Below the pieces are notes generated by a model. That model saw nothing but the letters and a program-made list of their open reading frames with translations. It ran no database searches and had not been told where the DNA came from. Below are positions 1-64,000 of a stretch of 64,000 nt of DNA, piece by piece (position 1 is the stretch's first letter; every line of letters begins with the position of its first letter). The translations under genes were made by a program, and so were the position numbers. The stretch comes from Imbricaverruca yamaguchii (taxonomy: Eukaryota > Arthropoda > Thecostraca > Neoverrucidae), in assembly GCA_034440575.1 (NCBI GenBank), contig JAOTOL010001637.1, positions 852,501-916,500 on the forward strand, written 5' to 3'.

Positions 1-335
1 CACATTACTATATCGGCGTTTCTCAGAAGAGCTCGAGTTCCGAATCTGTTTCTCAGTGGAAGCGTCGCGCGTGTTCGCCGATGCGGCGCAGGGTAATGTG
101 ATGAGGAGGTGTTCGTGAAGTAGTTGCGTATTGAGGGATGTGGGGACGTCGCGCAGTGACCGTTCGGAATCGAACCCCGATAACTTAACCAATGGGTCGC
201 AGGTGGGCTGGCTGGGTAGACCAATGCAACGGCTGGTCTGGACAATGTAATGACCTGGAATGTCCATCAACTGGGCCATCTACCTTTGGGCCTCAACTGG
301 TACATACGCCAGGCCACTGTCATGAAGGTAGTATG
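1..335. other. No gene seen
   Basis: I see no open frame or recognisable gene here. On the minus strand near 160-182 there is a GGTTCGATTCC-like stretch that resembles a tRNA B box, but I cannot assemble a tRNA fold around it. It may be a decayed relative of the SINE-like element that follows. Confidence 0.4.
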
Positions 336-515
336 GTAGGTAGGTAGGTGCTTCAGTTCTTTTACGACACATTCGACTGCCCAGTTACATAGCGTCGCCA
401 ACTTCTCATGCCGGTTGGTTACGGGTGGACTCCGGAATGCCGGTGGCTATGGGATTCGAACCCACGATCTTGCGGGCCAAGAGTCAAACACTGCTGACTG
501 AGCTATCGCGGCCCC
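336..515 (-). mobile_element. tRNA-derived SINE-like element
   Basis: Read on the minus strand from 515, the sequence starts GGGGCCGCG, followed by an A-box-like TAGCTCAGTCAGCAG and then, at about 452-462, a perfect pol III B box (GGTTCGAATCC). The tRNA-like head is followed by about 90 bp of unrelated body and ends in a short (CCTA)n tail at 336-352. Head, body and simple-repeat tail is the SINE plan. I could not find a convincing target-site duplication. A tRNA pseudogene with unrelated flanks is the alternative. Confidence 0.5.
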
Positions 516-2399
516 GTATTGCAGTGATGAATTATTCATGCAATAGGATGGAATATACCACTTACTGAACACTGAATCAATATCCTTCTCAAAGGTGCAG
601 TCATCTTGCTTATTCATGCATGTTTTTCAAGTCTTCATACCTTGTTTTTAACAGCATCCAGTTTACAAGTATCATACTCATGCTCACCATAATGGATTCA
701 AGATCATGATGCTGAACATCTTGTGGTATAATTCCAGGTGAAGGTGTCACCTATGACGTGCTAGGTTATACACCGTTGGCTAATAGCATGGGTATTGGCA
801 TCATTATTGTCGATATTGATATCTCCAAATCAGGTACCTCTCAAACATGAAAAATGTGTAGTCATATGCTCTCAATGGTCTCAGAACCGGAATTGAAAGA
901 CTTAACAAGTATTTGAAATAACATTATTTCCATGGCGATTTCTACATCCTGCTGTACTCTGTCGACATCCTGCTGTCGACATCTCACACCTAACGAGACA
1001 TCATTAATACAACACTGCCCGACTGTCATGACGCATGGCACGTGCAGCGCTCGCGTCATATCGCCGGCGGCGCCCAGTCCGTAGTTCATCGTGTGGGATA
1101 GTGAGCGAGCATATTCTGCAGACTTGCAGAATAATTGAGGATTCCGAGCCCGTCTCTTCGCTTGACAAAGAACTCGCCTCCAGATTCAGCGGACTAGTGA
1201 TTCCGGTATGCACGAATAGCTAGATCTTGAATCCTGCCTGCACGTAAACTAAACCTGCATGTTGTTTGACATCTAGTGAAATTCCTGTAACCAAATTGCA
1301 AATTGTTTTCGCTCTCAAATAAATATACTTTAATACCTGCGATTAACGGCGCTTTACACATCTGCGCAAGCACATACGTCGTACATGTTACCGGCTAAGA
1401 AACAGCTGTGCATAAATAATGTGTCTATTTGTTTAGCAAATATATGAACCAATTTGAATGCTCTACTACATACAAGGTATAATCCCGGGATTCCGGGTTA
1501 TCCTGGGATTGCGAAAAAAAGTACCGGGGTTCATATCCCCAGACGCCACCACCAACTGGGATAAATGGACGGCGGCATCACCACCGTCCAACGACGCCGT
1601 CGGCGCTCAGCCGGAGCGGAAAGCTGTCCAGGCCGAGCCAAGACAAATCCGCCCCAGTGGAGCGGCCACGCCAAGGCCGGACGCGGATCAGTCGGCCGGA
1701 CAGGGATTGATTCGGATCAGCGCAGAATTACCGCCGAAACGAGAATGAATCGACGGCAAAGAGCCCATTTGTGTCGTCGGTCTCCACAAGCCGTTAGGAT
1801 CAGAGGGTGTTGCAGGCGGGGGTTACGTGTGGAATAGCTCTTGAGCCGGTATTGGGTGGGATTTGGCCGGGACACACTCTTTAGCGATATTTACAGCTCC
1901 AATTTGCTGAGCATAACTTGTTACTTGCCTGCACTAAGGGTGTGGAGAAAACCATGGTCGCTCACCCATTGTATTGCTGGATGAATGCTCAAATTGAGCC
2001 TGGCCGAAGTCCAACAGCGTTACGATTATGCGAAGAACATGGTTTGGCAAGAATTGCTAAAGATACCTGGTACCCACAACCCGGTAGAAATCTGCTTTCA
2101 CCCTGCACATCGGCAGGGTGCAAATCAGAGTTCATCCAAAGAATGACCAACATTGTGATCCAATCTGACAGATCCTCTCGTGAATGAACTTGTGTGATGG
2201 TGCCGACACGTAATTGATTTTATGTAAGGAACTTTGGATTAACAGCCACAAACAGTCCTTAGGCTAACTCGGTACGACTGACAGCGAAAGTTACAAGTAC
2301 AATTCGTAACTGGATGAGGTGCGGTGGATATACTTCATGATTACCACTTGACGGTGGCAGCAACGTGGTAGGACGAGATTAGCCTGGGTTGGGCATTCG
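516..2399. other. No gene seen
   Basis: AT-rich to mixed DNA with only short open frames (at most about 96 codons), none with a family I recognise. No repeats or RNA genes stand out. A C/G-rich patch near 1476-1545 contains several CCGGG/CCTGGG words but has no clear structure. Confidence 0.5.
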
Positions 2400-2409
2400 A
2401 CTTAGCAGG

Positions 2410-2469
2410 TGGTGGTGGATTGGAGTTTAGGGGCGCGTCAACATCACGGGTTATTTTGCGCCCATTCCA
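2410..2469 (-). mobile_element. Solo LINE 3'-hairpin insertion (60 bp) with 10-bp TSD
   Basis: The 60-bp insert is flanked by the direct repeat acttagcagg at 2400-2409 and 2470-2479. On the minus strand it consists of the stem-loop GGGCGC...GCGCCC followed by a short tail ending in (CCA)3. It has the same layout as the 3' terminus of the I-like LINEs in this window and is closest to the LINE-C terminus at 23333 (shared gattgga(g/a)tttagggg). No LINE coding sequence is attached. I infer target-primed retroposition of a molecule that kept only the LINE 3' end. Confidence 0.85.
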
Positions 2470-2479
2470 ACTTAGCAGG

Positions 2480-5400
2480 ACTTTGAGCTGCATTGTGCTG
2501 TCGTCAGGCCCCTCACTGCAGGAAACCAGAGCCAAGCGTGATCGTTTGCTAACGGAACTCGCCAGGATGAGATGTAAATTAAATCCTAGTTACGATGAAA
2601 CGCAATTTACTCGTCTAGAAAGCACACCACTCGCAGCACATTATGACGAAAGTCGCTGTTGTCGCAGAAGTGACAACACAAATGGAGTCGTTCTGGAAAT
2701 GACGAACACTCGACTTTTAAATACCTGTTGGCTAAGTGCTTAGGCGAAGGAACAGCACGCGAGCAATTTAAGCAAATTCAGAAAGAGCCTTTCGTGAATT
2801 GATCAGCGTTCAGTCATAAAATGTTTGTCGCTACCACTTTTTTCTAAAGAAAACAAAATGCAAAAATAGCCATTGCATTCGGCAGAATAAATCGCCATCC
2901 GGGCCGCCACCCGAGCGACAAGTGCTTGAATGAGCCCGGTACACGAATATGGTTCCGGTCTTGCTTGCATTACCGTTCCGTATTCAAAGACTTCATGAGT
3001 TCAAACACGCATGAAGAGCGGAGGGCCCCATTAACCTCAAATGGGATACATTTACCAAACTACACAGGAAAAAGCGCCGATAAAGCACCGTCTGATTCCT
3101 TTGAATCCAAAACAGTCTATGACAGCTTTAGTTGGTCAACCTGCGACCAGCCGAAGTGCGAAGACGTATCAAGCTGTATGGAGAGCAAATAGAACCACGC
3201 GACCTTTTGTGGTTTCGCGGCCGAAAAGCGTTGCGACCTCTTCAGGTAAAAAGGTGATGCACGCTTGCGAAAATCTGAGCTTAAAGATTCTACTTTTGCG
3301 TGGATTTCGGTCTTAGAACATTGTAGAACGTATGATAATATGAGGGTCAGGTCGAGCCGGCCGTATGTCATCTTGGTATATATACGTAGGAGACTCGCTT
3401 GAGCTTTGCCGGGCCCGGGACTATATGTGTATCGTCAATAACACAATGCAACTGAACTGCACGTGCGAGCGACACAATAAATCGAGTAGGCATAATACTA
3501 CATTTATCATCAATATTACCAGTGTACCAGTGTTGTCCCAGAAAGACATATTGCGTGAGAACTTAACAGCACCGTCCACCACCTCTAAGGCGTCTATAAA
3601 AACGTATTCTGACAGTGGCCTTGGATGCTCAACGCAACTACAGTAATATCAAATTTGTGAGATTACGGCTCGTGGTTCATGGCCTACGGGATTTCTGACT
3701 TTGGTATGTCCAGGCTCCTTTAGTATGTTGAGGCTGGGCTTTTGTGTGTAGAGAAGTGCCATGCAAATCCGTGTCCGACTCGCCTTCGGTTATTCAGACA
3801 AATCACACCTTTATGTATTATAATATGTGAACATGAATAGCCTCAAGTCGCAACATATGGGAAGTGTTTCGACATTGAATGAAAATTTATCAGCCTTGCT
3901 TCCAATGAAAGAATGTACATGATAACTTTCAGTTTACATTTAGAGAAATAGAACAGAAACCAATGTGGTGGGCAGGCGACAGAAGGTACCTGGAACAAAA
4001 GCCAGACCATTTGCGACATAATCAAACGCGTTGAAGAAAGGGCTGAAAATACACTTAAACCATTCACTTCAAATCAATGGACAAGCATAAATATCGAATC
4101 GCCAATGGCTTTCTTCTGAACTGCGCACAGTGACAGAGGAAGTACGTGGACACACGCAGTACTTATCTTCACCAGCATGTACATCAACTTAAGGAACTTT
4201 GCTGTTGGTCACGTCGAGCTTCAGCTCTGAACGCATTCACGTGCAACATTACGCAATCGACGTTGAAAGCGTTTGAATACCAGCTGATGTTCTATCATGC
4301 AAAATATCCAACCTCTTATGCTTTCACCTACCGTGCGATCACGAGATGCCTCCTCACGATAGCCAATACCGCTTGCGCTGTATAGACAGCAAAGTGGTTG
4401 CCCACCATTTCTCAGCTCGTTCCACAGCCTCTGGACAGATCTTAATGAGACGTAACATCCCCGCACAGGTAGCAAAGTAGATTGCGCATGAGATCGACGG
4501 TGCTCTTGAGGCACTCCAGAAGCCTTACTCAGCCCTACAAAGATGAATGGCGAACAAATCGTCAGCGCAAGTGTCAGCTTCAAACCGTCTGAAGTGATTT
4601 TCATTTCCTATTGGATAGCAACATTCACCCACCACTCGCACTTCCCAGTCGGCCACGTCGGACGATGATATATGTAGCCCACACCAAATGCGTATCTGAG
4701 CGAATCCCACGAGCTCGACGGGCCAAAACACATCACTAAGATAAACTGCGACGGCATCTGCAGTTTCGATATCGTATTCATATTGCACAGCCGCAGTTGA
4801 GGGGATATCGTTCTGAATTCTGATCTCGGATCATTCTGAACCCAGTCAAGTTGCTGAGACAAACTTGTATGGGAACTCACATGATAATGAGGATGGGACA
4901 TTGTTATCGACATATCACAGATTTGTTGTTTGATAATCAATGCTGGCTAAGAGCGTATGAAAGGTCTTAACGTTAACGAAATTTCCGAAGCATTTCCATG
5001 GAAAACCGAAAAGAATCATTAAATATGCTCTTTACCGATACTCTTCACGTGTCCGACTGTGTGCGTATATCCCTATAAAAGCATGGACCACACATTTGAA
5101 ACCATCTGATATGGTTGGGTCCGCGTGCGGACCGAACTTTTCTCCGAATGCCGCCATTTCAATTCATGATAATAAACCAAACCAATGTTTATAAAACTAA
5201 TTGGTAAAGTTGACCTTGAAAATATCACATACCAGCATAAACGAAACAATAGGCACTGAAGCAGGTACGTAGATCCGGTAACACTATATTGTTTTGATAA
5301 CCAACATCGACGTGCGATCCACTGACGGGCAGACTGTAACAGAACGTTAAACTAATCTTCAGTTCCGGTGTGTAGCCGCCTACATAGACCTCACCTTAAT

Positions 5401-6167
5401 GCATAAAAAACAGACAAATGATGATGGCACACAGACAAATAGCCAGGGAATCACTTCGACTAACACCACACCAGAAACCAAGAGTACGCTTGATGACATC
5501 TTGGCCTGGTAGCAATGGAACATCACAACAAAGTTGGATACATTTGAAAGACATTGAAGTTTTTTATGTAAGCAAGTATTAATATCTAGGCAGCGGCTCT
5601 CGAAATATGCAGTGCGTGATGGGAGGAAACTGGTGCTTCATTTCCTTGTGACGTGAGTTTAGCTGCCACGAGCACCTCATGGATTGTTCACTTAAAGCGT
5701 CATGGCTGTGTCCACTGTCAAGTCATGTGTTGGATTATGTGTCAAGCCATGTGTTATAAATTGTCATGACTTATGTCATGGCTTATAAACCAGACTTTGC
5801 ATATACTCTGCTCATTTTAGGACATCTTATGAGAGGCTCAATGCGGAATTGAATGAAACAAAATTAGAAGAAATAAAATTAACTTCCATTTCCAGGGTAC
5901 GCTGGCATAGCAGCACAGTCTCCAACCCCATAACCTGCTTCGCGAAAAATAATGCGAATGCCGACGCGGACTGAGTTTCGGAGCAAACACCGAGTATGGA
6001 GGCGGAAGGCATAAAGAGTCTGTGACTCCCAGGGCGGTGGTGACCACTTACGGTCCCCATGCTAATATCAGACGTGATATGGGGGCTCAGATGAGCATTG
6101 GAGGAGCTCCACTCACTGAAGAGTAGTCGAAACCATACGTGGTGGTGGGGGATTGGTGGATAACCGG
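2480..6167. other. No gene seen
   Basis: About 3.7 kb with only short unrecognised open frames (at most 127 codons, at 4221-4604 on the minus strand). I see no transposon proteins, RNA genes or strong repeats. The sequence gtcatggcttataa and related gtcatg words recur around 5700-5800, but without a clear unit. Confidence 0.5.
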
Positions 6168-6378
6168 ATGTACGTGTATGTATGTATGGCAAATGTACGT
6201 ACAGCAAATGTACGTATGGCAGATGTACGTACGCAAATGCACGTAAGCAAATGTACTTAAGCGCAGATGTACGTAAGCAATTGCACATACACGCAGATGT
6301 ACGTATGGCTAAAGTACGCAAGCGCAAGCGCAAATATACCTAAGCGCAAATGTACGTAAGCGCAAATGTACGTATGCC
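6168..6378. repeat. Degenerate 16-18-bp tandem repeat (AAATGTACGTAAGCGC-like)
   Basis: The words aaatgtacgta and gcagatgtacgta recur about a dozen times at roughly 12-18-bp spacing, separated by tggc, agc or agcgc. The open frame that crosses it on the minus strand (5827-6333) is a by-product of the repeat. Confidence 0.8.
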
Positions 6379-8732
6379 CATCCTAGATTACAACAGCATC
6401 ATCGTTGTCACAATTTTAGAAAACCTGAGCAAATAGCTAGAAATCAACCACAGCAATTGCATCAGAGCAACCACAAGAGACCTCAGCGCCACACCGATGA
6501 CCAGTCTCTTCTGGTGGATTCAAACAAGTATCCACTCCACTTCATGAAAACACAACAGCTTTGTCATTACCACATCAAAATCAGATCCATTAAAAATCAT
6601 CCAGCACAGCGCTGCTTTACGCCCGAGAGATACGGCCCGAGCCTACTTCGGCGCAAACTTCCACACTATAGTGTTCAAATTTACACGGCTCTCTCAGAGC
6701 TTAACGTCACAAAGCCAACCACTGCAGCTCGACCGCTCACCAGATCATTCTGGATATTTAGTCAACCAAAGGTCGAGTACTTGCTCTCGGAAAAGAAATC
6801 GACTATCACATCAGCGGAACTTCTTGGCATCTTCCACAGGTACGCCGATGATAGCAATCACAAAACACTCGTATTCACGGATGGGTTGCTTCAGTTTGAA
6901 ACCCGTGCCTACCAGTGCTACTTTTCAATGATTTACGTTTGTATTTTTTGGCATCATCTAAACTAGATCATGAAAGTTGCCACGTTAATTCATGTTAAAT
7001 ATATTTGGCAGATAGATTTGGAGGTAAAGATATGCAGATGCATAGTATTCTGTAGCGCGTAAATAATTTGTTTCCCTCATACTTAGCTCATGGAGACGCA
7101 ATTTAGACTGCAAGACATGCATTATGCTTCATAAGAGCACAAACATAACCTGCCCTTTTAATCGAGCTTGATCTTCCTTGCCCAGAGCTCAACGGCTGCA
7201 CTGGACCGCTCAGACCACCACATGTGGACAATAACACATAATCGACATTTTCCGCTTATAAAATGTTCCAATTTAGCACAAAATTGACCTTCAAAGTTTA
7301 AAAACTGACACTGGAATATATCTGCGGCGCTATCGGCCACACAAAAACGAATCTAATCATTTACTATCAATAAAACTTTCTGTCCTGTCGATTGTTGTTT
7401 GATTCAGCGAAATCGGTACATTGGTTGCAGATCTGCGAAGGCCCACATTTCAATTATGCCACAAAGCCACATCACTAACTACATGATTAATGATCGTAGC
7501 TTTGACTGATGCCAAATTATGTGCCGTAAACAGTACCTTGACACCACGAAATCCACCAACGCCGGCAGCGATATCTGTCATGTACTTGCAGTTAGTGATG
7601 TACCATGAACCCGTAACAGTGTAGCATGGTGGAACAATTGTCGGATCGCATCAACATTTCATGATGCAAACCCAGCTTAAACCAACTTTCTACACCTATG
7701 CCTGTTGCCAGCCACACGCACAAAGCCCTCTCGGAGAGCAGAACGTGGGCATCGATCTGACAATGGACGACACCGCATCGCCAGCAGTCGCGGCCGATGT
7801 TTTTGCCGGTGAGAAGCGCCGCTAATACGGAAAGCTAACCCCGGAGAGACGGGTTGCGCGACTGGCGACAGCGAGGTGGTCACGGCACCGGACCAGCCTG
7901 GTGACAGGACCAGCTGAACGGCCGCCGGCAGACGAGTCGCGGCACTGACACGCACACTCGGCAACAGGCCACCAGTGGCACGTGTCAAGTGCCACCACCA
8001 CAGGGGAATTGTCGCCGCTGCGGTACACATTGTCAAGACTGAGGTGCACCGCCCCGACAACGTGAGTACATTCACGGGAATACGATGTACACGGACGTTG
8101 TTCCCAATCTCGGAGGCGGCGAAGCAAAAATAGCACATGCATGCAGTAAGAACCGTGCGAAAACCCCCGGGTTTAAACGAGAAGCAATACTTTCAACGAC
8201 AGTTGACAAAATTCAGTTAGTACAACTTCGCGAGCTGTTCAAGGCAAATAACTCAGCACATGCTTGCAGACGCGAATTACCATTGAATGCTAATTAACAC
8301 ACGAAGTTGTTCACGTTTACTTGGCTTTTCCTGGCACATCCCAGAATTAAACAGCATATGCACACGGCTAAAATGAACTTCATCACCAGCAGTACGATCA
8401 AGGATTTCTTCATTATGATAGAGAACGAATCATTAAAATAGCAGTTTAACGCGAATAAGGGTATTAATGGTACCACCTCCTACCATTCAATGCTACATTA
8501 AATGTATGCGAGCTTTTTGAGAATAAAAACTGGATATGCGGCACATTGAAGCATGCATTTTGCATACAAACAACATTTCACAAGGGAGATCATTTTTTTT
8601 GTGATTTTGGTTGGACCAGATATCGCATTACATGCAACAACTCAAATTTCAAAACGAAAAACGTGCATTTCCTTTAAGGACGGTTGGGCAGGCGGGATTT
8701 CGGGCTGGACCGGCAATGCAGCGGCGGTCGAG
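6379..8732. other. No gene seen
   Basis: Unannotated DNA. The longest open frames (6457-6966 plus, 169 codons; 7677-8138 minus, 153 codons) show no motif I recognise and no codon pattern that would make me call them genes. Confidence 0.5.
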
Positions 8733-9470
8733 CGCTGGACTCAGCCCGGCGACCGGCCGGGTGGACACTGGACTCAGCCTGGCGGCCGGCCGGCCGGACG
8801 CTGGACTCAGCCTGGCGGCCGGCCGGCCGGACGCTGGACTCAGCCTGGCGGCCGCCCGGCCGGACGTTGGACTCAGCCTGGCGACCGGCCGGCCGGACGC
8901 TGGACTCAGCCTGGCGACCGCCCGGCCGGACGCTGGACTCAGCCTGGCGGCCGCCCGGCCGGACGCTGGACTCAGCCTGGCGGCCGGCCGGCCGGACGCT
9001 GGACTCAGCCTGGCGACCGGCCGGCCGGACGCTGGACTCAGCCTGGCGACCGGCCGGGTGGACGCTGGACTCAGCCCGGCGACCGGCCGGATGGACGCTG
9101 GACTCAGCCTGGCGGCCGCCCGGCCGGACGCTGGACTCAGCCTGGCGACTGGCCGGCCGGACGCTGGACTCAGCCTGGCGACCGGCCGGGTGGACGCTGG
9201 ACTCAGCCTGGCGGCCGCCCGGCCGGACGCTGGACTCAGCCTGGCGGCCGCCCGGCCGGACGCTGGACTCAGCCTGGCGGCCGCCCGGCCGGACGCTGGA
9301 CTCAGCCTGGCGACCGGCCGGCCGGACGCTGGACTCAGCCTGGCGACCGGCCGGGTGGACGCTGGACTCAGCCTGGCGACCGGCCGGGCGGACGCTGGAC
9401 TCAGCCTGGCGACCGGCCGGGTGGACGCTGGACTCAGCCTGGCGACCGGCCGGGTGGACGCTGGACTCAG
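8733..9470. repeat. 33-bp minisatellite, 23 copies
   Basis: The decamer ctggactcag occurs at 8735, 8768 and every 33 bp up to 9461, i.e. 23 starts over exactly 22 x 33 bp, with no net indel. Units differ by substitutions in the GC-rich half (cggccggccggccg-type variants with gac or ggg exchanges). Because 33 is a multiple of 3 and the unit lacks stops, several frames on both strands stay open across the block. They read as 11-residue repeats and I do not treat them as genes. Confidence 0.95.
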
Positions 9471-10365
9471 ACCAGCGGCCGCCAGCTGAAGTATGGACCT
9501 GGACCAGCGGCGAGCCGCCCCCGGGCCCAGTGACCACAGATACTGACGTCATCTCAGACGGCAATCAGCCGCCAGGTCGACTGACGGAACGTGAAATGAG
9601 CACATTCCGCGGCGTGCAGGTCGGAAGCGCGGCTCCCGCAACTGCCGAACAAACTGCACATGCGCCAGTCGGTCACATCGGCCTCACCGTCCTGGACGTG
9701 GGCTGTGACGCATTCTGATACTTATAAATACTACAACAGCATCAGCATGCGGAAGCGCTTGGTGATACAAAAGCCTCACGGAGCAAAATGTCGCCACAGC
9801 TACTTGGTATACGATCACACGTGTGTTGTGCGAGATCGATCGAGACAGGGTGAACGGGGTTAGATACGCTAGCGCAGACAGTTCGCATATAAATTCAGCT
9901 GAGGAAACCTGCGCAATCACCTGGCGAAATCCTACTGACGAAAAGTCCACGGCAAAGAAGGCATGGTACACCAGTACCCGATGGATTCCGTCATATGGGC
10001 ACCACCCACTAGGTACGCATCCCATAATGTCGGTTATGGTGACATTCACAAACGCATGCTAACGTCAAGTTCGGTCAGCCCACTACAGCCTTCAGTGACC
10101 ATGCGGTGCGACACTGATAATTAATTAATTGAAGCACACAAATTGTTGGTAAGCAACCAATTAAGCTTCGAGTGAGTTAACCAGTTAATCGTTAATCAGA
10201 GGAGACGCGGTGAACTGGTGTCCGACCACCAACAGTCGGCCGCGACAACCTATCAGTCTGCCAGACAGTCGGCGGCATTTGTCACCATTGGCCAGTCGAC
10301 GCCGGCGCTGCACACCTTTAGATAACACGCTCTACTTCAGATTATGTCACACAATACGCAGATCT
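9471..10365. other. No gene seen
   Basis: Flank between two tandem-repeat blocks. Open frames here are extensions of the repeat frames or short unrecognised ones. Confidence 0.5.
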
Positions 10366-10985
10366 GCCGGCAGCCGGTCAGCCCGCCAGTCTGCCGGTCA
10401 GACCGCCAGTCCGTCAGTCTGCCGGCAGCCAGTCAGCCCGCCAGTCTGCCAGTCAGCCCGCCAGTCTACCGGTCAGCTCGCCAGTCAGCCCGCCAGTCAG
10501 CCCGCCCGTCTGCCGGTCAGCCCGTCAGTCTGCCAGTCAGCCCGCCAGCCCGTCAGTCTGCCGATCAGCCCGCCAGTCTGCCGGCAGCCAGTCAGCCCGC
10601 CAGTCAGCCCGCCAGTCTACCGGTCAGCTCGCCAGTCAGCCCGCCAGTCAGCCCGCCCGTCTGCCGGTCAGCCCGCCAGTCTACCGGTCAGCTCGCCAGT
10701 CAGCCCGCCAGTCAGCCCGCCAGTCTACCGGTCAGCTCGCCAGCCCGTCAGTCTGCCGGCAGCCTGCCGGTCAGCCAGTCAGCCCGTCAGTCTGCCGATC
10801 AGCCCGCCAGTCTGCCGGCAGCCAGTCTGCCGGCAGCCAGTCAGCCCGCCAGTCAGGCCGTCAGTCTGCCGGCCAGCCCGCCAGTCAGGCCGTCAGTCTG
10901 CCGGTCAGTCTGCGGCAGCCTGCCGGTCAGCCAGTCAGCCCGTCATCTGCCGATCAGCCCCAGTCTGCCGGTCAGCCAGGCTGTC
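10366..10985. repeat. CAGTC/CAGCC-rich degenerate minisatellite
   Basis: About 620 bp composed of the words ccagtc, ccggtc, cagcccg and tctgccg in varying order. Higher-order units of about 60-100 bp recur, for example ccggtcagctcgccagtc at 10460, 10620, 10685 and 10732. The long plus-strand open frames (10210-11025, 10344-10994; Pro/Ser/Gln/Arg-rich) arise from the stop-free repeat. Confidence 0.9.
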
Positions 10986-11250
10986 TTCCGGTAGCGGGGC
11001 CGGCAGCCGGCCGCCACCCGTCTGACGGCAGCGGTCACGACAGCCCCGCACCCTCCACCCGTGCCACTCACTTTCGGGCCGGATTGCGTCGGTGAAGGCG
11101 CACCAGTCCTTGTTGGAGGGCAGTTCGGGCAGCTCTTGGACGGCACGAGCAGCCCGCTCCAGGTTCACGCAGCGCAGTTCAGCCAGCCGCTGCAGGTAGT
11201 GCTGGCGCACACTCGCATTGCGAATGTAGTCTGGCCGCCGACACTGCAGG

Positions 11251-11525
11251 GCCTCCTGTGGCAGGGAGCCGCTCGGTCACAGGTCAGTGGGTGTAGCAGT
11301 CGACACTGCTACGCCTCCTGTGGCAAGGAGTCGCCCGGTCACAGGTCAGTGGGTGTAGCAGTCGACACTGCTGCGCCTCCTGTGGCAAGGAGTCGTCCGG
11401 TCACAGGTCAGCGGGTGCAGCAGTCAACACTGCAGCGCCTACTGTGAGAGAGAGTCACTCGGTCACAGGTCAGTGGGTGCAGCAGTTGGGACGCTGCAGC
11501 GCCCACTGTGGCACGGGATCCCGGG
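11251..11525. repeat. 62-bp tandem repeat, about 4.4 copies
   Basis: Units beginning gcctcctgtggca start at about 11251, 11313, 11375 and 11437 (the last as gcctactgtg), with a partial fifth near 11499 (gcccactgtggcac). Each holds ggtcacaggtcagtgggtg and gcagtcgacactgc. It ends about 20 bp before the LINE-A target site. Confidence 0.9.
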
Positions 11526-11574
11526 GACACAAGCCAGAGGGTCCAGGGGCTGTGAAAGATTGATTGATTGATTG

Positions 11575-11627
11575 ATTATTTCGGCTTAAGGGCGCATCGA
11601 CTACCAAGGTCATTTTGCGCCCATAAC
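11575..11627 (-). other. 3'-terminal hairpin of LINE-A
   Basis: On the minus strand: gttATGGGCGC, then AAAATGACC, then AGTCGAT, then GCGCCC. The outer 6-bp stem GGGCGC/GCGCCC and the TGACC loop motif are conserved with the other copies, but the inner stem is weak here. It is followed by ttaagccgaaataatc and the ATCA-repeat tail. Confidence 0.8.
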
Positions 11628-11923
11628 TCTTGTAGCTAACAAAGTACAGTATCAAACTTTACATCGTTCGCAACCTTCAAAATGGTCCTATTGTGGTACA
11701 AAGTTTACATGCCATGTATATCAGCGAGGAGAATATATTGCGGATAATGATACTGCAGATAAGAAGTCCATCAATCGTCCCGACCTGGTCAGACCCAAAA
11801 TGACGTCTACGCTCATCAGCGTAATGAGGACACGATATCAAAACGTGGCGAACTGTTAGCGGTGCATAACATCTCGAGCACAGAGGATTGTCGCCACCGC
11901 ATAGTAAATACCCATGCGTAGCA

Positions 11924-12007
11924 CATTGATTGATTGATTATTGGGGTTTTAGGGTGCGTCAACCCTATTGAGTTATATTGCGCCCATAACAAGGCTCCCT
12001 AAGCGCA
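11924..12007 (-). mobile_element. Solo LINE 3'-hairpin insertion (84 bp) nested in LINE-A, 11-bp TSD
   Basis: The insert is flanked by catgcgtagca at 11913-11923 and 12008-12018. On the minus strand it holds about 17 bp of lead, the decayed hairpin (GTTATGGGCGCAATATAAC ... GACGCACCC) and an (ATCA)n tail. The outer stem carries a GCGCCC to GCACCC change. The private TSD shows that this second hairpin within the LINE-A 3'UTR is a separate, later insertion and not part of the LINE-A terminus. Confidence 0.82.
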
Positions 12008-12086
12008 CATGCGTAGCATAGGTATGCCCGATACGGAGACGGCACAATGCAACCTCTTCTTGTCGACGTTTGCGACAGGACGAGCC

Positions 12087-15000
12087 TCACGGTCGTAAAC
12101 GTTGTTTGATGGTTCGTAGTTTGTTCGGCGACGTCGCGTCCCACATAGCCTGCCACTTGTCTAGGATGAAGGTGGATACCTCTCGGTAGTGGTCAGTGGC
12201 GGAGAGTGGCAGTGTTCGAGAGCACGGTGCCCTTGCCGCTCGTTTGGCCGCAGCATCCGCCAACTCATTACCGGAAATGCCAACGTGGCTCGGAAGCCAA
12301 CATAGAATAACTCGTCGTCCAAGGCGTTCCATATCGGTAAGACGGCTCACAATATCCCGCAGAAGGGGGTTTGATGGATAAAACGTGTTCAGGGCCATAA
12401 GACTACTTAAAGAGTCGGTGAAAATGACATGTCGATCACCCCCAGACAGTTCGATATAACACAGAGCTTTCGTAATAGCGACAAGTTTCGACGAGTACAC
12501 CGATGCGTACGTCGGAAGCGAAAACGAGCGGGAGACAGATCCACAAACAAAAGCGCTGCCAACGCCGTCCTCTGTTCGAGACCCGTCAGTATACGTGGCT
12601 ACCCATCCCTGGAATGTTTCAATATGTTGAAGAGCCAGTGCACGGAATTCTGCTGGAGGGATATCGGATTTTCTGATCTTCGCAAGGGATACATCTACCT
12701 CCGATGTAATCATCTCCCATGGAGGGGTCTCCATGTTCTGGACTGTACGAATTCCCCGAAGCTTAACTCGACTTTCCCGCAGGAGTCTTCGAATTCGAAC
12801 ACCGAATGGGGCGACACTCAGGTTTCGTTCCCCGGAAAAATGGTCAATAGTCGACGCGAAAAGACGTGCGAAAAATCCGGATGGTCGGGAAACTGGCGGA
12901 GCTTGCAGGCGTAGCGCATTCCTAGCCTTTCTCTGCGCAGAGGGAGAGGCGGCTCGTGTGCTTCGGCTAACAGACTTACGGTGGGCGAAGTGCGGAATGC
13001 TCCGGTCGCGATGCGAACAGCGGTGTGATGAACAGTGTCCAGAGTTCGTTCGGAGGAGTTGCACGATCCGTCATAGATAAAACAGGCGTAATCTCACTTG
13101 GCGCGTATCAGTGAGCGGTAAAGCAGAATAAGAGACTCCCGGTCAGCTCCATGGCTAGTTCGAGAAACACACTTTAATATGCTGAGTGATTTAAAACACT
13201 TGTCACGGAGTGCTTTCAAATGCTTCTTGTAGCTAAGACGTGAGTCAAAAGTGATTCCAAGAAACTTCACCGCAGGTGGCATCTGTATCTGCCTGCCATA
13301 CAGCTTGAGACATAGTTCTGCACAGTTACGCCGGCGACAGAAATGTATTGCGGTTGTCTTTTGTGTTGAAAAGCGGAATCCGTTCATTACGCCCTACCTC
13401 TCGAGTTTCTTCACGGCCAATTGGAGACGTCTAGACATAGCAGATAGCCTGGTTGCGCCACACCAAATAGCGAAGTCGTCTACAAAGAGAGGCCGACCAA
13501 ATTGCGACGGAAGGACGTCGCTAATATCATTTATCATTATGGCAAACAGTGCTACACTTAACACACTTCCCTGTGGCACGCCATTCTCCTGCATACATCT
13601 TCTGGATAGCTGGTGGCCAACACGAACACGGAAATGTCGGTCTGCAAGAATATTCTGTACAAAAATCCCCATTGACCCCCGGATACCGCATTTATGTACA
13701 TTTGTAAGAATGCCTTGGCGCCAAGTCGTGTCATAAGCCGCTTCTATGTAAAAAAAGATGGCGCCGATGTGTCGTTTCTGCTTAAATGCTACACGAACTA
13801 CTGAGTCCAGTGTTAAAATGTGGTCTACAGAAGTCCGGTTCTTCCTAAAACCGCAATGTGCATCTGAGAAAAAGTAATGTACTTCTAAGAACCACGTTAG
13901 TCTAGTAGTTACCAATCGTTCCATTAACTTACATAAACACGAGGTGAGTGATATTGGGCGATAGTGGAGCGGTTCTAGTCCACTTTTGCCTGACTTCAAC
14001 ACTGGTATCACTAAGGCTCCTCGTCAGGCTATTGGGAAGTCGTCTTGTTGCCACAGATGATTGAATATGCTTAACAGAATTTCGATCGCAATGGAGGGAG
14101 ATGCTTTAACATTTCGTTATGAATTAAATCCGGGCCTTCGCATACGCTTTTGAGCTTCGCTATGGCGGAAGTCAGTTCGGCCATTGTGAAAGGCTTCTTA
14201 TACGAGATATTTTCGGTTGTGACAAAGTCAGGAGGGAACTTTTCACAATCCAACTTGTGACGCAAGAATTGCGGATCCCAATTGCTGCCACGGCTACGCT
14301 CTGATATGGAGCAGGCAATTTCGTTCGCAACATCTACAGATTTGGTCACGTCCCTATTACCCATGCGTAAGACGGGTAGGGGAACGGATGAATACTGGCC
14401 TACAATACGTTTTACCCTGGACCATACTTGTGCTGTCGGGGTATGCTTGTTTATTTAACCTACATACTCTCGCCATGATACCTGTTTTGCTGATCTTATA
14501 ATGCGACGTGCAAGAGCCCTGGCTTTCCGAAAGACAACCATATTTATAGTGCTACTATCTTTACTGAATTTACGATAAGCTCGCTTTCTAGCGCGTATGG
14601 CATCTCCGCATTCCTCCATCCACCATGTGGCTGGGGTACGCCGTGGAGCACCAGACGTACGCTGAATACATGCAGAGGCAGAATGTAGGAGCAGTGACGC
14701 AAATTATTCCATACTGTATGGTTTATTCTGTCCATCAGCAGAGCAAGCTGTTTCTATATGTGTTATGTCATCAGTCCAGTTGGCTTTGCGAAGATTCCAT
14801 CGCCGCGGCCTCTGTCCAAGGACTGACCCTTCACGATATTCTAGCGATATTGGGAAATGGTCGCTTCCCAGAGGGTCAGTATCAACCGACCAATTAAACA
14901 TTTACACAAGCTGGGGACTACATATACTCAGGTATAACACAGAAGTCTGTCCAGACGGCATTGTGAAGTGCGTTCTGGCACCTGTGTTTAAAATACACGA

Positions 15001-15480
15001 CTCTTCGTGTAGGAATTGCTCCATCAGACGTCGACGGCCATTGGCATCTTCGCATCCCCAAACGGTATGATGTGAATTAAAGTCACCTAAGAGTAAAATT
15101 GGTTCCGGGAGCTGAGAACAAAGAAGTTTCATCTCAGTAGATGGAAATGAAGTCTCCAGAGGCAGGTAAATACTGCAGAATGAAATACTTTTATGACCAA
15201 ACTCCACCCTGGCAGCGACGGCTTGGAGGCGTGTGTCCATCACTAGTGGTTGCGAGGGAACACTATGGTGGATGCCCAGTAGCACTCCACAATGGGAAAT
15301 AGTGTCGGATGCTACTTCTTTTCGGTGGAGGGTGTAGCATTTCACCTGGATTGCGGTGTCCGGCGACAGCTTGGTCTCCTGAAGACAGAACGCCACCGGG
15401 CAGACCCTGTTCAGAACTGCCTGCAAGTCATGGGCACTGCTTCTAAACACCTCCAGTTCTATAGTAAAACAGTCTGTATA
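12087..15480 (-). pseudogene. LINE-A ORF2 (endonuclease-RT-RNase H), broken
   Basis: Polyprotein for target-primed reverse transcription, in pieces. From the N-terminus: the endonuclease/exonuclease/phosphatase domain at 14902-15450 (CLQETK, LGDFNSHHTVWG) and on to 14704 (GSDHFP); a linker and RT N-terminus at 14071-14364 and 13394-14011 (HYRPISLTSCLCKLMERL, VPQGSVLSVALFAIMIND, active-site FVDDFAIW); the RT C-part at 13094-13387; and RNase H at 12087-13064, with YTDGS, the SSKLVAI region where family members have SELVAI, FTDSLSSL and WLPSHVGISGNELADAAA. At least five frame changes or stops separate the pieces, so it cannot make one protein. The catalytic FVDD and the endonuclease D/H residues are still readable. 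The likely source of mobility when young was this element's own RT. Confidence 0.92.
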
Positions 15481-15499
15481 AAGGGCTATGTTAAAAGGG

Positions 15500-17318
15500 G
15501 TTAAGACATGTCAGTTCATGGCGAACCAGCCGGGGCCCACGGGTTCGATGCTGTGCGCGCTCGCGCCCTCGGACTGACTCCGCCGGTCGGCGAGACTGAC
15601 CAGAGCGAGGCACGCTTCCGGCCGGCCTGGGGATGTGGGGGGGGGGGGTGGCCCCATCACCCTCGCAGTCTCTGCGGGATGAAGAGAACTGGCTTGGAGA
15701 GATGGAAACGATGGGGAGCAAGCCCCGCGATCCTGTCTCCCTACATTTGGCGACGTATCCCTCGACCCAGCTCGGGATGTCCGGCCTGAAGCCCCCATAT
15801 CCGGGGTCCCTGGGCGGACCTCACTCGGTAGGCGTGATCGGGTCGTTCAGGGTGCTACTACCGGCACCCGACCGGGGACCACGCCCTTCTCTTCGGAGAT
15901 GGTTGGTGGGGGAGGGGGTTGGGGTGGTTCGGGGTGTAGGAATGGGTTGGGCAGGTTTAGGGGTGGTGACGTACGCGGGTAGGGATTGGATCCTCGTCGA
16001 TTCGACGCGACTCTGAGACGTTTGTGTCTCGAGGCTTGGTTCCGGAGAACTCCTTGGCTCTTCCCTAACGGGAATAGAGCACTGGACGGAGGGGAGGCAG
16101 GGATGGGAGTGCTGAAGGTAGGGGTTGAAGTGGTTGGTGATGGGTCGGGCTTGGTTGTGGATGGACGGGCAGGTCTTTTTCCTCGCTGGACCTGGACCCA
16201 GTCTCCTTGAGGGGTCGCTACAGGGTCGGCAACCGAGGACTCTCCCATCGCCGTCTGGGGAGAGGACATAGCTCTTTCTCCGATTGGTGTGCGCTCATTG
16301 CCAAAGGCGAGCATTATGGCACTCAGTTGACTTATCAGATAAGAGGCACTCATGTGTGTGTGCGACTGCTTCGGCGACTGTTGTGCGATGTTGGAGTTCA
16401 GCTTGACCTTCGCTGCATATGATATTCTCGGGTGTGCTGCCTCGTAGATATCGCGCGCCTCACGGAATGTGATCTTTATGAAACTTTTTATTGTAACTAT
16501 TTCTTTTTCTCTCAAGAAAATGGGACAAGAAAGATCGTAAGTGGTATGGGGGATTTGGCCTGGGCCGCAGTTTGAACAGTGCGGACTCTCCGCCTCAGAT
16601 TTATCTTGCACATGTTGTGCAAATCCACACCGTCCACATGTTCCTCGGTTCCGACAATGCTGTGACGTGACAAAAACGGGAGCATCGAAAGCATGTCATG
16701 GGATTGGGTAGAAATACGCGGACCTTCACACGAACATATCCGACGAAAATAAACTCGGGAAGATCTGTCATGTGAAAAGTCAAGATGATGTTTGTTGGTT
16801 GTGATACCTATCCTTTCCTAATTGAAATTCTGCGGGCCTCTACTACTCCGCACTCTCTTAGGCCATCTACAATGTCGGTATCTGAAACATCTTGTAGGTC
16901 GTAACAGATAATAACTCCTTTGGAGTAACTTTTCGTGTTGTGGGGCTGAATCTCGATACGTACAGTGACTGTTCGCCTGCTGGATTCTTGTCGTTAAGTG
17001 TACGTTATTTCTGTTGCGTCCATCGCCCCCTTTGCATCTTCAGCAGTTTCAAATTTAACTTCTCACCCTCTGTCTCTGAGTTTTTTCGCACCTGAGCACC
17101 GATCCTAGCTTATCACATGCTTCCTTCCTTTGGAACGGAGTAAGCAGTGAAGGTTTCAAATTTTCCTCCAGCGATTTTACGATCAGAATACGTGGTGCAG
17201 GCACTCACTTGGAGGCCGGGGCCTCTATGCACTCCACTCATTATCCTGGCAGGCCGGATTGTCTGTCCCCTACTGTAGGGGGTAGGTGGGTTGTTTTTTA
17301 TGTTGGAATTTGCCATGA
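15500..17318 (-). pseudogene. LINE-A ORF1 (gag-like zinc-knuckle protein), broken
   Basis: RNA-binding ORF1, decayed. A minus-strand frame at 16601-16783 contains FLPNPMTCFRCSRFCHVT (a CX2CX4H-type knuckle remnant), and 15847-16611 continues with HCSNCGPGQIPHTTYDLSC, a second knuckle remnant. A Ser/Pro/Thr-rich linker and a basic C-terminal region (QVQRGKRPARPST) follow. The equivalent of the LINE-B start codon lies near 17316 (MANS...). Frameshifts separate the N-terminal half from the knuckles. Function is by comparison with ORF1 of LINE-B and LINE-D. Confidence 0.8.
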
Positions 17319-17635
17319 AGTGTTTCTTAGTTTCCGCTCCCCGGGCGCCCCACCGCATAGGGCCCTACTGAGGGGACGCCTAGGTCCCGCGCACGGGAGG
17401 TCGCCAGGCGCCCGAGGAGCTATAGGGGCAGGCGGCGCCTTCGCTCGGCCGGGAGGGAGATACTCACCACCCCGACCGAGATCCAGCACCGCCCACCCCT
17501 TGACCCCAGCCGGCCGGGCCGGCGGGCACTGGGAAAATCCCAGGCCCCCGGCCCAAGGCGACCAGCCACTTAGTCCGTGTGAGGCCCCACGGGCCCGCCC
17601 GCCCCTCCGGGATATCGGGACCAAAGAGGTGTGTT

Positions 17636-17673
17636 GGTCCCCCGTCACAACTAGCACCGTGCGACGGGGGACC
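17636..17673 (-). promoter_or_regulatory. Perfect 11-bp hairpin in LINE-A 5'UTR
   Basis: ggtcccccgtc at 17636-17646 pairs perfectly with gacgggggacc at 17663-17673 around a 16-nt loop. The same hairpin occurs at 38865-38902 (LINE-B) and 50076-50113 (LINE-D) at the equivalent place between the 5' end and ORF1. Its role (packaging, translation or internal promoter) is unknown. Confidence 0.75.
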
Positions 17674-17987
17674 TCAACCTCCAGACTCCGTCAACCCCGG
17701 GTACGGGCCGAGGGGGCGCGGCTACCCCGATAAAACTGAGCTGGTTGGCAGGGCCGGGGAAGTTGCCCTGCCTGTTCATAGTAGGGATAGTTGGTGTTGC
17801 AGGGTCACGTGAAGGACATGGATGTTGGGATGATATGGGAATTGGAATGGGAGCGTATGGATGGAAGGACGAGTGAGGCACTCCTGGTCTCACCCCTCGC
17901 CGGTATGATGGTCGCCGGGTCATTGGGGCACTTAATCCTCCCCACCGCGTAAAGGTGGTGCCTCATCGGAGGGAGGGCTGTGAAAGA

Positions 17988-19261
17988 GGCACACACTGAG
18001 CACAGATTGGCTTGATGAGGTGGGTCTAGGATAGGATAGGTCAGAACAGCCGATAACTTATAGATTGTACGCAAGAGAACAGTTGGTAGGCAAAATCGGA
18101 TGGAGGGGGGGGGGCGCAAACAAAAGTGGCAGAATCCAACGTACACGCATCACCAGAATAGCACACAGTACAGAGGAACACAGCACGAAGATACGAAAAT
18201 TCGCAGTGGGAGTGTTGGACAGGCACTTCCCAGATACTTGCCGCTCTGTATCCTCACTGGGCTTAGCGTGACGAGCGTGCAACCCGTCTATTTAGCGTGA
18301 AATGACAATTACCGAGGGTGAGCGTCTCCCACGGCCGACCCGATCAGCGGCCCGTCCGTCGCGCCGCCAACGGTCAGCCGCCAGACACAGGTCGGGTCGC
18401 TCGGGCACTTGCGCCGCCGACTCACTACGCTCTATTGTAGTCGCCAGTAGCACTGCCGTCTGGCCAGACATAGCCCCAGGAGCCACTCTAGGCGTGACCC
18501 AGGCACGGCCTTGGGACTGGTCCGAGAGTGGACTTGGATGTCCTGGAAGCTCAGGATACCAAAGCAGCTCGCCCTGGGATTTCCCGGCATGACCCATTCA
18601 CAATATATATGCTCTCCATAAGTGCATCCTTTCTTTTCCTGCTGGAGGGCTGAATGGTGCAGCATGACAAATGAACGAAAACGTATTGGCTTGGTAAAAG
18701 GCACGAGGACCAACAGTGTCTTCAAAGTGCAGGGAGTCGAGGGATACATCTAGTATTGTCAAAGGGTAGAGCAACGGTCGACCCAGGATCAGGTGCAGAG
18801 ACAGGGGGCGCGACAAGGAATAAGTGCGGAGGCGGGCCCAGCTGTAAGTCCGGAAGCGGATCCCCGTGTGGGTGCTGAAGCCGCACTAGAGGTGGGTCCG
18901 GGGACCGCTCCAGAGGCGAGTGTGTGGCAGGCGCTTCTGATCTGTCGCGGGAAGCGCCTCACCAGCCCGGCTGTCGCCTGACGCTGGGTCACGTCCGGCA
19001 GCGGCACAGACGGTGTCGGCTCAGCCGCTGCCGTGTACTCCTACCGCCGCACGGTGCTGGTGCCGGCCCCGCGCCCGGCCAGAAGCCTCGCTTCAGTGAC
19101 GCCAATTAACTCCAGTCCCAGCAGAGTTTCAAACGGGCGTCTGACGCTGGCTGAGCGCTCAGGCCCGGCGAGTTTTCCGCCGGGCTGACAGCCGGCCCGC
19201 TACTGAAGGCCACCGGGCCGAGTCGGTCGAGAGTAGCTGATGTCGATTGTCGGGCCGGCCG
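17988..19261. other. No gene seen
   Basis: No recognisable gene. Between 18800 and 18920 a loose GC-rich repetition (gaggcgggcc, gaagcggatcc, gaagccgcac, gaggcgagtg) suggests an old tandem array, but it is too diverged to define a unit. Confidence 0.45.
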
Positions 19262-19592
19262 CCAGACCGGCGGCTACAGAGCGGCTACAGGGCGGGTACA
19301 GGGCGGATGCAGAACGGGTACAGAGCAGCTACAGAGAGGATGCAGAGCGGCTAGAGTGGCTACAGAGGCTACAGAGCGGTTACAGAATGGCTACAGAGCA
19401 GCTACAGAGCAGCTACAGAGAATACAGAACGGCTACATAGTGGCCACAGAGTGGCTACAGAACGGCTACCGACGGCCGCCGGGCCGCGTTAGTCGAGGCA
19501 CGGTTCACGTTCACTGTCGAGCCGGGGCCAGGCCGGCGGATACAGAGTGGCTACAGAGCGACTACAGAGCGACTACAGAGCGGCTACTGACG
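19262..19592. repeat. Short-unit tandem repeat (ctacagagcggctacagag)
   Basis: The words gctacagagcgg, gctacagagcag and gctacagaacgg recur at 9-12-bp spacing through 19272-19480 and again at 19535-19590, broken by about 55 bp of unique sequence (19480-19535). The block lies in GC-rich DNA without a gene. Confidence 0.85.
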
Positions 19593-22500
19593 ACCATCGG
19601 GCAGCATGAGTCCAGAAGCACGACTCACGTCCACTGTCGAGTCGGAGACCAGGCCAGCGGCCAGACAGGGCGGCTGGCTTCACCTGCGAGACACTGGAGA
19701 GCCCAGCACTGCAGGTGGTCCGGCCGTGGAGGGAAGACGCGAGACAAGATCAGACGATCTCGGCCAAAAGAGGATAATTACACGAATCATTAAGGCTGAC
19801 TGATCGACTTAATCAGTAGCGCAAGGAAGTTCTGGCGATAGGCCCAAAACAATCGAACTTCTGTTATTCTACGCACGGTAGTTATTTATTTGGGCATTGG
19901 GGAGTTGGGGCATGGCGGGCAATAGGGCAGAGGTAATATCACGAGCGTGGAATAAATTATTGTCATCCGAACAGAACCAGCGCGAAATTACATTATTTTA
20001 ACGGACGCTAAGCGATCACAATCCTAGACGAGCACGATCACCAAACACAGCAGCATCTGTAAATATGATGTAGATAATTTATTATGAGACATGGAGCCAC
20101 CATTCGATGTCAGCCATAACATGAATCTAGCATGGGTCAGCTCCAGCCTGGGGTGTTCGGACACCGGCACATGTGCCCTGGTTTCCAACAACTGGCAGTG
20201 GCGACCTGGACATCCGTCCCTCAGAAGCATGCCGGGCCGACCGGGCGGCCGGCGGCCGCCACCACACAACCGTGCTGAACGCGCGAATCCGACGACTCGG
20301 TCGGCTTCCATCAGGGTGAGAAAAAGCCGTCGCGCCAAGACGAAGCGTCGGCACGTCAGGGTCGACCTGGCCATCCGTCTCGCTGATAGTCCGCCGGGCA
20401 AAAACTCTGCAGTGAACGCCAAGCCCGGCCAGTGAACCGTCCGACCGCTGCCACCGCAGACCGCGCCGACACGACTCGACAGAACATCAGATACCGACTG
20501 CATCATTGGTTATGGACATCTACTGGATAGTCTGAAGAAGAGCGCTTCCTCAATGAAAGCACATAAACATACACATCTCCAAAGGTTGTGGCGATATATA
20601 TGACAGATTGTAACAATCCCAACTTCAACACACGAGCTAGGGCATGGCCTTCCTCGTACGTGAATGGCGTCATTCATCACATGGAGCCGAGCTGCAGCAA
20701 ATTACGGGGCTGGCCAGGATTATGCCGAAGCTAATCCTGGCCAGGATATTGTTTGATTCCAGAGGCACATTTTTGCGTTGGAGAGCAGCGCGTCGTTTAG
20801 TTTCAGCCAATTTCCGCTTCTTTGGAGAAGCTAGGGAACCGTGATCCTGCTGCATGAAGTCCTGTGGCGGTAAGAAACTAATTAAAAAAATATATGCTTT
20901 CATTTATTTGTTCCAGGGGACGTTTAAACGCATGGCGTTGTGTGCTACCTTCATGGGGCGTTGCGTGTGTTTTTGGAAGGAAGTTATGCGTCTTGGACCA
21001 AGTGAAGCATGTAATTTTCCATTGCAATGCCCCGTTATTTACTCTAAATAACGAGAAAATCTTAATCAGTGATATTTAGTATGTTTGAGCTTTTGTTTGG
21101 CTTGAAACATTGGTCGAAGTGGGCGCCATAAATGCACCCATTTTCACCTTCATATGCAGCTCTGAAACTAAGGGTTTTGGCTGGAGGATGCCCGATTTAA
21201 GGCTGAGGAGAGGTTTGAACGAAGAATTGTCTCACACAAAATATTGCAATATTTACCTAAGGTGCATAACTCAATATTTTGAAAGGTTACCATGGCTTTG
21301 GGTTGGTGATATGTGTCATATATTCAAGTCATGCAGGTTTGTCATAATTATTTAGTAAGAAAAGGTATTTATGGGGCGAAAATTTTACGTGCTATTGCTA
21401 TCCTTGCACCCTGTAAATGCTCCTTTCTGTCCGTGTTGATTTAGTTTGTAAGTAGTTATATATTTGCGTTTTTACCATGTAACATACAACCTTGCATCAT
21501 GTGTTTTAGGCACGTGCGTGGCCGCCACCACGGTTTAGGCACGTGCGCTGGAAAACTACCATATCCTGTTGCAAATGCCTCCTCATAATTTTGCATTCCA
21601 CCTCTTACTTGGAAGCTCACACCATCGGTGGACCATACTGGAAGACTAGATCAACGACTAGCAGTGGTACCCCGTGCCCCACACCAGCAGGCAGCCGCCT
21701 AGTTAAGATGTCTGCAGTAGCGGCGAACACGAAGATATTACGAGACCATCATCGAAGGACACCGAGCCAACATCCCATTATGCGACCAACATCGACGGGC
21801 CATCATCTCCTTACCAGACCAACAGCAAGGGAGGCGGCCACAGCCCGCAGTCGGTACAGTAATGCTCTCCTCCAGACGGCCGGTTGCTGACTGTTTAAAC
21901 AGGAGCATAGTAGGCCCGCAGCTCATGCTCAGAAAATCAGAGGTTAAGGGCAGTAGCAATGTCAGATGGCACTCAGGGAGACGTTGTTCTGTGGGCTTTG
22001 GGATTTGACAGTTCCAATGGTCATATAGCACCCAATTTAGCTAACAAATCAAATAGGGAATACATCACAACTAAGGTGAGATGTCAATCTTGAAATTCTC
22101 CTGAGGGTGGCATAATAACTTTCATTTTATCGAAGTCACGGCGCGCCATGCTGCCGTAATGGACGCTCACAGGGTGCTGAGAGCGAAGACAGCAGGTTTG
22201 CCAACAGCAATTTGTGATGCAACCAGAAGATAAGTAAATCACTGCAAGTTGTCAAATCTGGAACTTGTACCGTTTAAAAACGAACCAGTATCGTTATTAC
22301 TGAATATACCATTGCTTTGTATCGATACGTAATGACCAGGGTAGCTCCGGGGCGTGTAGAACACGTTACATTACGACACATCCACGTGACTGACCAGCTG
22401 AAAACACGGCCGGGCACAGAAGGCTGCCACAAAACTCTTTCGACGCCTGTAGGTCGTGAGAACTTATGGGCAGTTGGCATGATGAAGTTGGCAAAGAAAC

Positions 22501-23067
22501 ATACAAGAGCCGATTTAGTTCTGGATGAGGCAAGATTAGGACTTGAGCCCATGCGACAACAAAAAGAAGCCACGACTTGGCGGGCATATCCGATCCCGTT
22601 AGGTTGAGTCGCTCATGTGAACTGTTCTGCATATATACGGGGGTAGATTTGCTCGGAGCAGGTCCTGCCTCGTAATAACATTTCTATCAGGTTCCAACGC
22701 ACTCCTCCCCGTATCAACGATAGGGTGCGGGCATAGTGAACAAAAACAACCGTATGACAAATTGCATCATATGTTGCACTTGATTTAAATAGTCATACAG
22801 GACAAGTACCACATGACATTATAATTTCACATTGATGTGCATTAATTTTTCCGCAAGTAGGAGACTTCAAACAATATTTCAAACATACAGGCGCTGGAAC
22901 TATGCTTGCAACACATTCACAGCAGGAAAGATTACTAGAGTACTAACTGACGCCTGATAGCTAACAAAACGGCTTCATGCCACGGGATTCAACAAGGCGC
23001 TCAGTCGTGATTAGCACGTACAGTCTAGGGGCCACCTATCATGCGTGTCCCGTATCAGCGAGAGGAA
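19593..23067. other. No gene seen
   Basis: About 3.5 kb with only short unrecognised frames. The frame on the minus strand at 20024-20506 (160 codons) has no motif I can name. Confidence 0.5.
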
Positions 23068-23332
23068 GGTGGTGGTGGTGGTGGTGGTGGTGGTGGTGGT
23101 GGTGGTGGTGGTGGTGGTGGTGGTGGTGGTGGTGGTGGTGGTGGTGGTGGTGGTGGTGGTGGTGGTGGTGGTGGTGGTGGTGGTGGTGGTGGTGGTGGTG
23201 GTGGTGGTGGTGGTGGTGGTGGTGGTGGTGGTGGTGGTGGTGGTGTGGTGGTGGTGGTGGTGGTGGTGGTGGTGGTGGTGGTGGTGGTGGTGGTGGTGGT
23301 GGTGGTGGTGGTGGTGGTGGTGGTGGTGGTGG
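23068..23332. repeat. (GGT)n microsatellite, 265 bp
   Basis: About 88 GGT triplets with a single one-base phase slip near 23245 (ggtggtgtggtgg). It abuts the 3' end of LINE-C at 23333. On the minus strand it is the (CCA)n tail of that element. The 2410-2469 insertion has the same tail in short form (CCA)3. I infer expansion from the LINE tail. The poly-Gly, poly-Val, poly-Trp and poly-His frames across it are artefacts. Confidence 0.97.
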
Positions 23333-24300
23333 ATTGGAATTTAGGGGCGCGTCGACGTCAAGGGTCATTTTGCGTCAGTAACTGAATTTTAATCAATCTA
23401 CGGTGCTGCTATCATATCTTGATATCCATCTTCACGGGTGGGGGTACATCACGTCAAGGCGAGCTTGTCGAATGAAAGCAAAAATATTCCCAGACGCCAC
23501 GACCTCAGAGTCGTTCCCTATAAGCATACGTAAAGAGGAGTCGGTATTCAACGGCCATAAAATTTGGCGTCGTAGAGATTCTAGCAATGTACAGCCAACT
23601 AAAACATGGTACACGGTAAGCGGGTTAGAATAGCGCGGACATAGAGGTCGATCATCACCGGTAAGCATGCAACTGTGTGTTGCGAATGTTTGACCTATTC
23701 TCAATCGGCAGAGTATTACTTCTTCCTGACGTTTGGTTCGGTGAGAGGATAGCCACTTCCCTAGTGTCGGTTTTAAAGCCCTGAGCTTACTACACTTGGA
23801 ATTCCAGGTTCGTTGCCATTCTGACCGTATATTTGATAATATAGTGGGGTATAGATCCCTTGGGGGAGCCGTAGAGGGACCACACGGCCATTACCAATGG
23901 CGTGTTTGCGATAATGTCAGCAGCTTCGTTTCCCGCGAGTCCAACATGGCTAGGAATCCAGCAGAACACGATATTTCTGCCGATGCCATCTAGGGATTTT
24001 ACGACTTTGGTAATCCTCCGAAAATGTCGGTTATCCTGGCTAAAGGTGTTCAGTGCCAGAAGACTGCTCAGAGTCTGTGAAAACCACGCGCTTTGTGGAC
24101 CAGTCTTTCTGTATAAAATAGAGGGCTTGCAAAATGGCATACAGTTCGGCGGTAAAAATCGATGTTTGTGTCGGCAAACAAAAAGATCGAACACCTTGTC
24201 GACTGACGTAAGCACACCCAACACCAGATACTGACTTTGAGCCATCTGTGTAAATGCGCGAGAAGTTGTATTCATGTATTTTTTCCAATGCAAACATGGT
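23333..24300 (-). mobile_element. LINE-C: 5'-truncated, decayed I-like LINE (RNase H part)
   Basis: Minus-strand fragment with the terminal hairpin at 23333-23382 and remnants of the ORF2 C-terminus. Frame 24040-24297 reads YTDGSKSVSGVGCAYV, FTAELYAILQAL and VVFTDSEQSS (RNase H D, E, D). Frame 23790-24293 continues with WIPSHVGLAGNEAADII, the last RNase H motif. Frame 23432-23704 holds the downstream RPLCPRYSNPLTVYHVLVGC tail that matches the LINE-B C-terminus (RPSCPRCRAPLSVRHVLVSC). At least two frameshifts. I see no RT upstream of about 24300, so the copy is 5'-truncated. The 5' boundary and TSD were not resolved. Confidence 0.88.
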
Positions 24301-24390
24301 CAGTTCCTCCGGGTTAACGTGTCCTTTCTTTGAGCAAGACAGTCAAGTCAGTTTTCACTGGGACAACATGACACGTGCTAGACATGGACA

Positions 24391-24762
24391 TGTACAGGGA
24401 CAGGGACAGGGTTAGGGACATAGAGAGAGAGACAGAGACAGAGACAGGGACAGAGACAGAGACAGAGACAGGGACAGGGACAGAGACAGAGACAGAGACA
24501 GGGAAATGGACGGGGACATGGACGGGGACATGGACATGGACATAGACGGGGATGGGGACAGGAATAGGGACAGGGACAGGGACGGGGACAGGGACAGGGA
24601 CAGGGATAGGGACATAGAGAGAGAGAGAGAGACAGGGACAGAGACATGGACAGAGACAGGGACATGGACGGGGACATGGACGGGGACATGGACATTGACA
24701 TGGACGGGGATGGGGACAGGAATAGGGACAGGGACAGGGACGGGGACGGGGACGGGGACGGG
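24391..24762. repeat. Hexamer satellite (GGGACA/GAGACA)n with a higher-order duplication
   Basis: Tandem gggaca, gagaca and ggacat hexamers. The stretch at about 24507-24590 (ggacggggacatggacgg ... ggggacaggaataggga) is repeated almost verbatim at about 24665-24745, giving a higher-order period of about 155 bp. The open frames on both strands are repeat by-products. Confidence 0.93.
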
Positions 24763-24967
24763 CCAGCCCAGGATGCCGGCTGCACTACCTCTGCTACAGC
24801 GCGCCGCTCGACTCGCATCTCAGATCGACAGATCGTCCGCTAATCACATGTCAGGCATCCGGCCGGGCTCGGCACGAACGCTTCACACCAGCGGCGGTGA
24901 CGGCGACTAATGGTCTCCAGGGCGGCGCCGCCGCTCCACGGCTGCCCGGCCCTCAGTGTGTGTGTGC

Positions 24968-25021
24968 GTAGTTGGGATATTTGGGCATGTCAGCTGCTCC
25001 GGCTATATTGCGCCCATAACT
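24968..25021 (-). other. Degenerate LINE 3'-hairpin copy
   Basis: tagttgggatatttgggc at 24968-24985 followed by tattgcgcccataac at 25006-25020 matches both ends of the family hairpin. The gggcgcatcgac arm has been lost or mutated. Same orientation as all other copies. No TSD recognised. Confidence 0.55.
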
Positions 25022-25029
25022 AAAGTTGT

Positions 25030-25420
25030 GCATTCGGAACCCGGGACCGGCGGCTGGGTTCAGCCACCATAAACCCGAGTCCGGGTTCACCGACTTGGGA
25101 CCGGTTCCAGAAACCACAAGCCCGGGGCCGGGTTCAATGACCTGGAACCGTGGCCTGGTCTAGCCACCAATGTTCTGGGTTTGGGCCAACCGACGTGGGA
25201 TTGACCCATGTCTTCCGTGACATGGGGTCGGAAACCGTGTCCATTCACCACATATCTGAGTTCGAGTCCTCTGACCTGGGATCTGCCCCCATGATCCATG
25301 ACTAGGACCAGTTGCAGTGAACTCGGAGTAGCCACTACATCCAATAACCTTCGCCCTGAAGCATACCCGACGGTCGTCAGCAATAAGACCAGTTCCATTG
25401 TTTTGAAGAGTGGAGCTCAG
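25030..25420. repeat. Degenerate tandem array (about 60-bp unit, cgggttca...gacctgg)
   Basis: cgggaccggcggctgggttc, ccgggttcaccgacttggga, ggggccgggttcaatgacct, ggtttgggccaaccgacgtg and gagttcgagtcctctgacct recur at about 55-65-bp spacing. The units are diverged, and I see no gene. Confidence 0.6.
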
Positions 25421-25854
25421 GCGACCTAAAACGAGAGACAAAGCCGGAAATGAGCACGGTTGCAAGACAGACCCAATGGAACCATGACCCCGATACATAT
25501 TAAGACGGCCGCTGGAAAACGGCAGCTCTGCGACTCTCGGTCTGAAGCCACTGACCATCCCGAGGCCCAGCCCCGCACCACGAATACAAGTCGCCACACG
25601 CCAGACAAACAGCACCCATTCTGGCGTACCGAGCACGCCAGCCGACCGCGAAGCTCAAACTGAGCGTCGGACGGCAGCCGATCAACGCGGCCCCGGCCAA
25701 TCGATCGCTCCGACCGTCCGCGGCCGCGGCGGCAACAACGCCGGCCGAGTTGCCGCGCGCGAACCACCGACCAATGCGACGGCGGCGGCCGGCGAACGAG
25801 GCGAAGACAGCCGCGTCGCCGTCCGACGCGCCCGTACTCACTCAACAGGATGCA

Positions 25855-25885
25855 TCACGTCACGTCACGTCACGTCACGTCACGT
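25855..25885. repeat. (TCACG)6 pentanucleotide microsatellite
   Basis: Six tandem tcacg units, each containing the CACGT/ACGT core. Short and perfect. Confidence 0.95.
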
Positions 25886-27479
25886 TCGACGGGTGCCGAA
25901 GTCAGCGTCGCACAGGTGCCACCACTTAGCTAATTAAGCATCGGCTCAGCGCCAAGGCACCGCTCGATGAGATCGTCGCCGCCCCTCCCGACCGCCCGCC
26001 CGCGCCATGTCTCGACCGATTCCGTTCCGCCGCCAGCCGCAGAGGCGACGACGTCGCAGTCTGCGCATCCGTCACCGCAGCGAGCAAATCCGATCGGATC
26101 GGCTAATGAGCGAGGAGACGAGGCGGGGGCCGTCGGACGGCCGTAGATGGACGCGAGGCGGTGGGGGACGCGAGGCACGTCACGCCTCGCCGACAGGGTG
26201 CCGCTCCAGCGGCGCGATCCGGCTCGTGGCCAGCATTAGCGCTGATTGGTACCGCAGACAACCACAACCACAGCCTGTCGGACGGCGACAGCAGCATCAT
26301 CAGGCAAACTTTCCTCAATCTGCTACACACATTTTCCCTTCATCCTAGGCGAGACCAAGACAGATGCTTATTCTCCTTCCCTAACAACATATAAATAATG
26401 GTTTTGCAATTGATAGTCGGAATTATGCGAAGATACTAAAGATACGTGGAGTCCGGAGATCAACTATTGTTAGACCACACCGCGACATGGGTGACCTAAT
26501 GATCTCTGCAGCGCATTTTTTTTCTCGGATTTAGTGGGAAACGTGGCAACGGTTTGGGCCAGAGGTGAGATTAGCCATTAAAGTTGTGTTGTGTAAAGTG
26601 AATCGCCAGTTCGCTTATATGCTGCTAAACGCACGACTGCTGCAGCACACGCGAACATTTCGCCCAACAGACGACAGCCGGTCGATGCACCCATGTCTGT
26701 CGTCTATCCTCAAATCCAATAGCGCCACGTGAAAGAAGGCAGCAACAACAGCCTTCGCGGCGAGAGTCTCCTCGGCGTTCGCTAGCCGAGGTTGGCTGTG
26801 GCAGCCGGTTATCATGGCGGTGTCAGCCGCCTCAAAGCCCCACCGACAGCCGGCCTGTCACGCCAGCAGCCGGCCAGCGCGGAGGCGAAGAGACCGTCTC
26901 TGGCTCGACGGCCGGCCGGTCTGTCACGATGACCAGCCCGCTGGACGCTATTGGTGAGCAGTTGGCGGCCGTTGACAAGTCGAGTCGCCTTGGGAGATGA
27001 CCATCCAATAACCATTGGCCAGCGAACGATCCTGGACAAAACGGTCACGTATTTCCCGGATGGCTGGCGTAATGGAACTTTCGAAAATACAATAAACTAT
27101 GCGCCACCATAAAAATACTCATCAATTTTCAAGAAAACCGTTTGGAAGCATGCAAATTTAGGTGGTGTTGAAACGCATGCTAAGACGAAAAACCACATAC
27201 ATACCTGTTGCTTTCTAGTGTTGGGTTCATTCTCCTGACTGATACATCATTACCAGTCGGGAAGGAACTGGCGCAATTAAATGTGCACCGACGCCATCCC
27301 AGTAATGCGTCCATGTCCTACTGCCGAGCAGGGCGGGGTCGCTGGGGTGCAGCGAAGTGTGATTGGTGGTATGACAGTCAGCCTCGCCATCAGTCTACGA
27401 CAGTTAGCACGCTTCTCACCGGCACACTCACGACACGTCGCCGGGACATCACCGTCTTCTGTGGTGTCCAGTGTCCCTA
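25886..27479. other. No gene seen
   Basis: GC-rich then mixed DNA without a recognisable gene. Short frames only. Confidence 0.5.
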
Positions 27480-27995
27480 GTCGCTAACCCCGTTACCTGC
27501 AGCACGATACATCCCTACCCCTGTCACGTGGGACTCATCTGAAACGTGATACACTCGTCACTAACCCTGCGACCTGGACTGACACACGGCGTGACAACTC
27601 TCCGTCCCCCGCGTGATCTGGACTGACACACAGAGCAACAATCCCGCGGTTACCCCTGTGGCCTGGACTGACCTACAGTATGACAACCTGTCGTTACCCA
27701 TGTGGCCTTGACTGACATATAGCGTGCCAACCCCGCCGCTATCTGTGACCTGAACTGGCATATGGCGTGACAAACCCCTGTGCCCTCGACTGACACGCTA
27801 AGTAACAGTCACACCGATACCATGTTACTCCAACTAACCTGCAGCGTGACAAACCCGCAGTCACCCCCGTGACCTGGACTGACCAACAGCATGACAAACC
27901 AGACGTTACCAGTGCCCTGGACCGGCCAACAGTGAGACAGACCCGCAGTCACCACTGTGACCTGGACTGACCTGCAGTGTGATACACTCGGCGGC
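27480..27995. repeat. Degenerate tandem array (cctggactgacacacagcgtgacaa-like)
   Basis: gacctggactgac or a close variant occurs near 27570, 27610, 27660, 27700, 27745, 27870 and 27958, each followed by acacacagcgtgacaa-like words. Spacing is about 40-60 bp and units are diverged. Confidence 0.8.
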
Positions 27996-29020
27996 GTTGG
28001 GTCGGCCAGCAGCGCGCCGGTGCGTCACTGACACTCGCCGGCCGTCCGATGTGACCTCGTCACGCTCGTGATGACACACAGAGGCCACCTCCTCACTGGC
28101 GCACTGGTCGGCGTAGCTGTCTTCCGGCACGGCCGTCGGGCACCGCTGCCGCAGCATCTCCTGCCGTCACGGCTGTCGTCAGCACGACCGCGCGTCACGG
28201 CAGCCTGCCCAGTTGCACGAGCTTTTCACCTAGCGGTCACTCTAGCGGTCACTCTAGCGGCTTCACCGATAGATAAGTTGCTGGCAAAGTTGGAAGTCGG
28301 TCGGGGAACTCCTTAAGGCACCAAGGATGTCGGACACTAGCACACGGCACTCACATTCTCACACTGGGTGATGAACACCATCGTCGGTCCTTCAGGAGCA
28401 TTGAAGCGCCAGAGATCTACACCAGCCAAAGACCAGCATGACTGGCCTTGACATCTTCTCATTCAGCCACTTCACATACATCGTCTTGAACCAAGATTCG
28501 AAGACATACTCATCCATCCAACCATACTTTGCTACGTTGAAAGACGTTCCTGGTGGTGCACCGGTGAGCCACGTTGTTCGAGGTATGCCTGGGTTCCCCT
28601 TGTGGACAATTCACGGTGGAGGGAAGTCCTCGGCTGCATTATAGTAAAGCACGCTGGTGTAAGTGGTCTTGCATTCTACGGAGGTGGGTGGGCGATGGTG
28701 TGGGCCTCTCGTATCACGCTTAAAAAAAACATTTGTATGAAGACTGGATCGGGAGATCAGTTTCGTCTGGTCTGAAGTTCCTGCTGCGGTTGTCTTTTAT
28801 CTTCAGTTTGTCTAACTCTAGTTGCCGTCCTGCGTAGATTGTGTCTAACACTTCAGGTGGCAAACCAGCTGCCCTGGACTCGGTGAGGGTCTCTGCCACC
28901 CGGACACACGGCTTGCTCTCTCACCTATGGTGGAACGCCGCCATCCAGCAACTGCCGGACATGCCATTCTTATACACGTCGATCTGCGTCTTGATGCGGT
29001 AGGCCCGTACTGCTAATTAC
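27996..29020. other. No gene seen
   Basis: No recognisable coding region or repeat beyond a doubled ctagcggtcactctagcggtc at 28230-28258. Confidence 0.45.
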
Positions 29021-29117
29021 TTGGGCTTAAGCGTGCGTCAGGTTCATTGGTCATATATCATAGTTTCGTTCGGCTCTGGTTCGTAACGATTTCATGTAGT
29101 TGGTCATAGCGCGCCCA
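29021..29117 (-). other. Degenerate or interrupted LINE 3'-hairpin copy
   Basis: attacttgggcttaagcgtg at 29017 and ggtcatagcgcgcccatagg at 29102 match the two sides of the family hairpin, and ggttcattggtcatat lies between. About 40 extra bases separate the halves, as if a duplication or insertion had opened the loop. Same orientation as the others. Flanks gtaggccc and ataggacc are only weakly alike, so no TSD is claimed. Confidence 0.55.
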
Positions 29118-30029
29118 TAGGACCACACCGTGTTCAAGATGTCCATCCGATTAGTTGTCATCCCCCTTCTGCACCAGTGATGATGCCCTTCACCAGATAC
29201 TGATCTTCCGCACAATACACAAAAACCTCATATGAGTGTTAGGTCGGCATTCTTCCAAAACCGTAGCCCGACAGCAGCCGAACCCATGCGATAGTTCCGA
29301 CCTATGATTCCATGAATCGGTCTTTGAATTGGAAACACTGACGTCGCGGCGAAATTACCAAGTTTTACACCATCATTATTTCCAGTCCTTTCCTCGGAAG
29401 TGAAAGCGTGAAGAGTGTCAAGCCCCTGGAATCCGAAATGAAGGGTAGCGACAGCTCATCTTAAAGTGCACATGGGAAATTTCGGAGCCCCACCCCTCCC
29501 CTCTCCCCGCTCAATAACTTTTGTTTGGGTTACGTCGAACCGATGTGAATCTCACACGCACATTTGTAAAATGACCCTGCGTCCATAGATCGAAGCATTT
29601 ACTTAGTCTTCGCAATTAGGAAGGCCTTAGTGTCTACCCATAAACAGCGCAAACGTCTGACGAGGTGTGATCAACTGGAGCCTCCAGACTTTGTGTATTT
29701 ATGGCTACGTTACTTAATCAGGCGGCGATTATCTGACTTCTCGACCTCGGTCAGCCTCTCAACCTGAGTTTGCGACCCACGGCACGGCAACTTGGTCCCA
29801 GCAGTCATTATCTACTGTCTAGCTCAACTCCCTCGCCGAGGATGTCACTGCTAACCTGATATGACCTGACCCACCTGACTGAGCCGGACGGCAGGCAGCA
29901 CCCGCACGCACGGGTGGCAGCTGGAGTCGGACGGTGGAGAGCATGGCGGTTCGTTCCGTACCGCCAGGAAGTAGGCGATCGAGCGGCGCGTCGTGGGTGG
30001 CGCTGGAGGGTGGTGAATCTCCAGAGACG
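29118..30029. other. No gene seen
   Basis: No recognisable gene or repeat. Short open frames only. Confidence 0.45.
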
Positions 30030-31425
30030 CGTCCGAGTGTACCTGTGGTGACGGAGAGGTTGAGAGGATATCTGTAGCGACAGGGAAGATCAGTGTGTAC
30101 GGGGAGAGGCGGATCATAACATACATGAAGTCATTGGGAGGTATAGAGGGTACCTGTCAGCTAGCCATTTCGCAATCGACCAAAATATTATCATGTAGCG
30201 CCGGCAATTTGTATGTGTCAAAACCTGGTAAAATACGTCGCAGCGCTGACAATATAAACGCAAAGCGGATCGCTTTCAGGTATCGAAATATGTTCTCAGA
30301 GTTGATTGTTTGCATATCATCTGCCCGTTGTCATATAACAAGTTGCGTGTTATTGTTATAAAGCAGCCTACGCTCCATTTTCAAATGTTCGCAAGAAAAC
30401 AGAACATGGAGGACCGTCAGAATCGGTGAACAGTTTGGACAGAAAGACTTTTCTTCTCCACATAGGGAAGTTAGTTATTAGGGCTTAAGGGCGCATCGAC
30501 TACATTGGTCATGTAGCGCCCATCCACATAGTGAATAGTTGTGATGATGGGTCAGGGTGTATACGTGGTGGCCGGGAGGGACAGAGCGTACCTGTGGTGA
30601 CGGGGAGGGGCAGAGTGTACCTGTGGTAACGGGGATGGTCAGAGCGTACCTGTGGTGACGAGGAGGGTCGAGTGTACCTGCGGTGACGGGGATGGTCAGA
30701 GCGTACCTGTGGTGACGGAGAGGGTCAGAGCGTACCTGTGGTGACGGAGAGGGTCAGAGTGTACCTGTGGTGACGGGGAGGGGCAGAGTGTACCTGTGGT
30801 AACGGGGATGGTCAGAGCGTACCTGTGGTGACGGAGAGGGTCAGAGTGTACCTGTGGTGACGGGGAGGGGCAGAGTGTACCTGTGGTAACGGGGATGGTC
30901 AGAGCGTACCTGTGGTGACGGGGAGGGGCAGAGTGTACCTGTGGTAACGGGGATGGTCAGAGCGTACCTGTGGTGACGAGGAGGGTCGAGTGTACCTGTG
31001 GTGACGGGGATGGTCAGAGCGTACCTGTGGTGACGGAGAGGGTCAGAGCGTACCTGTGGTGACGGAGAGGGTCAGAGTGTACCTGTGGTGACGGAGAGGG
31101 TCAGAGTGTACCTGTGGTAACGGGGATGGTCAGAGCGTACCTGGGGTGACGGGGAGGGTCGAGTGTACCTGTGGTGACGGGGATGGTCAGAGCGTACCTG
31201 TGGTGACGGGGAGGGTCGAGTGTACCTGTGGTGACGGGGAGGGTCGAGTGTACCTGTGGTAACGGGGATGGTCAGAGCGTACCTGTGGTGACGGAGAGGG
31301 TCAGAGTGTACCTGTGGTGACGGAGAGGGTCAGAGTGTACCTGTGGTAACGGGGATGGTCAGAGCGTACCTGGGGTGACGGGGAGGGACAGTGTACCTTT
31401 GGTGACGGTGAGTGACAGTGTACCT
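30030..31425. repeat. 29-bp minisatellite (about 30 copies), host of two insertions
   Basis: The unit acctgtggtgacggggaggg plus (t/g)cagag(t/c)gt is 29 bp, with 27-bp variants (gaggagggtcgagtgt). One or two outlying units lie at 30030-30075, the dense array runs 30576-31425, and about three further units sit at 42241-42330 on the far side of the 31426-42240 transposon. About 480 bp of unrelated DNA at 30095-30545, containing a solo hairpin, lies between the outliers and the main block. Confidence 0.93.
30466..30522 (-). mobile_element. Solo LINE 3'-hairpin insertion (57 bp) with 9-bp TSD
   Basis: The insert is flanked by tccacatag at 30457-30465 and 30523-30531. On the minus strand it reads ATGGGCGC, CTACAT, loop GACCA, ATGTAG, TCGAT, GCGCCC, then cttaagccctaataactaac. 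This is the best-paired copy: the 6-bp outer stem and a perfect 6-bp inner stem CTACAT/ATGTAG. Nothing of the LINE body is present. Confidence 0.83.
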
Positions 31426-31626
31426 GGTGCGGTCCACCAATAAGCGTCACTCCCCCTCCCCCACACCGACCCATTCCGGATTTCTTAATAAATTGGTGGA
31501 CAAGGGTAATTGAGCGCCCCGAATCAAATGGTGACACTCCCATTTCGATCTGACCAACCACACGTGCGTTATAGCCTCGACATTTTTTATTGTCACGATG
31601 CAAGGTTAACTTTAAATGGCCATAAC
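31426..31626 (+). repeat. Left inverted terminal repeat of the 31-42 kb transposon
   Basis: Matches the reverse complement of 42034-42240 with scattered differences and short indels. For example, gacactcccatttcgatctg is shared exactly. Confidence 0.92.
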
Positions 31627-31712
31627 ATCTGTTATAATCAACATAATTGCACAAACAAACATATCGCTGCATTCGTAATACAGCAAGGAACACGTTCCAG
31701 TGCTTTATTTTT

Positions 31713-31733
31713 CACGTGACCTCAAGTCACGTG
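31713..31733. promoter_or_regulatory. Perfect 8-bp palindrome (CACGTGAC-5-GTCACGTG) upstream of the transposase gene
   Basis: cacgtgac at 31713-31720 pairs with gtcacgtg at 31726-31733 across ctcaa. Each arm holds a CACGTG E-box. It lies 26 bp before the first ATG (31759), so it could bind a host bHLH factor or the transposase. No direct evidence. Confidence 0.45.
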
Positions 31734-31758
31734 ACACATCATATCGAGAGCATGGAAA

Positions 31759-32146
31759 ATGTCCAGTTTTTACATTTGTATATTGTTGTGTAGTATGTTG
31801 TCTTTAAATACAAAAGAAATTGAAGAAATTGGAGAAAGTCCAGCGTCGGAAAACTGTTCGGTTAGTGCAGCTTCTTTAATAAATGCCATGCAAGATCGTC
31901 GTATTGAGAAGAGTAGTTACTTGTGCCTAACATGCCGGAAGAGATTGATAAAGGATCCCAAGAGCTTGCCGCCGGAGGTGGCTCAAGAAGCCTCTGCGCC
32001 AGCTTCGTCAGACTCATCTCAATATGATTCAACGTCAATAAGCAGCTCATCGCAGTGCGATGTCGATACACCAGCGAGACGACAGATCTACAAGGAAGAT
32101 ACTGGAGAAGTCCTGAAGGTTCTCCAACAGACACAGATTCGGACAA
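31759..32146 (+). pseudogene. Transposase-like gene, exon 1
   Basis: Open from an ATG at 31759. An ATG at 31797 is another possible start, because the first residues look like an intron or signal-like stretch. It contains CLTCRKRLIKDP, a cysteine pair like the N-terminal domain of the same protein family as I recall it, then a Ser-rich linker. A good donor site GTAAGT follows at 32147, after ...CGGACAA. The exon ends in phase 1. The intron after it (32147-39247) contains LINE-B. Part of the gene completed at 39248-39412 and 39891-41664. Confidence 0.65.
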
Positions 32147-32511
32147 GTAAGTGCTAGGCGTATAAGAATACATTTCCCTCATGTAAATATTCTGTATTAT
32201 GTGCATTACCATCATCAGACATCCCTTTGAAGCTGATATGCGTACAGATTATATGAATTACATTTCAGTTATGAAAGGGAAACCACAATTTTAAAAAATG
32301 TCCTATTGTACTCAGTTCGCCGGGTCTGATAGCTTCGGGTTTCACAATGGAGAAAATGTATGTTGCTCCGATTACCACAACATTAACCTTGGGCGGGCGA
32401 CAAATGTTCCCAGGTTCCGTAATCTATGTAGATATTTTTACTACGTCAGTTCCCTGAGGACACAGTTTTGATCGCATCTGAAAAATCAAATTGATATTTT
32501 GTAGTTGGTTG

Positions 32512-32562
32512 GTTATTTGGGCTTAGGGGCGCATCGACTGCTTCGGTCATACAGCGCCCATA
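32512..32562 (-). other. 3'-terminal hairpin of LINE-B
   Basis: Minus strand: gttATGGGCGC, CTGT, ATGACCGA, AGCAG, TCGAT, GCGCCC, ctaagcccaaataacc. The outer stem is GGGCGC/GCGCCC. The inner stem CTGT/GCAG covaries with LINE-D (CTGC/GCAG) and the 30466 copy (CTACAT/ATGTAG). It ends 5-10 bp from the TSD, as expected for an RT recognition structure. Confidence 0.85.
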
Positions 32563-32639
32563 ACAATGTTAGCTTGATAGCTTGGGATGATTAGTGCCAA
32601 CAGTAGTGCACGACCATTCAGAACACATGCAGATATCTT

Positions 32640-32990
32640 CAGCGAAACAATGAAAGATAAAGAGCAAGCGCAAGAAAACATTGGTGAAACAGTGAAACGG
32701 GAGTAACATCAGTGAAACAGTGAAGCGGGAGTAGCACCAGTGAAACAGAAACAGAAAGAGCAAGCGTGAGCAAAATCTGTGGAATAGTGAAATTACATCA
32801 GTGGAACAGTGAAGCAGAACGAGCAAGCGCGAGCAAACATCAGTGGAACAGTGAAACGGGAGTAACATCAGTGAAGCAGTGAAACAGAAAGAGCAACCGC
32901 GAGCAAACATCAGTGGAACAGTGAAACGGGAGGAACATCAGTGAAACAGTGGAACAGCAAGATCAAGTGCAAGCGAAAATCAGTTGGAGT
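32640..32990 (-). repeat. Tandem repeat in LINE-B 3'UTR (cagtgaaacagtgaa-type)
   Basis: About ten units of a 25-50-bp motif built from cagtggaacagtgaa, acgggagtaacat and gagcaagcgcgagcaaa. The short relative cagtgaaacagtga is at the same place in LINE-D (44753-44768), so the seed of the repeat belongs to the family and has expanded in LINE-B. Confidence 0.85.
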
Positions 32991-33025
32991 GACATGTCGC
33001 GGTTCCGAGCGTTTAGTGCTACACG

Positions 33026-36000
33026 TCAGTGAGGTGTGTAAATCGCTCTGAAGTTAACATCTGATAAAAAGCGAAACAGTTGTCCAGACGTTATCGCGCG
33101 CGAGCGGTCACAAAGGAGGTCGCGGAGTGACAGCGACTGTGCGGCTCCAAAAAATCGTCTTCGGTCATTGGCGAGCAGAGGGCACGAGACCAAGACGTGA
33201 CGCACAGACAGTGGTGCGCGACATCGAGGGCAACTTGGCCTGTCTTCCTCACAGAGTAGATGGTGGTGTGTTGGGTGAGTGTGTCCGAGCCGAAGACGGC
33301 AGAGCACGACCTCTTCACGTCTCGTCCGGCGGTAGGATGAAGTCCATTCTCCGAGGCATGGTTTTATCGCTCGTAGTTTATTATCCAGCAACATGTCCCA
33401 GGTATACTGCCATTTTTTAGAAATAAAGGTCATGATTGTACGCCGATATTCTCTCGCTGGGAGCGGCATAAATCGCTGGTATGGGGCTTGGGCTGCACGT
33501 TTCGCAGCAGCATCCGCTGCCTCGTTTCCCACGATGCCGACATGGCTTGGAATCCAACAGAAGGAGACTGATTTTCCAGCATGTGTTAGTGATCTGAGAA
33601 GCCGTAAGACGTCCTGTACGATGGGATCAGGTGAATTGAACTGGTTTAGCGCCCAGAGACTACTGAGGGAATCAGTAAAAATAACATGCGAGTCTTCCGG
33701 TCCTACTTCGATATAACTGAGGGCCTTGATGATGGCAACCAACTCTGACACATATACTGTTGCATGGGGTGGCAGTGAAAAAGATCTCGACACTGGACCA
33801 ATTACAAATGCACTGCCAACGCCAGTATCTGACTTTGATCCGTCTGTATAAATTTGGACGTATGCGTCAAAAGAGGCTATGTGTTCTAGGGCATGTGACA
33901 AACCGTCGTGCGGTGTAGCATGTGCTTTCTTCATCACGGAGAGCGACATATCAATTGTTGGATGGCCCGCCTGCCAAGGCGGTGTTTGTGGAAAACCGAC
34001 CCGCATAATTCCCCGCAGTCGAATATCGCTATCCTGGAAGAGTCTGCGCATTCTGACGCAAAACGGGGTGCCATGTGTGACGCGTGCTCGTTCGAATGTT
34101 GCAATCAGGCGGTGGGAGAATATGTAAGTATACGCAGGATGATCTGGGAATTGGCGCACTTTACACGCGTAGCGCATCCCGAGCATTTCGCGACGGAGCG
34201 AGAGTGGTGGCTCGTGGGCTTCAGCCAGAAGGCTCACAGAAGGTGAAGTGCGGAAAGCTCCGGTCACGATTCGGAGCGCCGAATGGTGTACCACATCCAG
34301 TGATCGCTTGCTCGTTGTGCAAGCGCTGTCATATATAAAACATGCGTAGTCGAGTTTTGAACGAACGAGAGAACGGTACAGTAGAAGCATAGTTTTCCTG
34401 TCTCCTCCGTAGGACGTGCGCGCAACCATCTTCAGAAGGTTGAGCGATGTAAAACACTTCTCTCGGAGTGCTTTAAAATGTTCCTTGTAACTGAGACGAA
34501 CGTCAAAAGTAACTCCCAGAAACCTGGCAGCGCGCTGGAAGGGAACTGGTTGCCCATACAGCTGGAGAGCAGGGTCTGGGCAGCTTCTGCGGCGCCGGCA
34601 GAAATGCATCCCTACAGTTTTTGAGACAGAAAACCGAAACCCGTTCTTGGAGCTCCACCTCTCCAAGCATGCTACCGCCAACTGAAGCTGCCGTGCCATT
34701 GCCGGTGCAGTGGATGTGCAGCACCAAATTGCGAAGTCGTCCACGAACAGTGATCTACCGATATTACGCGGAATGGACTCGCAGATATCGTTGATCATGA
34801 TGGCGAACAACGCCACGCTCAACACACTTCCCTGTGGTACCCCTTCCGTTTGTGGGTACCGATCCGACATACAGCTTCCGATCCGAACACGAAAAAAAAC
34901 GCCTCGACAGAAAGTTCTGGAGGAAGAGGCCCATGGATCCACGAATTCCACATTTGAAGACCTTCATCAGTATGCCGTAGCGCCAGGTGGTGTCATACGC
35001 TCCGTGGATGTCGAAAAACACTGCACCAATGTGACGGTTTTGCTGGAACGCTGCACGTACCACTGTATCAAGGGCTAAAAGATGGTCAATGGTGCTGCGG
35101 TTTTTCCTAAAACCACACTGTGCGTTGTTTAAAATGCCATGTCGTTCAAGAAACCAGGTCAGACGCACGTTCACCATCTTCTCCATGAGCTTACAGAGTG
35201 ATGATGTGAGTGATATTGGTCGGTAGTTTCCCGGGTCTATGCTGTCTTTTCCGGGCTTTAATATAGGGATCATAATGGCCTCACGCCAAGTGGGTGGGAA
35301 ATCTCCTTTCTTCCACAGTCGGTTCAGCGTTGCCAGTACGGCATCAAGTGCACATGATGGAAGATGTTTGAGCATGTCGTTGTGTATTTGGTCGTCGCCT
35401 TCGGATACGCTCCGAAGGGTCGCAATAGCGGAACGAAGCTCAGCTAGCGTGAATGGCTCGTTGTAACTTATACGTTCAGAAGTAAAAAAGTTAAGTGGCT
35501 GTCTCTCGCAAGTGGCTTTGTGACGTGTGAACAGGTCGTCATCACTGTAGCACCTACATCTGTTCGATATTGTGCGAGCCATCTCGTTTGCCACGTCGAC
35601 CGGCTGGGTGATGTCTCGGCCGGCAACTCGTAGTAATGGCAGAGGTGTGGAGCTGTATTTACCGGCAATACGCTTAAGCCGAGACCAGACCTGAGATATG
35701 GGTGTGGAGCGATTCAGTTTGTCCACATAATTCCTCCATGAGACCCTCTTAGCGTCCTGGATAGTGCGTCTAGCATTGGCTCGAGCCTGCCGGAAGGCGA
35801 TGAGGTTTTCCGTACTACTCCTTCGGTCGAAAGCTCTGAAGGCGCGTCGCCTTGCCCGAATTGCCTGACGGCACTCTTCCGTCCACCATGGAACTGGTGC
35901 GCGACGGGGAGTGCCAGATGTGCGAGGGATAAACTCAGTCGCGGTCTGCACAAGCAGGTTGGTGAGCGATTCCACAGACATGGGGGTGACACCAGGCCTC

Positions 36001-36749
36001 AAAGTCTCCTCTAGTCGCGTCTCATATCCTCCCCAGTCTGCCTTCTTAAAATTCCACCGGCATGGTCTGGTCCCGAGTACCGCGCCATCCTCGTAACCCA
36101 GCCACACCGGAAAGTGGTCACTCCCCAGAGGGTCGTCGGCCACAGACCAGGTAAAAAGTTGTGCGAGCTCAGGGCTGCACAAACTAAGATCTAGGGCAGA
36201 GGCATGGCCAGAGGGCAGCGTAAGGTGCGTCGGTGTTCCAGAATTAAGAATGCACAAGGATACATCGTGCATCAAGGACTCCAAACACCGACCCCGTGCA
36301 TCAACGTCGTCGCATCCCCATACTGTGTGGTGAGCGTTAAAATCACCTAGTAGTAATACCGGCGGTGGCAACTCTGACATCAGGCGCCGCAGCTCAGTAG
36401 AAGGGAATCCAACACCGGGTGGCAGGTACAGTGAGCAGATCGATATAGGACGATTATTAAAATGCACTCTTACAGCAACGGCCTGCAACTTGGCGTGTAG
36501 CACCAATCTCTGTGCAGTCACACTATGGTGGACAGCCAGCAACACTCCACCGTGTGCTACGGTGTCTGAGGGAGTGTCGTTACGAAATACTGAGTAGCAT
36601 TTTAGGTTATATGAGTAGTTCGGCGTCACCTTCGTTTCTTGGAGACAGATGGCCGCCGGACAGTGGCGGTTTGACAGCACCTGGAGGTCTTCTTCGCTGG
36701 TCCTCAGCCCCCTACAGTTCCATTGTAAGATTGTCCGCGGTTGAACCAT
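33026..36749 (-). pseudogene. LINE-B ORF2: endonuclease-RT-RNase H polyprotein, one frameshift
   Basis: About 1240 codons from ATG at 36749. Order: EEP endonuclease (LQWNCRGL with Asn, CLQETK with Glu, LLGDFNAHHTVWG with Asp/Asn, SDHFP with Asp/His) in the first 230 residues; linker; RT (YRPISLTSSLCKLMEKM, FFDIHGAYDTTWRYG, EGVPQGSVLSVALF, active site FVDDFAIW); RNase H (YTDGSKSDTGVGSAF, SELVAI, FTDSLSSL, WIPSHVGIVGNEAADAAA giving D-E-D-D); and a C-terminal Cys/His motif (CEEDRPSCPRCRAPLSVRHV). All catalytic residues I can check are present. The only break is a +/-1 shift near 34890-34900, in a run of eight A (plus strand), between the two long frames 36749-34764 and 34951-33026. A sequencing error there is possible. 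It acts at the nicked chromosomal target to reverse-transcribe its RNA. Confidence 0.95.
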
Positions 36750-36889
36750 TTAGAACGGGTTAAAATAGGTATGGAACAGTACCATAGACGATATCACAGC
36801 TAGACACTCTCGTCGTCCAGATGTCCATTGTAAAACAGTCCAGAAAATGCAAACATGAACGTACCGTACTATGAAGGTAAAACAGGTGT

Positions 36890-38551
36890 CCTCTCACCCG
36901 GTGACCTCTGACAAGATCTTGGGCCTCCCACGCCTGGTGGCGATGGCGTCCACGGGGATGGCCGCTTGCGTCCAGTTGCCGGGGTAGGCGGGTCTCTCAT
37001 CTCACCCCCGCGGGGTGGTATGGGGGTGGGCCCATCACCTTCCCTGTCTCTGCCGTTAGCGTGTGACTGGCATGCGAAGTTGGTGATGGCGGGGGTGTCG
37101 CCGTGGGCGACTGTCCGGCTCGCGCGCTCGGCGAGGGGTCCCTGGACCCAGACCGAGCTGCTCTGCCAGACCCCCCCATGTCGGGAGCTCTCGGGTGGAC
37201 CTGAACACTGGGCCCTGGTCTGGTCACCGAAGGTGCCACGACTGGTACCCGACGGGAAGTCGCACCGGTTCCTCTTGAAGTAACTGGCGACGGTTGACGG
37301 GTAGAGGTGGTTTCGGAAGGTTCGGGGATGGATTGAGTGGTGGTGGTGCTGGTGGAGGTTGATGGTAAGGATTGCAGGTTGGCGTTGGAGTGCTTGCCGG
37401 GCCGCTTGGTCCGCTGGACAAGACTCCACTCTTCCTGAGCTCGCCCTGTGGCTGGCTCCGGTGCAGTCGCTTGAGGGGCCCGTGTTGGTGAAGCACCGCG
37501 TTCCGCATCCTCGGAAGGGGGTGCACGCTGAGATTGCCTCGTTTGGGTGGGGACAAGTACGCCAAGAGAGCGGAGAAGAGCACTCAGCTGTGCGATAAGT
37601 TGTTCAGTGTTGCCTGTTGTTGCTGGAACCTGTTTGACTGATGTATTTTTAACTGTCGAGGCGTATGATACTTTCGGGTGGGATTTTTCATATAGATCCC
37701 GAGCTTCGCGGAACGTAACCTTTGCAAGTACTTGATGGAAATAATTTCTTTTTCCTTCGAGTAACTAGGACAGGTGCGGTCAAACGAAGTATGGGGATCC
37801 TGTCCTCTGCCACAGTTCACACATAATGGTATTTCGGTGGTGCACTGCTCGCCTGTGTGGTCGAAAGAAGCACACCTGCCACACGCGGGGCGGTTCCGAC
37901 AAAATTTGCTTGTGTGGCCGTATCTCTGACATTTGAAGCATCGCATGGGGTTGGGGATGAAAGGTGGCACCTTAACACAAATGTAACCCACACGTACCTG
38001 AGAGGGCAAGTCCGTCCTACTGAAGGTCAGAATGACATTGTTGGTCGGAATAAGTTCTCCACCTCTTCTCACTTTCATCTTCTTCGCCTCAGTCACTCCA
38101 AATTCTGACAACCCATCCACTATCTCATCTTCAGGTACATCCCTCAGATCAAAGCAGTTAATCAGTCCTCTCGAAGTGTTCTTTGTTTTATGTGGTTCAA
38201 CTGTAATTGGAATTTCCACGTTCTGAGTTTCGTTTCCTTTGTTCCTTTCCGCACACTGTAAACTAGCTCGGAACAACTTAACGCCCTTTCCGCCTGCTCC
38301 GGTATCGCAAACTCGACTTCGAGTCCACCATCTTTCAATCTCTCGCATCGAACGATCTCGCCAAGTCTGTCACATGCGTTCCGCATTTGAAAGGGGGACA
38401 GGGACGCGAGGCTTTTGTTCCTCCCTCGGAACACAAGAACACGACGTACCGGGGTGCCCTCCGCAGAGGTGTACCGATCTCGGCCGCAGTAGGCGTTGGT
38501 CTGGCCCTCACGGGAGGGACCAGGAAAGTGTTTTTGTTTAGTAGATGCCAT
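36890..38551 (-). pseudogene. LINE-B ORF1: gag-like zinc-knuckle protein, frameshifted
   Basis: Starts at ATG 38551 (MASTKQ, the same start as LINE-D). N-terminal domain at 38162-38551 (VLVFRGRNKSLASLSPFQMR). After a shift near 38230, frame 37584-38348 carries LINCFDLRDVPEDEIVDGL and three cysteine knuckles: CFKCQRYGHTSKFC, CGRCASFDHTGEQC, and CVNCGRGQDPHTSFDRTC. A second shift near 37745 leads to a Ser/Thr/Pro/Gln-rich linker with VQRTKRPGK, and a Pro-rich basic C-terminus ends near 36890, about 140 bp before ORF2. The knuckles bind nucleic acid in this family, and I infer an RNP role. At least three frame changes, so it is probably non-functional unless some are read errors. Confidence 0.85.
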
Positions 38552-38864
38552 GTGTTGTATGTTTTGTTCTGCTCATACGGTGCCCCACCTCAGAGGGGCC
38601 CTACTGGGCCTGTGTCCCGCGGACGGGAGGTCGTCAGACACCAGATGAACTATACGGGGCAGGCGGCGCTTTCGCCCGGCCGGGAGAGAGAGACTCACCA
38701 CCCCGACCAGGATCCAGCGCCGCCCACCCCTTGACCCCGGCCGACCGGGCCGGCAGGCACTGGGAAACCCAGGCCCCCAGTCCGAGGCGACCTGCCACTT
38801 GACCCGCGTGAGGCCCCACGGGCCCGCCCGCCCCTCTGGGATATCGGGACCAAAGAGGTGTGTT

Positions 38865-38902
38865 GGTCCCCCGTCACAACTAGCACCTTGCGACGGGGGA
38901 CC
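38865..38902 (-). promoter_or_regulatory. Perfect 11-bp hairpin in LINE-B 5'UTR
   Basis: ggtcccccgtc (38865-38875) and gacgggggacc (38892-38902) are exact inverted repeats. The loop differs by one base from LINE-A and LINE-D (ccttgc versus ccgtgc), while the stem is unchanged in all three. Confidence 0.75.
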
Positions 38903-39247
38903 TCAGCCTCCAGGACTCCGTCAACCCCAGGGGACAGGCCAAGGGGGCGCGGCTACCCCGATAAAACCGAGCTGATGGGCAGGACCGGGGAAGTTGCCCT
39001 GCCTGCTCATAGTAGGGATAGTTAGTGTTGTAGGGTTAGGTGAAGGACAAGGATTGGGATGAGATGGGCATTGGAATAGGGGCGCATGGATGGAAGGACG
39101 AGTGAGGCACTCTTAGTCTGACCTCTCCCCGGCCGCCTGGTGGTCTGGCCGCCGGATCCTTGAGGCACGCAATCCCCCCCACCACGGAAAGGTGATGCCT
39201 CATCGGGGGGGAAATTGATATTTTGTAAACTATACTCTTTTTAACAG

Positions 39248-39412
39248 GTGGATTATCGAAAGCACAGAAACAGACGAGAAGAAAGCGCAAATTGAGAGAA
39301 GCTACAAGGCTGATGAAAAGGAAACTGTCAACTTTCCTGGGTGTGGGAATCCCAACCCTGGCGCCACTCCAGAGAAAAGGAGGCGGTCAGATACCGACAT
39401 AAAACTGGAGCG
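39248..39412 (+). pseudogene. Transposase-like gene, exon 2
   Basis: Acceptor tttttaacag ends at 39247 and donor GTGAGT starts at 39413. The length is 165 bp. Spliced from exon 1 the frame reads GLSKAQKQTRRKRKLREATR, a basic stretch, then hits TAA. A shift of one base midway opens the frame that ends DTDIKLER and joins exon 3 as NDKLLQRLKAEYDRS. I infer one indel inside this exon. Confidence 0.6.
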
Positions 39413-39890
39413 GTGAGTGTTATGCCATGCATGTGTTGCAATTGTTGTATTTGATGCTTCGGTGGTGTCTGAAATGAGGCCGAATGAACTTTGAAATGAA
39501 ATTGGAGCATTGCTGCATAAGACGCGCTATAGTTCACCGAAGGTGATATGAGAATCTGCTGATTATATACACAGCTAGAGAGGCTACCGATATCGCGGCC
39601 TCTCCCCCTTAAATAAAAAACGTAATTAATGAGCAGCTGGGCAGACGGTATTGTCCATAAACTTTTCTATTTAGCAATATTGTTCTTATCATTATTATTT
39701 ATATAATTTTGCACTTGCTGAACAATGTTTATGGTACTTACCTGCTTCCCCGTGAAGGTCCACTAAAGCGCACTTTAGTTACCAATTCCGTAACTTACCC
39801 ACCTAAATGGGTAAAGAAAATATCACGTGAAGTGCCCTTGTTATGCTTTAAAAAATGAAGGAAATATTGACAGAAAATGGTTTATTTCAG

Positions 39891-41664
<1,774 letters not shown>

Positions 41665-42033
41665 TGTCTGCCGTTGAATGATAGAACAGTGTCTAGGTAG
41701 CCACTCCAGTGAAGCATGTATTCATAGAACAATACATTGCACCTGCTACTAAATATGTCTGTATACAGACCAGTGTATGTGTTCCTGTATACCCACACGC
41801 ACGACCACCACCAAAAATATGGGCGAGATCTACCGTTGTCCTTCCAGCCGTAACGATCTGTCACTAATGAATAAATATCTGGAATGCGGACGTTTATTGG
41901 ACTTGATTATTAGCGTTGCTCAAACGATTGAATATGCCATTTAACTCGAATTCAGCATAAAAAATATATAAAAATTGTCAAATTTAAAAACAAAGCACTG
42001 GAACGTGATCTTTGGTCTATTACGAATATTAAG

Positions 42034-42240
42034 TGATGGCCATCTAAAGTTAACCCTGCATCGTGACCATCAAAAAGTGAATGACGCTATAACGCACGTG
42101 CGGTTGGTCAGATCGAAATGGGAGTGTCACCATTGGATTCGGGGTGCTCAATTACCCCTGTCCACCAATTTAAGAAGAAATCCGAGATAGATCGGTGTTA
42201 TTTTGCACCCCAAGTGTGACGCGTATTGGTGGACCGCACC
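42034..42240 (-). repeat. Right inverted terminal repeat of the 31-42 kb transposon
   Basis: Reverse complement of 31426-31626 with about 10-15 percent differences by eye. Ends attggtggaccgcacc, followed by the acct duplication at 42241-42244. Confidence 0.92.
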
Positions 42241-42330
42241 ACCTGTGGTGACGAGGAGGGTCAGTGTTCCTGTGGTGACGAGGAGGGTCAGAGTGTACCT
42301 GTGGTGACGGCATTAGTCAGTGTGCCTTTG
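42241..42330. repeat. Continuation of the 29-bp minisatellite
   Basis: Three units (acctgtggtgacgaggaggg, tcctgtggtgacgaggaggg, acctgtggtgacggcattag) continue the array interrupted at 31425. Confidence 0.9.
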
Positions 42331-43470
42331 GTGACAGATGGGGGTGTTGGGGTCTACGACAGATGCCGACACCTGCACGCAAAACAACAGATGGAGCTTC
42401 GACACAAATGGCTGCTGGCTTCATTAGCTCCAAAACCGATTTGAAAATGTTTTTTAAAAAATCAGCAGAGTGCACAACTGCCCTGCCGGCGGCGTGTGGC
42501 GACCCGTGTGTGTGCGACTGACCTCTCTGCGGCGCGTGGTGACTCGGTAGGTGTCCGGGCGGTCATGCTCCAGACAGGTCTGAGTGCCGACAGAGCAGCC
42601 GCTGCTGGAAGAGCCGGGACACGCCGGATCCGGCGAGACCGGGCAGCTGGGAAATACCTGACGGACACGCAACACACGCACATGCTGACCAACTGGCAAC
42701 ACACACAATCAGAAACCACAGGAGACGGAATTGTGTAGCCAACTTCAGTGAAGCTTAACTGGTAACTTTTCACATACAAATGCGATTGGACAATAACGCC
42801 CAGTAGTCCTCTGGAGGAACCAGCTATTGATCTTGAGCAATCAATTGAGAATTGCGTGCACTAGCAAATTATCGACGTCGCATAGTGACTAGTCGCTTCT
42901 GCGATACCGTATTGCTTGCGTGAAACACCAACAAATGGCATGAGTGCTATGAGCAGACCTGACGACACCAGTGCCATACAGCGAAGGCAAGCACACCGGC
43001 ACACTGTCTAGTCACCTGGCAGAAGTCCGCCATGTGCTGTGCCTCTCGCAGCTCGCCGACCCGCACTGGCTCGCGCATCAGGCAACGGGCTCGAACGGCG
43101 TCCAGCAATCGGGCCGGTCTGGGGTGGCCGTGCTTGTCACATGGTCCAGACGAGCCGGAAGGACCCGAGGCTGATGTGGGACCAGACCCGGTGGTGGGAC
43201 CGGACCCCGTGGTGGGGACAGTTGCCGTGACGGGGTCAGATCCGGTGGTGGGACCAGACGACGTGGTGTGGCCGGATGGCGTGGCGGAGGTCGACAGCGC
43301 GTGTGACGATCCCAGGAGCGCGTCAGACGTGGTACGTGACTCGCACGGGCCGAGAGGCGTGCCACCAACGCCGAACGAGACGCCCACTGAGCTGGTGGAG
43401 ACGCTGGCGTCTGGAACACACGGCGAGGGTCGGTATCAACGCCAGTCGGTCCGACCATTTGCAAGTGGAG
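42331..43470. other. No gene seen
   Basis: No recognisable gene. A short GC-rich tandem stretch at 43170-43265 (ggtggtgggaccggaccccg and variants, about 24 bp) explains the long open frames on both strands around 42950-43480. Confidence 0.5.
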
Positions 43471-43530
43471 TCCACTGATTGCCTGATTATTTGGGCTTAC
43501 GGACGTATCAACTGCTAATGGCTATGCAGT
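43471..43530 (-). other. Degenerate LINE 3'-hairpin copy
   Basis: Minus strand: GCGGGCA, CTGC, ATAGCCATTA, GCAG, TTGATACGTCCGT, aagcccaaataatc. The inner stem CTGC/GCAG is intact and the outer stem is decayed. No TSD was found. Confidence 0.65.
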
Positions 43531-44677
43531 GCCCGCCTCGGAAGTCGAGCGAATGCGGCTGCAATCGCTTGATAGCGCAGGAGAGGGATTATCGGGAACC
43601 TCGCGGCCCCCGTCACTTCCCTCAGACGGTGCTCCATTCCGAATACAACTACAGCATAAAATGGACGTCAGAGCTCCAAGTCCAGGCGATGGATAAATTT
43701 TCACGACTATTTTGTTTTAAGACACTTACACTGAAAACTTTACTACGGCACCAAATCCAGACAGGTTTTATGGAAAGCCAGCAGAGTTTTCGTGATAGGA
43801 TGATTTGGTATGGGATGGGAAAAGCTGGTTGAGAGCGAGAATCATCCAATTCCTGCTTCAATTCTAGTCATGTTTTTACTGCTTGCGACAACTTCGACGA
43901 TGGCACCATATGCATGATCAAAACGTTGCCCAGTGGCCCTCGTCCATGTCTGTCGCAAACCCCACAGCGACCCACACAAACGGACGGGAACAGCGCAGCG
44001 CTCCCACAGTCATGGACTGTGTGAAAATCAGCTCCAGATCCAGCAACACATCACTCGTAACCCGGGTAATGTGCTGTCGGGGCCTGCAGGATGCAGGGCG
44101 ATACGCAGGCTATGTGGCTCCGCACTGCCGCAAAAGGACCAGGTAGCATACTTTTGAGGCGAACCACTCGGTAGATCGACTGCAACTGCGCTCTCTCAAT
44201 GACTCTCGGAGGAAGACGACTCATCCCGCCCAACTTTGGCAGAAGTACAAGTTCTTCATAAACAAGTACAACATATTTCCGACACAGTGCATTCAAATTG
44301 GGCGTGTGTGTGTGTCGCGTTCGATAGGATCCCAAGTTGTGGAATAGTGCCCGGTATTTCCGCACAAGCATACAGACAACCAATTCACTCCATCCGAAAT
44401 TGCCTGCACCACTATCAAAATTAGGCTCCACTGCCGAATACGATGCACGTATTTCAAACTCAAATGCACCACGTCGAATTACCCGAGAAGCGTAAGTGCC
44501 ACGTTCCTCTTTGTCTGAAAAGTTATCCAACTCAGTGTATGCCACACGCAACCGACCGGCGAGACATATTGCATCCAACTGTCATTTGGCTAATCGGCTG
44601 ACTTTCCCCGGGGCACGCATGCCACCTGGCAGACGCTACCCAATACGGGCGGCAGGCTGGCATGAGTATCGTAGCAC
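43531..44677. other. No gene seen
   Basis: No recognisable gene. The 175-codon minus frame 44051-44578 has no motif I can name. Confidence 0.5.
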
Positions 44678-44694
44678 GCAGACCAACTATAGTT

Positions 44695-44750
44695 GTTATT
44701 TGAGATTAAGGGCGCATCGACTGCGTCGGTCATGCAGCGCCCATAACATC
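44695..44750 (-). other. 3'-terminal hairpin of LINE-D
   Basis: Minus strand: gttATGGGCGC, CTGC, ATGACCGAC, GCAG, TCGAT, GCGCCC, ttaatctcaaataac. The outer stem and a perfect 4-bp inner stem (CTGC/GCAG) are intact. Confidence 0.83.
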
Positions 44751-44878
44751 GTCAGTGAAACAGTGAGATGCAATCATCATCAATCGACATTGGAATGGAA
44801 GTCACATCATCAGACAGTGAAAGCAATCGAAAATCAGTCAGAATGACGTCATGGGGTGAAATGCATTGTGGAATACGA

Positions 44879-47800
44879 TTACCGCCCTGGATAGATGACA
44901 GCAAATCGTATTTGTGAGAAAAACTCGAACAGTCGTCCACTCCGAACCACATATGACCTATCGCCTAGAATGGTTGCCATGGTCACTGTGGATACCTCTC
45001 TTCCGAAGTATCGTCGTCGTTGGGCTAAGAATCGAGGGCACACCTTAAGAACATTTCGCATTGTCAGCTGGATATCACAACGGGTCACACATTGGTCTTT
45101 CCTCATTCCGCAGTAGGTAGCTGTGGGTGGCATATATGTGGCCAATCCGAATCCTGGCGAGTACCACCTCCTCCTTTCGTAAAACTCTGAAAGATGACCC
45201 CCAGCGCCTGAGACTTGGCTTGATGTTTCTCAGTTTGCTTTCGTCATTTGAGTTCCAAAGTTGTTGCCACTTTTCCTGGAAGAACGCATTGATTGTCTGG
45301 CCGAGGTGTGCTACTGGGAGAGACAGCGCACGGGTGTATTGGCTCCGCGCAGTACGCTTTACTGATTGGTCAGCCAATTAATTCCCGGCTATTCCGATAT
45401 GGCTGGGTACCCAACAGAGCGTTACGGTTTTTCCCTCTCGCTTAAACTTAGTTGAGCGCGGTAAAACGTCTTACACGATAGGGTCCTGCGGAAAAACAAC
45501 GTCTGTATTGCACAAAAGCTACTCAGGGAGTCTGAAAATAAGACGTGGTCGACATCGTTCCCTACTTCGATGAAGGACAAGGCCTTCGTGAATGCCAAGA
45601 GTTCAGCGGTGCAAACTGATGCGTGAGGAGGCAGCGTAAACGATCCGGTCGTGGCTCCTTTTATAATAGCACAACCCACACCATCAGCAGTTTTCGACAC
45701 GTCGGAATAGATGGCAGTACATGTGTGGTGGAGTTCGATGTGTTTTAGGGCTTTCATCCGAAACGATTCCGGGATAATTTCGTCCTTTGGGGTCACAGAC
45801 AGTGCCGTGTCCACTGACGGCTGTACCAATTCCCAAGGGGGAGCTGGCAGCGATACGTCCTTCGAATGCCGCGCATCTGAATACCGCTCCCTTCCACCAG
45901 CTCACGTAACCGCACACAGAAAGGAGGCAGAACATTCCGACGTGTAAAGCGAAACAGCGCAAGCGTACGGTGTCCGAAGAGTCCCAGTTTATCCCGTCTC
46001 ATGGCGAACTGTGCTTCATTAGCATCTGCCAGAAGGCTTGCTGTTGGAGAAGTGCGGAATGCTCCTGTGGCTATGCACAAGGCGGAGTGATGGGCAGTGT
46101 CGAGAATGCGCTTGCTGGAGGCACTGGCACAGCCATAGACAAAGCAGCCATAATCCAGCTTCGAGTGAATAAGCGATCGGTACAAGAGTAAAAGTGTAGC
46201 CCGGTCTACGTCATAAGTAGTGCGGGCGACACACTTCAAAATATTCAATGTTTTCCAGCACTTGTTTCCCGCAGCGATGTCTTGAGTCGATAATCAAATA
46301 AAACACCTAGAAACTTCGCTGATGACTGAGAGGGGTCTGGTCTTCATAGAGGTGAATTGCCGGATCTTGACAGGTGCGGCGGCGACAGGAATGTACTCCA
46401 ACAGTCTTATGAGTAGAGAAGCGGAAGCCGTTCATGTTACTCCAGTTCTCTAAACGGGATACAGCGAGCTGCAGCTGTATCTTCATAAAGGATGGACGTG
46501 AGGCGGAGCACCAAATTGCGGACGCGGAATGTCCTATCGGTTAAAAAAGTATGCATGAAGCGTCCCATAGCGCCACGCACACCACACCCACAGAGTTTCA
46601 TATGTATGGCGTATCTCCATGTTGTGTCATAGGCGTCTTCAATATCGAAAAACACTGCTCCCAGATGTCGCCTTTCCTTGGAACTAGTACGAGTGAGAGT
46701 GTCGAGTGTTAGCAGATGATCAACTGTGGACCTGCTCTTTCTAAATCAAGACTGGGCGCTGGCGAAGAGGTTCTGGTCATCCAAGAAGCACGTGAGGCGC
46801 GCATTCACCATCCTCTCCATCAGTTTGCAAAGACATGAAGTCAGGGAGATCGGTCGATAGTGCAGAGGGTCAGAGCCAGTCTTGTTCGGCTTCAGTATGA
46901 GAATTACAGTGGCTTCTCGACAAGAAGACGGAAACACACCGCTCTCTCAAAGAGTATTAAAACATGACAAAAGTACTGTGAGTGCGTTTTGTGGGAGATG
47001 TCTCAGCATCTCATTGTGGACACTGTCGGGTCCCTCGGATAAGCTGCGTAGTGTAGCCATTTTAGACGTGAGTTCGGCTATTGTGAATGGTTTACTATAT
47101 GCGTACCTCTCAGGTGTCATGAAGTCGATGGGTGAGGTTTCGCACTGAACTCTATGTTGCCTAAAACTGGCGTTCAGATCGCAGCTCTAACTTCGGTCAG
47201 CGAGAGCTCTTGCGATGGTGTTTGCTACGTCTATGGGATTAGCGATTGTATCGCCACCGACGTGCAAAACAGGGAGTGGTGTTGAGCGAGAGCGTCCAGA
47301 TATTCGCTTTATCTGGGACCATGCAGATATAGCATGGGTGGAGTGGTTCAGAATGCTCATTTATTTTTTCCATGATGCCCTCTTGGCTTCGCGTATCGTA
47401 CGCCGTGCAGCCGCTCTGGCTTTTTGGAAGATCATATTAGCTGTGGTACTGTTACGGTCAACTTTTCTGAAGGCGCGTCTACGGGCACGAGTCGTCTCTC
47501 GGCATTTCTCATTCCACCATGGTACCGGTGCACGCCGGTGCTTCCCAGTGGTGCGTGGGATGCACCCTGTGGCACATTCCAAAAGTAGAGATGTAAAATA
47601 TTCTACAGACACAGTAAGACCATTATCGTACAGGCTAAAAACATCTTGAAGTCGTGCCGCGAATTCCACCCAATCGACGTTTTGAAGCTTCCATCGTTGT
47701 GGTCTTGTTCCAAGGATGGCAGCATGTGTGACTCTAAGCCATATAGGAAGGTGGTCACTGCCGCTGGGGTCTTAGTCGACTGACCAGTCAAGAAGCTGTG

Positions 47801-48010
47801 CCAGGCGCGGACTGGCCACACTGAGGTTGAGCGCGGAGGTGCAGTGTCGGTTTGGTGGTCTTTTCGAAAAACCTGGTAGTCCTTCAGATAAAACGGGATT
47901 CCGGATAAAAGCTTTGTCTCCTGTAGACATACCGCTACCGGAGTGTGCACCCCCGCTTCGCCATGACTTGGAGTTTTTCCAGACCGGTCCTCACACCTCT
48001 GCAGTTTCAT
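44879..48010 (-). pseudogene. LINE-D ORF2, broken, RT active-site segment deleted
   Basis: Pieces from the N-terminus: an endonuclease remnant at 47603-48010 (VAVCLQETKLLSG); a linker at 47361-47669 (RAPVPWWNEKCRETTRARRRAFRK); RT at 46746-46937 (KPNKTGSDPLHYRPISLTSC) and 46437-46655 (FFDIEDAYDTTWRYA ... DRTFRVR); and the RT C-part at 45793-46248 (SLIHSKLDYGCFVYG). RNase H is at 45422-45829 (YSDVSKTADGVGCA, TAELLAFTKAL, FSDSLSSF), and the C-terminus is at 44879-45377. At about 46528 the frame passes directly from FRVR to sequence matching AIWCSA, so the block that holds VPQGSVLS and FVDD in LINE-A and LINE-B (about 155 bp) is missing. Confidence 0.9.
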
Positions 48011-48036
48011 TGTAAAATTTGGGATGACATAATTGT

Positions 48037-49809
48037 CTAGGTATGACTAGAGGAGTGACTAAGAGGGCTATGTATGGTATCCTGCGTGCGCCTTATGGCC
48101 GAGGGACCGAAGACAAAACGCAAACCCAGTGGAGGTGGGACGGACTTGGTGTTTTCGGATGCCCTCGGGCGAGACTTGGAGCGTTCCCCACCGGGCGGTG
48201 ATGGTGTCCACTGGGGAGATCGCTTACGCCCTGTCGGGGAAGGCCACGGGGCTACTTTATGGCCACCGTGGGGTGGGGTGGGCGCCGGGCCCATGATCCT
48301 CCCAGTCTCTGGGGTACATTGGGGACTGGCTCTGATAGTTGGGGGCGGTGGGGATGTCGCCCTGAGGGCCCCCACCCACTCGGGAGCTCGGCGAAGGCTC
48401 CCTGGGACCGGTTCGTGATGCCTGACCAGACGCGCCCTTGTCGGGCGCCCCTGCGGACGTCGACCGTGAGACGTAGTAGGGTCGCCGGAGGAGGGACCAC
48501 TGATACCCGTCCAGAGGCCACGCCGGGCTCCTCCGAACTAGTTGGTGGGCGTTGGTGAATTGTGGTGGTTTTGGATGGTGTAGAGATGGGCTGGGCTGGT
48601 GTGGGATCGGTGAAGGTGGTGAGTAAGGATTCCGGGTGGCTATCGGAGGGCCTGGCGGGCCTCTTAGTTCGTTGGACTCGATGCCATTTCCTCGGAGCTG
48701 TATCTGACGACGGTGGCATCGCGACTTCAAAGGCCGGTGGCAGTGAGACGACGCGCGCTTCTTCCTCCAAGAGGGTCTCATTCACCTGGTTTGGTGGTGT
48801 CGCTGGTGAGACGACAGGTACGCCGAAGGCGCGAAGGAGCGCACATAGTTGTGCGACCAGTTCGTTTATCTTGCTTACTTTTGTGTGTCGTGGGGCTAGT
48901 GTGGTGGTTCTGACTTTGGACGCATAGGATGTTTTAGGGTGAGGCTGGTCATGCATGTCCCTAGCATCACGGAATGTTATTTTGCGTGTGCTTTATTGCG
49001 ATTAGTTCCTTTTCCTTGATGTAAGTCAGACAGGTGAGGCCAAAAGAGGCATGAGGAACCTGTCCTCGCCAACAGTACACACATTTGGGTGTCTCAAAAG
49101 GGCACTGCTCAGTGACATGTTCAGATGAAGCGCATCTACAACATCCTGGTTGGTTCCTACAATACGTGTTTGTATGTTCATACCTCTGGCATTTAAACCA
49201 GCGCGTCGGGTCGGGAAGGAACACACGTACCTTGACACGAAGGTAGCCCGCTTGTATCTCAGAAGGTAAGTCTGCTATATTAAAAGTTAAAAGTATGTTG
49301 TTCGTCGTGATCTGCTCCCGTCCTGACCTTCATTTTTATCGCTCCTGTTACTCCAAGCTTGCACAACCCGTTAACAATCTCCTCCTCTGGCACGTCCCTC
49401 AAGTCATAACAATTTACTACTCCAAGCGATGTGTTCTTGGTTTGATGCGGTTCTACTTTTATCTGCACTATCTCGTCCACTCTCTCATCACGTCTTTTTA
49501 CACCATATACAAACTCGGATGTCTGCAAAGCTCTCTCCGCCTCCTTCGCTACCGCGAACTCCACCTCCAAAGATTCGTCCCTCAACTTCTCACGAAGGAC
49601 GATCTTACCGAACCGGACACAACCCTCTCGTCTTTGAAAAGGGGAAAGAGTGCCGAAGTTTTTCGTCTGTCCGCGGCAGATAAGAACACGGGTGTATGGG
49701 AGACTTGGTCTCCGTAGGTACCGAGTCAGCGACGCTTGTGTCAGCGCCGAGTGGTCTGGTCACTACGACAGTGACCAGGAGTGTTTTTGTTTTGTTTTGT
49801 GGATGCCAT
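48037..49809 (-). pseudogene. LINE-D ORF1 (gag-like), broken
   Basis: Start codon at 49809 (MASTKQ, as in LINE-B). N-terminal part at 49280-49585 (LEVEFAVAKEAERALQTSEF, then NTSLGVVNCYDLRDVPEEE). Knuckle region at 48967-49238 (FLPDPTRWFKCQRYEHTNTY, with the first Cys replaced by Phe/Trp context, then CCRCASSEHVTEQC and CVYCWRGQVPHASFGLTC). The C-terminal Pro-rich part is at 48252-48956 (VQRTKRPARPSD). Several frameshifts. The first knuckle WFKC lacks the first cysteine seen in LINE-B (CFKC). Confidence 0.82.
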
Positions 49810-50075
49810 GCAGTGTGTCTTGGTTTCGGCTCCTCGGGCGCCGCATCTCATAGGGGCCCTACTGGGAGGACGCCTGGGCCCGCGGATGGGAGGTCACCAG
49901 GCGCCCAAGGAGCTATACGGGGCAGGCGACGCCGTCACCTGACCGGGAGAGAGAGAGAGACTCACCACCCCGACCGGGATCCAGCGCCGCCCACCCCTTG
50001 ACCCCTGCCGGCCGGGCAATCAGGCACTGGGACGAAGCTCAGCTCAGACGAAGCTCAGGACCAACTAAGTGTGTT

Positions 50076-50113
50076 GGTCCCCCGTCACAACTAGCACCGT
50101 GCGACGGGGGACC
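50076..50113 (-). promoter_or_regulatory. Perfect 11-bp hairpin in LINE-D 5'UTR
   Basis: ggtcccccgtc (50076-50086) pairs with gacgggggacc (50103-50113). It is identical in stem to LINE-A and LINE-B although the surrounding 5'UTR has diverged and lost sequence (about 60 bp shorter just upstream). Confidence 0.75.
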
Positions 50114-50434
50114 TCAACCTCCAGGACTCCGTCAACCCCGGGGGCGGACCGAGGTGAGGGGGCGGCTACCCCGATAAAACTGAGCTGGTGGGTATGACCG
50201 GGGAAGTAGTCTGCTTGCTCATAGTACGGATAGTTGGTGTTGCAGGACCAGGTGAAGGACATGTATGTTGAGGTGGGATGGGCATTGGAGTGGGAGCGTG
50301 TGAATGGAAGGACGAGTGATGAACTCTTGGTCTGACCTCTCCCCGGCTTCCTGATGGTCTGGCCGCCGGATCCTTGAGGTACGCAATCCCCCCACCACGA
50401 AAAGGTGATGCCTCGTCGGGGGAGGCAGACCAAC

Positions 50435-51082
50435 CAACAGATGCTACCCCAGGGTGGCGACCGATGTGAACGCCCCCGGATCACACAGGCCATCTGACGA
50501 TAGCTAAGACGGGCGACCGGGTGACCAATCCCGGGATACGTAGGTCACCTGGCACGGCACCCGAGGCAGGGATCGACTGACCGACCGCAGGGGAACACAG
50601 GTCACCTGACAGATGCTAGTTGATATGGGTAGCCGGCTGGATTCGCACGGCTACCTTCATGGACAAGGAAAGCACTCCCACAAAACTCGTTCTCTGAACA
50701 GAGATTACGGCTGCTGCACATGAAATATGATTGCCAACGTAGGCAAACCAAAGGAAAGGAGACTATAATCAAAATGCAAACAAACTACAGACAAACTTAA
50801 GTAAGTACAAGACAAACTTGAAACATTGCTATGGCGACGTTGTGAACGTTTGAAGGGCGTGTCGATCGAGTCGGGTGGGGTCGAATCGGGTCCCATAACT
50901 TAACTTTCGTCCTGATGACCTAAGAGATCGACATGGGGCTAACACCGACATGTCTCAGATGTTTCTATAAATCGGCATGCGGGATGATCTTGTGAACTTA
51001 ATCGGCTCGCGCAATTTTCAGCTCAATCTAACCTCCGGATTCGTAGTTACAGCCCTGGGCATCTTGGACCTCCTAACGTTAT
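50435..51082. other. No gene seen
   Basis: Unrecognised sequence between LINE-D and the CR1-like element. cacaggccatctgac / gtaggtcacctggca / acaggtcacctgaca recur at about 50-60-bp spacing at 50485-50605, a faint tandem array. Confidence 0.45.
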
Positions 51083-51195
51083 GTCATAAAGACATAAAGA
51101 CATAAAGACATAAAAGATTAGTGCAACTATGAGCCACAAGGGTCCTTCTTGGTTGCACTCTGTACACTGAACCAGTTGCCCACCAAATCTGTCAA

Positions 51196-54100
51196 TCAGC
51201 CCTCCCTGTAATACTGAAAAGCAAGCCCTCTATTCTTATAATGATTGTCTATGCTGTTTTTAAAGATGTTCAATGTGCTGCTACTGACGATGTCTTCTGG
51301 CAGCTGGTTCCAGTGTTCTACTACCCTGTTGGTGAAGAAAGTTTGCCTTAACCTTGTTCTGCTGTGGTTAACTTTAATTTTGAATTTATGACCTCTAATT
51401 GCATCATTTCTGTTAAATTCAAACATTTCCCCAAGATATCCCCTCTCCAGACCATGGACAAATTTAAAGACCTCGATGAAATCTCCTCTCAGCCTTCTAT
51501 ATCTAAGTGAAAACATATTCAATTTCTTCAATCTTTCCTCATGTGCCAGGTTGCTTATGCCATTAGCCAATTTTGTAGCCCTCTTTTGCACTCTATCTAA
51601 AAGCCAACAATCTTTTTCATAGCTAGGAGACCAAGCTTGGATGCAGTATTCCAAATGTGGCCTGACGTATGCACAGTAAAGCTTCCTGATCACTTCCTCA
51701 CTTCTGTGTGATACATTCCTATTTATTGCCCCGAGCATTCTCAGTGCCTTCTTCCTGGCTTCCTTGGTCAGTTCTGATGCCCCCAGTTCTGTGTTTAGAA
51801 TAACACCTAAATCCTTCTCCTGTTGAGTCACTAATAGCACTTGGCCACCCATCAAGTATGGAGCCTTCATATGCTGCTTACCTACATGAATGATTTTGCA
51901 CTTCTCAAAATTAAATTTCATTTGCCATTCTTCGGACCACTTCACAAGTTCGTCTTAGTCTTTTTGCAGCGAGATATGCTCATCCTGACCTGTTATTGCC
52001 CTAAAGACCTTCAAATCATCCGCAAATTTCAAAACTTTACTGCTTAGGCCACTTTCAATGTCATTTTACAAATATAATGAACAGTAATGGCCCTAGTACT
52101 GACCCCTGGGGGACTCCACTAAGAACATTTTGCCATGATGACTTTGTACCATTTAGCATCACTCTTTGCTGTCTATCTGAAAGCCACAACTCTATCCATT
52201 TTAAGATGCAACCTGCAATACCATGGGACTGAAACTGTATCATTAACCGTTTATGGGGTACTTTGTCAAAGGCCTTACTAAAGTCAAGATATGCTACATC
52301 AACCTGATTTCCCTGATCAAATTGTTCTGTGGCGAAGTTCAAAAAGTCCAAGAGGTTTGTGAGACACGATCGTCCTTTTCTAAACCCATGTTGAGTACCT
52401 TGAATCAATCTGCTACCTTCCAGATGACTAACTATTCTATCCTTGATAATTGATTCGAGTACCTTGCAGACTAGGGATGTGAGACTTATTGGCCTATAGT
52501 TTTCAACTTTCCCTTTCTCCTTTCTTGAAAATAGGAACTACATTTGCCCTTTTCCAATCGGTTGGAATTTCATTTTGTGAAACTGATCTACAAAATATTA
52601 TACTAAGTGGAAATGCCAGTTCCTTTTCAGTTTCCCGCAACACCCTAGCATAAATTTCATCAGGTCCTGCTGCCTTGTTTGGCTTTATTTTCCTGATATG
52701 ATTGTAAACAACATCACTATCAATGAAATCAACATCATTTGTCAGATCCCATGTCACTGAACTATGGTGTACGGTCGGCAGATTGGTGATATCTTCCAAT
52801 GTAAACACTGATTTGAACTGCTTGCTCAGCTCCTCAACCATCTCACTATCCTCACCCAATGTAGTCCCGTTTACTTCCAGTGCACCAATTGTGCTAGAAA
52901 CTTTACTCAGCTTGTAGAAACTAAAGAACTTTTTACTGTCCCCATTACAGTTTCTAGCTAAATGCAGTTCTTTTGCTCGCTTTGCTGCTCTGGTTTTTTG
53001 CTTCAGTGCCTCTAGCTTTTCGATACGCCTTTAGATTAACGACATTTGAGGCTTCTTTAAAAACTCTAAATGCAGTTTTCTTAGCCTTAATTGCTTTTAT
53101 CAAATCTGGCGTAAGCCATGCTGGCTTTCCTACAACTTCTTTTGCGTCTTTGCTTTTGGGGGACATGTCTAATCTGAGTTTCCTTCAAGTAGGATTTGAA
53201 CTTTCCCCACATTTCACAGGCATTTAAATTGGAGAATTCTTCTTCCCATCTGATGGCACTTAAAGCCGCTCTCATACCGTCAAAGTCTGCTCTGTTGAAA
53301 TTTGGTACCTTTACCGAATTGTCCTTGATAATTTCCCCTACATGTGCCTTGAATCTAACTATGTTATGGTCACTTTTTCCCAGAGTTTCGCCTACAGTCA
53401 AGTCTTGAACCAAGTCACTTAAATCCGAGAATACAATGTCCAAGAATGAACCATGCCTGGTAGGTTCCGATACAAACTGGTGTAAGAACAGGTCCTCAAG
53501 GCAGTTCCTAAACATTTTGCATGATGGGGAGCCAACACCAGCATTTTCATAACCTTTTAGATTAAAGTCACCAAGAATAAGGCACTTCCTCTTAAAGTTT
53601 ATACTGATTTCCTCACAAATCACCTTGTCAAGCTCCAGTTGCTGAAAATGTGGCAGGGTTCCTGATCGGTAGAAAGCTCCTATCCTAAGAGTATTGCTGT
53701 TGCCTTTTTCCCACAGTGACATCAAGCCAAATGGACTCCACAGACACATTTTTATCCCCACCTGCTACCTTTTGAGAACTGAATAAGCTATTCATATAGA
53801 GCATTACACCACCCCCTTTCATTGCTGGACCACTATTGCACGAAAACATATTGTATCCCTGGATCTCATAGTCCTGCAAGTTATCTCCAAAATACCCTTC
53901 ACTGACCCATGCCTCCGTAATGCAAACAAAATCTGGTTCCTCCTCAGCAACATAACACTTGAACTCATCAAATTTGGAACGGATACTCTGAGCATTAAAC
54001 ATCATACACTTAACAAATGCTCCATAACCACCTTTGGCTTTTTCATAGAGGAGTTCTTTTATCACTAGATGAACTATCACTCTGTCCCCTTGAGTTGCTG

Positions 54101-54197
54101 CTGTCCCTATTTGCAGACTTTGAGGTTTTATTGCCTTGGCTGACGCTATTGGAATATTCCTGAGTTGGCAATGCAATTTCATCCCTCCCCACCCCAT
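51196..54197 (-). pseudogene. CR1-like ORF2 (endonuclease-RT), broken
   Basis: From the N-terminus: endonuclease at 53685-54197 (FNAQSIRSKFDEFK, CITEAWV) and 53087-53761 (LILGDFNLKGYENAG, KSDHNIV); linker at 52954-53166 (GKPAWLTPDLIKAIKAKKTA); RT at 52503-52859 (IKPNKAAGPDEIYARVL) and 52061-52408 (GFRKGRSC, YLDFSKAFDKVPHKRL, GVPQGSVLGPLLF). The FADD active site is at about 52015-52026 in a separate frame with a following TAA, and the RT thumb and C-terminus are at 51196-51945 (KDLGVILNTEL, YVRPHLEYCIQAWSP, QKRATKL). Lesions: about five frameshifts or stops. There is no RNase H. Confidence 0.92.
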
Positions 54198-54290
54198 TTC
54201 CTAGTTTCCCTGAAGGACATGCTCGCATACTTTGCCTAACACATGGACCCCCTTCTCAGAAAAGTTCAGGCCATCCCTCTGATAGAGGCC

Positions 54291-54671
54291 CTACGATGCA
54301 TAAACCCTGCTCCACTCGTGTACAAATGTCAAACCTAGCTCATGGCAGAGCTTTCCTACCCTGGCGTTAGCTGCCAGTGCCCTAGAGCTCCACTCAGGGG
54401 ATGCTCTAGCCCTAGGCAAAATTGCTGTTACAATGACTCTATTGGAACCATTCAGGGTGGCCAGAAGGGCCCTGTACTCCCGCAGAAGCTGCTCACTCCT
54501 AGTATGACCTACGTTATTTACCCCTACATGCACTATGACTGTATTAAACTGGTGATCACTGGTGACCTGTGCCACCGCAGGTACCTGACCTGTCACATGA
54601 CCTAGCTTGACGTGAGCCCAGTGAAAATGGAAATGTTTCTTCCCGTCAGAAATTAATGGTGATTTTTTCAA
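54291..54671 (-). pseudogene. CR1-like ORF1 fragment (SGNH/esterase-like)
   Basis: Contains VIVHVGVNNVG, LLREYRALLATL, RVIVTAILPR and ANARVGKLCHELGLTFVHEW. The GVNN/ILPR pattern matches the SGNH-hydrolase-like esterase domain of CR1 ORF1 as I know it (the family motif is GTND/GVND-like). The N-terminal zinc-finger or PHD part is not visible, so the copy is probably truncated near here. Confidence 0.75.
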
Positions 54672-54700
54672 CAGAAGCTTTGGAGATGGGGTTTTTTCTC

Positions 54701-56369
54701 TTAATATTTAAACTTAAACCCACTTGCCGCGTTTGTCAGACCGGTAAGCGCCGCTTGCGTACTAAACCGAAATTTCGTGACGTATTCCTGGACTTTGGAG
54801 GTTTCTTCTCAATAATTTTGATAACCTAAGTTAATTTCCAACTGACGTTACACACCTAAGTATACAAACGTCGGCTCACGGTCTGACCTGTGACAACTCG
54901 AACTACACTCAAATATTAATAGAAAAGTCCCATCTCCAAAACCTTTCCTGTTGAAAGACAAGTTATGAAACATAAATTTTCGATGAAAAAGTTTACTTTT
55001 TTACTGACCACGTGTCAAAATAGGCCACGTAATCTAAGGCCACAAGGCTAGGAAATAAAAAAAGGTGAATACACAAATACATTGAGAGTAATTCTCGTTC
55101 AATTACAACTCGAATGTTAAGCTATTTCATGACAATTCGTTGGTGTTTTTTTTCTTCTCAATCTATAGCTGCTTTAGATATGGTCTTGTACTATGACCTT
55201 ACAAGATGCCAGAGGCTACAACTGCGAGACCATTCGTCAGGTCGAGCTGAAAATTGCACAGGTCAATTCACGTCATCAGATATAGACCGTTTCATAGCAA
55301 AAGCTGACATGTCGCCGATATTTTGTACATATCATGAAGTCGATTTGTCGTGGAATTATCACAGCATACACACACGAGGGGACTAGCTAGGGCTTCGCCG
55401 TCATTGCTTCAGGCAGGGATGGTTATTGGCTTTTTACAACATGCCAAGTGTTTTGTCGCCAATCGCTCACGCAGATTGGTCGCGGGCGAGGAGTAGACTT
55501 CATGCAAGTAACAATGATCTAAAATGCTGGAAGTATAAATCATAAGTTAGAAGATATTCTGGAATCCCCATTTAAATCCGACAGTCCGACGAAACGACAA
55601 CGCGAAATACATTTTGCATTCAAAAGTCACCATCGTCAAGCTTTAATTTAAATAACATCATCCTTCTTGACCGGCTAAAGGTTAAATACAAAAACGTTCA
55701 CAAGCGTATTTGAAAACGTACCTGAAGCCATGTGTGGCTCCAGTATACCGAGGTCAAACCACCACGAGCACAATACTGACTACATGCTTTCACCGTATGA
55801 GTGACTGCCATTTTCACAACTTATCGCCCGAGCACGAACCCACATGCCACCACCTCTTTTACAACCGATAATGCACTGATTATTTGATTTTTAAGGGGGG
55901 ATCAGCTAAGGGGCAGCGAATACCACCATCATTTCACATACAAAACATTTTGTATTGTTTGCATACGTTAACTCATCCTACCTGCGATATTCAGACGCAG
56001 AGTAAGTGAACGAAAATGAAATGCGGCGAGAAAAATCAAAACTATGTCTCGAGTCTTTGATTTCCCATATGTATTAATCATTGCGGTTGTTTGCAGGCAG
56101 TCACGTGGCAGAAACGTCTCGACGTTCAGAGCTCGAAAGGAACGATCACGTGATTAATAGCTAGGGTGACGACCAGTAGCTCGCAGGTGGAGACACTAAA
56201 ACGAAGACAAATTGGCCTGCCATTCTTCGGGCGTACATAATGAAGAGTGAACGAAGTGTGATACGGGTCAGGCGGAGAACAACCTCCTTGCTAACGATAT
56301 TCGCCAATATGATTTCTTAAAGCCTCTACGAGGTATAATTATCTTCAGTCACACATCCGAGTCAAAGCT
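54701..56369. other. No gene seen
   Basis: AT-rich DNA without a recognisable gene or repeat. The only longer frame (55114-55386 plus, 90 codons) has no known motif. Confidence 0.5.
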
Positions 56370-56695
56370 GAGCACATTAGGGTGGCACTTAGTATGAGTG
56401 TGAATTTTCAACGTCTGAATTTCGAACTGCTCATTTGCCTGGTAGTTTGTATGGATGAGGAAACGGTAAATATGAAATTTGAGCCAGATCGGATAATATT
56501 TAGACCTCGCGCCATGACCTTGAAGTTTTATACATACACTAGCTGAAAAACCTATACATTCACTAGCTGAAAATGAAGAAGTAGTAGTGCATATGTACAT
56601 ATGTACATACATATGCTACCCCCTGTAGTGTTTAAATATTCATACCCCTTAAGTTTCGAAACATTGACGGACATTTCTTTTGCAGGTACGAGTCA

Positions 56696-58691
56696 ACAAT
56701 GACGACGAGATCTTCGAGTGAGATATGGCTAATTGGCTCTAACATACCAAAGATTACAAGCAGTAAGCTGCCATCAAAGGGAGATGTCCTTCGCGTTTTC
56801 TTCCACGTCCACCAGGCCGTGAAGGACACTGGTTGTTGCGGCCGCCGTGACGAAGGAGGTCCTCCCGTTCTGGGAGCGGGCCACGATCCCCACTCAGCAT
56901 CCTAAGAACGTCACGCGCAAGTTGCTCGCCCTCCATGCCGAGTGGTGTGCGCTGAGGAAAAATCGCTCCAGGAACAGGCCTGCTGACCAGGCCGCTCAGC
57001 AAGCCTTCCGGGAGGGCCTGAGGGACCTCTTCGATTGTGCAGCATCCGATGCCCTCGTCAGGATCGTCATCGAAGAGGATCGCTAGTTCCTCCTGGCTCA
57101 GCGAGAGAAGAACCGTCTAGGAAGCATGGCTGGCGTAGACCGGAAGCTTACCGACCTGGCGGCATGGAAGGTCGCCTCGTCCAAGTCCGAGGCCGCTCGA
57201 AAGAAAAAGGCTGCGCGGTACGCTGCCGAGGCCACGGCGACAGTGGAGCTCGAAGAGTTCGAAGGTGCTGAACCGGGAGTCAATTCGGCGGTCTCGTCTC
57301 AAGGTCCGGAAGGAGATGGCGGAGGAGATTCGAGTGAAGTTCTCGCCTACTGTCCCGCTAGTGGTCCGCTGGGACGACAAGATTGTGAAGAACCAAGGCG
57401 GCGACAAAGTGGACCCGATCGCTATCATCGTCTCCCGTGAAGGAGTGGACAAACTCCTTGCTGTCCCAAGGTTGGGTATCGGAACTGGCCGTGCGCAGGC
57501 GGACCCCGTCGTTGACGCCCTGCGAGACTGGGACCTGGGCGAAAGAGTCATCAGTCTGTCTTTTGACACGACGGCAGCCAACTCCGGCCAGCACACGAGC
57601 GCCTGCGGGCTGATCGAGGATGCCCTCGGGCGACCGCTTCTCAACTTGGCCTGCTGCCATTACATGCTGGAGTTGGTGGTGGACAAGGCGTTCGTGGAGA
57701 CGATGGGGCAGTCCAAGGAGCCGGACATCGTCATCTTCCAGCGGTTCCAGCAGCAGTGGAAGTTCATCGAGACGACACACGTCAAGCCCTTCATGGCCGA
57801 TGATGCCCCCAGAGAGCTGCTCGACGCCCGAGATGAGCTGATAATCCGATTCACGATGTAGCTGAGCCAGAGACAGCCCCGTGACGATTACCGGGAGCTC
57901 CTGGAGCTCAGCATCACCTGCCTTGGCGGGGTTCCTTCACGAGGAATTCGTTTCCTCAGACCAGGAGCGCTGCATCGAGCACGCTGGATGGCGCGAGTGA
58001 TCTACTCGTTGAAGATCTATCTGTTAAACACGAGGAGTTCGACACCACGAACCGTGAGAAGCGGGGGATCACGCGCTTTGTGCTTTTCTCGCTGCAGCTT
58101 TACGTCCCCGCCTGGTACGAGCTTCCAGTGGTTACGTCGGCTCTCCAGAACGACCTCAGCTTCATGAAGGCGCTCCTGAAGTAAAAGGACCAAGATCCAG
58201 CCATCCCCAAGGCTGCAGCCACCGGCTTCGGCCGTGATCTGTGGTACCTAGGTGAGCACCCTGTGGCGCTGGGGTTGTTTGACGAAGGGGTGCCTCCCGA
58301 AGTGAAGCGGCGGATGCTGGAAGCAATGCGGGACAAGCAGGGTATGGGGAAACACCCCAACAGGCTCACCATGGAGGCGTCCCTGGCTGCCTGGGAGGGG
58401 AAGACTTTGGCCGACTTCTGCAGCACCAACAGCAGGAAGTTGGTAGCGGACCTCGGCATGGCAGATGCTGAGTCCATGGGCGACGATCAAGAGACTTTGA
58501 GCCGGAGCGAAAGCCCGTCTTACCGCTCATGTCGTCAGAGAGCTGCCAGTCTGACCGTGACGAACGACCGGGCAGAGCGGGAAGTGGTGCTAATGCAACA
58601 ATTCAACCTGGACCTCACGACGAATGAGGAGCAGGGCCAGTTCCTCTTTCAGGTGGTGGAGCGGCACCGCCGCGAGCATCCGATGAAGTAG
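56696..58691 (+). pseudogene. hAT-like transposase, broken
   Basis: GC-rich coding remnants in shifting frames: SSKLPSKGDVLRVFFHVH (56760), then EVLPFWERATIPTQHPKNV (56847-57086, ending in TAG), then AQREKNRLGSMAGVDRKLTD, then 57265-57861 with VVRWDDKIV, GEREV-type spacing, ISLSFDTTAANSGQHTSAC and LNLACCHYMLELVVDKAF. The Asp in RWDDK, the Asp in SFDTT and the C..H of LACCHYM resemble the D, D and CxxH landmarks of hAT catalytic cores. The C-terminal part (57862-58691) includes FVLFSLQLYVPAWYE, a TAA near 58182, LGLFDEGVPPEVKRRMLEAM and LADFCSTNSRKL. I recall close relatives as an uncharacterised family abundant in aphids and Hydra. At least four lesions, so not functional. Confidence 0.82.
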
Positions 58692-58693
58692 GC

Positions 58694-59027
<334 letters not shown>

Positions 59028-59040
59028 GGGGGGGGGGGCA

Positions 59041-59230
59041 AGGCCAGGCAGTCCTCTGAGCTGAGTACAGGAAGCCACTGCTGCTGTCAGACGAGACACG
59101 GTGGATGGTTCCCGGGCTGACCCTACGTCCAGCACGTGTCTGTGAGGGTGGGGATGGGGGTAGGGTGGGGGTCGGACAGTCCACTGAGCTGGGCACATGA
59201 AACCAGTACTGCTGTCAGACAGGACACAAT
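59041..59230. repeat. Two-copy about 128-bp repeat
   Basis: cagtcctctgagctgagtac ... ctgctgtcagacgagacac near 59049-59100 is repeated as cagtccactgagctgggcac ... ctgctgtcagacaggacac at 59177-59228. Confidence 0.75.
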
Positions 59231-59514
59231 TAGCTCTTTTTATTCGTGCTGGACGTCGTTGTAGTCATCATAGCAGGCAAATATATATTTTCTGCCATTT
59301 TCGCATGCATTCTTCTGATTCCTGCAAATTTGTAGTTTGCACTGAGAGCTAAAGGGACTAAAGATGACCTAAGTGAGCATTTTCAGCGCAGTTGCACTAG
59401 ACAAGCTTTGATGTTTAACCTGCTAATAGGCAACAATAGGCACAATTTCAAGGTCATGGCACGAGGTCTAAATATTATCCGATCTGGCTGAAATTCCATA
59501 TTTAGAGTTTCCTC

Positions 59515-59575
59515 GTTGGTTGTTGGTTATTTCAGTTTTAGGGCGCATCGACTAGGTGTGGTCATTTAGCGCCCA
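59515..59575 (-). mobile_element. Solo LINE 3'-hairpin insertion (61 bp) with 13-bp TSD
   Basis: The direct repeat ttagagtttcctc at 59502-59514 and 59576-59588 flanks a 61-bp insert within the hAT right end. The left hAT end (56455-56475) lacks the insert, so the empty site is available for comparison. Minus strand: ATGGGCGC, CTA, AATGACCACACC, TAG, TCGAT, GCGCCC, taaaactgaaataaccaac. Both stems are intact. Confidence 0.92.
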
Positions 59576-59774
59576 TTAGAGTTTCCTCATCCATACAAAC
59601 TACCATGCAAATGAGCAGTTCGAAATTTGAAAGTTGAAAAATAAGTGCCACCCCAGAGCACATGTTACACTTCTTTGCCCATCCTATCTTTGCTCATCAC
59701 AAAAAAACGTGCAAAAGATTCAATTTTCAATCACGTAAACAAACAAGGTAACATCTTATTGTTTAAACCAGTGG

Positions 59775-60170
59775 CGTTTGCCAAGCATGCCGTCAAGTTG
59801 TCAGGTTTGCTAGGCATGTCGCCAGATTGTCAGGTTTGCCAGGCATGCCGCCAGTTTGTCAGGTTTGCCAGGCATGCCGCCAGATTGTCAGGTTTGCCAG
59901 GCATGCCGCCAGTTTGTCAGGTTTGCCAGGCATGCCGCCAGATTGTCAGGTTTGCCAGGCATGCCGTCAAGTTGTCAGGTTTGCCAGACATGTCGCCAGA
60001 TTGTCAGGGTTGCCAGGCATGCCGCCAGATTGTCAGGTTTGCCAGGCATGCCGTCAAGTTGTCAGGTTTTCCAGGCATGCCGCCAGATTGTCAGGTTTGC
60101 CAGACATGTCGCCAGATTGTCAGGGTTGCCAGGCATGCCGCCAGATTGTCTGGTGTGCCAGGAACGCTGG
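59775..60170. repeat. 29-bp minisatellite, about 13 copies
   Basis: Unit ccaggcatgccgccagattg followed by tcaggtttg. Variants: gtcaagt for gccagat, gacatgt for ggcatgc. 29 bp is not a multiple of 3, so three frames each read a 29-residue repeat. These are not genes. Confidence 0.95.
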
Positions 60171-61080
60171 GAGATTGCCTGGCTTCGTGTCCGCCTGGGA
60201 AGGTGAGTGACTGACGGAGGTCCGGAAGAGCACAGACACCAGAAATCCGCAAATACGCAGGCTTGTCCTCACTGAAATATCGATTCTGCGGGTGTCATCC
60301 CGGGTGGGGGAGGGGAGTTCGCGACTGGAAATTCGCCAATCGGACGTGGGCGATAAGCCCGGTTTACTTTTATACAGTTCCATTCATTCCTAAAAATGCT
60401 TGAGTAACCGCTGCAGCTGCAAATAAACATGTTTTCACTGCAATACATGCAAGGAATTAAGGAAAACCTTGGTGCACCGAGTTTCAACATTTGATGCCGT
60501 TAGTGCACATACCTCCGTTGTACAAAAAAATATCAAATTTCACACCCCGAAGAAGAAACAAATGATGAACTGGGCGATAGAACTAGCTCAATTATGTTAC
60601 GTTAATAGAGTCATATATCGCATCGGAAACCAGATCAGAACATAGTTTACCATCAGGGCCACATTGGTAGCATCATGTGCAGAAGGCAATATGTCCTAAA
60701 AAAATATCCAGTCATTTCCATTTTAATCAACTGGCAGTAATACATTGAGACTCGTTCATTTCCGCAAGGCTTAAGGCCGTTATTGGTCCCCATAATGCAA
60801 AGGCACCGCTGGAATATGCAAATAATCTAAGTCCTATTGAGTTGAAGCAATAACAAAGCAAAAACGAAAGGAACAATGGATCAGCCATCCATGGATTAGC
60901 CTTGCAATAGACATTATCACGCTGCAGAAATCATAACAAAAACATCCATCGCCTTCAATGATTCAGAGCTTACAACACCTATTTGTCACATAATGAATTG
61001 AGCATTCATCAACTGAGCGACAGATGAGTATTCCTCGTGGCCCGTGTTCGCCGTAGTGAAAACGCTCCCATGCCAAACTA
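60171..61080. other. No gene seen
   Basis: No recognisable gene or repeat. Confidence 0.5.
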
Positions 61081-61156
61081 GGCGCGCCAGTGCGTGTTGC
61101 CAGTGCGTATTGCCAGTGCGTGTTGGCGGTGCGTGTTGGCGGTGCGTGTTGCCAGT
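61081..61156. repeat. 13-bp tandem repeat, short block
   Basis: About five units of gtgcgtgttg(cc/gc)(a/g), the same repeat as at 61937-62407, 0.8 kb away. It is followed by agtcggttttacagcggcaa, and the larger block is preceded by a similar string on the other strand sense (ttccgctgtaaaaccgaata at 61917), so the two blocks share an inverted flank. Confidence 0.85.
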
Positions 61157-61936
61157 AGTCGGTTTTACAGCGGCAATTTGCTCCCATATCTACTATCCTT
61201 TGAGCCTTCCAGATCATTCCTTCTTTCAGCTAAATATTCCAGACATGAACTAAACAAATACATCGAAAAGCTTATAATATTCTTAAGAATTGGTTTCAAT
61301 CAATCTTCACAGATTTTTCACTGGAAAAGTGTTTTTCATGGTGAGAATTAAACGATTTTAGACGGATCTCTTTACTATAATTTTCCATAAACCATTTTAT
61401 ATTCCGAGACCTATATCCCAATAGATGGCAAGTAAGCAGTCGGTCGGTGCGTATGCGTTCTACCCATGGGGTGTGTTGTTAATATTTAATAGTTGTGCGG
61501 TGTGAGGATGTCGGGAGTATCAGGTATGGATCGATAAACTTGGTAGACATCGATTAAGTATACTTGTGTTGTTATTTTATCTGCCGTAGCTCAGGAAGTT
61601 GGCTTACAACCGCATCCTTCGCTAATTTAACCATTGCACCAATTTGCTCTCTGGCATTCAATCGTCGGCTGCCATATACAATAGAGCTGAGTGTAGTTTC
61701 CACGTAAATCAGAAAGCGGATTGCAATTTACTGATGTTCGTAAGTTTAATTTTAGTTATTTCAACATCGTCCATAGCAAAACCTATTTCGTTATTAAAAC
61801 TGATGTAATAATTATATTTAGTGGTCGCTTTTAATGTACGCGGATCATTATGCCAGGTCTTCTCCCTCTATCTCGTCCCAGGTCTCTTTCCTGAGGCCTG
61901 GGACCTGCGAGCAAAGTTCCGCTGTAAAACCGAATA
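61157..61936. other. No gene seen
   Basis: AT-rich DNA between two blocks of the same 13-bp repeat. Its borders are inverted (gtcggttttacagcggcaat at 61158 and cgctgtaaaaccgaatagtg at 61920). Confidence 0.5.
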
Positions 61937-62407
61937 GTGCGTGTTGGCGGTGCGTGTTGCCAGTGCGTGTTGGCGGTGCGTGTTGCCAGTGCGTGTTGCC
62001 AGTGCATGTTGGCGGTGCATGTTGGCGGTGCGTGTTGCCGGTGCGTGTTGGCGGTGCGTGTTGCCGGTGCGTGTTGGCGGTGCGTGTTGCCGGTGCGTGT
62101 TGGCGGTGCGTGTTGCCGGTGCGTGTTGCCAGTGCGTGTTGGCGGTGCGTGTTGCCAGTGCGTGTTGCCGGTGCGTGTTGCCGGTGCGTGTTGCCGTTGC
62201 GTGTTGCCGGTGCGTGCTGGCGGTGTGTGTTGCCGGTGCGTGTTGCCAGTGCATGTTGGCGGTGCGTGTTGGCGGTGCGTGTTGCCAGTGCGTGTTGCCG
62301 GTGCGTGTTGCCGGTGCGTGTTGGCTGTGCGTGTTGCCAGTGCGTGTTGGCGGTGCGTGTTGCCAGTACGTGTTGGCGTTGCGTGTTGCCAGTGCGTGTT
62401 GTCAGTG
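61937..62407. repeat. 13-bp minisatellite (gtgcgtgttgcca), about 36 copies
   Basis: Units gtgcgtgttgcca, gtgcgtgttgccg and gtgcgtgttggcg alternate irregularly. 13 bp gives open frames with 13-residue repeats on both strands (Cys/Val-rich plus, His/Thr-rich minus), which I treat as artefacts. Confidence 0.95.
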
Positions 62408-62504
62408 CACCGACTGGACACAGTCGCAGCTCGGCCGTCGCTCGGAAGTAGCCGCGGTTCGCGGCTGCGGCGTTACCACGAGCGCGTCATGGGAGGCCGT
62501 ACTG

Positions 62505-62695
62505 CGGCTAATATCAGACACAGTACTGCTGGCAATATCAGGCAGTGCTGAAATCAACATCAGATACAGTACTGCGACCAACATCAGATAGTGATGTGAT
62601 CAACATCGGATACAGTGCTGCGGTCAATATCAGATATATTAAGTTGTGGTCAATATCAGATACAGTATTGCCGCCAATATTAGACAGTGCTTAAT
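62505..62695. repeat. Degenerate tandem repeat (aacatcagatacagtactgc-like)
   Basis: aatatcag(a/g)cagtgctg and atcagatacagtactgcg-type words recur about seven times at 24-35-bp spacing. Confidence 0.85.
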
Positions 62696-62759
62696 ATTTC
62701 CGGTCGCAGAACATTGAAGAAAAACATTGAAGAAAAACGTAATTAAAGTGGGATGATCG

Positions 62760-62895
62760 TTCCGCTGGTTCGGGTCTGGTATCGTCTGGTCTGGTATCAT
62801 CTGGTCTGGTCTCTAGTCTAATCCCTTGTCTGATCTCTGGTCTCGTCTCTGGTCTCATCTCTGTTCTCGGCTCTGTTCTCGTCTCGGGTCGGATC
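62760..62895. repeat. TCTGG/TCTCG-rich simple repeat
   Basis: Irregular tandem tctggt, ctcgtc and ctggtatc words. Confidence 0.8.
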
Positions 62896-63230
62896 GGGTT
62901 GGGTCAACGAGGAACCAGTTGAAGTATCATCCGACGGCAAACTTTGCGCATAAAGGAATATTTCGAAGTATGTTGCAATGCAAGGGGAAAGGGTTATTCA
63001 AATATAATTCGCTATTACGCATAATCGTTGTTCCAGCTAATAAACATGGCCGCTTCCATGGTCACATTTGTGCTCCAGCCAACAAACATGACAATGGAGT
63101 AGCACTTCACGCTGACAATGACGGCCTACGTTATCAGCGGCAGAGCAGAGAACTCCGTTCCGATCGCTTTGTCAGCGTCATGGGTGGGGAATGTCCACAC
63201 AACCAGAGTCCTGCCAGCACAAAACTGGAC
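62896..63230. other. No gene seen
   Basis: No recognisable gene. Confidence 0.4.
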
Positions 63231-63420
63231 TCAACACCCCACGGCTGTGGCTCGGCTCATCGGTCGGCAGTGTCGGAGGCGGCACTACATGGGGAAGTTT
63301 CGGGGTCGATGCCGTCAGAGGAAATACTGTGGGGTGGGAGGCGGTGTCTGGGGCAGTGCTGTCGGAGGTGGTACTGCATGAGACAGTTGAGGGAAGTGCT
63401 GTCGAAGGTACCGCTGTGTT
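63231..63420. repeat. Degenerate tandem repeat (gtcggaggcggcactacatg-like)
   Basis: gtcggaggcggcactacatg (63270) and gtcggaggtggtactgcatg (63360), with intermediate, weaker copies. Related units reappear at 63925-64000. Confidence 0.75.
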
Positions 63421-63924
63421 AAAATAATGATTCTTCGTTAGGCGTGAGATGTCGAAACGAGTACAGCGTGATGCCGTATTTTTACATTGAAATATTGCCA
63501 TTGATATCACTTTTATCCATCAAGCTCAGTTTTGAGCCTATAGTATACTTATGACTACACCATTTTCGCTTTGCTTCAGATATACCTAATTTATGGATGC
63601 ATATATCAACGAAAGCGATAAAATGCCAGTACTATAAACCGACATTGTATAACTGAACACGCGGTGGGTAATCCTGTTGCCTGGACTTGCATCGCAGGAT
63701 TTCGGTGAATCACGGTCCGTTAAGGTGAGCACAGCTCATGATAGCTGTTGTTGAGCATGGCTCGTGAGCGCACCATGATTCTTATAAACGGGATACTGTT
63801 AGAAACAGAGCGCGAATACAGAAAAACAAGCATCAAGAAGCACGACGTCGATAATTATTTGGGATGTCGATTTGGTGTTCAGGAAGTGGTATATTACATC
63901 CTATTTCACCAATAATATATAACT
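63421..63924. other. No gene seen
   Basis: No recognisable gene. Confidence 0.45.
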
Positions 63925-64000
63925 GCGGTGCCGCATCACGCGAGACAGTCGGGGGAGATGCTGTCGGAGGCTGTACCACATGAGACAGTCGGGGGAGGTG
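63925..64000. repeat. Start of a tandem array (gagacagtcgggggaggtg) running off the window
   Basis: gcgagacagtcgggggagat at 63940 and atgagacagtcgggggaggt at 63980 are about 40 bp apart, with gctgtcggaggctgtaccac between. They match the units at 63270-63420, and the array continues past the end of the window. Confidence 0.8.

Follow-up and report, generated by a model that had tools for sequence, protein, structure and literature searches.

A 61-bp insert in the window (the whole analyzed stretch of 64,000 nucleotides from Imbricaverruca yamaguchii) is a member of a numerous family of hairpins that correspond to the bare tail of a LINE. In most sampled copies with a target duplication, the 5′ edge is nearly fixed, at the U preceding the stem or no more than two bases from it. 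We consider, with a probability of about 0.6, that such copies arise when the LINE protein performs target-primed reverse transcription on a short RNA whose end lies at the stem and which was probably derived from LINE RNA by cutting or trimming.

The insert lies between two exact 13-bp copies of TTAGAGTTTCCTC and reads, on the minus strand, as a T followed by a 34-nt hairpin with an outer (GGGCGC...GCGCCC) and an inner (GAC...GTC) helix and an AACC-type tail ending in AACCAACAACCAAC. The length of the insert, its 13-bp target site duplication (TSD), and its location inside the right inverted end of a hAT-like transposon had been described in the initial annotation and were reproduced here to the base; the make-up given there, a stem-loop plus a tail and nothing else, also held, except that the tail measured 26 nt instead of 20 bp. 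The features concerned are as follows.

59515 to 59575, minus strand: bare hairpin copy 1 (T, 34-nt LINE 3′ hairpin, and 26-nt AACC-rich tail), 61 bp; 65.5 bits with a covariance model that this copy helped to build, as one of five
59502 to 59514, no strand: TSD copy 1, TTAGAGTTTCCTC, exact match
59576 to 59588, no strand: TSD copy 2, TTAGAGTTTCCTC, exact match
56378 to 59655, no strand: host hAT-like DNA transposon, 3.28 kb, with paired ends and an 8-bp TSD, GAGCACAT, at 56370 to 56377 and 59656 to 59663, read by eye
56457 to 56469, no strand: uninterrupted (empty) site within the left inverted repeat of the host, matching the duplicated 13-mer at 11 of 13 bases

The ends of the transposon align on either side of the insert, forming inverted repeats of 91.5% identity over 71 bp (59444 to 59514 against 56527 to 56457) and of 91.7% over 60 bp (59581 to 59640 against 56464 to 56405), and the uninterrupted left end thus represents the empty site. 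The claim that an intact site is visible within the window is therefore retained, with the correction that this site differs from the 13-mer at two bases. When up to two mismatches were allowed, it was also the sole further match to TTAGAGTTTCCTC in the window, in a loose search for which 1.1 matches are expected by chance. The host itself shows the features of a hAT element, namely, the 8-bp TSD (by eye) and terminal inverted repeats; two longer open frames inside it gave no Pfam match, and this copy may be non-autonomous.

A search of the species' own 767-Mb genome with the left end yielded 57 candidates, of which 40 were scored, with 46 matches. Thirty loci were fetched; as one of these is the left end in the window itself and five pairs overlap, they stand for 24 places. 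The insert was absent from the equivalent site, which was uninterrupted in 30 of the 30 fetched loci, and these empty sites are paralogous rather than orthologous. Considering the left end and the fetched loci together, the insert is no part of the transposon, in line with the initial annotation, for which an insert shared with other hAT copies would have spoken to the contrary; no such copy occurred among the 30. The reading that the insert is nonetheless a piece of the hAT transposon, or else a hairpin DNA transposon (MITE), might draw on its position in an inverted end, on its own hairpin form, and on 3 of the 46 hAT matches (L060, L068, and L070/L087) that begin at the site itself (query 90 to 92), but L060 and L068 contain no match to the insert, while L070/L087 has none at the site and carries a separate hairpin ~240 bp beyond the element. 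The one-sided A/C-rich tail, the TSDs, and the LINE homology are, moreover, retroposon marks, and we regard the chance of a DNA transposon origin as negligible. The insert instead combines the marks of a non-LTR retroposon: a TSD, a 3′ end with short repeats that is shared with LINEs, and paralogous empty sites.

The hairpin and tail of the insert form the 3′ terminus of all three LINEs recognized in the window, each of which is flanked by a TSD:

32504 to 39211, minus strand: LINE A, hairpin at 32515 to 32560, 16-bp TSD TACAAAATATCAATTT at 32488 to 32503 and 39212 to 39227
44688 to 50424, minus strand: LINE B, hairpin at 44698 to 44743, 10-bp TSD GTTGGTCTGC
11560 to 17974, minus strand: LINE C, hairpin at 11578 to 11623, 13-bp TSD TCTTTCACAGCCC, RNase H domain within 12087 to 13070

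Given the TSDs on both sides and the aligned 5′ ends, LINEs A, B, and C were taken as full-length; the 10-bp TSD of LINE B, which alone could be a chance match, counts because it adjoins the aligned 5′ end. LINE A codes for endonuclease, reverse transcriptase, and RNase H domains across two overlapping frames (Pfam), and the one frame scanned in LINE B gave no domain match. I-type LINEs, with the Drosophila I factor as type, encode endonuclease, reverse transcriptase, and RNase H and end in a short-repeat tail. LINE A, a putative I-type element, resembles them in its domain set and short-repeat tail and differs from the I factor in that the local tail is of the AACC/AACT/AATC type and is accompanied by a hairpin.

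With the covariance model, which was built from five window copies including the insert, ten hairpins were detected in the window at E values below 0.001, the five model copies among them. Two of the window's hairpins are listed here as further bare or probably bare copies:

30470 to 30522, minus strand: second bare copy, 53 bp, bordering a tandem array; TSD at 30457 to 30469 and 30523 to 30535, 12 of 13 bases alike
2410 to 2464, minus strand: hairpin that is probably bare, from a related subfamily whose tail is a CCA repeat; 10-bp TSD CCTGCTAAGT at 2400 to 2409 and 2470 to 2479, with five extra bases at the 5′ junction

The latter is probably the third bare hairpin of the window, with a weaker TSD. 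Since the pairs are invariant across the five window copies, these copies are uninformative on the fold. A wider alignment of 25 copies, hand-picked from the model matches, contained compensatory changes in both helices. They amounted to 16 cells, whereas shuffles, which leave relatedness in, averaged 3.8, and none of 500 shuffles reached the observed value; two weaker covariation measures were each reached by 32 of 500 shuffles. Covariation in the aligned sequences thus supports the predicted fold as a conserved 3′ stem-loop. A candidate third helix (columns 8 to 10 with 21 to 23) pairs in 61% of the cells of the 25 copies and in 80% of those of the five. Four hairpins (L034 1723-1767, L034 1459-1503, L057 2084-2127, and L079 1948-1994) have an outer stem of CGAC.C / G.GTCG with the inner motif unchanged and, by their sequence, appear to be related 3′ ends with compensatory stems. 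No Rfam family matched the window at the gathering threshold, and a single weak Rfam match at the insert was at chance level. The hairpin pattern also matched 11 loci (L001 to L011) in viral and bacterial collections, all of which were judged to be chance on reading; one stretch in the viral contigs matched a pattern, and no relatives of the LINE protein were found in those contigs.

A genome-wide search for hairpin copies, as suggested in the initial annotation, revealed 5,144 exact matches to a strict hairpin pattern in the 767-Mb genome (2,640 plus 2,504), compared with 0 plus 0 for the reversed control. Two samples were scored alike, with bare and LINE-attached copies being told apart by the junction GTTA before the stem. 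Sample A comprised 39 loci from 41 listed matches (965 candidates, 40 scored), the window itself and a second hairpin in an already counted locus being omitted, and over-represents the subfamily of the window. Sample B comprised the first 41 of 100 places listed, taken in contig order and hence from small contigs, in 40 stretches; these were not chosen by their flanks, and L119 and L120 represent a single duplicated locus. Bare copies were the commonest form in both: GTTA was lacking in 33 of 39 loci of sample A (present in 6) and in 31 of 41 of sample B (present in 10).

TSDs were detected in 21 of 39 copies of sample A and 29 of 41 of sample B, together 50 of 80, while five rounds of re-pairing the flanks gave one TSD in 78 to 80 each time. 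Other scoring settings led to a similar contrast, with TSDs in 25 of 52 hairpins of the sample A loci plus the window (re-paired mean, 1.18; maximum, 4) and in 25 of 41 of sample B (mean, 1.0; maximum, 2). In sample B, 27 of the 31 bare copies had a TSD, as against 2 of the 10 copies with GTTA (none of 6 in sample A). Copies in which no TSD was found numbered 18 of 39 in sample A (12 of them bare) and 12 of 41 in sample B (4 bare); L104 and L113, for which none was detected automatically, show an imperfect one by eye.

Some bare hairpins (L056, L106, L116, and window 30470-30522) lie in or beside tandem repeats, in which other units serve as empty sites. In addition, hairpins occur in pairs within about 60 to 90 bp, either each with its own TSD (L025 1944-2074 and L128) or in opposite directions (L058 1965-2083). 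A subfamily with a CA-repeat tail was represented by L095, L102, L124, L127, L096, and L074, with four of its five sample B members lacking GTTA; no LINE carrying this form was seen among the sampled copies.

The bare unit spans ~50 to 65 bp of hairpin and tail, with target duplications mostly of 9 to 16 bp. The TSD ended 0 to 2 nt before the first U of the stem in 19 of 21 TSD-bearing copies of sample A and 20 of 29 of sample B, or 39 of 50 combined, and in 19 of 27 when the GTTA copies of sample B were set aside. In 9 of the 29 the distance exceeded 2 nt, being at least 7 nt in 6 of them; L110 and L116, among these larger distances, sit in repeats in which, by eye, a further exact TSD copy gives a distance of 0, and those of L103, L112, and L114 may be genuine extensions.

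5′-truncated (dead-on-arrival) LINEs are common and keep the 3′ end and TSDs, with lengths that are spread. The bare hairpins are like them in retaining the 3′ end without the 5′ part and in their TSDs, and might accordingly be seen as ordinary random truncations at their shortest. Truncation of this kind does occur here, as the six GTTA copies of sample A have 68, 105, 222, 1497, and, twice, >1900 bp of LINE body in common with one another, copies truncated at 68 to 1497 bp, three of them at 68 to 222 bp, thus being present. Most sampled ends, unlike those of dead-on-arrival LINEs, nevertheless pile up at the hairpin base, and a clustering of 39 of 50 ends within 0 to 2 nt of one position is a spike that random truncation does not give, which makes this explanation very improbable. 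Among the ten GTTA copies of sample B, four have a stretch of at least 400 bp in common with another copy, and for L089 about 26 bp are shared with other LINE ends. In L096 and L117, the TSD lies only a few bases away, with a 7-nt 5′ extension in L096; L098, L100, and L115 make up the remainder. Such short 5′ extensions beside the edge (L096 and L089) are what trimming would leave.

In the mechanism that we favor, the LINE endonuclease/reverse transcriptase would bind the hairpin and then nick the target, priming would take place on the AACC-type tail, and copying would run to the end of the template RNA at the stem base. The template would end there because cutting or trimming of LINE RNA from its 5′ end had stopped at the hairpin, which would be stable and bound by protein, a step to which we give less weight, and nearly every bare copy would be dead on arrival. 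The initial annotation had likewise suggested target-primed reverse transcription, supplied by the LINE, of an RNA or cDNA that kept only the 3′ structure, and the shared LINE 3′ ends, the TSDs, and the domains of LINE A lend support to that proposal. According to PMC4176376, which concerns other LINEs, stringent-type LINE proteins bind 3′ stem-loops and need them.

The fixed 5′ edge could also be obtained from reverse transcriptase stopping at the stem, and the chief rival to a short template is release of the enzyme after the hairpin: reverse transcription would start on full-length LINE RNA, copy the tail and the hairpin, and fall off after the hairpin to which the enzyme is bound. Abortive copying of this kind would account for a fixed edge and for coexisting longer copies without RNA processing, and the 0 to 2 odd bases at the 5′ junction suit drop-off and template jumping. 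Moreover, in L114 two hairpins stand in tandem ahead of a single tail, which may reflect a template jump during reverse transcription. Stops caused by structure, however, are generally expected ahead of a stem or within it rather than immediately beyond its 5′ base, and we consider enzyme release the less likely explanation.

Whether bare hairpins form a SINE-like lineage of their own, in which bare copies give rise to their own hairpin RNAs, which only borrow the LINE enzyme, was also weighed. SINEs with a LINE 3′ tail are non-autonomous, have TSDs and many copies, and carry a promoter-bearing head (tRNA, 5S, or 7SL), usually being longer. The bare hairpins share with them a LINE-like 3′ end, TSDs, and many copies, and differ in being headless and about 60 bp in all. 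An independent lineage would fit the excess of bare over LINE-attached copies (33:6 and 31:10), and a defined RNA 5′ end is suggested by the subfamily-specific base before the stem, which is A in 29 of the 33 bare copies in sample A, drawn from the window's subfamily, and in 16 of the 31 in the mixed sample B; simple trimming does not predict such dependence on the subfamily. In sample A, a loop variant, AAACCTG, occurred in 13 bare copies and no LINE-attached ones. Neither the base before the stem nor this variant is a strong point. Against such a lineage, a variant with the loop AATGTA and TAAAGCCC, found only on bare copies within sample B and the sole variant counted genome-wide, lay on GTTA junctions in 46 of 426 cases, where about 2 are expected by chance; its presence on LINE-attached copies as well favors LINE RNA as the source. 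In addition, no promoter was recognized by eye in the ~60 bp (boxes A and B), no Rfam family matched, and the element consists of LINE-like hairpin and tail only, with no LINE-unrelated head. Transcription from bare copies is therefore judged quite improbable. It is unlikely, in our view, that bare hairpins represent a small RNA in its own right, with a defined 5′ end, spreading as a headless SINE-like parasite of ~60 nt made solely of the enzyme's binding site and a priming tail; if true, it would be the smallest kind of retroposon known to us.

Truncated LINEs and LINE-tailed SINEs are already known kinds. A family consisting of the recognition hairpin alone, in such number and with such an edge, was described in none of the open-access articles searched, judging by title and the start of the abstract, and Entamoeba SINE1 (PMC2996970) offered no parallel. 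For zebrafish ZfL2-1 and ZfL2-2 and eel UnaL2, PMC4176376 reports a 3′ stem-loop that is bound by ORF2 and whose deletion abolishes retrotransposition. The elements described here resemble these stringent-type LINEs, as presented there, in their 3′ ends, where short repeats come after a short stem-loop; they differ from those vertebrate LINEs in that the local LINE protein is presumed to recognize the hairpin. If reverse transcription of a short, trimmed RNA is right, the bare hairpins would be a natural test of the minimum need of a LINE enzyme, namely, a ~35-nt hairpin plus a short tail, and thousands of very similar short hairpins would scatter an RNA-protein binding site across the genome. 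The fixed 5′ edge would mark either the end of the template RNA or the point of enzyme release, and bears on LINE 5′ truncation generally.

Several further features of the window were noted. The LINE A protein had 1,575 relatives; among the 120 listed, those named by organism were arthropods, with the highest identity, 56%, to a protein of the barnacle Amphibalanus that aligned with 81% of the query. A 425-amino-acid open frame without a Pfam match at 39917-41194 has named relatives that include proteins of unknown function from Daphnia, Eretmocerus, and Ephydatia. At the LINE 5′ terminus (39086-39211, minus strand, and the same place in B and C), a CACC/GGTG hairpin enclosed by a pyrimidine/purine stem was noticed by eye, a layout reminiscent of the HDV-like ribozymes at LINE 5′ ends; no Rfam ribozyme matched this terminus, and three weak Rfam matches at the 5′ end of LINE A were judged to be chance. 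At their 5′ ends (17311-17974, 38546-39211, and 50055-50424), LINEs C, A, and B are 82 to 86% alike, compared with about 66 to 68% for the bodies, as if exchange or constraint had acted there.
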